A stretch of DNA of 64,000 nucleotides from Collybia mongolica. Taxonomy: Eukaryota; Basidiomycota; Agaricomycetes; Agaricales; Clitocybaceae. Where the stretch lies: NCBI GenBank assembly GCA_013420905.1, contig JAAXNY010000001.1, positions 4,960,001-5,024,000 on the forward strand. The letters run 5' to 3'. Below the pieces are notes generated by a model that did no database searches, had not been told where the DNA came from, and worked only from the letters and a program-made list of their open reading frames with translations. Positions 1 to 64,000 of the stretch are shown piece after piece (positions within the stretch are counted from its first letter, which is position 1; the number at the start of each line of letters is the position of its first letter). The position numbers and the translations under genes were made by a program.

Positions 1-579
1 ACTGTTGACTCTGGCTCTGGCTCTGGTTCTGGTTTTGCTTCTGGCTCTCACTCAGTAGATCCACTTAAGGCAGCTATCTTAATGAAGCTAGAGGTGCCTA
101 CACATCTTGCTAGTTGTCAGGACTGGGGTCTTCATAGTTCTTCTGCTAAGTGGAAATGCTACATAGATGCCTGCTCTGCTTATAAGGGGCTTGGGGAGAC
201 CAAGAAATGGACTGGGCCAGTACTGACTGGAAGAGCTCTAATTGAGCTTTTTGTCTCTAGGTCCCACTTCCATGATCACTTTACTATGTTTGGGGATGTC
301 ATTTAATTCCCTGAAATGGTTGAGTGGCTGGAGAAGTCTGGAAGTGATTCTATATATAACAAGGAGGTCTGGGGCTATCACAAGGTCAACTACAACTTTA
401 AAGATTTGTCTAAATGGTTGGACCTGGAAAAGAAGAGGCATTTGGAGGAGGAGAATTCTAAGAAGAAGTCTGAGAAAAAGAAGAAAGGCAAGGAGCAAGG
501 CAAAGGGGAGGAAAAGGATTCAAAGGATAAGGGCTCAGGTGGAAAAAAGGGGGGAAAGAAATCTAAGCAAGTCAAGTAA
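1..579 (+). pseudogene. Broken lysine-rich hypothetical ORF, open at window edge
   Basis: The reading frame is already open at base 1, with a Gly/Ser-rich stretch. It runs to an in-frame TAA at 304-306 and continues in the same frame from 307 to 579. The two halves read as one protein: the segment after the stop (FPEMVEWLEKSG...) follows naturally on FGDVI. The C-terminus is a Lys/Glu-rich tail ending KKGGKKSKQVK. A CAA-to-TAA change would explain the stop. I do not recognise the family. Its setting in repeat-rich sequence suggests a transposon-associated or decayed dispersed gene, which is inference. Confidence 0.45.
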
Positions 580-2477
580 ATAAATGTGTATTAGAGTATT
601 ATTCTGACCATTCTGATTTCTTGTTGATTCTTTTTACAGTCTACAGCTGCTATCTGGAGTGTTCTTAAGAATGTTCTTATTTGTCAGGGACTTGGATCTG
701 ATTATCTGGAATTTCTCTGGGGTATTCTCAGGCTCCTACACCAGCACTCTTGTATTGCTCAAGTGGGTCTTTATACAAAGGTGACATATCAATGTTTTGT
801 CCTATTGATTTGATGCCAAGGTGAAATAAGCAACCAACCAAGGAAATCCCAACTTGCAATAGAGAGGCTGGCAAAACATGTTGTCTGGCCTATTCAGTGA
901 TCTTGCTAGTGGTGCATATATCCTACTCTAGGGTTTACAAACTCACTTGCCACTCCATTTATTTCCCTTCACTTATGGGTTCATTTTGATCTGATCATTC
1001 CATTATAACATATTATGACAGATATTACAGTCTCCTTTAGGCCAGATGATATGTTTTGCCAGCTCTCTATCACAAGTTGGGATTTCCTTGGTTGGTCACT
1101 TATTTCACCTTGGCATCAAATCAATAGGACAAAACATTGACATGTCACCCTTGTATAAAGACCCACTTAAGCAATATGAGAGTGCTGGTTTAGGAGCCTG
1201 GGACATTTTTATTTTTCTGGAATTTGGCTCCTATTATCTGGAATCTTCCAATCTTACTCTGGCTAATTATGGGACTGGATCATTTGTCATTGGCATCAGC
1301 TACATCTGAAAAAGCTCCATTTCCAGATGTCTCTTTTAAAGTGTTCAGTGATTTTATCCTGAACAACTTCAATCCAACAATATTACTGTCATCTGTTCTA
1401 CTGGTTATGGGTTCTTTATCAACCCAGGTTTCAGGCAAAAAAGTTGATTCATTGATTCATATTTCAACACTGCAGGAAAATATTTCCATAATGGGATTTT
1501 TCTTCTTTTATGGCTTTTTACAGCATTTCTCCATAAATGCAAAGTATTGTGACATAATTTGCATGTATTTGGGATGCTTACATAATGCTTTTGATGCTGC
1601 CATCAAAATTAAGCATATCTGATATTTCAAAGTGTCATGTTTAAAATCTTATTTTGTGTTTTTCTCTATAACCAGTAAAGCTATTAGCTTTGTTTCTATA
1701 TGCTTGGAATGTACAAACATAGCTGTATAATTTCCTCATTGAGCATATTTTTCCCATGGTCCATTTTGAGCAAAATATTAGAAATGTCCAGATTCAGCTA
1801 GTTTTGAAGGTCTGTGTGTTATGTCAGGGGTGAACAAACATCTTACTGTATAACAACAATGACTCTTACCAAACATGACCCTTGTGGGAATTACACTAAA
1901 CATTGGAATAATCAACAACTACTACTATATTTACCTGAAATACAAAGAGGATTGATTTCTCTATTTATTGACACATGTCACATGATCTATTCCACCACAT
2001 AAGCATACCAAATACATGGTGACAATCTGAATGCTTATTTAGTGACTATGATCCTGGGAAAAGGTTAGTTCTGATGGTTTTTGTGTTTTCTCTATAACCA
2101 GGCAAGCTATGGCATTGGGTTTTGTGCACAGGCATTGCTTGCTTAATGACTAGAAACAATGTAAGGTAGGGGCCACCAGGAACCGAGTACCTTACATAGG
2201 CAAAGTCATGCTCCACAACAAGCTCAATAACATCCACAACACGACACCTTTTTGCAATTTGGCAACTAGGAAGGCTAGGGAGGATGTAATCCTTCAAGTC
2301 TATGGTTTTTCTTTCCAAAAATTTGGCCTCAAAACTTAGGTATATCCCAAAAAGATTTCTCTTAGAAAAATGTTCCAAATACTCTACAAACACAATGGAC
2401 AATAAGAGAAAAAGTTGAAATTTTGGTCAAGCATATTTTGCCACTTATGTAATGACCACACATGACCTACAGGCCAG
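580..2477. other. Non-coding, repeat-derived stretch
   Basis: No convincing gene is visible. It holds the inverted repeat at 729-1200 and short direct repeats: a TTTCTCTATAACCA block near 1661 recurs near 2085. Several 60-130 codon ORFs are present, including a minus-strand one at 2046-2402, but none has recognisable motifs. The sequence is AT-rich and looks like decayed transposon sequence. Confidence 0.5.
729..1200. repeat. Large imperfect inverted repeat (foldback / MITE-like)
   Basis: Arms 729-890 and 1040-1200 are reverse complements with scattered mismatches, roughly 90% identical by eye. They are separated by a ~149-bp spacer. Outer ends read CAGGCTCCTACACCAGCACT and its near-complement. 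No clear target-site duplication flanks it. It could be a foldback element, a MITE, or two inverted copies of a short repeat. A transcript would form a long hairpin. Confidence 0.75.
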
Positions 2478-2998
2478 TGATAGGGCCCTAAATTGTTTGC
2501 ACTTATAAAGTCAACAAGTAAGGCTATTAGTATCATTTCTAATAACCAAGTAAACGGTAATAAAGGATTAAAGTCGAGCTCCAAGATGGCTAATCAGAGT
2601 GAACTAGTCTAATGGATAATACACTATCAGTACAGAGGACTATGAGTACGGTCTATTATTAGTCCTATTCACCATGCCTGGTTACGACCTTGGTATCTTA
2701 GTTCATAAGTAACCATTGTAGTATGATATCATTGGTCCGGGGATCATCATTAATAGGAGAAGTAATTGTAAATTTGGGACTTGCACAACCCGGTCCTAGT
2801 CAGGGGCACTTGGTGTTAACTACTGGGAGAGACGGGACACCGTGAATAACAACCAGGATGATCAGGAGAAGTAAATGACAGCGCTGCGCTGTTTTAAATA
2901 ACAAAGCGCGCGGTTGGGACTTGATAAGAGTTTAGCCAGCTCTTTCAATATTTGATAAGTAACCAGTAAACGGCATAATTGGCATGTATGGCGCGCGC
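2478..2998 (+). mobile_element. Older Gypsy LTR, 5' part (interrupted by nested element)
   Basis: It begins TGATAGGGCCC like all other LTR copies in the window. It matches LTR positions 1 to ~520 with visibly more substitutions than the other copies, and stops inside the GGCGCGCGC tract. A full element (2999-17223) follows immediately. The rest of this LTR resumes at 17224. The two parts sum to ~1187 bp, close to the ~1217-bp length of intact copies, so they are one LTR split by the nested insertion. Confidence 0.85.
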
Positions 2999-4214
2999 TG
3001 ATAGGGCCCGAAATTGTTTGCACTTATAAAGTCAACAAGTAAGGCTATTAGTGTCATTTCTAATAACCAAGTAAGCGGTAATAAAGGATTAGAGTCGAGC
3101 TCCGAGACGGCTAATCAGAGTGAACTGGTCTAATGGATAATACACTATCAGTACAGAGGACTATGAGTACGGTCTATTATTAGTCCTATTCACCATGCCC
3201 GGTTACAACCTCGGTGTCTTAGTTCATAAGTAACCGTTGTAGTATGATATCATTAGTCCAGGGATCATCATTAATAGGAGAAGTAATTGTAAATTCGGGA
3301 CTTGCACAACCCGATCCTAGGCAGGGGTACTTGGTGTTAACTACCGGAAGTGACGGGACACCGTGAATAGCAACCAGGACAATCAGGAGGAGTAAATGAC
3401 AGCGCTGCGCTGTTTTAAATAACAGAGCGCGCGGTCGGGACTTGATAAGAGTTTAGCCAGCTCTTTCAATATTTGATAAGTAACCAGTAAACGACATAAT
3501 TGGCACGCATGGCGCGCGCGCCAAGTTGTAGTAGACGCATCAGTATTGAATACAGATTCTTGGCGCGCGGGAGCGCGGTTCCGTGTAAAATTTACAATTC
3601 CATATGATATTTAGTTTGTACATTATAAATAGACTGTAGATGAGTAGCGCTAAGGCAAGGAATCTTGCCCCCACTTCGCGCGACTATAGAGTATACAAAT
3701 CACATTTGTTAAAACACTATTGCGTGCCCGAATTAAGGATCAGATTGCTTCAACGTGTCTTGATTGGAATTGATTGGAGAACCACAGAATTAAAGAAACT
3801 TAGTTCACTTGGAACTTAGTACCGTATTGTCCGTTGGAATTACTAGGCACTTGGCCTTAGTGCACTTGGCACTGTATTGTTTGATAAGTCGCTTGGACTT
3901 ATAGATCCGCTTGGGATCATTAATAATTGAACGTACACTTGGTACCCAGTCTATTGGATCGAGAAATATTATAAATATACCTAGCAGGTTTATAAACCTG
4001 TGTTGAAGCTTTTGTCTGAATCAAACCCGTTGGGAGATCATTGAAAAGGGCTTTGGCTAGTACTATTCAAAGCTTAGTGCTTCTAAGCACTTGAACCCGA
4101 ACTCAAAACAGGCAATTCCTACTGTTCGTGTGTTGATTGTTAAGTTTGGTGTGTGTGTGTAAGGGATTACATTTCATAGCATCAGCGCACTTATAGCCCA
4201 GGAGCCCCCTTTCA
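2999..4214 (+). repeat. 5' LTR of Gypsy copy 1
   Basis: This 1216-bp LTR begins TGATAGGGCCCG and ends CCCCCTTTCA. It has a TATAAAT box at 3624-3630. It is rich in GCGCGC palindromes, for example 3511-3522. Near-identical copies lie at 16007-17223, 29677-30894 and 52574-53789. Confidence 0.95.
3624..3630 (+). promoter_or_regulatory. TATA box of the LTR promoter
   Basis: TATAAAT lies in the middle of the LTR and is kept in the other full LTRs (for example 16632 and 30302). It is degraded to TATAGAT in the older LTR piece near 17331. It is the likely core promoter for the genomic transcript. Confidence 0.6.
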
Positions 4215-4216
4215 TC

Positions 4217-4234
4217 TGGAGCCCACCGCGAGGG
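4217..4234 (+). other. Putative primer-binding site, Gypsy copy 1
   Basis: Two bases after the LTR end, TGGAGCCCACCGCGAGGG begins with the TGG expected as complement of a tRNA 3' CCA. The same 18 bases follow the LTR of copy 2 at 17892. The tRNA identity was not determined. Confidence 0.65.
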
Positions 4235-4669
4235 TTCAGAGTTTTGAATAGTCTAAAGAGAGCATCTTTCTTTGAAAAATATTATACCAAGACGAGTAAC
4301 GTCGTCTACAAATTGAAGTAGAGCGGAGAAAGTTTAGTCAATCTGTCTCAAGAGCCGCGCCCACAAGCCAGCTCGTCAAACAGACTAACTAATCAGCCAC
4401 TTGCAAGACAAGTAGCTACAAAAACGCGGAAGACTAAAAATTCGCAAAACGCTGGAGCAACAGAGTCGTTACCACCTCCTAGGCGAGCGCGCACACGAGG
4501 ATCTTCACAACCAGCCTTTGGATCTTCAGGACCAAGGCAAGTATTTAGAACCCCAGAGCCCTTAGGAAACATATCGACTACTAGTAGACCAGTAGCGCGC
4601 GGAAGATCGTCCGTAGTAAACCCAGTAGCAAACCCGAACTTGTTAGCTACTCAGAACCGTTCAGTAATC

Positions 4670-6181
4670 ATGACTGAACCCCCTCGTAAATATATGCCCC
4701 AACCAGGCGTCCGTGATGCACCAGTATTCAAAGGAAAAGAGCCCACGGGTTTAATCCGATTTCTGGAGCGAATGGAAGTCCTATGGAAGGAGTGTAACAT
4801 TACAAATGATGAAGAAAAGAAGTTAATGTTGGGAAAATACGCAGACCTACAATCAGAGAATGAGTGGAGGGCATTAGACCACTATAAGACAGGCACTTGG
4901 ACGGATTTCAAGACAGAGTTGATCTCTAGTTATCCGGAAGCACTCGATCAAGTAGAAGGATCAGTAGCCAAGTTAGAGGCAGTGTGTCGCGCCAACCCAC
5001 GTATTGGAGTAACCGATGAGGCCGCGCTGAAAAAGCTGAAGCGTGAATTCAAAGCAGAATCTATTAAACTCTTGGGAGTTAGGCCACCAATTATCTCTAA
5101 CCGAGAATTAGTTACCAAGTTCTTGGGATGTCTAGACGAAGTCTTCAGATCCCAAGTACAAGGAAGGCTAACCCTGCTAGGGAATAATCAGTCTAATGCT
5201 ACACAGGCAGGACAAGCCGTTGCTACAAACAACCGAGCAGATCCTAATACTATTGCCGAAGCCGCCGCGCTCGCGCAACGAAAAGGGGATCAGTACGATC
5301 TGGAGGAAGTTATAGCAACTGCAATCAGCATTTCTGAAGGTGTAGCCAACATGAATATTCCAGACACAAATAGATCGTTTATAACGTCCGTAACAGCAAC
5401 AGCAGCGCCCAAAATCAAAGTAGAGATGGATGAAATAAAACAACAAATAGTTAATTTGTTAGACCGTCTCCAAGTAAATGAGAAGAATACGAGGAGTGGA
5501 TTCGAGGATGTAATGAAAGCGCTTCAACAAGCAACTGTTCAGAACCATGCCACGAATAGCGCACCCCAGCAGCATCAGTATCAGAATCAGTACGGAAAGC
5601 CTAAAGAAGGACAACCGCAAAGACCAAATGCGTATAAATGTCACTACTGTTTTACACCCGGACACTTCATAATGGCCTGTCCCGAGAAACAGAAACATTT
5701 TGAGGAAGGGAAAATAAAAACCAACGCAAATGGAGGAGTATGCTTACCAGACGGATCATATATTCCAAGAGAACCAGAAACGGTATCATTGAAAGATAAA
5801 GTGGAACACTTCCATTCAAAGAAGGTAGCGGCCCTTTATTACGGAGATGTCACGGAAGGACCCGCCCCAGGAGTATTGTCCGTTATGCAGTCACATAGTG
5901 CAGTAGACAATAGTAACGACATTGGAACCTTGAAAGCCATAATGGCACAAATGGCACAATTTCAAGCGCAACAAATGTTAGGACAACAGAGCGCGCAAAC
6001 CGCGCTGCCAGTAGCGCCTCAGATGCAGAAACAGGAATATATAAATAATAACTATAATCCTATGGCAAAGAGCGCGCCGAACCCTGACATAGTAGCCTTA
6101 CAAGCACAAATGAGTACTTTATTAGGGCAGGTAGCAGAACTCAATAACCAAAACAAGGTTAAAGAGTCGGGTTTCAATTAG
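4670..6181 (+). CDS. Gag-like nucleocapsid polyprotein, Gypsy copy 1
   Basis: This ORF makes the structural protein of the virus-like particle. From the first ATG (4670, MTEPPRKYMPQ) it encodes 503 residues. The frame is open back to 4322 without an ATG, so a non-AUG or spliced upstream start is possible. A CCHC zinc knuckle (CHYCFTPGHFIMAC, Cx2Cx4Hx4C) lies at about 5638-5679 after a Gln-rich linker. A predicted coiled segment precedes it. The C-terminus overlaps the next ORF by 19 bases in the -1 frame with a slippery heptamer at 6169-6175. Copy 2 has the same ATG but a broken frame. Confidence 0.88.
   Translation: MTEPPRKYMPQPGVRDAPVFKGKEPTGLIRFLERMEVLWKECNITNDEEKKLMLGKYADLQSENEWRALDHYKTGTWTDFKTELISSYPEALDQVEGSVAKLEAVCRANPRIGVTDEAALKKLKREFKAESIKLLGVRPPIISNRELVTKFLGCLDEVFRSQVQGRLTLLGNNQSNATQAGQAVATNNRADPNTIAEAAALAQRKGDQYDLEEVIATAISISEGVANMNIPDTNRSFITSVTATAAPKIKVEMDEIKQQIVNLLDRLQVNEKNTRSGFEDVMKALQQATVQNHATNSAPQQHQYQNQYGKPKEGQPQRPNAYKCHYCFTPGHFIMACPEKQKHFEEGKIKTNANGGVCLPDGSYIPREPETVSLKDKVEHFHSKKVAALYYGDVTEGPAPGVLSVMQSHSAVDNSNDIGTLKAIMAQMAQFQAQQMLGQQSAQTALPVAPQMQKQEYINNNYNPMAKSAPNPDIVALQAQMSTLLGQVAELNNQNKVKESGFN
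6169..6175 (+). promoter_or_regulatory. Candidate -1 ribosomal frameshift heptamer, gag to protease
   Basis: G GGT TTC fits the canonical X XXY YYZ slippery pattern in the gag frame, two codons before the gag TAG (6179-6181). A -1 slip enters the protease frame, which is open from 6163. TAGGTC (6179-6184) can pair with GACCTA (6212-6217) just downstream. The heptamer and context are identical in copy 2 (19838-19844). Activity is inferred, not shown. Confidence 0.6.
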
Positions 6182-6186
6182 GTCCG

Positions 6187-7392
6187 ATGAAGGAGGCTAA
6201 GGAACACGCTAGACCTACGACTAGGTCGCGTTCCAAGAGACAGCCAGAGGACCGAAGTAAAAATAGAAATAGTCGTCAAGAAAGTAACGATTCAGAGAGT
6301 AGTCAGGATAGTAGCGGAGAGGAGCTGGTAGCGCCGTCTCCTAGTAAAAGGAAAGTAAAATTTGCTGAACCATCAGTAAAGTCTCCAGTACGAAAAGAAT
6401 TACCCTACATCGATGTGCCCGTGGTACCCTACATACCCCGGAGAACGGAACGCAACCCTGAACCAGTTGATCCGCTACCTAATTTTAACACTAAGCGCGG
6501 TCCGACTTATGAAACTAAGTCCCCGATAGAAGTAAAATTAAAAGGTGGCGATATAATTGCTAAAGTGTTAGACAACCCTATCACATTGACCACGGGAGAG
6601 TTAATGGGCTCGTCAAAAACCATTAGAGATGGAATAAAGAATATTGTAACTGCCAGACGTAAGTCCCTTACCCAAAGGGACGCTAACTTGCAAATAAACG
6701 GAATAGATGAGGAAGACGTCTTACCCTTTGGAGGGGACTGGGAACTTGATGATAACTACTTACGGCATGACGCGCTACCAGTAGAGTCAATCCCATTCCA
6801 GTCTTTCTTCATCTCAGAGTATGACCGCGGTGGAATACCTAAGGGATCTATAATATGCGGGGACCCAGTCCTACAGTATTTAGAATCTTTACCAGCCGGG
6901 GAAGAGCCCAAACAGTTGTATGTAGCAAAAGAATCGGCCTCTTTGCGCGCAGTATATCCAGTAATAAATGGGGTAGGAACGGAGGAATCTTTATTAGATG
7001 GGGGATCCCAAATAGTATCAATGGCTAAACAAACGGCTTTAGACTTGGATATTTCATGGGATCCGGACGTTGTCATACACATGCAGAGTGCTAATAAACA
7101 AGTGGAGAAAACAGCGGGATTAGCGCGCAATGTCCCTTTCTTGTTTAATGACATGGCCATCTACCTCCAAGTACATATTATAAATTCACCCGCATACAAA
7201 GTATTGCTCGGGAGACCGTTTGATACGCTCACGGAAAGTCAGATCAAAAATGCTCGGGACGGGGGACAAGTAGTCACTATCACGGACCCTAACACGGGAC
7301 GAAGGTGTACTATTCCTACCCATGCAAAGGGATCACCGCCTAAGCTGTTGAAAAGACAACCAGAACAGGATTTTCGGCCTTCGATGAATTAA
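6187..7392 (+). CDS. Retropepsin-like aspartic protease ORF, Gypsy copy 1
   Basis: It is predicted to cleave the Gag-Pol polyprotein. From the ATG at 6187 it has 401 residues; the frame opens at 6163, so it is probably a Gag fusion made by -1 frameshifting. The N-terminus is charged and Ser-rich. The catalytic region reads [12 protein letters not shown] at about residues 269-280, followed by the late fold motif LLGRPFD near residue 358. The active-site triad is D-G-G rather than the usual D-T/S-G, in both copies. It ends in TAA at 7392 and overlaps the pol frame (open from 7344) by 49 bases, again in the -1 frame, with no canonical heptamer in that overlap. Confidence 0.82.
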
Positions 7393-7541
7393 TCCAAAGT
7401 GATCAAGGAGAGCTAGCCGTAGAAATTGCTGAAGATGAGGACGGGAACTTTATTATAACGGGTTATAGACACCCTACTGATAAGCGGAATTTTGGTCACA
7501 AAGAACTTAGAGATGTCTTTTTGTCTAGAAGTGATGTAAAC

Positions 7542-10500
7542 ATGAATAGTACAGTACCTGAACGCGAATTACTAGCCACGTACTTGGCTTCCGTAGATGA
7601 GCGCGATGGACCAGTAATAAACTACGAGCAGAACAGTAGGGACCCAGCAAGCACACCCACTAGACCGCTGACATACGCTCAAGAACAGCCCATGATCAAT
7701 AAAGCTTTAAGTAAATTAAAGCAGTGGCAAATTGGCACAAATGAGCGCGGTCTTGGAACGGCAACAAGTGAAAAGTGTAATATTGAGACCATGGATCAGC
7801 TAGTAGGAAAGAAGTATAAACCAGTACATTTGAAAACAAAACCAACACTGGCGGACCTGCCTGATAAATTTAGAATTATCAGAGATATAAAGGGCGACCC
7901 TTTAGCGGCCCTACCAGTTCTAACGCCTAACCCACCTCCGTTTAAACCAACTGGGAGGTACACTGAGGAAAGGCGCGCGGAATTCCAAAGAGTACACGAA
8001 GAAGAAAGCTTCTTAAAACCTAAAGAGATGGATATAATCCACGACTTTATGTGCAAACATAATGATGGTTTTGCTTGGAATGATAGTGAGCGCGGTAGTT
8101 TTAAGAAGGAATATTTTCCTCCCGTCGAAATACCAGTAGTCCCACATACGCCGTGGACAGAGAGGAACATTAGAATCCCACCAGGAATCTATGAAGATGT
8201 TTGTAAAATCATCAAGACAAAAATTGATGCAGGAGTCTATGAGAGATCCAATTCATCATACAGGTCTAGATGGTTTACCGTATTAAAGAAAGGCCCAGGA
8301 AAGAAGCTTAGAATTGTACATAGTCTAGAACCACTGAATGCAGTCACAATAGCGCACTCGGGTCTACCACCCGCTACCGAAGAACTAGCAGAACACTTCG
8401 CAGGGCGCGCTTGTGGCGGAATGATGGATCTATATGTAGGATACGATGAGAGGCCTTTAGCAGAAACCTCGCGCGATCTAACCACGTTCCAAACACCATT
8501 TGGCGCGCTGAGATTAGTAACACTCCCTATGGGATGGACGAATTCTGTTCCAATATTTCATGACGATGTCACGTACATCCTACAGGATGAGGTACCACAT
8601 GTCACAATACCCTATATTGATGATGTACCCGTGCGCGGTCCAGCAACGCGCTACGAACTACCGGACGGAACAGAAGAAGAGCTACCTGGTGCTCCAGGTG
8701 TTAGGCGCTTCTTCTGGGAACATATGCAAAATGTAAATTGCGTCGTACAGAGAATGAAGTATTCTGGAGGAACATTTTCAGGATATAAGTCTATGTTATG
8801 CGCAAGTGAAATTCTAGTGGTAGGACATAGATGTACCTATGAAGGACGAAAACCTACTACAGATAGAATCGGTGTAGTTGAAAGATGGGGACCATGCAAA
8901 GATGTCAGTGAAGTACGCGCTTACATGGGAACTATTGGTGTATGCAGGAATTTCATTAAAGACTTCGCCCGTATAGGTCAACCAATTCAAAAGTTAACTA
9001 GGAGTAGTGAACCTTGGATATGGGGGCCTGAGCAAGAAGAAGCGCAGCAGCTATTATTAGACGCACTTAAAAATAGCCCCGCGCTCCGTCCAATTAATTA
9101 CACCTGGAATACGCCAGTAGTACTGTCAGTAGATACGTCATGGAAAGCCGTAGGCTACTATATCTACCAGGAAGACCCTGATATACCTGGAAGAAAGCAC
9201 TATGCTAGATTTGACTCGATAACTCTGAATGAGCGCGAAGCGCGCTTCTCACAACCCAAACGAGAGCTATTCGGATTAATGAGAGTTCTAATGGCATGTT
9301 ATTATTGGTTTATTGGAGTACGAAATTTGGTAGTGGAAACGGATGCAAAGTACATTAAGGGGATGTTATCAAACCCAAGTTTAGGACCTAATGCAACGGT
9401 AAATAGGTGGATTGATAGGATACTTATGTTCCACTTTACTTTGGTTCATAAAGCTGGTAAAGGCTTTGGCCCAGACGGTCTGTCAAGACGCGACGCGCGG
9501 CTAGAGGATCCTGTCTACCCGGACCCAGACGATGGTTACGACGAACCCTCAGGTCCTTTAAGGTTTATCAACCCAACGGAAGGATTGGATGACCCTTTGG
9601 AACTGTCAGACTTTAAAGAGGAGATCGACACGCGCGGCGGATATTTATTCCAACTTGCAAAGGAAATCTCTGATTTTGAAGTGGAAGTAAACAATGCCTG
9701 GGCTGGTGAAGCGGCATTTATTGGAGAAGTAAAACAGCACTTAGGTTTAGGACGGTTCGGTATTCAAAGAGAAGCTTATCTAAAGCAACTTGTAAATACT
9801 ACTGTCATACCTGATGAAAAGTTTAAATATGACCCTAATGTAAGGGAAGTATATGATGAGTCTAAACGAACACCTACGGCACTGGAACAGGATAAAAACC
9901 TACCTTTAATAAAAGAATGGTTAAAAAGACCACAAAAGAGACCAAAAGGAATGACAGATCGCGCCTACCTAAAGTTTGCAAGGCAGGCGTCTAATTTCTT
10001 TTTGGATCCAGAAGGCAGGATGTATAGGAAAAATATCGATAGCGCGCACCAGCTTGTTGTTGATAAAAATCACCGAACATATATGATGAAGGCGTCTCAC
10101 GATTCTGTTGGACATAGGGGTTTCTATGCAACAAAATCCTTAATAGATAAAAGATTTTGGTGGCCAGAAATGGAACGCGATGTATCATGGTATGTGAAGT
10201 CATGTCACATCTGTCAGACAAGGCTCTTAACTTTGTTGAGAATCCCTCCTGTCATAACCCACACGCCGTCTATATTCCAAGTATTGCATGCGGACACCAT
10301 GTATATGAGCCCATCGTCTAATGGCTATAAATACATTGTCCAAGGAAGATGTGCGCTGTCTTCATGGATGGAAGGCGCGCCCCTCAAATCTGAGGATGGC
10401 AAGACCTTGGGAAGGTGGCTGTTCGAAGAAGTAATTTGTAGATGGGGTTCTCTAACGGAAATTGTAACGGATAATGGTCCTGCCTTTGTCGCAGCCAAAG

Positions 10501-11387
10501 CGTGGCTGGAATCCAAGTATGGTATTACAGGAATAAGTATATCACCATACAATTCCAAAGGAAATGGGATCGCCGAGCGCGCACATTGGGATGTGCGTCA
10601 AGCTGTCTTCAAAGCTACAGGTGGTGATGTAAAGAAGTGGTACTACTTCTTCCACCATGTAATGTGGGCTGACAGGATTACTATACGGAAAGGGACGGGT
10701 TGCTCCCCCTATTTTATGATTACGGGCGCGCACCCAACCTTACCGTTAGATATCATTGAAGCCACTTGGTTAGTAAAGTTACCAGGAAAAATATTGACTA
10801 CAGAGGAACTCATTGGGTTTAGAGCGCAGGCTCTAGCTAAGCACGTCCAGCATGTGGCCGATATGAGGAAACGTATCAATATAGAAAAACGAAGGAGACT
10901 ATTACAGTATGAGAAGGATCACAGCGCGACCATCAGAGACTATGATTTCAAACCAGGAAGTTTAGTACTAGTTAGAAATACCGAGGTCGAAAGTTCGCTC
11001 GATAAAAAGCTGAAGCCACGGTACCTGGGACCAATGATAGTCCTGAGACGAAACCGCGGGGGAGCCTATATTGTTTGTGAAATGGATGGATCGGTGTGGC
11101 AACATAAAGTGGGGGCGTTTAGGGTTATTCCCTATTTTGCTAGGAGTACAATTGAACTGCCGGATAATCTGCAAGATCTAATAGACATCTCTAGCGAAAC
11201 ATTAAATGCTTTAGTGGAATCGAAAGATCCCGCTAATAGACAAGTTTATAAGGAGCGTGACTATACCTTTGACAGAGTCCAATTGGATCAGTCCGATTCA
11301 GAGTCAAGCTCTAGTGAAAACACTGAAGAGGGGATAGCGCCGGCGCTACCACAAACTACTATGTCACACCGGAAGTTGCATAAGTGA
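7542..11387 (+). CDS. Pol: reverse transcriptase, RNase H and integrase, Gypsy copy 1
   Basis: This is the replication and integration enzyme. The first ATG is at 7542 ([10 protein letters not shown]; about 1281 residues), but the frame is open from 7344 and overlaps protease. Order: RT with the catalytic YIDD at 8613-8624; RNase H with Asp in VLSVDTSW (~9123), Glu in KREL (~9258) and Asp in VETDAK (~9337); integrase H2C2 finger with CHIC at ~10204; DDE residues at ~10290 (HADT), ~10468 (VTDNG) and ~10573 (GIAERAH). A C-terminal [10 protein letters not shown]...GGAYIV module resembles the GPY/F module. Domain order RT-RH-INT marks Ty3/Gypsy. No internal stop is present. Confidence 0.95.
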
Positions 11388-11533
11388 TAAATCAGTATGA
11401 AAACAGAAGCAGTAAAGACAGTGTAAGCAACGAAGCTAAGTAGTAAGGACAGTGTTAAACCGAGTAAAGACAGTAATACAAAGGAGCGTGGGGAGGGACA
11501 CCATAACTAAGGAGGAAGTTAATTGGACTACCC

Positions 11534-12913
11534 TCAAGCAGATATGAAGTCGTCTTCAACCTCGGGCAAGGGCACGTCAGCCGGAGCTACCTCCTCTTTA
11601 TCATTGTCATCCTGGTCATGGACTTCGGTAGCGCTCGCAGTGGCAGCCTCGTCAGAGCCTCCCTCCAGAGCGGCCTCGTTCATTAGACCGTTGAGGCGAG
11701 TAACCTCGTCCATAGTGGCGTCACGACGCTTCAATAAGAAGGACACTGTATGACTGATCTCCTCCAACTCAGCGCGGTAGTTTAAAAGCATCCTACCGAG
11801 GGCTTGCTTGGTGTGTGACAAGGGATCGCCCGCGTCAGCAATCAAGCGCGCCCGCGCTAAGACTACATCGTGCTCCTTGGAGGGACGGAAGTCAATAAAG
11901 ACACGAGTATCTGATACACAGTCAGTATAAAATTAGAACCATCTATTATTAGAAAACGTACCCTCAGCAGATGCCTTTGGATCTTCATCCGGGGTGTCCT
12001 GCCTCGTACGCTTTTTGGGACGAAGAGTACTGCCGCGGTTGAGCTCGGAACGCTTACCGTCCTGTAGGAATGAGAAACAAAGTAATAGACAGAGCAAAAA
12101 CAAGAATGGGTACCTTGATGGCAGCCTTTTCAGCCTTAGTCCTTTTGACACGGGGAACCTTAATGTTCTCCTTCTCCTTGCGACTACGGGTGATTGGTCC
12201 TTCACTAAGGAGACGACTAGTCACTGGTCCAGAGACAGTAGCGCTAGCCGTAGCGCCGGAATCAATGACCATATTCTTGAGTAAAGAAGAGACGCCATTG
12301 AGTATGTCGCGCACTGACAGCGCGGTAGCTAAAAAGAAACATACCGAGTCAGTACCAGACATTTCAATGTCACCGTCATATTCACCGCCAGCAATGACCT
12401 CGCCTGGAATAGCGGGACTATCCGCATCACCACCAGTAGCAGGGACCTAGTACCAGAAAACCATGGTTTAAGAACAGTACAGTGCAAGATAAGGTAAAAA
12501 GCACGCACCGCGGTTTGAGACAGGTGCTCGGTGCGGACCTTTTCACGGTGACGGTGAATAGCGGCAGTAAGAGTCACAATGTTGCGGTAGACGGGTTCTT
12601 GAAGTAACTCGGGGTATACATGTTGTAGTCCCTGGAATGCTTTACGGACGCCAAAGATAACATTCTGCCAGGACCGCTCCGTCAAAACCATTTTGGACTC
12701 AGTCAGGAGTAGCTGTAAATTGTAAAAGTTGTTACGATAACGGCGTATATAAGTTAATTGGTAAAAAGTGTACCGCAGGCTTTCGCCTAACTTCCGGACG
12801 CTGACCCTTTGTTCAACAAGGGTGTCCATCGATAAACGAGCTTGAAAGGTGTGCCACTGAGCTTGGACCATCTTGAAGTTCTCGATGTCTTGATAGTTGG
12901 GGGGGCTAGTCAT
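11534..12913 (-). CDS. Antisense accessory gene A in Gypsy copy 1 (4 exons, 404 aa)
   Basis: I built this model from GT-AG splicing on the minus strand: exons 12913-12509, 12446-12114, 12061-11962 and 11910-11534, introns 51-63 bp, all joins in frame. It starts MTSPPNYQDIENFK and ends EVEDDFISA. The N-terminal half is a helix-rich region of aromatic and basic residues (LRYTFYQLTYIRRYRNNFYN). The middle is strongly basic (VKRTKAEKAAIK, RPKKRTRQ) and could carry a nuclear signal. The C-terminus is acidic. I do not recognise a domain. A TATA-like box lies ~105 bp upstream. Copy 2 has the same layout but a damaged exon 1. Confidence 0.65.
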
Positions 12914-13609
12914 AATGATGCAGAGGAAATTGATTCTTCGAACCAGAACGTTGTAAAGAGAGTATAATAGAGTCGGGCGATGTCTTTGGACAGAAAGCAC
13001 AGCCAGTGCCCTTTTTATACCTCTACGACTAGAGAAGCGCTATCCAGTCTCTCATTCGTTGCGCGCGCTTCTATCCTCCAGAAAAATCTATACATTTCAA
13101 CTGAACAGGTCCGAGACGCGTGCCTAATTGAAATGCTGGGCCCAATTGAAAAAGGAGCTCCGTAAAAATTCATGTGGAGCGCGGCAGTGTCCGCATGACA
13201 ACTGGGACAGTTGTTATCAGTGTTGAGGGGGAGATGGGTATAAGCAAAATCGAATTGGAAAAACCTACCAAGGTTACAAGGATTGAAATAGATTGTCTAT
13301 AAAAGTCAGTGATCGCGCCACGGTCTTAATGATCGAGAGAATTGCACCGAATTAAACCGTACTATTTATAACTTAAGTAGCCGGGGCAAGGGCGGAAGCT
13401 TTCTTATGAAGACAATAGAACAACGGCAAAACCAATTGTATTGTTTATAGTCCAGGGGACTGTATATAAGACATGTGTTGGACTTCAATTAAAGAATTGA
13501 AGCCCAACGAAAGGCGGGGGAACTTAGGTAGCAGTAATAAAAGGGCCAGGGGCCCGGGAAAACACATATAGATAAAAAAAAAACGTAGGTGGGGGGGGGC
13601 GCGGCGCGG
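12914..13609. other. Spacer between antisense genes B and A
   Basis: No ORF of interest. It contains the gene A promoter region, a purine run TGAGGGGGAGATGGG near 13223, an inverted repeat around 13484-13505 (GACTTCAATTaaagAATTGAAGCC), and poly-A and G-rich tracts near 13575-13600 just past the end of gene B. Confidence 0.5.
13011..13019 (-). promoter_or_regulatory. TATA-like box for antisense gene A
   Basis: On the minus strand GTATAAAAAGGGCACTGG lies about 100 bp upstream of the gene A ATG. The same block is kept in copy 2 near 26681-26690. It suggests gene A has its own promoter rather than depending on the LTR. Confidence 0.5.
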
Positions 13610-15555
13610 CTACTCCTCCTCGCTGTCAGGCACGGACGCAGAAGATCTTGACGACGAAGAACCTGTCATCAACCTCTACTTCTTCTTCCAAGGGCGGCCA
13701 AGGGAGATTCTGGAAGTCCGCGTAGAAGAGGAGGGCGCTCTCCGTGGCTGGCGTAGTCAGCAAGAGGTTTTGAAGGCCCTCCAGGCCTTCCTCCTCGTAC
13801 AACCTACCAATGGTGCCAACTATGCGCGCCAACAAGGAGTCGCGCATTTCAAGCGCGCGGTTAGCGGCCTGAATGACCTCCGCGGCAAGGGTGTCCGCGT
13901 CGCCGAGCTGAGCATAGGCTTCAGCAACCGCTAGTAGAATAAGTAAAATCAGTAGTAAACAAAAAGACGGAAAGAAGATGGCTTACTAGAAATGCCCGCA
14001 CCAAGCATGGGCCCCAGATCCTCACGGAGCCTAGCACGCTTCTGGGGAGTGAGGCTGAAGCTGCACTTCCCCTTCTTGGCGGTGGCGCATTCCATGCACG
14101 GTTTACCCCAACCGTTGAAGGTGCACTCAATGTCGCCGCGGGTGGCGCACATCGTGCAAGGATAGCCCACCTAGTAAAAATGATCAGTAACAAGAAATAA
14201 AGTAGTAATAAACATACGGAAGAGCGCCGCGGCGCAAGGTCAGCCAGCAGGGAGGTAATAGGGGACTGGAGCGGCGTCAGCTCCCGGTTGGGAACCAGCG
14301 CGTGCTTACGGTGTGTCGCCTGAGCCCTATCCCTAGAGCGGGTGGTCTTACGCGACTGACGAGGAGAAGGGGCCGCGGGAGGCAACAACTCCGCGAACCC
14401 CTCTTGAGCCAACTGGCGTGCGACCTCATCATCGAAGAGCTGAAGCTCAGGGACTTCAACCTTCACCGGCGGCTGCCCAGAGGACTAAGGAGATAAAGAT
14501 GAGTGAACGTAAATGACTTCAGAAAGAGACATACCGGGCCTGCTTCCGAGGGACGCAGCGCGGAAGCACTGCCAGTCCCCTGGGCGCGCGACATGTCGGA
14601 CTAGAATTGTGAAATCAAGTCAGCAATAATGTGAAACTCGTAAAGTAAAGGATATACCTGGGGAACCGCACGGCCTTTTCCCTTGGACCCAGCATTACGC
14701 TTCCGCTTGAGGGGCTATTAAAATAAGTCAACTACCGAAGAAAAGTAATAAAAAGCAGTAATAAACGAACCGCGGGTACCAAGACCGGGGAGCGCGCCGG
14801 CAAGGGCGCGGCGGACCAATTGTCCTGGTACTGATGGTAACGGCGCGGCGCGCCAACCATGCGAGGCGGGACGAGGAAAGTATCCCGAAAGATACTATCA
14901 CCATTGTCGCGCTCGAAGCGCGACCCCACCTGGTCAAGGACTTGCTCCACTGTGGGAGCCTGGCCCTAAAAGAAAAAGGTAGTCAGCTTGACAAAGGGAG
15001 GCAGAGTAAAGAAGTAAACAAGTTATTTACCAGAAGAATGGAGTTGGCGCCCAGGTCAGTCGATATGACCGTACGCCAGGACGACCACGAAGCATCGCGC
15101 GCGTCAACTGGGATGCGCATCACTTGAAGGTGAAGCGCGCGCAGGAGGAGGATAGCCGGATATGGCAGTGAGAAACGCGCGCCACGGACCACGCCAGTGA
15201 TGGCATCCTGAGACCAGTAAATAAGTAAAAGGAATTAACAAGTAAAAGATGGGCGTACGATGAGCATGGAGCAGTGATCGACAAAGTCGATCAAGTCGTC
15301 AAGGTCAAGCGGACCCTGATGGTCCATACGGGGCGCGAGCTCCTCGGCCATGATAATCCACCCTTGCTCCATAGCGACGAAGACGTCGCCCTCGGCATCT
15401 TCGAGGAGGTCAGGGAAGGAAGGGATCGGCTGGTCCACATAGACCATGGTGGGGGAACGGCCCTCAGTCGGCAGAATCGCGGCAGAGAGCGGGAGAGACA
15501 GCGCGGAAGGCGAGCGCAGAGCACGAGCCATGGCGGAAGTGGAAGTGGAAGACAT
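13610..15555 (-). CDS. Antisense accessory gene B in Gypsy copy 1 (8 exons, six-cysteine protein)
   Basis: Minus-strand model: exons 15555-15259, 15207-15031, 14965-14771, 14714-14658, 14600-14535, 14484-14218, 14170-13987 and 13930-13610. Introns are 47-65 bp with GT-AG ends, and every join stays in frame. The start is MSSTSTSAMARALRSPS. Exon 4 is basic (PLKRKRNAGSKGKGR). Exon 7 carries six cysteines at about residues 358-389 with spacing Cx2Cx7Cx8Cx2Cx7C, a likely zinc-binding module. Exon 8 ends in a Glu/Asp/Ser-rich tail. Copy 1 has one extra base near 13666 relative to copy 2, which shifts the last residues; the copy 2 version has 520 residues. Function unknown; a nuclear nucleic-acid-binding role is inference. 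Confidence 0.7.
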
Positions 15556-15657
15556 TTCTGTTTGAAAAGAGTCGGGGCGTTTGAGCGATGCAGATAGCAA
15601 AGAGATTTAGAAATGGGCTATAAAGTCCAAATTGTCTAAAACTTAGCAAGGACGCGA

Positions 15658-15667
15658 GCTTTTTAAA
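15658..15667 (-). promoter_or_regulatory. TATA-like box for antisense gene B
   Basis: On the minus strand GCGTTTTAAAAAGCTC sits about 105 bp upstream of the gene B ATG, the same distance as the box of gene A. The motif is kept in copy 2 near 29327-29337. Confidence 0.4.
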
Positions 15668-15994
15668 ACGCACAACCCTGCATTGCGAAGCTCTAAAGAA
15701 CAAACAGGAGTACCGATCTCTTGCTGAAGTGTCAGAAACATAACGAGAAAAATGTCCAGATGACTGAAATATCTGTAAAGCGATGTCCGAATGTCAAGTA
15801 CTCTCTCAGGAGACGTATATAGCTGTCACGATCCTGATGGGAAGTAAACCTCTGGGCTCGATCCCAACATCGCGCGCCTACCTGTCTAAAAGCGGAACCG
15901 TTGTAACATTGTACTGAAAGATTAGACGCGTGCAGACCCGAAGTATTGGACCAACCTGCCGGCAAAGAGAGACTGAGGACAGTCTACATTTGTG
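15668..15994. other. Sub-LTR region upstream of gene B
   Basis: No coding signal on either strand. It holds sequence upstream of the antisense gene B promoter and leads into the polypurine tract. It is well conserved with copy 2 (29338-29664). Confidence 0.4.
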
Positions 15995-16006
15995 GTATGG
16001 GGGAGA
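15995..16006 (+). other. Polypurine tract, Gypsy copy 1
   Basis: A purine-rich GTATGGGGGAGA run directly abuts the 3' LTR start at 16007. It is identical before the copy 2 3' LTR (29677). It is the expected plus-strand primer. Confidence 0.7.
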
Positions 16007-17223
16007 TGATAGGGCCCGAAATTGTTTGCACTTATAAAGTCAACAAGTAAGGCTATTAGTGTCATTTCTAATAACCAAGTAAGCGGTAATAAAGGATTAG
16101 AGTCGAGCTCCGAGACGGCTAATCAGAGTGAACTGGTCTAATGGATAATACACTATCAGTACAGAGGACTATGAGTACGGTCTATTATTAGTCCTATTCA
16201 CCATGCCCGGTTACAACCTCGGTGTCTTAGTTCATAAGTAACCGTTGTAGTATGATATCATTAGTCCGGGGATCATCATTAATAGGAGAAGTAATTGTAA
16301 ATTCGGGACTTGCACAACCCGATCCTAGTCAGGGGTACTTGGTGTTAACTACCGGAAGCGACGGGACCCCGTGAATAGCAACCGGGACAATCAGGAGGAG
16401 TAAACGACAGTGCCGCGCTGTTTTAAATAACAGAGCGCGCGGTCGGGACTTGATAAGAGTTTAGCCAGCTCTTTCAATATTTGATAAGTAACCAGTAAAC
16501 GACATAATTGGCACGCATGGCGCGCGCGCCAAGTTGTAGTAGACGCGTCAGTATTGAATACAGATTCTTGGCGCGCGGGAGCGCGGTTCCGTGTAAAATT
16601 TACAATTCCATATGATATTTAGTTTGTACATTATAAATAGACTGTAGATGAGTAGCGCGAAGGTAAGGAATCTTGCCCCCACTTCGCGCGACTATAGAGT
16701 ATACAAATCACATTTGTTAAAACACTATTGCGTGCCCGAATTAAGGATCAGATTGCTTCAACGTGTCTTGATTGGAATTGATTGGAGAACCACAGAATTA
16801 AAGAAACTTAGTTCACTTGGAACTTAGTACCGTATTGTCCGTTGGAATTACTAGGCACTTGGCCTTAGTGCACTTGGCACTGTATTGTTTGATAAGTCGC
16901 TTGGACTTATAGATCCGCTTGGGATCACTAATAATTGAACGTACACTTGGTACTCAGTCTATTGGATCGAGAGATATTATAAATATACCTAGCAGGTTTT
17001 TGAACCTGTGTTGAAGCTTTTGTCTAAATCGAACCCGTCGAGAGATCATTGGAAAGGGCTTTGGCTAGTACTATTCAAAGCTTAGTGTTTCTAAGCACTT
17101 GAACCCGAACTCAAAAACAGGCGATTCCTACTGTTAGTGTGTTGATTGTTAGGTTTGGTGTGTGTGTGTAAGGGATTACATCTCATAGCATCAGCGCACT
17201 CATAGCCCAGGAGCCCCCTTTCA
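16007..17223 (+). repeat. 3' LTR of Gypsy copy 1
   Basis: TGATAGGGCCCG to CCCCCTTTCA, about 1217 bp. It is nearly identical to 2999-4214, with small differences such as GCGCTAAGGC versus GCGCGAAGGT. Confidence 0.95.
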
Positions 17224-17889
17224 CCGTGCGCCAAGTCATAGAGGATGCGTCAGCATTAAATACGATCCTTGCACAGGGGAGCACAGTTCTGTATAAAATT
17301 TACAATTCCGTATGATATTTAGTTTGTACACTATAGATAGACTGTAGGTGAGTAGCGCAAAGGCAAGGAATCTTGCCCCCACTTCACACTACTATAGAGT
17401 ATACAAATCACATTTGTTAAACACTATTGCGTGCCTGAATTAAGGCTCAGATTGCTTCAAAGTTGTCTTGATTGGAATTGTTTGAAGAAATCAAAGAATT
17501 GAAGAGTAGTTCACTTGGAACTTAGTACCGCATTGTCTGTTGGAATTACTAGGCACTTGGCCTTAGTGCACTTGGCACGTTTATTTAATAAGTTGCTTGG
17601 GATCATTAATAATTGAACGTACACTTGGACTCAGTCTATTGGATCGAGAGATATTACAACTAACCTAGCAAGTTTTAAACTTGTGTTGAAGCTTTGTCTG
17701 ACTCAAACCCGTTGAGAGATCATTGGAAAGGGCTTTGGCTAGTACTATTCAAAGCTTAGTGCTTCTAAGCACTTGAACCCGAACTCAAAACAGGCAATTC
17801 CTACTGTTCGTGTGTTGATTGTTAGGTTTGGTGTGTGTGTGTGTGAAGGATTACATTACATAGCATCAGCGCCCAGGAGCCCCCTTCCA
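17224..17889 (+). mobile_element. Older Gypsy LTR, 3' part; 5' LTR remainder of copy 2
   Basis: It resumes the LTR at the GCGCCAAG position and runs to CCCCCTTCCA, directly followed by the TCTGG primer-site context of copy 2. It carries many substitutions and small indels against the young copies, with loss of GCGC motifs (GGCGCGCGGGAGCGCGG reads GCACAGGGGAGCACAG). Confidence 0.85.
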
Positions 17890-17891
17890 TC

Positions 17892-17909
17892 TGGAGCCCA
17901 CCGCGAGGG
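17892..17909 (+). other. Putative primer-binding site, Gypsy copy 2
   Basis: The same 18-base TGGAGCCCACCGCGAGGG follows the LTR end, as in copy 1. Confidence 0.6.
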
Positions 17910-18345
17910 TTCAGAGTTTTTGAATAGTCTAAAGAGAGCGTCTTTCTTTGAAAAATATTATACCAAGACGAGTAACGTCGTCTACAAATTGAAGTAGAGC
18001 GGAGAAAGTTTAGTCAATCTGTCTCAAGAGCCATGCCCACAAGCCAGCTCGTCAAACAGACTAACTAATCAGCCACTTGCAAGACAAGTAGCTACAAAAA
18101 CACGGCAGACTAAAAATTCGCAAAACGCTGGAGTAACAGAGTCGTTACCACCTCCTAGGCGAGCGCGCACATGAGGATCTTCACAACCAGCCTTTGGATC
18201 TTCAGGACCAAGGCAAGTATTTAGAACTCCAGAGCCCTTAGGAAACATATCGACTACTAGTAAACCAGTAGCGCGCGGAAGATCGTCCGTAGTAAACCCA
18301 GTAGCAAACCCAAACTCGTTAGCTACTCAGAACCGTTCAGTAATC

Positions 18346-19850
18346 ATGACTGAACCCCCTCGTAAATATATGCCCCAACCAGGCGTCCGTGATGCACCAG
18401 TATTCAAAGGAAAAGAGCCCACGGGTTTAATCCGGTTTCTGGAGCGAATGGAGGTCCTATGGAAGGAGTGTAACATTACAAATGATGAAGAAAAGAAGTT
18501 AATGTTAGGAAAATACGCAGACCTACAATCAGAGAATGAGTGGAGGGCATTAGACCACTATAAGACAGGCACTTGGACGGATTTCAAGACAGAGTTGATC
18601 TCTCGGAAGCACTCGATCAAGTAGAAGGATCAGTAGCCAAGTTAGAAGCAGTGTGTCGCGCCAACCCACGTATTGGAGTAACCGATGAGGCCGCGCTGAA
18701 AAAGCTGAAGCGTGAATTCAAAGCAGAATCTATTAAACTCTTGGGAGTTAGGCCACCTATTATCTCTAACCGAGAATTAGTTACCAAGTTCTTGGGATGT
18801 CTAGACGAAGTCTTCAGATCCCAAGTACAAGGAAGGCTAACCCTGCTAGGGAATAATCAGTCTAATGCTACACAGGCAGGACAAGCCGTTGCTACAAACA
18901 ACCAAGCAGATCCTAATACTATTGCCGAAGCTGCCGCGCTCGCGCGACGAAAAGGGGATCAGTACGATCTGGAGGAAGTTATAGCAACTGCAATCAGCAT
19001 TTCTGAAGGCGTAGCCAACATGAATATTCCAGACACAAATAGATCGTTTATAACGTCCGTAACAGCAACAGCAGCGCCCAAAATCAAAGTAGAGATGGAT
19101 GAAATAAAACAACAAATAGTTAATTTGTTAGACCGTCTCCAAGTAAATGAGAAGAATACGAGGAGTGGATTCGAGGATGTAATGAAAGCGCTTCAACAAG
19201 CAACTGTTCAGAACCATGCCACGAATAGCGCACCCCAGCAGCATCAGTATCAGAATCAGTACGGAAAGCCTAAAGAAGGACAACCGCAAAGACCAAATGC
19301 GTATAAATGTCACTACTGTTTTACACCCGGACACTTCATAATGGCCTGTCCCGAGAAACAGAAACATTTTGAGGAAGGGAAAATAAAAACCAACGCAAAT
19401 GGAGGAGTATGCTTACCAGACGGATCATATATTCCAAGAGAACCAGAAACGGTATCATTGAAAGATAAAGTGGAACACTTCCATTCAAAGAAGGTAGCGG
19501 CCCTTTATTACGGAGATGTCACGGAAGGACCCGCTCCAGGAGTATTGTCCGTTATGCAGTCACATAATGCAGTAGACAATAGTAACGACATTGGAACCTT
19601 GAAAGCCATAATGGCACAAATGGCACAATTTCAAGCGCAACAAATGTTAGGACAACAGAGCGCGCAAACTGCGTTGCCAGTACCGCCTCAGATGCAGAAA
19701 CAGGAATATATAAATAATAACTATAATCCTACGGCAAAGGGCGCGCCGAATCCTGACATAGTAGCCTTACAAGCACAAATGAGTACTTTATTAGGGCAGG
19801 TAGCAGAACTCAATAACCAAAACAAGGTTAAAGAGTCGGGTTTCAATTAG
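18346..19850 (+). pseudogene. Gag of Gypsy copy 2, frameshifted
   Basis: It starts at the same MTEPPRKYMPQ as copy 1. Near 18604 it lacks 7 bases present in copy 1 (TAGTTATCC context), which ends the first frame at 18624. The rest, including the CCHC knuckle, lies in another frame up to 19850. The region upstream of the ATG also has CGA changed to TGA at 18172-18174. The slippery heptamer before the stop is intact. Confidence 0.88.
19838..19844 (+). promoter_or_regulatory. Candidate -1 frameshift heptamer, Gypsy copy 2
   Basis: GGGTTTC is in the same frame and position as in copy 1, with identical flanks up to the protease ATG at 19856. Confidence 0.55.
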
Positions 19851-19855
19851 GTCCG

Positions 19856-21061
19856 ATGAAGGAGGCTAAGGAACACGCTAGACCTACGACTAGGTCGCGT
19901 TCCAAGAGACAGCCAGAGGACCGAAATAAAAACAGAAATAGTCATCAAGAAAGTAACGATTCGGAGAGTAGTTGGGATAGTAGTGAGGAGGAGTTGGTAG
20001 CGCCGTCTCCTAGGAAAAAGAAAGTAAAATTTGTTGAACCATCAGTAAAGTCTCCAGTACGAAAAGAATTACCCTACATCGATGTGCCTGTGGTACCCTA
20101 CATACCCCGGAGAACGGAACGCAACCCTGAACCAGTTGATCCGCTACCTAATTTTAACACTAAGCGCGGTCCGACTTATGAAACTAAGTCCCCGATAGAA
20201 GTAAAATTAAAAGGTGGCGATATAATTGCTAAAGTGTTAGACAACCCTATCACATTGACCACGGGAGAGTTAATGGGCTCGTCAAAAACCATTAGAGATG
20301 GGATAAAGAATATTGTAACTGCCAGACGTAAGTCCCTCACCCAAAGGGACGCTAACTTGCAAATAAACGGAATAGATGAGGAAGACGTCTTACCCTTTGG
20401 AGGGGACTGGGAACTTGATGATAACTACTTACGGCATGACGCGCTACCAGTAGAGTCAATCCCATTCCAGTCTTTCTTCATCTCGGAGTATGACCGCGGC
20501 GGAATACCTAAGGGATCTATAATATGCGGAGACCCAGTCCTACAGTATTTAGAATCTTTACCAGCTGGGGAAGAGCCCAAACAGTTGTATGTAGCAAAAG
20601 AATCGGCCTCTTTGCGCGCAGTATATCCAGTAATAAATGGGGTAGGAACGGAGGAATCTTTATTAGATGGGGGATCCCAAATAGTATCAATGGCTAAACA
20701 AACGGCTTTAGACTTGGATATTTCATGGGATCCGGACGTTGTCATACACATGCAGAGTGCTAATAAACAAGTGGAGAAAACAGCGGGATTAGCGAGCAAT
20801 GTCCCTTTCTTGTTTAATGACATGGCCATCTACCTCCAAGTACATATCATAAATTCACCCGCATACAAAGTATTGCTCGGGAGACCGTTTGATACACTCA
20901 CGGAAAGTCAGATCAAAAATGCTCGGGACGGGGGACAAGTAGTCACTATCACGGACCCTAACACAGGACGAAGGTGTACTATCCCTACCCATGCAAAGGG
21001 ATCACCGCCTAAGCTGTTGAAAAGACAACCGGAGCAGGATTTTCGGCCTTCGATGAATTAA
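19856..21061 (+). CDS. Retropepsin-like protease ORF, Gypsy copy 2
   Basis: It is 401 residues, the same length as in copy 1, with substitutions mainly in the charged N-terminal region. The [12 protein letters not shown] active-site segment and LLGRPFD are unchanged. The frame is intact, but translation would depend on the frameshifted gag upstream, so it is probably not made. Confidence 0.8.
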   Translation: MKEAKEHARPTTRSRSKRQPEDRNKNRNSHQESNDSESSWDSSEEELVAPSPRKKKVKFVEPSVKSPVRKELPYIDVPVVPYIPRRTERNPEPVDPLPNFNTKRGPTYETKSPIEVKLKGGDIIAKVLDNPITLTTGELMGSSKTIRDGIKNIVTARRKSLTQRDANLQINGIDEEDVLPFGGDWELDDNYLRHDALPVESIPFQSFFISEYDRGGIPKGSIICGDPVLQYLESLPAGEEPKQLYVAKESASLRAVYPVINGVGTEESLLDGGSQIVSMAKQTALDLDISWDPDVVIHMQSANKQVEKTAGLASNVPFLFNDMAIYLQVHIINSPAYKVLLGRPFDTLTESQIKNARDGGQVVTITDPNTGRRCTIPTHAKGSPPKLLKRQPEQDFRPSMN

Positions 21062-21210
21062 TCCAAAGTGATCAAGGAGAGCTAGCCGTAGAAATTGCTG
21101 AAGATGAGAACGGAAACTTTATTATAACAGGTTATAGACACCCTACTGATAAACGGAATTTTGGTCACAAAGAACTTAGAGATGTCTTTTTGTCTAGAAG
21201 TGATGTGAAC

Positions 21211-24200
21211 ATGAATAGTACAGTACCTGAACGCGAATTACTAGCCACGTACTTGGCTTCCGTAGATGAGCGCGATGGACCAGTAATAAACTACGAGCAG
21301 AACAGCAGCAACCCAGCAAGTACACCCACTAGACCTATGACATACGCTCAAGAACAGCCCATGATCGATAAAGCTTTAAGTAAATTAAAGCAGTGGCAAA
21401 TTGGCACCAACGAGTGCAGTCTTGGAACGGCAACAAGTGAAAAGTGTAATATTGAGCCCATGGATCAGCTAGTAGGAAAGAAGTATAAACCAGTACATTT
21501 GAAAACAAAACCAACACTGGCGGACCTGCCTGATAAATTTAGAATTATCAGAGATATAAAGGGTGACCCTTTAGCGGCCCTACCAGTTCTAACGCCTAAC
21601 CCACCTCCGTTTAAACCAACTGGGAGGTACACTGAGGAAAGGCGCGCGGAATTCCAAAGAGTACACGAAGAAGAAAGCTTCTTAAAACCTAAAGAGATGG
21701 ATATAATCCACGACTTTATGTGCAAACATAATGATGGTTTTGCTTGGAATGATAGTGAGCGCGGTAGCTTTAAGAAGGAATATTTTCCTCCCGTCGAGAT
21801 ACCAGTAGTCCCACATACGCCGTGGACAGAAAGGAACATTAGAATCCCACCAGGGATCTATGAAGATGTTTGTAAAATCATCAAAACTAAAATTGATGCA
21901 GGAGTCTATGAGAGATCCAATTCATCATATAGGTCTAGATGGTTTACCGTATTAAAGAAAGGCCCAGGAAAGAAGCTTAGAATTGTACATAGTCTAGAAC
22001 CGCTGAATGCAGTCACAATAGCGCACTCGGGCTTACCACCCGCTACCGAAGAACTAGCAGAACACTTCGCAGGGCGCGCTTGTGGCGGAATGATGGATCT
22101 ATATGTAGGATACGATGAGAGGCCTTTGGCAGAAACCTCGCGCGATCTAACCACGTTCCAAACACCGTTTGGCGCACTGAGACTAGTAACACTTCCTATG
22201 GGATGGACGAATTCAGTTCCAATATTTCATGATGATGTCACATACATCCTACAGGATGAGGTACCACATGTCACAATACCCTACATTGATGATGTACCCG
22301 TGCGCGGTCCAGCAACGCGCTACGAACTGCCGGACGGAACAGAAGAAGAGCTACCTGGTGCTCCAGGTGTTAGGCGCTTCTTCTGGGAACATATGCAAAA
22401 TGTAAATTGCGTCGTACAGAGAATGAAGTATTCTGGAGGAACGTTTTCAGGATATAAGTCTATGTTATGCGCAAGTGAAATTCTAGTGGTAGGACATAGA
22501 TGTACCTATGAAGGACGAAAACCTACTACAGATAGAATCGGTGTAGTTGAAAGATGGGGACCATGCAAAGATGTCAGTGAAGTACGCGCTTACATGGGAA
22601 CTATTGGTGTATGCAGGAATTTCATTAAAGACTTTGCCCGTATAGGCCAACCAATTCAAAAGTTAACTAGAAGTAGTGAACCTTGGATATGGGGGCCTGA
22701 GCAAGAAGAAGCGCAGCAGCTATTGTTAGACGCACTTAAAAATAGCCCCGCGCTCCGTCCAATTAATTACACCTGGAATACGCCAGTGGTATTGTCAGTA
22801 GATACGTCATGGAAAGCCGTAGGCTACTATATCTATCAGGAAGACCCTGATATACCTGGAAGAAAGCACTATGCTAGATTTGACTCGATAACTCTGAATG
22901 AGCGCAAAGCGCGCTTCTCACAACCCAAACGAGAGCTATTCGGATTGATGAGAGTTCTAATGGCATGTTATTATTGGTTTATTGGAGTACGAAATTTGGT
23001 AGTGGAAACGGATGCAAAGTACATTAAGGGGATGTTATCAAACCCAAGTCTAGGACCTAATGCAATGGTAAATAGGTGGATTGATAGGATACTTATGTTC
23101 CACTTTACTCTGGTTCATAAAGCTGGTAAAGGCTTTGGCCCGGATGGTCTGTCAAGACGAGACGCGCGGCTAGGGGATCCTGTCTACCCGGACCCAGATG
23201 ATGGTTACGACAAACCCTCAGGTCCTTTAAGGTTTATCAACCCAACGGAAGGATTGGATGACCCTTTGGAGCTGTCAGATTTTAAAGAGGAGATCGACAC
23301 GCGCGGCGGATATTTATTCCAACTTGCAAAGGAAATCTCTGATTTTGAAATTGAAGTAAACAATGCCTGGGCTGGTGAAGCAGCATTTATTGGAGAAGTA
23401 AAACAGCACTTAGGTTTAGGACGGTTCGGTATTCAAAGAGAAGCTTATCTAAAGCAACTTGTAAATACTACTGTCATACCCGATGAAAAGTTTAAATATG
23501 ACCCTAATGTAAGGGAAGTATATGACGAGTCTAAACGAACACCTACGGCGCAGGAACAGGATAAAAACCTACCTTTAATAAAAGAATGGTTAAAAAGACC
23601 ACAAAAGAGACCAAAAGGAATGACAGATCGCGCCTACCTAAAGTTTGCAAGGCAGGCGTCTAATTTCTTTTTGGATCCAGAAGGCAGGATGTATAGGAAA
23701 AATATCGATAGCGCGCACCAGCTTGTTGTTGATAAAAATCACCGGACATATATGATGAGGGCGTCTCACGATTCTGTTGGACATAGGGGTTTCTATGCAA
23801 CAAAATCCTTAATAGATAAAAGATTTTGGTGGCCAGAAATGGAACGCGATGTATCATGGTATGTGAAGTCATGTCACATCTGTCAGACAAGGCTCTTAAC
23901 TTTGTTGAGAATCCCTCCTGTCATAACCCACACGCCGTCTATATTCCAAGTATTGCATGCGGACACCATGTATATGAGCCCATCGTCTAATGGTTATAAA
24001 TACATTGTCCAAGGAAGATGTGCGCTGTCTTCGTGGATGGAAGGCGCGCCCCTCAAATCTGAGGATGGCAAGACCTTGGGAAGGTGGCTGTTCGAAGAAG
24101 TAATTTGTAGATGGGGTTCCCTAATGGAAATTGTAACGGATAATGGTCCTGCCTTTGTCGCAGCCAAAGCATGGCTGGAATCCAAGTATGGTATTACAGG

Positions 24201-25056
24201 AATAAGTATATCACCATACAATTCCAAAGGAAATGGGATCGCCGAGCGCGCACATTGGGATGTGCGTCAAGCTGTCTTCAAAGCTACAGGTGGTGATGTA
24301 AAGAAGTGGTACTACTTCTTCCACCATGTAATGTGGGCTGACAGGATTACTATACGGAAAGGGACGGGTTGCTCCCCCTATTTTATGATTACGGGCGCGC
24401 ACCCAACCTTACCGTTAGATATTATTGAAGCCACTTGGTTAGTAAAGTTACCAGGAAAAATATTGACCACAGAGGAACTCATTGGGTTTAGAGCGCAGGC
24501 TCTAGCTAAGCACGTCCAGCATGTGGCCGATATGAGGAAACGTATCAATATAGAAAAACGAAGGAGACTATTACAGTATGAGAAGGATCACAGTGCAACC
24601 ATCAGAGACTATGATTTCAAACCAGGAAGTTTAGTACTAGTTAGAAATACCGAGGTCGAAAGTTCGCTCGATAAAAAGCTGAAGCCACGGTACCTGGGAC
24701 CAATGATAGTCCTGAGATGAAACCGCGGGGGAGCCTATATTGTTTGCAAAATGGATGGATCGGTGTGGCAACATAAAGTGGGGGCGTTTAGGGTTATTCC
24801 CTATTTTGCTAGGAGTACAATTGAACTGCCGGATAATCTGCAAGATCTAATAGACATCTCTAGCGAAACACTAAATGCTTTAGTGGAATCGAAAGATCCC
24901 GCTAATAGGCAAGTTTACAAGGAGCGTGACTATACTTTTGACAGAGTCCAATTGGATCAGTCTGATTCAGAGTCAAGCTCTAGTGAGAACACTGAGGAGG
25001 GGATAGCGCCGGCACTACCACAAACTACTATGTCACACCGGAAGTTGCATAGGTGA
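21211..25056 (+). pseudogene. Pol of Gypsy copy 2 with one nonsense codon
   Basis: RT (YIDD ~22282), RNase H and integrase motifs all match copy 1. A TGA at 24718-24720 replaces the CGA of copy 1, cutting the C-terminal module after PMIVLR. The same frame then stays open to 25056. Start residue as for copy 1. Confidence 0.9.
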
Positions 25057-25202
25057 TAAATCAGTATGGAAACAGAAGCAGTAAAGACAGTATAAGCAAC
25101 TAAGCTAAGTAGTAAGGACAGTGTTAAGCCGAGTAAAGACAGTAATACAAAGGAGCGTGGGGAGGGACACCATAACTCAAGAGGAAGTTAATTGGACTGT
25201 CC

Positions 25203-26584
25203 TCAAGCAGATATGAAGTCGTCTTCAACCTCGGGCAAGGGCACGTCAGCCGGAGCTACCTCCTCCTTATCATTGTCATCCTGGTCATGGACTTCCATAG
25301 CGCTCGCAGTGGCAGCCTCGTCAGAGCCCCCCTCCAGAGCGGCCTCGTTCATTAGACCGTTGAGGTGAGTAACCTCGTCCATAGTGGCATCACGACGCTT
25401 CAATAAGAAGGACACTGTATGACTGATCTCCTCCAACTCAGCGCGGTAGTTTAAGAGCATCCTACCGAGGGCTTGCTTGGTGTGCGACATGGGATCGCCC
25501 GCGTCTGCAATCAAGCGCGCCCACGCTAAGACTACATCGTGCTCCTTGGAGGGACGGAAGTCAATAAAGACACGAGTATCTGATGCACAGTCGGTATAAA
25601 TTTAGAACCATCTATTATTAGAAAACGTACCCTCAGCAGATGCCTTTGGATCTTCATCCGGGGTGTCCTGCCTCGTACGCTTTTTGGGACGAAGAGTGCT
25701 GCCGCGATTGAGCTCAGAACGCTTACCGTCCTGTAGGAATAAGAAACAAAGTAATAGACAGAGCAAAAACAAGAATGGGTACCTTGATGGCAGCCTTTTC
25801 AGCCTTAGTCCTTTTGACACGAGGAACCTTAATGTTCTCCTTCTCCTTGCGGCTACGGGTGATTGGTCCTTCACTAAGGAGACGACTAGTCACTGATCCA
25901 GAGACAGCAGCACTAGCCATAGCGCCGGAATCAATGACCATATTCTTGAGTAAAGAAGAGACGCCATTGAGTATGTCGCGCACTGACAGTGCGGTAGCTA
26001 AAAAGAAACATACCGAGTCAGTACCAGACATTTCAATGTCACCGTCATATTCACCGCCAGCAATGACCTTGCCTGGAATAGTGGTACCATCCGCTTCACC
26101 ACCAGTAGCAGGGACCTAGTACCAGAAAACCATAGTTAAAGAGCAGTACAGTACGAGATGAGGTAAAAAGCACGCACCGTGGTTTGAGACAGGTGCTCAG
26201 TGCGGAGCTTTTCACGGTGACGGTGAATAGCGGCAGTCAGAGTCACAATGTTACGGTAAACAGGCTCTTGAAGTAACTCGGGGTATACATGTTGTAGTCC
26301 CTGGAATGCCTTACGGACGCCAAAAATAACATTCTGCCAGGACCGCTCCGTCAAAACCAATTTGGACTCAGTCAGGAGTAGCTGTAAATTGTAAAAGTTG
26401 GTTACAAAAACAGCGTTTTAAAAAGTGTAATTGGTAAAAAGTGTACCGCGGTTTCGCCTAACTTCCGGACGCTGACCCTTTGTTCAACAAGGGTGTCCAT
26501 CGATAAACGAGCTTGAAAGGTGTGTCACTGAGCTTGGACCATCTTGAAGTTCTCGATGTCTTGATAGTTGGGGGGGCTAGTCAT
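25203..26584 (-). pseudogene. Antisense gene A of Gypsy copy 2, damaged exon 1
   Basis: Exons 2-4 and their splice sites match copy 1, ending at 25203. Exon 1 starts at the same MTSPP (ATG at 26584) but is rearranged near 26399-26455, where short indels break the frame between the LLLTESK segment and the N-terminus. The TATA-like block near 26681 is kept. Confidence 0.6.
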
Positions 26585-27272
26585 AATGATGCAGAGGAAA
26601 TTGATTCTTCGAACCAGAACGTTGAAAAGAGAGTATAATAGAGTCGGGCAATGTCTTGGGACAAAAAGCACAGCCAGTGCCCTTTTTATACCTCTACGAC
26701 TAGAGAAGCGCTACCCAGTCTCTCATTCATTGCGCGCGCTCTACCCCCAGAAAAATCTATACATTTCAACTGAACTGGTCCGAGACGCGTGCCTAATTGA
26801 AATGCTGGGCCCAATTGAAAAAGGAGCTCCGTAAAAATTCATGTGGAGCGCGGCAGTGTCCACATGACAACTGGGACAGTTGTTGTCAGTGTTGAGGGGG
26901 AGATGGGTATAAGCAAAATCGATTTGGAAAAACCTACCAAGGTTACAAGGATTGAAATAGATTGTCTATAAAAAGTCAGTGATCGCACCACGGTCTTAAT
27001 GATCGAGAGAATTGCACCAGAATTAAACTGTACTATTTATAACTTAAGTAGCCGGTGCAAGGGCGGAAGCTTTCTTATGAAGACAATAGAACAACAGGTA
27101 AACCAATTGTATTGTTTATAGTCCAGGGGACTGTATGTAGAAACATGTGTTGGACTTCAATTAATAAAATTGAAGCCCAACGAAAGGCGGGGGAATAAGT
27201 AATATGTAAGGGCACAGGGGCCCGGGAAAACACAGATATATATATATAAAACATAGGGGGGGCGCGGCGCGG

Positions 27273-29223
27273 CTACTCCTCCTCGCTGTCAGGCACGGAC
27301 GAAGAGGAACTTGACGACGAAGAACCGTCATCAACCTCTGCTTCTTCCTCCAAGGGCGGCCAAGGGAGGTTCTGGAAATCCGCGTAGAAGAGGAGAGCGC
27401 TCTCCGTGGCTGGCGTAGTCAGCAAGAGGTTTTGAAGGCCCTCCAGGCCTTCCTCCTCGTACAACTTACCGATGGTGCCAACTATGCGCGCCAACAAGGA
27501 GTTGCGCATTTCAAGCGCGCGGTTAGCGGCCTGAATGACCTCCGCGGCAAGAGAGTCCGCGTCGCCTAGCTGAGCATAGGCTTCAGCAACCGCTAGTAGA
27601 ATAAGTAAAATCATTAGTAAACAAAAAGACAGAAAGAAAATGGCTTACTAGAAATGCCCGCACCAAGCATCGGCCCCAGATCCTCACGAAGCCTAGCGCG
27701 CTTCTGGGGAGTGAGGCTGAAGCTGCACTTCCCCTTCTTGGCAGTGGCGCATTCAATGCTCGGTTTACCCCAACCGTTGAAGGTGCACTCAATGTCGCCG
27801 CGGGTGGCGCACATCGTGCAAGGATAGCCCACCTAGTAAAAATGATCAGTAACAAGAAATAAAGTAGTAATAAACATACGGAAGAGCGCCGCGGCGCAAG
27901 GTCAGCCAGCAGGGAGGTAATAGGGGACTGTAGCGGCGTCAGCTCCCGGTTGGGAACCAGCGCGTGCTTGCGGCGTGTCGCCTGAGCCCTATCCCTAGAG
28001 CGGGTGGTCTTACGCGACCAACGAGGAGAAGGGGCCACGGGAGGCAACAACTCCGCGAACCCCTCTTGAGCCAACTGGCGTGCGATCTCATCATCGAAGA
28101 GCCGAAGCTCAGGGACCTCAACCTTTACCGGCGGCTGCCCAGAGGACTAAGGAGATAAAAATGAGTAAAAGTAAATGAGTTCAAAAGAGAAAAGAGACAT
28201 ACCGGACCTGCTTCCGAGGGACGCAGCGCGGAAGCACTGCCAGTCCCCTGGGCGCGCGACATGTCAGACTAGAATTTTGAAATCAAGTCAGCAATAATGT
28301 GAAACTCGTAAAGTAAAGGATATACCTGGGGAACCGCACGGCCTTTTCCCTTGGACCCAGCATTACGCTTCCGCTTGAGGGGCTATTAAAATAAGTCAAC
28401 CACCGAAGGAAAGTAATAAAAAGCAGTGATAAACGAACCGCAGGTACCAAGACCGGGGAGCGCGCCGGCAAGGGCGCGGCGGACCAATTGTCCCGGTACT
28501 GATGGTAACGGCGCGGTGCGCCAACCATGCGAGGCGGGACGAGGAAAGTATCTCGAAAGATACTGTCACCATTGTCGCGCTCGAAGCGCGACCCCACCTG
28601 GTCAAGGACTTGCTCCACAGTGGGAGCCTGGCCCTAAAAGAACAAGGTAGTCAGCTTGACAAGGGGAGGCAGAGTAAAGAAGTAAACAAGTTATTTACCA
28701 GAAGAATGGAGTTGGCGCCCAGGTCAGTCGATATGACCGTACACCAGGATGACCACGAAGCCTCGCGCGCGTCAACTGGGATGCGCATCACTTGAAGGTG
28801 AAGCGCGCGCAGGAGGAGGATAGCCGGATATGGCAGTGAGAAACGCGCGCCACGGACCACGCCAGTGATGGCATCCTGAGACCAGTAAATAAGTAAAAGG
28901 AGTTAACAAGTAAAAGATGGGCGTACGATGAGCATGGAGCAGTGATCGACAAAGTCGATCAAGTCATCAAGGTCAAGGGGACCTTGGTGGTCCATACGGG
29001 GCGCGAGCTCCTCGGCCATGATAATCCACCCTTGCTCCATAGCGACGAAGACGTCGCCCTCGGCATCTTCGAGGAGGTCCGAGAAGGAAGGGATCGGCTG
29101 GTCCACATAGACCATGGTGGGGGAACGGCCCTCAGTCGGCAGAATCGCGGCAGAAAGCGAGAGGGACAGCGCGGAAGGCGAGCGCAGAGCACGAGCCATG
29201 GCGGAAGTGGAAGTGGAAGACAT
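27273..29223 (-). CDS. Antisense gene B of Gypsy copy 2 (8 exons, 520 aa)
   Basis: Exons 29223-28927, 28875-28699, 28633-28439, 28382-28326, 28268-28203, 28146-27880, 27832-27649 and 27592-27273 join in frame to a 520-residue product ending in a poly-Ser/acidic tail (VPDSEEE). All seven introns keep GT-AG although element sense genes in this copy are broken. The fourth of the six cysteines is replaced by Ser (GKPSIEC), so the zinc module may be impaired. Function unknown. Confidence 0.68.
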
Positions 29224-29676
29224 TTCTGTTTGAAAAGAGTTGGAGCGTTTGAGCAATGCAGATAGCAAAGAGATTTAGAAATGGGCTATAAAGTCCAAAT
29301 TGTCTAAAACTTAGCAAGGACGCGAGCTTTTTAAAAACGCACAACCCTGCATTGCGAAGCTCTGAAAGACAAACAGGAGTACCAATCTCTTGCTGAAGTG
29401 TCAGAAACATAACGAGAAAAATGTCCAGATGACTGAAATATCTGTAAAGCGATGTCCGAATGTCAAGTACTCTCTCAGGAGACGTATATAGCTGTCACGA
29501 TCCTGATGGGAAGTAAAACCTCTGGGCTCGATCCCAACATCGCGCGCCTACCTGTCTAAAAGCAGAACTGTTGTAACATTGTACTGAAAGATTAGACGCG
29601 TGCAGACCTGAAGTATTGGACCAACATGCCGGCAAAGAGAGACTGAGGACAGTCTACATTTGTGGTATGGGGGAGA

Positions 29677-30894
29677 TGATAGGGCCCGAAATTGTTTGCA
29701 CTTATAAAGTCGACAAGTAAGGCTATTAGTGTCATTTCTAATAACCAAGTAAGCGGTAATAAAGGATTAGAGTCGAGCTCCAAGACGGCTAATCAGAGTG
29801 AACTAGTCTAATGGATAATACACTATCAGTACAGAGGACTATGAGTACGGTCTATTATTAGTCCTATTCACCATGCCCGGTTACAACCTCGGTGTCTTAG
29901 TTCATAAGTAACCGTTGTAGTATGATATCATTAGTCCGGGGATCATCATTAATAGGAGAAGTAATTGTAAATTCGGGACTTGCACAACCCAATCCTAGTC
30001 AGGGGTACTTGGTGTTAACTACCGGAAGCGACGGGACACCGTGAATAACAACCAGGACAATCAGGGGGAGTAAACGACAGTGCCGCGCTGTTTTAAATAA
30101 CAAAGCGCGCGGTCGGGACTTGATAAGAGTTTAGCCCGCTCTTTCAATATTTGATAAGTAACCAGTAAACGACATAATTGGCACGCGTGGCGCGCGCGCC
30201 AAGCTGTAGTAGACGCGTTGGTATTGAATACAGATCCTTGGCGCGCGGGAGCGCGGTTCCGTGTAAAATTTACAATTCCGTATGATATTTAGTTTGTACA
30301 TTATAAATAGACTGTAGATGAGTAGCGCTAAGGCAAGGAATCTTGCCCCCACTTCGCGCGACTATAGAGTATACAAATCACATTTGTTAAAACACTATTG
30401 CGTGTCCGAATTAAGGATCAGATTGCTTCAACGTGTCTTGATTGGAATTGATTGGAGAACCACAGAATTAAAGAAGCTTAGTTCACTTGGAACTTAGTAC
30501 CGTATTGTCCGTTGGAATTACTAGGCACTTGGCCTAAGTGCACTTGGCACTGTATTGTTTGATAAGTTGCTTGGACTTATAGATCCGCTTGGGATCGCTA
30601 ATAATTGAACGTACACTTGGTACTCAGTCTATTGGATCGAGAGATTTTATAAATATACCTAGCAGGTTTTTGAACCTGTGTTGAAGCTTTTGTCTAAATC
30701 GAACCCGTTGAGAGATCATTGGAAAGGGCTTTGGCTAGTACTATTCAAAGCTTAGTGCTTCTAAGCACTTGAACCCGAACTCAAAACAGGCAATTCCTAC
30801 TGTTCGTGTGTTGATTGTTAGGTTTGGTGTGTGTGTGTGTGAAGGATTACATTACATAGCATCAGCGCACTTATAGCCCAGGAGCCCCCTTTCA
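29677..30894 (+). repeat. 3' LTR of Gypsy copy 2
   Basis: 1218 bp, TGATAGGGCCCG to CCCCCTTTCA. It is close to the solo LTR at 52574-53789 (both have GTCGACAAG near the start) and clearly different from its own 5' LTR. Confidence 0.93.
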
Positions 30895-31972
30895 GCGGGT
30901 AGACCTTGCAGGATTTCCCTTCTGCGTCGCGGACGAGTTCGATCGCGTGGTCCCACGGTCGGCGATCTGGGAGAGCATCGAAGGACGTCTTGGAGAACAC
31001 ATCCTCAAATTCGTGGACGTGCGCCGGTGCTAGATCGAAAAACGTCTTGGGTTGCACATTACGATCAAAGGAGTCTGCGATCTGCTGGGACGCGTTCTTC
31101 CGGGCTTCCGTTTGGATCTTTTCCGCTAGTCGCTGCGAGATGGTTTGGGTTGTCCGAATCTCTTCCGGTGCCTTCTGAAACTGTCCTGGTTCGCCGATGT
31201 TGACCACGAAGATACGGTCGCCCTCTTTGATGCAATCTTCAAGGGCGATATCTCCTTCGTGCTCAGAGTCGGGAACCTCTCCAATTTCTGTTTCTGGTTC
31301 GGGCATGGGTCCTGCGCGACAGGCGTTGATGCGGGCCTCCAATTTACGCTTCTCCGCCTTTTCCGATTTAACCTCGTTCGCGCAGGTCCAACATTTGTCG
31401 GGACAGCGACTCATCTTCACCTCGTTGGTCTGCCAGTTGATCTCCAGGTTGTGCTCCTGCAACCAAGTGTAGCCCAGTATGAGATCCTGCTTCCCTAGGC
31501 TGGTGACCGCGAAGTGGGTGCGTTCTGAGTGACCGTTGTACTGGAGGATGAGGTCTACGATCTCCGAAATAGACCCGTTCTCGTTCGGAGTGCCGTCGAC
31601 GTTGAACACCGGAATAGTGCGAACTAGCTTGCGCGAGGTCAACCTGTTCCTCCGCACGAATTCAGAATCGATGAAAAGGCCCGTTGCTCCCGAGTCTACC
31701 AAGCTGTTCGTCGCGAATGTCTCGCCTGTGTTGGTCGTCTGAAGTTCAATCTTGAGCTTCAGCGAGCGAGTGCTGGGGGTGGCGGCGACTACAAATCGCT
31801 TGGGTAAAGCTCGTTCCCATCGGGGGAGTCTCTGGCGCGGCGGTTTAGGGACAGGGATGGTATCTTGTACGGCTTCTGTAGTAGTTTCGGGTGTTTGGGA
31901 ACTTTCAATTGTATTCTCAACTTCTAAACACGCGAACCTATTTACAGATGACAGCAAGGGCGTACTGTTCAC
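30895..31972 (-). pseudogene. Truncated protease-pol ORF of a second Gypsy family
   Basis: Minus-strand ORF starting at 31972 whose ATG overlaps the upstream gag stop (ATGA). A retropepsin motif, VDSGATGLFID, lies near residue 91-101, followed by LILGYTWLQEHN. The frame reaches the first residues of RT (KSCKVYPL) and is cut there by the LTR end at 30894. The remaining RT, RNase H and integrase are absent from the window. This family differs from the large element in codon use and motif. Confidence 0.88.
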
Positions 31973-33156
31973 TCGCTGTCCGCTACAAAACCCTCTTGAG
32001 TGGTTGCGAACGTTTCCCCTTCTTCCGCCAGCAGTTCAACTTGTGCATCTATCATCGCGAAGATGTGCTGCGCGAACTCATGCTGCTCCTCCATTGACAT
32101 GAACCGCGTGTCGTAGTGGAGGGGGCAGTCCTTCCGGAAATGGCCCGGCTGCTTACATCGGTGGCAGGTCTCGATGTTCGTTCGAGCCCTCCGCATCGCA
32201 TCTACATCCATCGGAACCGGTGGAGGGAGAGCAGGGGGCGGCGGAGGTGGTGGTGGCGCCATCCGTTGCAGCGTCGGGGCTGAGAAGTGCGGCGGTGCGC
32301 GAAACGCCGAGGTAGTGCGTGCGGGAGGTGCGCGAGCCGCCGGTTTAGTGCTCAGGAAGGCCTCGTTGGTGAGGCGGTTTTCATCGCACTTCATTGCCGC
32401 TACATACCACTGTTCCGGCTGATTGTCCGCTGGTCGTCCCACTGCCATCGTCGCGATCTGCAACTGAATCTCCCCGCTCAGTCCCTTCCGGTACTTCACC
32501 ACAATCGTCAACCCCTCCTTGTATCCCGACTTGTCGATGAGATCCCTGAACTCATCCGTGTAGTCGTCCACCGATCGCGATCCTTGGTGGTAGCTGCTCG
32601 TTTCCAACCTCGTAATCGCCCGCTGCGCTTCGCTCTGCACGAAGAAGTTGACCGCGAAGTCGGTGCGGAATAGGGCCCATGTCGTGTACTTCAGGTTCCC
32701 GGTAGCGGTCTGGTATCACATGGCCCGGTCCGCGAACAGATACACTCGGCCTTTCTTCATGAAGGTGTACGCCCACCGTACCTGCGTCACTTCATCCACG
32801 AACTGGTGTGGTACAAGATTTATATACAGTTCGCATGCGTTAATGAACGCACGCCCTCGTTCGCGCGATCCGTCGAAGTCATCGGGAAGCGATGGCCGGA
32901 GTGCTGAAGGTCGTCCCGAATTAACGTGGGTCGCGGGGGGAGGTGTTGATACATTATTTACAGGGGCGCTGGGTGCAGGGGTATTGACCGGGGGTGGGGG
33001 AGCCGCGGTTTGGAGCACGATCAGCGCGTTGATGCTGTCGGTGAGCTTCTTAAGCTGCTCGGCTTGTTCCTCCGCCTTCCTATTGAGATCTCCTACGTCT
33101 CGTTTGATGTTATCCATCCTCGTTTCGGCGTCCATCGGCCGGAGTAGGAGTTCCAC
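31969..33156 (-). pseudogene. Gag-like ORF of the second Gypsy family
   Basis: From ATG 33156 (MELLLRPMDAETRMDN) the frame covers a coiled-coil start (LNRKAEEQAEQLKKLTDSI), a Pro-rich linker, a retrotransposon Gag domain and a CCHC knuckle (CHRCKQPGHFRKDC, ~32125-32170), ending at 31969. One in-frame TGA at 32716-32718 interrupts the Gag domain (RAM*YQTATGNLKY). CGA to TGA would explain it. Confidence 0.85.
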
Positions 33157-33456
33157 TTCTAGTTCGGAGGAGGGTGGAGAGGGCGATTCTCGCGCGGTCT
33201 TGACGGATTCTGTATCGGAGCTGACAGTTTCTGCCGATCGGAATTTGGCAATGGCTGCGGTGAGGTCACGGTCTCTGCTGGTGAGAGAATTCTACTGTAA
33301 GGGCAACTCCGGCGGAGTGCGCATGAACTTAGTAGAGTGGGCCGACGCTGGTGGAGGGGATCCTAAGTTGATGTATTCACTTGTACGACATATGTACTAC
33401 TCACCTGGTGGAGGGGATCCTAAGAGAATTCTCTGAGGAGCCTCCATCAGGGGGGG

Positions 33457-33801
33457 TGTGCTATATACCTAGTACTACATTAAATACACGTTCCCGGTGT
33501 GGTACGACGACACGCGTTGGGCTAGCAAAGGTCACGTGACCGTGCCCTTGATAGTCCAAACAAGTGCGAAGTCCGGCGGCGAACTGCGCGCGAAGTAGAG
33601 AGTGGGGGTGCGTGTGGGCGTAGGTAATGAACGTGCGATGTAGTGAATGTAATTGAGTGAGCGCGAAGTAAGCAGAGAAATTGTATCGTAAGTCGGCGGG
33701 ATGACTGAGTCGCGAATCGGCGAAGTAGAAGTCGGCAGAGTGAGATTCAGCGAAGTAAGGCTAGATCGGCGAAGTAAGGCGGAAATGGAGTTCCCCTTAC
33801 A
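33457..33801 (-). repeat. Candidate LTR of the second Gypsy fragment
   Basis: On the minus strand it starts TGTAAGGGGAACTCC and ends TATATAGCACA, i.e. TG to CA, ~345 bp upstream of gag. It contains several GCGAAGTA repeats. A direct repeat CTGGTGGAGGGGATCCTAAG lies between it and gag (33350 and 33405). No second copy is present for comparison. Confidence 0.35.
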
Positions 33802-34080
33802 ATTTTGATGATCGGCTCTCAGCTAACACTGTCTGACCTAGATTCCATTCCGGAAAGAATCTCCTAGGTCAAAGCTTTACAGATATGATGGGCGAGGAAG
33901 TGATGAAAGGTTGGGTCAAGCCATATCAACAGTTTATTCGGGCATCATTTTGTACGACCCTTTTGTTGTTTACCACATAATGATACTGATAACAATATAG
34001 CGGAGGCCGATTGTCAGTCGCGAGCGCTGACCAACGTCCCTACTGGAGAAACTAGAGAAGGCTCCATTGGCGACAATGAA

Positions 34081-34947
34081 ATGACGGCCGAGACAGCCAA
34101 TGAATTGGTGAAACTCACCTTCGACGAATGGCTGATCGATCCACAACTGCGTGAAAATGCATGTGAAAGCGAAAGCAATACAACATCGCGCAAACACGCT
34201 GGCGAACATGAAAGCGATGTGACATCGAGGAATCCAACCACGATCCTACAACCCCATCCACCAGTTCCTACTCCTGTTGAGCCCGTTGCGCCGTCCGTCT
34301 TCTCGGATGTTCCATATCAGGCGGCGGGCTCCCTGTGCCCTCACGATACTACCAGCCCCGCATTCTCAGCAAGCACTAGCAATTGTCAGCCGACGGAGCC
34401 GGCGCAAACGTTGCCATCTGCCATGCCTGCGTCGTTCGTATTCCCCCCCATGAACTATGGAGCTCCTCCGATGCTTCATCTCCCTAACGCGCTGCCTAAC
34501 CCAACCCCCAACCCTACTTTGTCCGATGACACCACGATCAACCCCTTATGTCCAACAACCCCAGAGCCTACGCCAACTTTTGCTGGTCCATTCAGTCCGT
34601 TTATTGCTCCACGAATGCGTGGCTCGCCGGAGCAATCAAAAAAGAGCCAGAAAAAGCAACCTGCGAAGGCCGCCGGAAAGAAGAAAGCGGCAGGGGGAAA
34701 GAAAAAGGTGGCTGCCGATGCCAAAGCAATGCCTCGAATGCCGGGGAATTCGACATCCGCGCCCTCTCCCGGTATCCCACGAACGTTGGGAGACATGGAT
34801 ACCAACGTGCTCGCGCAAGGCAAACGCATCCGGAAACCTGCCCAGAGTAAAGAACTGATCTATAAAGAAGCAAAGAGAAGGGGTGAGCAAGGAGGAGAAG
34901 GACAACAAGACAAAGGACAGACGACAAAAAAGCAGAGGACGAAATAA
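34081..34947 (+). CDS. Hypothetical protein, Pro/Thr-rich with basic C-terminus
   Basis: 288 residues starting MTAETANELVKLTFDEW. The middle is a low-complexity Pro/Thr/Ser region. The C-terminal third is Lys/Ala-rich (KKSQKKQPAKAAGKKKAAGGKKK) followed by GKRIRKPAQSKELIYKEAKRR and a Gln/Lys tail. A short upstream frame (MMGEEVMKGWVKPYQQFIR, 33885-33974) could be an earlier exon. I do not recognise the family. It may be the tail of a transposon-associated gene. Confidence 0.45.
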   Translation: MTAETANELVKLTFDEWLIDPQLRENACESESNTTSRKHAGEHESDVTSRNPTTILQPHPPVPTPVEPVAPSVFSDVPYQAAGSLCPHDTTSPAFSASTSNCQPTEPAQTLPSAMPASFVFPPMNYGAPPMLHLPNALPNPTPNPTLSDDTTINPLCPTTPEPTPTFAGPFSPFIAPRMRGSPEQSKKSQKKQPAKAAGKKKAAGGKKKVAADAKAMPRMPGNSTSAPSPGIPRTLGDMDTNVLAQGKRIRKPAQSKELIYKEAKRRGEQGGEGQQDKGQTTKKQRTK

Positions 34948-36435
34948 TCGATCCCACGGTCGCAGCAGTAATTTTTTTGTACAATTTTTGGGACCGTATC
35001 GCGCGCACGTGTGCACCTATTGAGATCTTGGTTCGTTTTGCCTGTCTTGATGTAAATACAATTGCTTGTTAGCCCGAAAGTATCAAGAAATGTGGCCAAT
35101 GCGCGATCATTGAACCGATTCCGAAAAGAAACAAAACAAAAGAAACGTAGCCACGTGTCAAGTTGAAATCATGACCACGTGTTGAATTGGCTGTGAATCA
35201 CCAACGATTTTCATTCATGGGGGTTCCAAAACATCATGTATGACTTTCTTATGTATGAAAAGTGCTGTCATCCCAGTGGTTCATCAATTGGGTTTCAGCT
35301 GTAAGGTCAGTCATACCATTAATGAAAACTACGTCTAGGGCTCTTGTAGTTTGCCCACATAAGTAATAGTTAATGTTGGCCTCAGCCTCAAGCTTTTTCA
35401 CTGTGAGATGCTTTGGAAGGTTACAATAGCTACAGCTAGGGCAGGCTCCCCTACGTATATTGGTAAGGTTAAACCAAAGACCCTTAGTATTATTTACCTT
35501 GACTTGCAAATATTTATATGGTGAAGTACATAGATGGGGTGGAATAAGGAGAAGATGATAACAGATTCTCATTCAGTGTGGTGCAATTGAACTTGGCCGA
35601 AATTAGCCGAACTGAATTTCCTACTTGAGACGTTGTCCCATGGAGGACCCTACGAGACCCTTGATGTAAGGGTCCAGGGGACTCAAGGTCTCGGATTCTT
35701 CTACCGCCCCCCCCCCTGAGTATATCCTCGAGTCGCACATGGCGAACAAGAGCAAACACTATATAACAATTATGTAACAAATCCAGAGAAATTATTTCAA
35801 ATTAATGAATAGTATGAGCTTCGGGAATCACCGGGACAAAGTCATGCACTTTGTGAAAACGCGCAACTTGGTTAAAGTCATATTTTCCAAGAAACATACA
35901 ACTTCAAATAGTCCAGTTCCCATTGTGGTTATGACACATTTGGAACATTCACGGTAAGAACCGGCTGTCTGGACATTATAAACGATTGTTGGTGCGTACA
36001 CTTAATTCTCCAATTTAGATATACTTACCATCCACACGACAGGCTTGACAGGACCAATCGTACTTGTGAGTATTCTAACTTCTTTGAGTCCAGTCCTGCT
36101 TCCAGCTTCTGATTGCTGATTACCATATTAGAAAAAAATTTTTGGCCCTTCATCGTCCTCCAGCAGTGCGAACGGTCACGATATCACGAACTCGAAAATG
36201 GACTGAAGAGGATAATATGACGAACTAGACTACGGTTAGGATCATAAACTGCAAGCCAAAACTCCCACATTTCATCGTGAAATGCATTGAAATGGAATCA
36301 TTGCTATCAACTTGACGGTAAATTTAACAGTCAAAAATAGACAGAGCCCAGAATAGAATTTGTCTCATTATTCACGCACCACTGACCCGAATAATCTCTC
36401 ATAAAAAGGAGTGAGTCACATACTTTCACTTTATC
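34948..36435. other. Intergenic region upstream of urease
   Basis: No supported gene. It has a C-run at 35708-35717, two CCACGTGT motifs (35152 and 35175), and weak minus-strand ORFs (35249-35572) without motifs. A TATA-like CATAAAAAG at ~36401 precedes the urease start by ~35 bp. Confidence 0.5.
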
Positions 36436-39400
36436 ATGCATATACATCCTCGAGAGCAAGACAAACTTCTACTCCACCAGGTAATTTAACTGACTGATTT
36501 CATATTAGCTGCTAATCATTTCCTTGGAACATGGATAGGCGGGATTCCTTGCCCAGAAACGGCTTGCACGAGGGCTGCAGCTCAATCAGACGGAAGTTCT
36601 TGCGTTGATTGCTAGTCAACTGCATGAACGGGTACGAGATGGCCGACACTCAGTTAGTGAGCTAGCGCAATTTGGGAAAACGATGCTTGGCCGCCGACAT
36701 GTCTTGCCTGGCGTGCCCACCCTTGTACGTGTTATTCAAATTGAAGGGACCTTTCATGATGGGTAAGCTTTGAAATGAAAATCCTTTGGGGGATCAATGC
36801 GTACTATTGACTTGCGGGAAATAGGGTCTTTCTTATCACAGTCTATGACCCCATCTGTACTGAGTCTGGGGATATCGAAGCTGCTCTCTACGGTTCTTTC
36901 CTCTCAATACCTTCAGAAGATCTATTCCCCCAGTCAGACCCTCTCGAATACTCTCCAGAAAGTGCTCCAGGGGCAGTCATTCCCAGAAAAGAACCAATCG
37001 TTATCAATAAGGGCAGGGAGCGAGTAAGACTTCGGATTACGAATAATGGTGATCGGCCCATACAAGTAAGCTCTTATCTATAATTTTAGTCCACTGTAGT
37101 TTCTGACGATGCATCACGAAGGTCGGGTCCCATTATAATTTCATAGAAACGAACCAGGCTCTATCATTCGATCGGGGAAAATCATATGGGAAGCGTTTGG
37201 ACATACCCGCTGGAACGGCCGTCCGATTCGAGCCAGGTGACGTTAAAACCGTTACTTTGTGCTCTATTGCTGGTGCGAAAACGGTGTCTGGGGGAAATCG
37301 TCTCGCCTCGGGCGTGTTTGATCCGAGCAGGACTCACCACATCGTACAAGATTTGGTACAGAAAGGCTTTGGTCATGTTCCTGAACCCGGGGCGTTGGAA
37401 GTCCACCACGACACTGAAATGGACCGACTCTCATACATATCTATGTTTGGTCCGACTACGGGCGATAGAGTGCGGCTCGGTGACACTGCTTTATGGGTTG
37501 AGGTCGAATATGATGAAGTACGTCGTAAACTACATGCCATACTTATTCAGCTTCGTTGACATCTCACTGTAGACTGTGTATGGCGACGAAGCTAAATTCG
37601 GAGGGGGTATGATCAACCCCTTCTGTTTCTTGGATTACTGCTAACGTGGTCTCAGGGAAAACGATCAGGGAGGGGATGGGGCAAGCGAGCAATCGATCCG
37701 CTTCGGAAACAATTGACCTCGTTATCACCAATGCTTTGATCATTGATTGGTCTGGAATCTACAAAGTATGAACCAATTTTGTATCCTGGTCAAGCCCTCA
37801 CACATCCCTAGGCGGACATAGGCGTAAAGGATGGAATCATTGTGGGCATAGGCAAAGCAGGAAACCCAGACGTCATGGCTGGCGTTCACCCATCGCTAAT
37901 CATTGGATCATCCACCGAAGTCATTGCTGGGGAGAAATTTATTGTCACAGCCGGGGCGGTTGATACCCATGTTCACTATATTTGTCCACAACAGATTGAA
38001 GAGGCGCTTGCTGCCGGCACTACAACGATGGTCGGGGGAGGAACAGGACCTAGTGCTGGATCCACCGCTACTACCTGTACTCCGAGCCCCTTCTACTTGA
38101 GGCACATGCTGGCAGCGACCGACGGGTTAGCTATGAACATTGCATTTACTGGTAAGGGGAATGACGCCGGGCCAACCGCTTTGGAAGACATCATCAAAGC
38201 TGGTGCTGCTGGGTTTAAATTGCATGAAGACTGGGGAACTACACCAGCGGCCATTGTCAGTTGTCTGGATGTTGCGGATATTTACGATGTTCAGGTGAGA
38301 TACCGTTATGTCCAACCTGCCTTTGAAATATTTTACGCCTCTGCCCCATCCAGGTCGCCATCCACACAGATACGTTGAATGAAAGTGGCTTCGTCGAAAG
38401 TACGTAAGATGTTACTTTTAAACATCATGAAAACTAACTCGCCTTAGGCACTCTCCAAGCGTTCGGGGGTCGTACCATCCACACGTATCATAGTGAGGGT
38501 GCTGGTGAGATGGTTATCCATTTGTGGCACCCTTCAATTAAAATTTCTCAAATGCAAATCAATAGGGGGCGGTCACGCGCCCGACATCATCGTGGTATGC
38601 GGACAAAACAATGTCCTTCCATCATCCACAAACCCAACTCGACCGTATGCTATCAACACTGTGGACGAGCATATTGATGTATGTCGTTTGGCTACCATAT
38701 CATGTTACTCCTTAACGATGTAATACTTCAGATGTTGATGGTAGCTCACCATCTCGACAGGGATATACCAGAGGATATAAGTTTCGCTGAATCCCGAATA
38801 CGGGAAGAAACTATGGCTGCTGAGGACGTCTTGCACGACGAAGGCGCTATATCAATCATTAGTTCTGATTCGCAAGCCATGGGGCGTGTTGCCGAGGTTG
38901 TAAGCCGTACTTGGAGAACAGCCAGCAAGATGCGAGAGTTGCGTGGTCCACTAACTTCGTTGGGCGACGAACCTGGCAAAGACAATGCCCGCGTGAAACG
39001 ATACATATCCAAATATACCATTAATCCGTACGCAATGCTCTTCTGCCCCTTTGGGGGGACGATATTCAGATTCTAATATTGCCCAGCGCAATCACTCATG
39101 GAATCAGCCAATTCGTTGGCCATGTCTCGGTTGGGGCCCTCGCCGATCTCGTCCTCTGGAAATTCGAGAATTTTGGCGCGAAGCCCGAGATGGTTCTGAA
39201 GTCTGGCGTTATCACCTTTGCTCAGGTTTACAGATTTGCTCGCCATGCCCAACGATTTATGCTGACTACGTCGATCTACAGATGGGTGATCCCAACGGGT
39301 CGATTTCAACTGTTCAACCATTCTATGCGAGGCCCATGTGGGGAGCAAACGCAGCTTCTGCAGCGGCCAACTCTATCGCTTTTGTGTCCGAGATCTCGAT

Positions 39401-39614
39401 CACCTCAGGGACAATCGCTTCATATGGGCTCCATAAACGAGTTGAAGCTGTGCACAACTGCAGAAATATCACCAAAAAGGACATGAAATGGAATTCTGCA
39501 ACTCCCGTGATGACTGTCGATTCGGAGAGTATTGCCGTCTACGCCGATGGGATTCTACAAGACATAGAGCCTGCCGTGAAGGTTCCTCTTGGAAGATTGT
39601 ACAATTTGTTTTAA
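36436..39614 (+). CDS. ure1: Urease, single-chain fungal type (13 exons, 838 aa)
   Basis: It hydrolyses urea to ammonia and carbamate in the cytosol and needs nickel and accessory proteins. Exons: 36436-36480, 36539-36762, 36825-37065, 37122-37517, 37573-37606, 37656-37765, 37812-38294, 38354-38399, 38448-38504, 38566-38678, 38732-39027, 39087-39225, 39282-39614. All introns are GT-AG and the sum is 838 residues, normal for fungi. The order gamma-beta-alpha is fused as usual. Nickel ligands are visible: [10 protein letters not shown], the carbamylated Lys in [35 protein letters not shown] and SDSQAMGR. The mobile-flap cysteine is replaced by Ala (MLMVAHHLD). Confidence 0.96.
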
Positions 39615-41110
39615 CGAGGGATGCTGCGCAGATCTTTTTAGTATTTGGATATCGTGTATGTAATATTATTTACCCATCCTGGCTGCCTGGCTGGGATCTG
39701 TATGCACTTATTGCGGTATGTATCTTTATCTACCATCAAATGTCCTCGGGTTAAAACAAGCGCATTGAATAAAAAATTTGGTCAAATCAACCGTGACTTG
39801 ACACACTGTGATCTAGAATCTCGTTTCATAGACATCGTTTTATACTTCTTCGCCTCGATGGTGGGACCCGCGACTTGATGACTTCGATGTTACATCACTT
39901 GAGTGAGTTTCGCCTCGTTGTGAATGGAACGCGAGGCATGCATTTCGACAAGGGGGTTTGTGAAATCATGATGGGCTGGATCTTATGTCATTTCTATCCC
40001 GATGTGCTTGAACCTCGGTGAAAATTTTGGCCCCAGCATAGTATTCGATCGACAGGGCAGACTGTCCACCCAACCAGACCACGAAGGACGCCTTTCATTA
40101 GACTCGTTTGATGGGGTCAGTTTGCGTCGCTCTTAGAGGTACCCGTAAATGTTGCCGAAAGCCGTTAGGTTTTGAATTGATAAGGTAGTCCAGAACCTAA
40201 GGGGGCATCTTAAGAGTGGGAATGTCGCCATATTAATCGAAGGATATTCGTCGATGGGAACCCGCGGAGCAACGATACACTTTGCGAAACGTGAGTCGGA
40301 ATGCCGCAGAGGGAAGGAAACTGGCGAATGAGGCTGAATATCTGATTCGTATTCATAATCGCCTAGGAGTGGAAATAATTTCTGTAAGCAATCTTTACTC
40401 CTCTTTTTCCATCGCGCCGACCTAAAGGATTCCTGAAGCTAGAACGGCAAGAGAGTCGCGTCCGCGGATATGCTCAGTAACCGAACGAATGCCTCCTACC
40501 AGCCCCAATTCACACCGGCTCACAATACGGCGCTAAATTGTTCCCTGCCCAACCCTCCCACTCTTTACGCGTACGCGTCATCCCTCGCTTGTCACTAGGT
40601 GAAGTCGAAAACTACCCAAAGTCGACGTTTGCCTGACCCACCCAATCTCATAATCGTTCCTGTGTCGTTACTAAACATGGCGCGGGACGTTATCACAATA
40701 TTACTATTCACCCTCGCCCGTTAAAACTCGACATTGGCATTTCAGCTTCCACAAAACATGTCAGAACTACAAAAGAGCTGTTGGGTGGCTCAGCCGGTTG
40801 TCAATGAATCATAGGGCTTATGAGATATATAGACTTGCCTAGTTGTATACCGTTCACCGACGTGAGTAATTATGTAGATAGGGAAGTAGTATCAGCCTCT
40901 GTGTGCAGACATCCTTCACAGACGCGGTGGTGACCATGATTTATTCCCAGCGGCAAATCGAGAGCAAAAAGTATTGGTAACAAAAATAATATTAAAGTGC
41001 AAAATATTCCAACTTCCTGCTAAGTCACCAATCCGAGTCAATTAACTCAGGAGCGGGACTATACTCAACTCCTCCCTTCAAAATCATAAAACGCCTTCAC
41101 GTCGTCCGTT
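39615..41110. other. Intergenic region, urease to MOB4/phocein gene
   Basis: No coding region, RNA gene or repeat that I can support. It should hold the urease terminator and the promoter of the next gene. Only short ORFs without motifs occur. Confidence 0.5.
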
Positions 41111-43288
41111 ATGACAGCCATGCAGCAGAGGCCACTTCGCGGCTCAAGAATATCCTCGTTTTATCCTGTAAAGAACCTTCCATCCTTGGCCTCTCTTGAC
41201 AGCGCATTTCAACTTCAAGAATACATCTCGCTACTCATCCGTCTTGACGTCCACGACGTGGAGGCTATCGTGTCGCTGCCTGGGAAGAGCTCAGGAAAAG
41301 AGAAGGAGGACGAGACAAATGGAGACGAGAAGTCGCCAGAGGAGAAGGACGGGGAGAAGGACCGAAAGGCGGATGTCGCTGTTGATGAGGCGTGTTGGAT
41401 ATATGAACAGCTGAGGTCTGTGATACTTTTACACAGCCATTTATGATCCATCAGTACTTAAATTTGGCTTACAGGCGTCTTGCGCAGGATCTGTCGCACC
41501 CTTTGATTACTATGCTTCAACAAGAGTGCACGCGCGCCTCGTGCCCTGAGATGAAGGCGGGAGAATGGCTTTACCTATGTGTTGCTCATGGAAATGACGG
41601 GGCTATGGAGGTAAGCTTTCATACATATATGTGGTGCACGAGTGTGTATTTGCTGTACTACGCGTCTTTACGGGTTCCCTTTTATTCACCGCCCCCTCAA
41701 CTAACTCCCTCCATACTAACGTACCTTTTTTTTAATAGCAATGCTGCGCAATCGACTACATCCTACATACCGTTGACAGTGCTACGGCTCTCCTCAACTC
41801 ACCCAGAACATTCCCTTCACGGTGAGCAGGCTCAATTCATGTTTGGTTAAAAAGCTCACAACGCGCCCATGAAGCCTACAAATACCCCAAACCTCTCACA
41901 GACACTTCTCCGCGCTCGCACGGCGTCTTGGGCGTATCTTCGCCCACGCCTATTTCCACCACCGGGAAGCCTTCGAACAAGCCGAAGCCGAATCCTCCCT
42001 CTACGCACGGTTTCTCGCCCTCACCTCTAAATTTGACCTAGTTCCGTCAGAGTTCCTAGTCATTCCCCAGAATATCTCACATGGCGACAGTGACTCCAGA
42101 GATGAGGTGCAGCCTCCACGACTCTTAGCTGCTGCCGTCGGCCCTTCAAGCCAAAGTAGCAGGAGTCAAAGCGAGGCACGCGACGAAGGTTCATTCCCTG
42201 ATCCGGTATGGGATAGGCGCGGTAGTGTGGTTGCTCCGGGCGAGAGAGCAAAGAGCAATAGTCCGCCTGGTCTAGGAAACGGCAGTGAGAGCCCAAGGAA
42301 GTTTGGAAGGAATAGGACGGACACGATGGTGTTTAGTGACGTGTCTGCCGTCGTGGAGGATCTGGCGAAGGCGGATGAAGACCCTATCGAGAGGACGACT
42401 CACGCTATGGGCGGGGGCGTGAAGGAAGCTGAGAAGCCTGCCCCACCTTCCGAAGTTTCGTCAAAAGCCACTATACCTGGGCTATTACCCTTGTCTGCGG
42501 GGGACCTCTCGACATCAGGGCCAGAGCCAGAGTCACCATCTTTAGCATCTCCACCAGAGACTGCAACATCATCGCTTCCGGAAACACAAGAATCAACCGA
42601 GGATGAGGGCAATCATACCTCGGCGGACGATCTTCTAACATCTGCAGATACTCAACTCGAGGATCAAAACTCTGAGCCCACACCCACCACCGCTCCAGCC
42701 CCCGAACCAGCTGCTGCTGAGTCTGACCTTCCAGACTCTGAGACCGCCAAGCCAGAAGAACCAGAGGGCCCCGTAGCGGACGCCCCACCTGCTCCAGACT
42801 CCAGCACGGAGCCAGTCTCAGAACCAGAAGTTGGTGATGAGGTACCCTCCACCGTATTCGTACCCCAATCCGAACCTGCCATTGAGGCAAGTCCTGAGGC
42901 GGAGAAAGACGTTGAGGTCGAACCCGAAAAGCATGAAGCAGCCGCCCCTGATTCGGTACAAGCGCCGGAGGCGGATGCAGCATTGGAGGACTCAACAGCC
43001 CCGACTTCATCACCAGAAACACCGCCGTCATCAGATTCGAGTGATGAGAAATCATCAACGGAGGAACCAGCGGCAGCTGCTGAACCTCCAATAACAGACC
43101 CCACTCCTGCCGACGTCCCAACGGAAACACTTGCACCCCCGGAGAGCGAGCCCGGAACACATCCAGATGATAGCCCTTCAGTTGCTCCAGAATCAGCACT
43201 GGCAGACGCTGCCTCTTCAGAGCCTTCGACAGAAGCTGAGAAGGAGACAGAGCCCGAAAGCACATCGAGTGAGGGACCAGAGCCATAG
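41111..43288 (+). CDS. mob3: MOB4/phocein-type protein with long acidic tail (4 exons, 636 aa)
   Basis: MOB-family adaptor; the phocein branch (fungal MOB3) belongs to the STRIPAK phosphatase-kinase complex. Exons 41111-41415, 41475-41610, 41739-41821 and 41902-43288 join in frame. The MOB fold is seen from LDSAFQLQEYI through LRRLAQDLSHPL, the zinc Cys pair in CTRASCPEM, LCVAHG, AIDYILHTVDSATALLNS, and the zinc His pair region FAHAYFHHREAFEQ. After residue ~250 comes a ~390-residue Glu/Pro/Ser/Ala-rich disordered extension, much longer than animal phocein (about 225 residues). An acidic insert (~residues 60-90) also lies inside the N-terminal part. Confidence 0.9.
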
Positions 43289-43837
43289 GTGATCCTCTGT
43301 GGTCAACTGATTAACATTCGGTTGGATCTGTTTTTCATTGATCTGATTTTCGTTTTTGAAAACGAGTGGTCCATGTATGCTATACCCGCTATATCATCAT
43401 GCTTTGACTATAGCGCGAGCCGTAAGAGTCGCCTACAAGAATTGTTGTTAGCCTTTGGCGCGCCTATTACTAGTACAGCGGAGCACGTGCTACAATTCTA
43501 ATCGTCCCGATTTCATTATATTTTTAATTACACAACATTTGCAACTTCTTACTCCAAGCACCACTACTCTTAAGCTTGTCTTCAGGGCTTGTAGCGTATA
43601 GAAAGGGTCGAAATCGATTCAAAATCGTGGACTAGACCGTACCTCTAAGAGTCACGAGGGCGTGAACTTTGAACGAATTGATCACTTGTAAGTGCATTTA
43701 TCACCACGAGCATCGGTTCGCGTCATACCGCCGAGCCAGCGCCCAAAGGATCAGAGTGTTTGTTGTATGAAGAGAATACATAGCTAACCTCAACATAAGA
43801 CCAGAACTAACGACTCCGACATTATTCATCCACCACT
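43289..43837. other. Intergenic region, MOB to CSN3
   Basis: No gene supported. A 70-codon ORF starts just after the MOB stop but lacks motifs and is probably 3' UTR. Confidence 0.5.
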
Positions 43838-45593
43838 ATGGCGCCTGATTCGTTCAACAGCCTCGATACGATCCTCAACCAGATCACGACGACCAACAGC
43901 CCAGCCGCACTGAACCACACCCTGCGGAACTCTATCCCAAAGGAGGCACGGGAGACGATCTTGTCGAGCCTGTTGGCGGGTGGCCAGGATCCTTTGAGTG
44001 TGCTGGATATGAGAGAGAACACGCTGGGAGCACTGTTCATCCTGTGAGTCAGAGACAACTGTCGTACGACCGCCTCTTACATGACATATCTGCCAGGTCT
44101 GCGCGTTTTCACAATGCGGCCGCCGTCCCACCACCTTGGGCACTTGTGCAGGAATTTTGCCACACATTCATACCGGAACATGCTCGGCTCGCCCCAGATC
44201 GCGGTAAGTCAGTTGTCTGCGCGTTCAAGATAACGTCTGAATTTCCTGATACAGTAACGCTCCTGGCAAGAGGAATCTCGTTTTACGCTGACCAGTCTAA
44301 TAACGTGTGTATAAGGATTCGTAAATCCCCGCTCACTCTGATACTTTGATCTCCATTCAAACAGAAGAAAGCTGCCATCGAACCTCTTTACGATCTTGTC
44401 AGACGATACCCTCCACACCCTTCATACCTGACCACAATACATCCAATCTTCGTACTGGTAAGTGACTGTCATATAGGCAGTGTTACTAGAACTCATATCA
44501 CTGCATCATAGGCCTGCGTCACATCACAACACTACTCAGAGGCCCTCCCGATCCTACAACACCCCATCACCAATATTGACACCAACCTCTCCGACCTGAG
44601 CTACAGCGACAACCTACTCTATCACTATACCGGCGGTATTGTACTGGCGGCATTGAAGCGGTGGCATGATGCGGAGGAGTTCTTCGAAATATGCGTCAGC
44701 AGTCCAGGATCAGTGCCAGCTGCAGTCCAGTTGGAGGCGTTCAAGAAATTAAAACTCGTGCAGCTGATCTCAACGGGACAGGTGAGATTCTTGTTTTCGG
44801 CTTTATTTGCGATCGGACAGCTTAAAGATTTGAGGTAAAGGCGTCAGGTGGCCAGAAATACGCGCATCCAGTGTTAGCACGTCTGTTCAAGAACTCGCCA
44901 TACAGTCTTCTCGTCAGTGCATACCCCCACAGTACAGATCACCTTCAGGAAGTGTTGGAGAAAGAGCGCAATTTGTTCTCCACAGTGAGTGGTTATTGCC
45001 TTCACGAACGAAAAGTGGCTTCTCTACATGTTCAATAGGAAAAGAACCTTGGACTCGTTACACAGGCTATCGACCGCGCTCCGAGATGGGCATTGAAGAA
45101 GCTGACGGCGACGTACGTCACCCTAGGGCTTTCAGATATTGCGCGCGCAATTGGGATAACAGACGAAGAGGAAGTCAGAGCGTTGATTCTCAGCATGGTG
45201 CGCTGACTTTCCTCTCTCAACACGAAAAATCTCTAAGCCATCATCGTCCAGATCGAATCGAACGACATCAGCGCCCAGATATCTGCCAATGGAACCGTCA
45301 CCTTCACCGATCCGCCCCCGCAGTTCACTAAGGAACAAGTTGACAAAGTACTGCAGGACGTCCAGGCGCAGACGGCCATGCTGAACGCGTTGGAAATGGA
45401 GACGGGAAGGAGTAGAGAGTTTCTATCCAAAGTGAGTGGACATGTATTAGTCCGGGTTCACATCACTGAACTATTGCTATTCAAGGCTGTGAAGAATCGA
45501 GACGACTCGGCCTGGATCCCGTCCACCGACGAGGACATGTATAATGCCATGGGGGGCGGGAGTCCTTGGGTAGAAGACGCTATCTTCTCGTGA
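43838..45593 (+). CDS. csn3: COP9 signalosome subunit 3 (9 exons, 440 aa)
   Basis: Subunit of the COP9 signalosome, which removes NEDD8 from cullins. Exons: 43838-44043, 44097-44203, 44255-44304, 44365-44457, 44512-44781, 44835-44984, 45039-45197, 45252-45431, 45486-45593; all GT-AG and in frame. The middle reads PLYDLVRRYPPHPSYLTTIHPIFVLACV and helical repeats follow. A PCI domain covers the last 200 residues, including LKKLTATYVTLGLSDIARAIG and the winged-helix strand ISAQISANGTVTF. Length fits the family (~420). Exon 3 is the least certain, since its donor (GTGTGT) is weaker. Confidence 0.9.
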
Positions 45594-45881
45594 TCTTACT
45601 GATTTCAAATCTTCTCTTGATTCTGTGATGTACCAATTTGTTCTCGTTATTCGCACTCTAAAATGATTTTTTTCGATTGAAAAATTCAGGAGTGAGTCGG
45701 TTACTGTACATCGCGGACGCGATCGCCCATCCAGACAACTATTTTCATTTCCTGCTTTTGCCCACTCACGTTATTATCTTCTCGGTCGCGATCGCAATAG
45801 ACCCGTCCACAGCTCTGGAGATGGAGAATGTCCCAAACCTCTTCGCTGGCGCGTCTAAACTACTAATCGGAGGTCGGTTAA

Positions 45882-48019
45882 TCAGAGTAACATTGCAGAA
45901 GAAAAAAAAATACTGCGCACTCGGCGAAATTGTGCCTTCGCTGTCGAATAGTTCTTCTTGATTGTATCTAGATCTACAGGCACCATTTGGTTATTTGTAT
46001 CGAAAATAATTGGGTCTGGTGGGTCCGATGTGGGTGGAGATGGAGGGTGATAAGCTGGGATGCGTTGTCCATGATGAGGTGGAGGTGGCAAGGGTCGAAC
46101 TTCGTCGATAGTCGGGGATGAGAATTTGGGTGAGGGATACGGCTGTGCTACTGGGCTATTGCGGCTTTCTGGATGGATTTGTTTTTTAGGTGCTGCGATG
46201 CCCGCATGCCGTGGCGGGCATGTCTCGCCGTTGAGCTCGCGCTCTTCTTTGGCGAGAGGAGGCGGCATAAAAGTGACGACTCTCCTGGTCGATGTTGCAC
46301 TCATTCCGGTTTTGTTTGTCTGGGGCGGGAGCAGGGTGCTGGGAAGGCGGAACTTGCCACTCGTTCTAATCTTATTAGTACCTTTAACATCACTGATAGG
46401 TTTGGACGATTTGGAGTTTATGTGATAGTTTGATGGGAAAGCCGAAATACGCACGTCAATTTGGTTTTTTTCCTTGCAGGGAGGGTACTCCACTCCTCGT
46501 CTAAGTTCTGGCCGGTGTAGGCGTACGCGTCGGTCCATTTTTTGGGTGGAGTCCGGGGGTTGTTGCGAGGAGAGGGAGAGCGGCTTCGTTTTAAAATTAT
46601 GTGATCAGCACGGTGAACGGTGTCAGGCTTGTTACTTGGGCTGTAGTGCTCAGTTTTATTTTCATTTACTTGCTCTCTGGGCCGTTGTACGGTTGTTTCG
46701 CAAGACTGGTCGTCGTAAACTGAATTTTCATTGTGGGCGGGAAGGTGAGATTGGGTTAGGCGTCGATCCATGGGGTTTTCGTGGTGTAAGGATTGTGAGA
46801 GTGTATTAGGTATTTCATCAGGATTTTCGGGAAAGACTTGATCATTTTTAGGGAAAGGAGGTGGGTTGTCTTCTCTGATATCTAGAGCACGCGTGAACTC
46901 AAATTTACGTGTAATAACAAACTCAAAACCTCGATCATTTTTTAGGTCGAAACGGCTAGGGACAGTCGAACCTGTCTGGTTCCGATAAGTAAACGGTGGA
47001 GAAAGAAACCTTTTATGAGCGGCAGGAAACGGTGAATGGGGTTTGAATGTAATCGGACGTCGTTTAACGGAAGCAGTTAAAGTATTGTGGGATGACCTAA
47101 TTGGTGACGAGAAGTATGTCTCATCTGAATGGTGAGCAATAGGTTTTTCGTACAATTGGAAATTTCCGAGCAATGTCCGTGAATGCGATTGAATTGGCGA
47201 AGCGAACAAAAAAGATTTGTTCAAAGATCTGGGGTGGGCCGATGAAGAGAAGGGATGGGGCCGATGGCGAGGTCGAGGCCTATTCTGCACAATGGGAGGT
47301 GGAATCCGGGGTACAAAAGGGTCTGGCCTTGATATATGCGGTCCTTCTGGAGCCCCTGGTTCTGGTTGAATGCGAAGTCCGAGTGGTTCCAGTACAGGTC
47401 GTGAACTATCAACGACACGGGCGACTTCAGCACCCATTGGACCAGACATGGCCAGCTGAACCTGAGTCGATATGTGAGCGCCGTTTGACCCCGGTCCAGA
47501 AACGGAGATCGGTAGTTGGGATAGTTGGTGAATGGGAATATTTGGGGAATTTCTGGCGGTTTGAGCCCTTATTGAGTCGGCTAGCGGCTTCAGTGTATGT
47601 CGAGTTGGACGGTTCTTGTTTGAGGACGGTTTTAGAGGAAGGGTCCCATCGGTGCTTGGTATATGCGGTGCTCTTCCAGCCTGTTTCTTGAATCCATCGA
47701 GGATGCTTCCATTACCTTTTTTGACCGTCGCCTTTTGGCGGAGTGTCGATATCGGCGCCGTACCAGAAGTTCGGGAAATAGAGCGGGAAGCAGCATTGAT
47801 TTTGGCAATGTTGAAGGGGTTAGGTTTGAAAACGACTGTCTCTTGCCTCGAAGACAAGTCCAAATCTTTGATAAGCTTCGTTTCTTTAGATATTCCATCA
47901 CTTTGAGGTCCGTCGTCAGAGTCAGAGTCATCGCTTGCATACGAAACGTCGAAGGTCCGGAGGTTGAAGGCCCAGCCATCAGTATGTTTAGCAGATGGTT
48001 GGCTACCCTTGGCCGCCAT
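45882..48019 (-). CDS. Hypothetical low-complexity protein (2 exons, 691 aa)
   Basis: Exon 1 48019-46455 and exon 2 46392-45882 join through a 62-bp GT-AG intron in frame (TKLT|DVKG). It starts MAAKGSQPSAKHTDGWAF; the track frame can also start two codons earlier. The N-terminal region has an acidic run (YASDDSDSDDG) followed by the conserved-looking segment TVVFKPNPFNIAKINAAS. The rest is Ser/Pro/Arg-rich and probably disordered, ending in a Pro-rich stretch and RRVRSIFFSSAMLL. It is convergent with CSN3, about 290 bp apart. Family not recognised. Confidence 0.65.
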
Positions 48020-48845
48020 GACCATTAGAGCATTAGAATCTGTAACTGGTTGGGTATTACCATATGATCAAGGGAATTGGAACTACGGCGACATTAGTCG
48101 AGATGATGGAATCCGTCGTTCCGATAATTTCGGACTCTAAATTAAGTGTAGGTTTTTGTGCGATTTATGTAACGTTATTATGACTTATTTTTTTTATCTG
48201 AGTTCGGGCACTGTAGTCTGGACTCTGTAGTTGCCCTATATTTCTCTCTAACGTCGTCAGGAACGACTTGGAGTTATCCGTCGCCAGTGTGGCGCTGGTA
48301 CGCTACTGACACGGGATGATGAAGGCCAACATTCTGAAATGCTGATGAAAATCATGAAAAAATACATCGCTCTGAAAAACAAGTCCGATGCATATCGTAG
48401 GCATTCACCGTCCGACGTCCAACCGACCCGTCATCACTACCTGCTTTGGAGCCAATTCCCTCTCGGACAGATCGCGACATAATAAGTATATATGTTAGGC
48501 AGAATGGGGTTGTTATTTCACAAGCACCCTCGTCCCCCGGGGGGGGGGGGACTAGACGTTAATGATGAATATATAATTGTCGATGCGGTTATGGTTGCGA
48601 ACACAAGCGCTAGAGTTCGCCACAGCAGGAGGATAAAGCGAAAACCAGCAACGGGGATGCAACTATTCCTGAGGCCTGAGGCCTGAGGTCCCGGACACAG
48701 AAATCAAACATAGGGAAGTTGGAGTAATGGTGGCCTTCCGCCGCGGTCCAGGTTATGATGTATGATACGTGAGGATAGCGATTGTGTTACATAAAACGGT
48801 GTAATTATGTAGAAGCTAGTTACTGAAACTATTTGGGTACCAATT
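48020..48845. other. Intergenic region between hypothetical gene and HEAT gene
   Basis: Nothing coding is supported. It includes a T-run (48187), a C/G homopolymer tract (48536-48550) and a GGCCTGAGGCCTGAGG short tandem (48671). Confidence 0.5.
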
Positions 48846-50704
48846 TCAAACCATTATCGCTCCCAAGTTTGGTTCTGTGACGGGTGACAAGTGAGAACTC
48901 ATGGAATGCCATTTGTTCACCTCGTCCAGTGTGACATGACGTCCGAATATGGTGAAAAGGAACAGTTCAACGAGATGCTCTGGAAAATCGGAATGTTGAG
49001 GACTGGCGTAAGCCTTTCCATAATTGGACCATAGAGAAGCTGCAGCACGGAATCGAGACCTGGGTGAGTGAGGCTGCATCAAGATCACTGATGCTACAAA
49101 AAGCACCACATGATCTAAAGCTTGTTGACAATTAAATCTATCTGGGAACATGGGTGAGCACAGATGAAAAGGTAACAGGGAATTCCAACATACTGTCCGT
49201 AACAAGCCTGATGAGAAGCTCCAACAGACCGTCGGGGTATATTTCCATCTTCGGTTGGATGAGAGGATCGATAATCCAGGATATTACATCTTTCCGAACT
49301 ATGGAAACAAATGTACAATTAAAAAACAAGTGCATAAGCTGGGGAAGTAACAAACCAATATCATCGACCGCAAGTAAAGATATCAGCTCCGTTACAGGGT
49401 TCCTGAGGTGGCTCACTTCGAGGAGTGGCATGAGTTGGGGCAATATCACCTTAATCTTATCTCGGAAAGTGCCTAAAAGCAATATTAATGCGATAAATAA
49501 GTTAAGCGAAGATGAAAAATACCTTCTTCAGCAAGGTTCGCAAGTGAGCGAATTCCTGCAGCACGGACGCCATCTTCTTTGTCCTCAATTGCTAGTGCGA
49601 TGATTTCAGGAACTGTGGACTCTATGAACTGCCGGAAGTTTGCTGTGAAAAGGATTTAGTCGCCCATTAAGAAGAACCTAATATGTATACTGAAACACAC
49701 TGTATTTGTTCAGGACCGAAAGGAACTCAACAGTCGTGGCTCGTGTAGGCCACAGACTTTCGTTCAGCATAGGCGTAAGGAGGCGTGCCATCGATTCTGG
49801 TGTATGCTCCTGATCTTTAGCTGGAGAATGGCATTGTGAAGTATCTGAAGAAAGCGTGTATGATGAGATAACGTACGTGGTCCAGCGAAGCGCAACAATG
49901 AATCGATCGTTTGTCGAATAGCATACCCTTCTGGGGCAATTAATGCAATAGCTAAAGGTACAGCTAAAAGGATGGCGTCTCCAATGTTTGGTCTATTTTC
50001 TTTACTCGCCCAAGTTCCTAAAGAAGGTGTAACATTATACATCGAGGATACAAGAATTATATAGACATACTGGAGCTTGTTCGAAGGGCACTTAAAAGTT
50101 CCCCCGCAGCTTTACGGACGTCGTCGTCGTCGTCACTTACGGCCAATTTGAGGAGCTGTGGTAACACAGACTTTACCGCACCTTGTAAATTAGCTGAGAG
50201 AAAGGAAAAATGACATTATGAAGTTGGCATGCAATTTATCGCACGAACAGTTTGGAGTGAGCCCACTTAGCACCTCAATTGCATGGGCCCGAATTGCCCA
50301 GCCAGGGCTTGTCAATGCTGAACCAATGCTCTTTGTCAGAGTTGACCTAATAGTGTCTTGCATTTTGGCTAAGAAGGTTTATCGGAAGGTATATGTACAG
50401 CAGGGTCAAAAGAACACACCGTCAACTTTTGCGAAAAGAGGGAGCAGATTGACCATAGCGACACGGATGTCCTTGTCATCGTTCTGGATGGCAATTTCCA
50501 CGATTTTAGGGATTACTGACTCAGCAGCACCTCCGAGTTTTGCATCACCTGTTACGATGTTAAATACAGAAAACCATGGAGAACGCTGTGGTAACGTACA
50601 GCGAATAAGTGTATCCAGTATACGACTCCAGTCAGCATGTAAAGAAGTTTCAGCGAATGCTGAATCGAGGCTCTTTGGCAGTGCTGATATAATCGTTTTT
50701 TGAA
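48846..50704 (-). pseudogene. DUF6535-HEAT gene, piece 3 (C-terminal HEAT repeats)
   Basis: Minus-strand exons coding HEAT repeats separated by ~50-60 bp introns. Examples: QKTIISALPKSLDSAF (from 50702), an exon starting AKMQDTIRSTLTKSIGSAL near 50381, NLQGAVKSVLPQLLKLAVSDDDDDVRKAAG near 50190-50085, and DKIKVILPQLMPLLEVSH near 49460. Reading enters directly from the R element at 50705, with no start codon. It is the 3' end of a gene whose 5' parts lie at 62723-63252 and, inverted, at 55161-61346. HEAT repeats act as protein-interaction solenoids. Confidence 0.8.
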
Positions 50705-50784
50705 CATCAGCAAACCCTGATTTTTCTCACAATCAGCCGACAGACCTTGTAGTGCCCATAGTCATCCATAGATGTTGTACTGAA
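50705..50784 (+). mobile_element. R element copy 1, left 80 bp
   Basis: It starts with the terminal inverted repeat CATCAGCAAACCCTG and matches the end of copy 2 (reverse complement of 62643-62722). It is interrupted at 50785 by a LINE whose 14-bp target duplication GATGTTGTACTGAA is at 50771-50784 and 53851-53864. Confidence 0.88.
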
Positions 50785-50785
50785 T

Positions 50786-52151
50786 CAAAGGGCACCTCGA
50801 AGCACTCCGTAAGATGCAACGAAAGGCTGCACTATGGATCACAGGCAACTTCAGGACCACCCCGAAAGGGGCCCCGGAGACCCTTGCAGGCCTTCCGCCC
50901 ATCCACTTGCACATCCGTAAGTTGGTGGAGAGGAGCCATTACCGCGTCCGGACGTTGGCCAAGAGCCACGCGGTCAGGAACTTAATTGACGGACAGGCAC
51001 ACCTGTCAGTCAGCCGCATGTCTGTTGCCAAGAGGCGCAGAATCAAATCCGGGATAATGGATTCATTTGCCCGACTAAAGGATTGCAGCGATGATGCATC
51101 CCCAGTGTTCCCCCTCGCGCAACTGGGCAATCAATTACTTGACTGGGCGGCCGAGAGGGTGGAGATCAGACCCTCCCCTCCCCCCGAAGAAGAGAAGGAG
51201 AAGAGGAAGAAGGCTATCACTGAGTTCAGGAAAGTTCTCACTAACCGAATCAACGAAGCTAAGCATGACCCAAAACGAGTCGCGATCATATGCGATGGGT
51301 CCGTTCCATGGTCCAAAGACCTCCAGGCTACCTCAGCCTGGAGAGTCTGGTCGGATGGTATACTGTATAACGGCCTTGCCCCCTGTGGGAATGCCACTTC
51401 GGACGATGCTGAGGCCTGCGCCATCTCGAAAGGGGTGGATGAGGCCCTCGGCATCCCTAACCTAGACATCCGAAAAATTGATGTCTTCTCAGACTCTGTG
51501 AATGCAATCAAACTGGTTGTTGACCCGACGCATCACATGGCACACAAATGGGCCACCAACGTATCGGCCAAACTTGCTTACTGGCTAACGGTTAAACCGG
51601 ACGCCAGTATCACTCTGCACCACACACCAAAGGCGTGCGAGGTGCGCGAACATGTACTTGCCCACGAAGCGGCCTCCAATATGGAGATTCCGCACGGAGA
51701 AGTAAAACACACATCCCTTGCTAAGGCAAGGGCGGACGCGGTTCTGTGTATGACGGATGCTTGGAGCGAATTGGCCAAGCAAAAGTCTTACATAGGGTCC
51801 CAATTCTTGCCGCTCCACGAAGGGAGTAAGCAGCTATTGCCAAGCCACTTGAAAGGAGGGACTTGGATCGGAAAGGTGTCCACCAACACCAGTAATACCA
51901 TCAGGCTAGCGCGGGCCCTAACGGGCCACGCGCCGATTGGCGCATACAGACAGAGGTTCCTTAAGGAGAAGGAGACCTACGAATGCGACTGCGGCCTCAG
52001 AAAGGAGACCGTAGAACACGTATTCCGGCACTGTCCGCTACACCAGCAGAAAACCCGGCCCGGGAGGACGCTGACTCTTGTCTGGGTCAGCAACTTCCTA
52101 CACGACAACCCGGAGGCCTTTGGGGTCTTCCGGGAACCCCGTTTAGAGTAG
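50786..52151 (+). pseudogene. LINE ORF2 C-terminal part with RNase H
   Basis: The frame is open from the insertion edge (KGHLEALRKMQRKAALWITG); the ATG at 50814 is internal. A typical post-RT segment (AGLPPIHLHIRKLVER) is followed by an RNase H fold with Asp in IICDGSVPW, Glu in DDAEACAI and Asp in DVFSDSVNA. The C-terminal zinc motif reads CDCGLRKETVEHVFRHC. Endonuclease and RT domains are missing through truncation. RNase H in a fungal LINE suggests a Tad/I-like clade (inference). Confidence 0.88.
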
Positions 52152-52573
52152 GGTGGGTGTACCGGGCAGTAAGTAGGTTCTTGTCGAGAGGTAGCCGCGA
52201 CACTGAGGCATCAGTCCTGGGCTTCGGCCTGGGGTGAGCAGTCATGCATGGCCTCGGCCTCTCCGGACTAAGTTGACCTCCTCTCGAGGAGGTCTCCAGG
52301 GGGATGAGCCCCCCCGGTGAACCTGTCGGCAGGGGTGGCCACACTAATACTTATTTACCAAGCGGATTGAGAGGCGCGGGAGGCGAGCCCCCCTGCTACG
52401 ACGCCTGCCCTCATTTCCCACAAGGGACTATTTTACGGCCCCTCACAAGGGGGTTCACTCAGGGAGCGCTTCCAACCAGGAACGGGCGGGGCAATCCAGA
52501 CCTGCCTCATATGACGGCCTATAATGGACATATCACGACTCGACTTGATACGACTATGGTTACACGTGACCGC

Positions 52574-53789
52574 TGATAGGGCCCGAAATTGTTTGCACTT
52601 ATAAAGTCGACAAGTAAGGCTATTAGTGTCATTTCTAATAACCAAGTAAGCGGTAATAAAGGATTAGAGTCGAGCTCCAAGACGGCTAATCAGAGTGAAC
52701 TAGTCTAATGGATAATACACTATCAGTACAGAGGACTATGAGTACGGTCTATTATTAGTCCTATTCACCATGCCCGGTTACAACCTCGGTGTCTTAGTTC
52801 ATAAGTAACCATTGTAGTATGATATCATTAGTCCGGGGATCATCATTAATAGGAGAAGTAATTGTAAATTCGGGACTTGCACAACCCGATCCTAGTCAGG
52901 GGTACTTGGTGTTAACTACCGGAAGCGACGGGACACCGTGAATAACAACAGGGACAATCAGGGGGAGTAAACGACAGTGCCGCGCTGTTTTAAATAACAA
53001 AGCGCGCGGTCGGGACTTGATAAGAGTTTAGCCCGCTCTTTCAATATTTGATAAGTAACCAGTAAACGACATAATTGGCACGCGTGGCGCGCGCGCCAAG
53101 CTGTAGTAGACGCGTCGGTATTGAATACAGATCCTTGGCGCGCGGGAGCGCGGTTCCGTGTAAAATTTACAATTCCGTATGATATTTAGTTTGTACATTA
53201 TAAATAGACTGTAGATGAGTAGCGCTAAGGAAAGGAATCTTGCCCCCACTTCGCGCGACTATAGAGTATACAAATCACATTTGTTAAAACACTATTGCGT
53301 GCCCGAATTAAGGATCAGATTGCTTCAACGTGTCTTGATTGGAATTGATTGGAGAACCACAGAATTAAAGAAACTTAGTTCACTTGGAACTTAGTACCGT
53401 ATTGTCCGTTGGAATTACTAGGCACTTGGCCTTAGTGCACTTGGCACTGTATTGTTTGATAAGTCGCTTGGACTTATAGATCCGCTTGGGATCACTAATA
53501 ATTGAACATACACTTGGTACTCAGTCTATTGGATCGAGAGATATTATAAATATACCTAGCAGGTTTTTGAACCTGTGTTGAAGCTTTTGTCTAAATCGAA
53601 CCCGTCGAGAGATCATTGGAAAGGGCTTTGGCTAGTACTATTCAAAGCTTAGTGCTTCTAAGCACTTGAACCCGAACTCAAAACAGGTGATTCCTACTGT
53701 TCGTGTGTTGATTGTTAGGTTTGGTGTGTGTGTGAGAGAGATTACATTTCATAGCATCAGCGCACTTATAGCCCAGGAGCCCCCTTTCA
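52574..53789 (+). mobile_element. Solo LTR of the large Gypsy family
   Basis: A full-length LTR, TGATAGGGCCCG to CCCCCTTTCA, without any interior. The 4-bp target duplication CCGC is at 52570-52573 and 53790-53793. It formed by LTR-LTR recombination after insertion into the LINE. It is most similar to the LTR at 29677. Confidence 0.93.
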
Positions 53790-53850
53790 CCGCTTCTGTA
53801 CTTTTGTATTGCGGTATATAAAAACGTTGAAGGAAAAAAAAAAAAAAAAA

Positions 53851-55160
53851 GATGTTGTACTGAACTCTGCAGTGCTTTGCAGTTGTGTGTAGAATCCACC
53901 CTGTCTGTCCTGATATCCATAGTGGCTCATACTTCTACACAGTTCTGTATATTTACTACCTTATCTGCCCAGGGATATGCTTGGTTTGGCAGGTTGTGCA
54001 AAATTGGGCCGAACTTACTCAAAATTCAAAATCCAACATTATTGTATGTATGCAAAATACAGGTTTTTGTGCCTTGTCTAAGTTTACTTAGGATGCATAC
54101 TGCATGATAGGGCAATGAACGCTGGGTTGAACATCTCAAGACGAAGTTCCATTCTAAATTCTCCAAGACTAGTGTTGGGCACGGCTTGGTTCAAACTGTG
54201 GTGTGGCGGGTACGGGTATGGTGTTGCCGGGCCATACCATGTGATTACCGCACCTGTCATGTGAAGTGTCACGGGTCTACCGGCATCGGGTTTAACCATA
54301 TTGCTGTGTTGTCAGAGGTCTGAGGTGGCAATTCGAAGTTCTGTTTATGAGGCAAATTCCTCCCACCTTACAATTCCACATCTCAATGTTCAATGACCAG
54401 CCATGCTAGACAAGACCAGACCAACAAGGAAGAACTCAGTATCTTGGACCAAGACTAAGGGTATCTGTGGATCATGACGCAATTCAGAAAGCTGGTCGAA
54501 GAAGTCTGCAGTGCTGGCAGGGTTTACCATGGGGAGATGTCACCTTTGTTAACATCTACAACTAAGGGTAAGCATGCTCTTGCACTACAGTTCTACACAT
54601 AATAACCTGTGGCAGAACAGTCATATGGCACTGTATGATCAACCTGAGGCATCATTGGTAGGCAAACACTCATTTGTACCCATTTACACTAACTGTCAGA
54701 AACGGATTGCCCTGCACCTGCGCCTACTGTAGGTTAGTATACTCAATGGCCTGGGACTTTGTAATGTTATCGATTGACTGTCAGACTTGGTTAGAGTGAT
54801 CCTCATTACCTATTAAATTCATAGATAATAACCCCACCTCACTAAAAATGTGGCAATGTAATGGAATACTGTCTGCCCTATGCTCCCGGACTGTACAAAT
54901 CTCGAAAGCAAGGGGTGTGTCTACAGAATGGAACCATAATCTCTTATGCTCTGCCCAGTAAAAAGTGGAACTATCCAGGACCTCGTAGCACTTTACAGAT
55001 GAGCATAAATTTAGCTATAACTGCTGAGAGCTATGGAGGTCTGCACAGAGGTGTACAGCAACAGAACCTACTCTATGGCATCTATGGCACTATGGGTGTC
55101 TATGGGTATCTATGCAGGGCTGCTAGCAAATCTCTGCAGGGGACCCAGGATTTGCTGATG
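53851..55160 (+). mobile_element. R element copy 1, right 1296 bp
   Basis: It resumes after the LINE target duplication (53851-53864) and ends with CAGGATTTGCTGATG, the inverse of the left end. Together with 50705-50784 it totals 1376 bp, exactly the length of copy 2. Internal ORFs (for example 54861-55220) lack motifs and are not called. It is probably non-autonomous. Confidence 0.88.
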
Positions 55161-58145
55161 TGTCATGGCAAAAGCATGGCTTGTCAATTTTATTCCAGTT
55201 GTCAGTGGTCAGGATTCTGACGATGCTTATCAACGGTGGGTTAGGGATGAGCAGGCCAAGGTTTGGCATCTTGAAAAGGTCATCACGACTGTTCCACTCC
55301 TGGTCCAGCTCGCTCTCCTCTTGTTTTTGTTAGGCTTTAGTCTCCAGTCTATTGGCGACAATCCAACGCTGGGTTGCGTGGTTCTAACTCTAGTGGCCTT
55401 AGGAGCTGTCATCTACATTGTCATGACAGTCCTCCCCATTCTCAGCCCGTTATGCCCTTTTGGAACAACTCTTTCTGACGTCCTTTTCGATATTACATCC
55501 ATTTATCGGTCAATTTTACCGCCCAAACCACGGCCGTCAAATCTCAAAGGTAATGCTCAGAACCACCAATCATGGCGGAACGGGCCAGATGAAAGCGACG
55601 TACTATCGAAAATCTGGAAAGGAAAGGTAATTCAGTCCACGAAACCTTCCAATGTGGACAAGGCCATCGCAGAGCTAAGTCAAATAAAACTTAGCGATGT
55701 GTGGTGGGAACGTTTTGTTGAATGGGGAACTCCAATGATTTTGTGCCAACGCCTCCGGGAATCCATTACATCCAGCCAGCGTGAATCCCGGTACGAGGTC
55801 CTATGCAACCATCTCCGGACACTATTGGGGTTTGTGGATTATTTTGAGAGCTCGGAACCCGCCAAGCTCGGTATCGTGCTGGCAGAATTTGTCAATTCAG
55901 GAAAACCGCTGCATCAATGGAACATTTTTCCTGAAGAAATCAGGGCGCTGGCGTTCAGCGCTCGGACACCTATTATGCTTGCTTGTAAGAAAGACTATAC
56001 AGCAAGTGAAATGGAAGAACGGCCCTGGGAAACGATGGTACACAATATGTTTCCAGAGCATAGGAAAAGCTTCGCAATAGCGGCGTGTAGGGGACTTGTT
56101 GGAGACCAAGAGAAGTTGCGAAAAGTCAGTGCCCTTACTATTGTGGTATCTATCGCGAAAGGTATGTCGATCTAAGTATAATTATGGGATACGTATCGAT
56201 GAGTGCCCCAGCCACCATGGCAGCAATTGGACCGAAGAGTGAATGGGGCGTGGAAATCAAACAAAGTGCAAGATCCAAGGCAGAGCTTCTTGGGCGGAAA
56301 TATATTGCAAAGCTTTTTGAACAAATCGGTGAGAATGCCGTTTGTTATTTCAGGCAGTAAACTCACCCACCCACAGCGAAGGGATGGAAAGAGATGATAC
56401 TTGAAAACCTAAGCAGTGCTCCATCTGTTGCCATTAATCGTGCGATGCTACAGTTATCTATGTGTATTTTACCTCATGTTTAACCCATCGTGCTCGTGCT
56501 TGTTCTAGCTGACCTCCAGGACGCCGTAATGCCAGTGCTAGGCGGCCTTAGCACATGGTTGAGCCATCCAAATCCTCAAGTTCGTACTTGGGCTATTACA
56601 ACGCTTGCGACACTGGCAGCCGATGGTCTGTCACATTCTATCTCATAATTAGATTTATAATCCTGTCTCTCCCACTAGATGATTTTGGAGATGTTGTCAA
56701 ATCATCGATAATTGAGCTGGCCGATACAGCAGTGAATGACCCGGATCAAGGTGTCCTTTTTAATGGGATGGAAGTGTATATATCACTCGCAAAAAATGGT
56801 ATGTTGAACTTGGTGATACACTCCAAAGCTAATCGCTAATCTTTGTCTCTTTCAGAAAAGTTCCAAGATTCTGCCAAGAAAATATTATCAAACAGCATGA
56901 GTTCAGTGTTGGGAAATATTGAGTGGTTGCGTCGCATCCGTGCTATCGACAATGTAGCAAAATTGATTCAAAATTGTGGGTCTACATAGTAATTTCTGGC
57001 ATCATTCCTGCTTTGACATCAATTTTGACCAGACGACTTTCAAACAGTGTTTCAAGATATTGTTGAGCCACTAATGTCTGACTTGATTGAACTGACAGTG
57101 AGTGATTGGGATGAAGACGTCCGTACTGCCAGGATGAAGGCAATAAGCTCTCTAGTGGAATTTGATGGTGGGTTGCACCTACCGATACATCTCAAGCTCA
57201 AATTTGAATCCCTGCTCTCACATCTTTTAGAGGAACTTCGAGACAAACTCAAGTCAGTATTACCAAAGGTCCTGAAAACAGCGTTTGAGAGCTTGAGCTG
57301 GGATCGCACGGATGAAATGGATAGACTTGTGGTGCTCATCCAAAGTCGTACGTTTTGCAACAACTTATGTACAAAATTTGCCGACACACTCTATTTCATA
57401 GTCGACCTGGAAGATATGGTAAACGCTGAAGTGCCTCAGCTCATTGAAGTGATAATGAAAGCAGAGAGCCCGGACATCCGTATAGTTGGCATAAAAACGG
57501 TGGTCTCTCTAGCGCAGGGCAGTATGTCAAATTGGGCCAGTCCTTTACCTGGTATCTGATCTACACTCCAAGATGTACTTCAAGACACCGTTATGCCTGA
57601 ATTGCCAAAGATCCTTGATATTGCATGGAATGACATTACTCCTCTTGCCCATGCTTCTTGGATTAAGATACTACGTTTGCTCACTGACCAAAGTGCATTC
57701 CGTGGTGGATTCCGTTGTATCAAGCACTCATGCACTTTATTCTAGTTGATTTCCGGGGTTCGATCAAGTCGGCGATACCCTCACTTCTCAAAATGATGAT
57801 CAATGGTAGCGATGTAGACATTCATACGGCGGGTGTGTCTGCATTAGCCCTCCTTATGGAAGACAGTGAGTTGAGAATCGTTGATATTCTTGGTACAGAT
57901 TTGACCTTTCGCAGGGTCTCTCCGAGATTCCACCAAAATATCATTGTCAAGCGATCTCGAGTCAGCACTAACCAATCCTGAGTGGCGGGCTCGTATTTGT
58001 ACTATCGACACTCTTATGAAGCTTATTGAGAACCGTGTGTCGCCTGTCTCACAAATCTTCCATGGCCTTGGTGTCTTAATCTATCTTTCCTTGTTTGCCT
58101 TCCAGCCAATCTCCAATCACAAGATACGATTGAAAGAGGTCTTTA

Positions 58146-59786
58146 CACTCCCCCACATCTTCCAGCGGATTCCGAGCGGAATCCTCAATTCCGACAGGAA
58201 TCCGCTCGGATTCCTGTCGGAATTTTGGCTGCAGAAGTAATAGAAAATGGCTGTAAAAATAGATAAAAATTCCGAACGGATTCCGCTCGGATTCCGAGCG
58301 GAATGAAATTCCACAGGAATTCCGGCTTCAGAATACTGAAATTCTGACAGAGTCCACAGGAATTCTATCGGAATTCCTGGATGGAATGCCGGAGCGTTGT
58401 GACGACGCGTTGTGGTCACGTGTTTGATTACTAATCAGATTAGTAATATAAATTTTATTTACACAAATTATATATACTATTTGTTATTAATAACATCACA
58501 TAACGGCGGTGAAAAATTTGCATCCGACTAGGTTCGAACGTGTACAGGCACGAAAATTACGTAATATGTTTGGCGTTCATAACCGTTGGGCAAGGCGGGC
58601 ATTTCTAGCTGCCGGCTCACTGGCCTCAAGTCAACAGACTTAGGTCACATGATCATGAGGCACGTGCAACGGTCACATTACCGTTGCCACGTCTTCGTTG
58701 GTTCTTTTCAACCACATCAACGACGTCCACCAAACCGCCAATGCCGACACCAACACCAACGCACCCACGCCGCCAACGCCAACGCATCGAACGCCAACCG
58801 ACGTCGACATGATGACGCACAAGACGGTGTGGGGAGAAGGATAGAAACGGACGCGGAACGAGGGGACGACGAGGAAAGGGCACCCCGAGGGGCAGAACCA
58901 GGTGAGTCATACACCGCCGCTCACCCACACGCTCACCATGCAGCACGTCCCCCTCCCCCCCACTTCAGGAACTCAAGACAAACGATACGGCCGCCAACAG
59001 CAATAGTGAGGAAGGCGGCAACGACAATGACAACGACAACGACGAAGACAGCAACAGCAACAGCAGCAACAGTGCCGACGAGGCCTGCGGCAACGACGGC
59101 AACAGCAGCGGCAGCGGCGGCACCAACAACGGCGCGACAACAACAACAACAACTACAACAAAGACGACCACCACCACCACGAGGACGGCGGCGGCGGCGG
59201 CGGGGACGGGGACAGCGGCAAGTAGAGCGGCCAGTGCCGTCGCCGCTGAAGCGCAGGCCGCTGACGATGTCGCGGGGGCCGACGAGGACGACGGGGGGGC
59301 GGGGGCGGGGGCCCCGCCTATATTAAATTTATCTTATCATATATGTATTATATTTAGTAATAATACATGTTTTATCCTATTAATTATAGAGTGCTTTTTT
59401 ATCATACTCAACAGATTTTAAAAAGACAGGCTGAAAGAGAGTAATTTAGTACTTCAAAATGTTAGATATACTGTTGACTTTATTGACTGTTTTGACTTAA
59501 AACTTATGATTCTGATCAGAATCCGAGCAGAATGTTGTGGAATTCCTTTGAGAATTTTCTTCTTCCACACTTTGTAAGAAATTCCTCAAAATTCTGCGGA
59601 ATTCCGATGATTTCAATCAGAATTCGTGTTCTGAGTGGAATCCGAGCAGAATATTGCAGAATTCCTCAAAGGAATTTTCTGTTTTAAAACTTTTTCAAAA
59701 TCTTCCTGCATTCCTCTGGATTCCGATCAGATTCCTGTCGGAATTCCGGATTCTGATCGGAATCCTCTGCAGGATGTGGGGGAGTG
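58146..59786. mobile_element. CACTA-like non-autonomous DNA element in a HEAT exon
   Basis: Ends CACTCCCCCACATC and GATGTGGGGGAGTG are perfect 14-bp inverted repeats. Flanks TTA (58143-58145) and TGA (59787-59789) look like a 3-bp duplication with one change. Removing the element restores the HEAT reading frame (KEVFKYWIEAVLPELI). Subterminal zones hold many GGATTCCGAGCGGAATCC-like palindromes at both ends. No transposase is present. A CACTA/CMC assignment rests on the CACT terminus and 3-bp duplication only. Confidence 0.75.
58690..59320. repeat. GC-rich low-complexity core of the CACTA-like element
   Basis: Tandem-like CCAACG, ACAACGACG, CAGCAACAG and GGCGGCGG units run through this stretch. 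Long ORFs here (for example 58586-59326) are by-products of the short repeats. AT-rich sequence lies on both sides. Confidence 0.7.
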
Positions 59787-61346
59787 TGAAGTACTGGATC
59801 GAAGCCGTGTTACCAGAACTTATTCGGGTGGCAGTAAACGATGACAACGACGATGTTCGTGCTGCTGGGGTCAAGTCACTTGCCACTCTCATGCCAGGCG
59901 TTAGTATGTTGAGTTTACCACCCCATGGCGTAGCCTTTTGTGAAAGTCTCTTTCCAAGGCTCTGTCAGTGTATCATTGCAAGAGGACCTGGAATCAGCGT
60001 TTAAAAAGTTTAATTTGTGGAATCGTATTTGTTTTATTGATGCGCTTGCAGAAAACAGTGAGTCATTACAACGTTATATCTGGCCCTATAATCCATCTTT
60101 GTCTTTTCCAGTCAATTTCAGAGATGCCGTGCAGCCAGTAATACTGAAGTTCATCAAAATGGCGGTGAGCGATGAAAATGCTGATGTCCAGGCAGCTGGG
60201 GTGAAAGCAGTAGCCACTCTAGTGCAGGATGGTGTGTGTGTGGGTTGTATTTTTTGGACCTGACATTTTACTTTCCCAGGCAAGTTTCAAGATGTCGTCA
60301 GGCTAATGGTGTCAAATGTCCTTGGTTTAACGTCAAAGGATTTCCCTTGGGAAGTTCGAATTGCCTGGTTTGAGATGCTTGTGATCCTGGCTAAAAACCG
60401 TATGTCTCTGCAAAGAATCCTCCAGACTGTTGGCTCTATATCTTCCTTCTTAGCAAATTTCCAGTCTTCCGTCGAGTCCGTCCTGTCTAAATTTGTTGAC
60501 ATTGCAATCAAAGACGGCGATATGGATGTTCGTGCTGCCGGGATGACTTCTTTGGTCTCTATAGCCAAAATTGGTAAGTTTAATGAAACAGGGTTAAGCC
60601 TGGTTGTGACTCATCTCATCTTCCCAGATCATTTTCGGGACATCATCAAGCCAGATTTGACAATAATGATCAAAGCCGCTGCGAAAGATCAAAACTGGCC
60701 AATTCGGTTTGCATGGGCCAAGGTACAAGTTACGCTTGCTCAAATTTGTGTGTATCTGCAATATCTCTAGACTATGAATCACTACTTAAATTTTTTCAGC
60801 TGATTTCCAAACTTCTGCCAAGTCCGGAATACCTGAACTTGTTGAAATGGTTATCAAAGATGATGATGAGGATGTGCGCATTGCTGGAATAAATTCGCTG
60901 GTTGAGTTAGCGCAGAATGGTGGGTTGCACTCAAGCCTGACTTGATAAGCTCTTTGACCTGCTTTTCAGAGGAGCTTCGAGCCATCAGCCCAACTATTCG
61001 GGGTGCCATTATTAAGTCAGGGCTGCCCAAGAGCCTCAATTCGGCATTCAAGGACCCTCATTGGCGAGTCCGCCTTGCCTGTATCAAAGCTCTGGTTACA
61101 CTTGCTCAAAGGCATATGTTATTGGCAGCATTGCCTTTGACTTACTAATGTTATCTCGACTTTCAGCCGATTTCACAGATAACCTTCAATTAACAATACC
61201 GAAACTCGTCAAAATGACTGGGAGTGATGATGACAGCGATGTTCGTAAGGCTGCGGTGGAGGCGCTGACTTCTCTAGCACAAGATAGCAAGTTGAAATCA
61301 TCAATAACCTAAGTCTATTATTTTGACCCTTAATTCAGAGAATCTT

Positions 61347-62722
61347 CATCAGCAAATCCTGGGTCCCCTGCAGAGATCTGCTAGCAGCCCTGCATAGATA
61401 CCCATAGACACCCATAGTGCCATAGATGCCATAGAGTAGGTTCTGTTGCTGTACACCTCTGTGCAGACCTCCATAGCTCTCAGCAGTTATAGCTAAATTT
61501 ATGCTCATCTGTAAAGTGCTACGAGGTCCTGGATAGTTCCACTTTTTACTGGGCAGAGCATAAGAGATTATGGTTCCATTCTGTAGACACACCCCTTGCT
61601 TTCGAGATTTGTACAGTCCGGGAGCATAGGGCAGACAGTATTCCATTACATTGCCACATTTTTAGTGAGGTGGGGTTATTATCTATGAATTTAATAGGTA
61701 ATGAGGATCACTCTAACCAAGTCTGACAGTCAATCGATAACATTACAAAGTCCCAGGCCATTGAGTATACTAACCTACAGTAGGCGCAGGTGCAGGGCAA
61801 TCCGTTTCTGACAGTTAGTGTAAATGGGTACAAATGAGTGTTTGCCTACCAATGATGCCTCAGGTTGATCATACAGTGCCATATGACTGTTCTGCCACAG
61901 GTTATTATGTGTAGAACTGTAGTGCAAGAGCATGCTTACCCTTAGTTGTAGATGTTAACAAAGGTGACATCTCCCCATGGTAAACCCTGCCAGCACTGCA
62001 GACTTCTTCGACCAGCTTTCTGAATTGCGTCATGATCCACAGATACCCTTAGTCTTGGTCCAAGATACTGAGTTCTTCCTTGTTGGTCTGGTCTTGTCTA
62101 GCATGGCTGGTCATTGAACATTGAGATGTGGAATTGTAAGGTGGGAGGAATTTGCCTCATAAACAGAACTTCGAATTGCCACCTCAGACCTCTGACAACA
62201 CAGCAATATGGTTAAACCCGATGCCGGTAGACCCGTGACACTTCACATGACAGGTGCGGTAATCACATGGTATGGCCCGGCAACACCATACCCGTACCCG
62301 CCACACCACAGTTTGAACCAAGCCGTGCCCAACACTAGTCTTGGAGAATTTAGAATGGAACTTCGTCTTGAGATGTTCAACCCAGCGTTCATTGCCCTAT
62401 CATGCAGTATGCATCCTAAGTAAACTTAGACAAGGCACAAAAACCTGTATTTTGCATACATACAATAATGTTGGATTTTGAATTTTGAGTAAGTTCGGCC
62501 CAATTTTGCACAACCTGCCAAACCAAGCATATCCCTGGGCAGATAAGGTAGTAAATATACAGAACTGTGTAGAAGTATGAGCCACTATGGATATCAGGAC
62601 AGACAGGGTGGATTCTACACACAACTGCAAAGCACTGCAGAGTTCAGTACAACATCTATGGATGACTATGGGCACTACAAGGTCTGTCGGCTGATTGTGA
62701 GAAAAATCAGGGTTTGCTGATG
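61347..62722 (-). mobile_element. R element copy 2 (complete, 1376 bp)
   Basis: Reverse-complement copy of R copy 1, nearly identical. It has 15-bp inverted ends CATCAGCAAATCCTG and CATCAGCAAACCCTG. Flanks are exons of the DUF6535-HEAT gene. Two-base target duplications (TG and TT) are recognised only when flanks are paired across the two copies. Confidence 0.9.
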
Positions 62723-63252
62723 CACCCATGATTGCGCTGAATAACGTGATAAGAAGACTGGAAAACCATAAGCCATTGATCCAGAGAGATAATGTCAATG
62801 GTATAAACGTCTCCTCTGGAGCAATTTCACCACGAAGGACATCACGAATGTTGGTTAACAGGACTTGCTCGGGATTTGGCTAAAGATCCTGTCTGCTGTC
62901 AACAACAAAAGAGGCTACAACTCCTGTGAACAGACCGGCCTACAAAACGTGTTAACATCTTCTCCAACGTTGAGATATTGTAACTCACAAATATGAGAAG
63001 GGATTCAAGGCTTGTTTTCCATAATTCTGCTCGCTGTTTAGCCTTCTCTTTGGCGTCCGTGAGGTAGAGCGACCAGATCTTTGCATTGTGCCTTGGATCG
63101 AGGGAATCCGTCTCTATTTCTTTTGGTTCAACCGTTGCATCGCCATCTCTTGCCTCGCCCTGAGGCCCAGAACTGGCTTCTCCAGATTTACGAGGAGTGC
63201 TGGAATATCTGTTTGGGCGGCCAGTGGCTTTCTCTGCATTGTCTCCGTTCAT
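62723..63252 (-). pseudogene. DUF6535-HEAT gene, piece 1 (N-terminus)
   Basis: Start MNGDNAEKATGRPNR at 63252. Exon 1 63252-62989 encodes a charged region and the DUF6535 start (DPRHNAKIWSLYLTDAKEKAKQRAELWKTSLESLLIF). A 49-bp GT-AG intron follows, then exon 2 62939-62723 with AGLFTGVVASFVVDSRQDL, an in-frame TAG at 62882-62880, and the next helix (LWINGLWFSSLLITLFSAIMG). Reading is cut by R. DUF6535 is a multi-helix membrane domain of unknown function common in Agaricomycetes. TAG for CAG fits the motif context. Confidence 0.8.
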
Positions 63253-63550
63253 CGCATACTGTCCATATATGGTCAGTGATAGTAAAGCACAAGAAGAAAA
63301 GGAGGTATTCACTCCTTGGGGTGTCTGTGGCATCCAAGGCGTTGAATCCAATGGCTTGGCAGAAGGATGGGGAAGTTTTGGGACAAATAGGCATCGTCTA
63401 AACGGGTTTTTTACCGTTTGAATTTGGCGCGCGCATGCTACTTGATTGATGTACCAGATAGTCTATATCAATCCTTTCTCATCATCATGGAGCCAAAGTA
63501 CTGGAAAAAACATACCTCGGATGGCTTTATTACTTCTACGAGATCCCTGT
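63253..63550. other. 5' flank of the DUF6535 gene
   Basis: No gene is supported. It is the presumed promoter region of the minus-strand gene, ending at the hAT element. Confidence 0.4.
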
Positions 63551-64000
63551 TAGTGATGTGCCGGGCCTGGCTCAAAGCCGTCAAGCCGTCAGGGCCGAGC
63601 TCTCTTGGGCCAAGCCAGGCCGGGCTTTGAGACGGCTCAGTGAAGGCCGAAAGCTCGGCTTGCACTCCAGCAAAGCCCAAGCTGGAGGCTCAGGCCGTGG
63701 CTTAGGGTTAGCCTAAAACATGCCTGCTCGGTGGTCTTCCACGTATGTAATGCTTGAACGTGCTGCTTCTCTGAAGAAGGTAGTGTTCCCCCAAGCCATT
63801 TCAAAATTATATCATTTCAACTATATGGTACATCAGGTTGTTGACCAGTTCGTTGCAGCATTGGTCTCGGCTGAGACAGACCACACCAAGCAACAGAAAC
63901 TCAATGACCTTCAACTGTCAGAGGAGGAATGGGGATGAGTGGAGTCTTTCTTGGATCTCCTTGCAGTAAGCAGTCTCTCCTTCATTTAGTTGATGTTCCT
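63551..64000 (+). mobile_element. Decayed hAT element, cut by window end
   Basis: It begins TAGTGATGTGCCGGGCCTGG, a hAT-like terminus followed by GC-rich subterminal repeats of the GGCC/GGGCT type (63560-63700). The transposase fragment starts only ~170 bp inside, so most of the gene is deleted. The far end lies outside the window. Confidence 0.6.
63720..63938 (+). pseudogene. hAT transposase fragment
   Basis: PARWSSTYVMLERAASLKK matches the RWNSTY-x-MLERA block of hAT transposases, and LSEEEW further on is also typical. A TGA at 63936-63938 interrupts the frame, which then continues VESFLDLLA before a possible GT donor at 63968. The N-terminal part is missing. Confidence 0.8.

Follow-up and report, generated by a model that had tools for sequence, protein, structure and literature searches.

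Introns are not expected to survive in elements that are copied by way of RNA. How, then, does an LTR retrotransposon of the agaric Collybia mongolica come to hold two intron-rich genes on its minus strand, and what might these genes do? Both questions arise from the window, by which we mean the whole 64,000-nucleotide stretch of DNA analysed. Our overall reading, to which we give a probability of about 0.6, is that they are antisense accessory protein genes that keep their introns through their orientation and are probably nuclear regulators of the element.

The element that carries them spans 14.2 kb and is laid out as follows (copy 1).

2999–17223, plus strand: whole element copy 1, a Ty3/Gypsy LTR retrotransposon
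2999–4214, plus strand: 5' LTR of copy 1, with ends TGATAG...TTTCA
4640–6181, plus strand: gag-like ORF with a zinc knuckle (PF13696, E 6.7e-6, marginally below the Pfam cut-off)
6187–7392, plus strand: ORF2, with a weak DUF4100 match below the cut-off
7521–11387, plus strand: pol, with reverse transcriptase, RNase H and integrase in Gypsy order
16007–17223, plus strand: 3' LTR of copy 1, with the purine tract GGGGGAGA just before it

Paired LTRs with TG...CA ends, the purine tract and a primer-binding-site-like stretch, which starts with TGG 2 bases past the 5' LTR of copy 1, are those of a Ty3/Gypsy element. The same holds for the domain order of pol, where RVT_1 (weak) lies at positions 295–437, RNase H at 501–634 and integrase at 847–1011. 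A second copy directly adjoins the first, and its 5' LTR (17225–17900) is without its first part. Another partial LTR, a 521-bp piece at 2478–2998, stands ahead of the 5' LTR of copy 1, and the two look as if they had arisen by recombination between tandem copies. The window also holds a solitary LTR of the same Gypsy family at 52574–53789, flanked on either side by CCGC, a possible 4-bp target duplication. Two arms of a 1311-bp inverted repeat (53850–55160 and 61347–62657; 99.9% identity) lie about 6.2 kb apart. Just past copy 2, gag and aspartic-protease ORFs of a different retroelement occupy 30818–32640 on the minus strand.

The interval from pol to the 3' LTR measures 4.6 kb. In both window copies it holds two multi-exon genes on the minus strand, just as the earlier note had claimed. 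We call them A and B; A precedes B when they are read in their own direction of transcription.

13610–15555, minus strand: antisense gene A, 8 exons, 7 introns, 520 codons
15555–15259, 15207–15031, 14965–14771 and 14714–14658, minus strand: exons 1–4 of A
14600–14535, 14484–14218, 14170–13987 and 13930–13610, minus strand: exons 5–8 of A
11534–12913, minus strand: antisense gene B, 6 exons, 5 introns, 360 codons
12913–12774, 12712–12509 and 12446–12345, minus strand: exons 1–3 of B
12275–12114, 12061–11962 and 11910–11534, minus strand: exons 4–6 of B
25203–26584, minus strand: second-copy gene B, interrupted by a stop codon in exon 1
27273–29223, minus strand: second-copy gene A, uninterrupted frame of 520 codons, substitution at one cysteine of the motif

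Introns of copy 1 measure 47–65 nt in A and 51–69 nt in B, 12 in total, and all are in phase 0 except the last intron of each gene, which is in phase 1. Introns this short, like the type of element, agree with a fungal host. These models derive from the comparison of 22 aligned copies, namely window copies 1 and 2 (W1 and W2) and 20 fetched from elsewhere in the genome; three further sequences, L029–L031, were added. GT and AG ends stand at every intron in all 22. The earlier note had proposed genes of four and eight exons with eleven GT-AG joins. Eight exons are confirmed for A, and copy 1 alone does suggest 11 joins; taken together, the copies give 12 joins and six exons for B, so that the lower exon count was dropped. 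The discrepancy goes back to damage at the first splice junction of B in copy 1, where a length change absent from the other 21 aligned copies makes intron 1 read through. The frameshifted end that had been reported is indeed present at the 3' end of the eight-exon gene, where a second length change makes the frame of A stop early at 13626, but it too is private to copy 1 among the 22.

Damage of this kind is not the rule. B is damaged in both window copies, W1 and W2, and its 360-codon frame is intact in the remaining 20 of the 22; the 520-codon frame of A is intact in 18 and broken in W1, L015, L023 and L024, the last two of which are cut by contig ends. Copies with both frames intact occur elsewhere in the genome. 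The module DNA matches at least 37 places in the 46 Mb (26 contigs) searched; there are 38 matches, one of them a 53-base piece beside another, and the count is a lower bound, window copy 2 being absent from the list. Set against these places, the analysis covered 22 module copies and L029–L031. With a 1.9-kb pol query, 40 of 132 candidates were scored, and at 38 of these 40 the last exon of B lies antisense, 150–151 bp downstream. An antisense coding region in the interval from pol to the 3' LTR is therefore found in most copies, and homologues in other Gypsy copies, for which the earlier note had asked, do exist beside pol. At one of the two remaining pol matches (G000:C9:3181391–3183278), B lies about 10 kb further along in the expected orientation, and the gap fits a later insertion. 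The other (G000:C10:1588279–1590166) has neither an adjoining B nor any B match among those listed. A search with the last exon of B alone returned 113 matches from 113 candidates at 71–100% identity, some of them pieces of one copy; a stop codon was present in four. Two groups of copies (L010 and L025 against the window copies) are less than 1% apart in B and pol and 4–8% apart in the A half, suggesting exchange of A across lineages by template switching or recombination.

Are these frames maintained as protein-coding sequence? Tallying variants once per site, we counted 49 nonsynonymous and 90 synonymous changes in A, with 93 and 44 expected without selection (omega 0.26; nominal p 2e-15). 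The corresponding numbers are 30 and 40 against 47 and 22 in B (omega 0.35; nominal p 1e-5), and 52 and 124 against 116 and 55 in pol (omega 0.20; nominal p 4e-25). These counts omit W1, L015 and L024 for A, W1 for B and L029–L031 throughout, and pol is represented by 21 of the 22 copies, L016 being truncated. When CpG positions are set aside, omega is 0.17 for A, 0.36 for B (p 0.002) and 0.16 for pol. Four controls that read the same exons shifted by 1 or 2 bases gave values of 2.07–2.49 (2.15–4.33 without CpG), which assigns the signal of selection to the predicted frame. Indels point the same way, with 8 gap intervals in 691 intron columns and 3 in 2649 exon columns (Fisher p = 3e-4; L023 and L024 omitted), all three exon gaps being private to single copies. 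The evidence is statistically weaker for B than for A. Neither value is near 1, the outcome that would have spoken against the genes in the earlier note's dN/dS check, and pol is constrained alongside them. The frame-specific test and the many copies lead us to regard A and B as protein-coding genes of the element, and on these sequence comparisons it is nearly certain that they are real, selected and spliced.

The same data bear on the idea that A and B are passengers: two ordinary genes on a piece of host DNA that was taken up in antisense on one occasion and has hitchhiked since without benefit to the element. A single capture would account for the fixed position, and both genes do resemble ordinary intron-rich fungal genes and are similar to no known element protein. 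Mere hitchhiking fits poorly with omega values of 0.26 and 0.35 that are specific to the frame and near that of pol. Moreover, all 113 matches to the last exon of B are 71–100% identical and none resembles a single distant host parent gene, although adjacency to pol could be compared with 40 pol matches only. We consider this origin distinctly unlikely as an explanation of the module. An even more improbable alternative, to which we give hardly any weight, is a nested DNA transposon that became fixed in an ancestral Gypsy element. DNA transposons commonly have genes with introns and the position is fixed, but no terminal repeats occur between the tested flanks (7–8-base matches only) and no transposase-like Pfam match was obtained.

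How the introns outlive copying of the element would follow from established retrotransposon biology: the sense genomic RNA would contain them only as complements, which the host could not splice, and they would reach each new copy intact. Engineered retroviral vectors with reverse-oriented, intron-bearing globin genes rely on antisense placement to preserve introns through reverse transcription. The logic is shared, with the difference that it is engineered there and natural here. A search with the first 864 nt of spliced A (40 scored of 120 candidates) returned no contiguous intronless copy among the matches listed. Listed matches that cross an exon joint of A are longer in the genome by the length of the intron, as with 526 genomic against 475 query bases. 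In another search, every listed match that reaches at least two residues past the first joint of A includes the stop codon of the intron.

Older copies tell the same story. L030 and L031 are decayed, at 83 and 85% identity to the module in the window, and have all 12 introns in place with GT-AG ends kept. In both, B retains a 1083-nt frame free of inner stops and A as modelled is broken; L029 covers only the part around B. Introns thus persist in young and old copies alike, as expected from the earlier note's proposal that antisense placement protects them, and it is very probable that this placement is what preserves the introns of A and B.

Cytosine methylation typically leaves its trace as decay of CpG to TpG or CpA. 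Where a young copy has CpG, L030 reads TpG or CpA at 192 of 269 sites and L031 at 162 of 268, so that the host appears to methylate this Gypsy family. Such methylation is one reason to ask whether the antisense transcripts matter rather than the proteins, by pairing with genomic RNA and feeding RNA silencing or self-limitation. The transcripts would overlap RNA of the region from pol to the 3' LTR, and the plant case is discussed in the available text of PMC7264820. A non-coding role, however, requires neither that constraint track the spliced codon frame nor that indels avoid exons. Transcript and protein roles could coexist, but we judge it very unlikely that the transcripts are what counts.

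The protein genes are proposed to have promoters of their own, and the earlier note had placed a TATA-like box about 105 bp upstream of each gene.

13010–13019, minus strand: TATA-like box TATAAAAAGG, candidate promoter of B, 106 nt before the B ATG in copy 1
15659–15668, minus strand: weak TATA-like box TTTTAAAAAG, 113 nt before the A ATG

This is borne out for B, whose box was seen within 60–160 nt in 22 of 25 scanned sequences. For A it was seen 112–113 nt before the ATG in 15 of the 25. Some of these sequences are incomplete, which accounts for only part of the misses, and the A box is accordingly not firmly conserved.

The predicted proteins give few clues of their own. A, of 56 kDa, has a basic cluster KRKR; B, of 40 kDa, has KRTK and PKKRTR. 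One region of A stands out.

13987–14170, minus strand: exon 7 of A, six-cysteine motif C-x2-C-x7-C-x8-C-x2-C-x7-C, in 19 of 22 copies

The consensus of the Zn2Cys6 fungal DNA-binding domain is C-x2-C-x6-C-x5-12-C-x2-C-x6-8-C. The motif of A comes near it but lies outside, its first long spacing being 7, and a Pfam search at E up to 10 returned nothing, so the assignment was rejected. A match to ferredoxin-thioredoxin reductase (E 0.19–0.85) was treated as chance. No Pfam relatives of A or B were found, nor any convincing ones among the solved structures of the PDB. With regard to TRP28 of the plant element Retand, neither protein matched a Pfam family at E up to 1, and Pfam may not include TRP28. 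Comparisons of A with B, and of either with gag, ORF2 and pol, gave only chance-level matches. The structure model of exon 7 of A is poor (pLDDT 60). The last exon of B, its C-terminus, is predicted to form a long helix over residues 27–88 of 122 (mean pLDDT 73.5); a fold search with this model gave 21 matches, none at E 0.001 or better.

Given that neither Pfam nor the PDB provides a relative, a DNA-binding or regulatory role is argued from composition and position. We propose that A and B would each be transcribed from their own promoter, against the element, and that the host would splice the transcripts. Both proteins may then enter the nucleus by means of their basic clusters, where A could act in trans on the DNA, transcription or chromatin of the element through its six-cysteine module, with B as a helical, perhaps oligomeric, partner. 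Position, the basic clusters and likeness to the plant gene Grande gene23 suggest nuclear regulation as the function, which we hold tentatively, at somewhat less than even odds. The direction of such regulation could also be the reverse of help, with A and B as self-limiting repressors that control copy number. Nuclear-type basic clusters and conservation are compatible with either direction, and the present data are silent on it; the many young copies, however, fit a helper at least equally well, and we regard repression as unlikely. Returning to accessory genes that serve the element, splicing could be a strand filter: packaged genomic RNA would never yield A and B, only integrated DNA copies would, and the proteins would hence act for the integrated state, for instance by opposing host methylation. 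That this is an intron-rich, two-gene regulatory module, stably carried in antisense for such an end, is a possibility we put forward more tentatively still.

Outside this genome, searches for the module returned little. No full-length homologue of A was found among 7994 scored proteins, which is weak evidence of absence since the length window leaves out single-exon fragments. A five-row profile of the last exon of B retrieved a single match of 85 aa from the protein database, identical to the window (P0121). With 7993 candidates scored, the same database yielded 1148 relatives of pol at E 1e-10 or better, and the best full-length one is 76% identical; a pol piece gave no confirmed relative in the viral and genome contig collections. 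This disparity indicates that the module is lineage-specific, that it evolves fast, or that it was missed because its exons are not called as proteins. P0121 and a pol fragment, P0003, both 100% identical to the window, each come from a 3612-base contig, possibly the same public one.

Twelve introns kept in two selected genes show how an element copied through RNA can carry complex, host-like genes. With many young copies and clear junctions, the element is a testable system for the role of antisense accessory genes in LTR elements, and annotation may be listing genes such as A and B as host genes. Among known systems, HBZ of HTLV-1 is an antisense, spliced gene whose product is a bZIP protein; Pfam detects no bZIP domain in A or B. 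HBZ, named in the available text of PMC11963269, is likewise an antisense gene of a reverse-transcribing element with a nuclear product, but the HTLV antisense promoter lies in the 3' LTR according to that of PMC7264820, whereas the candidate boxes here are internal. Genes placed in antisense between pol and the 3' LTR are already known, and intron-rich ones are without a description in the literature searched: judged by titles and the openings of abstracts, with most subscription papers outside coverage, no LTR retrotransposon with intron-rich antisense genes was recognised.

An antisense gene, brtn, was reportedly described by Zhao et al. in 2011 in the Boty element of Botrytis cinerea. The available parts of the citing papers present Boty of Botrytis and Sclerotinia as a fungal case (cited in PMC7264820) and name its antisense gene brtn (PMC8365987). 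The earlier note's statement that antisense ORFs are known in some plant LTR elements is thus right for plants but incomplete (PMC7264820). Boty resembles our element in being a fungal LTR element with an extra antisense gene downstream of pol (PMC7264820, PMC8365987); it has one such gene where ours has two, and the likeness is taken from description in the citing papers. PMC5408684 treats additional ORFs of rotifer LTR elements and PMC12477816 an opposite-strand gene in a DNA transposon.

The closest parallels come from plant Gypsy elements, for which PMC11963269 and PMC7264820 treat antisense genes placed in this way as an established category. There, Grande gene23 is driven by a promoter of its own and encodes a nuclear product, and most copies of Grande (gene23), RIRE2 and Retand (TRP28) have their antisense genes, as here, downstream of pol and ahead of the 3' LTR (PMC7264820, PMC11963269). 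Neither paper uses the word "intron" in its main text, and the review among them calls for a search for spliced antisense transcripts. For A and B, Pfam gave no match. Compared with Grande, RIRE2 and Retand, the Collybia element stands apart in having two antisense genes with 12 introns between them.
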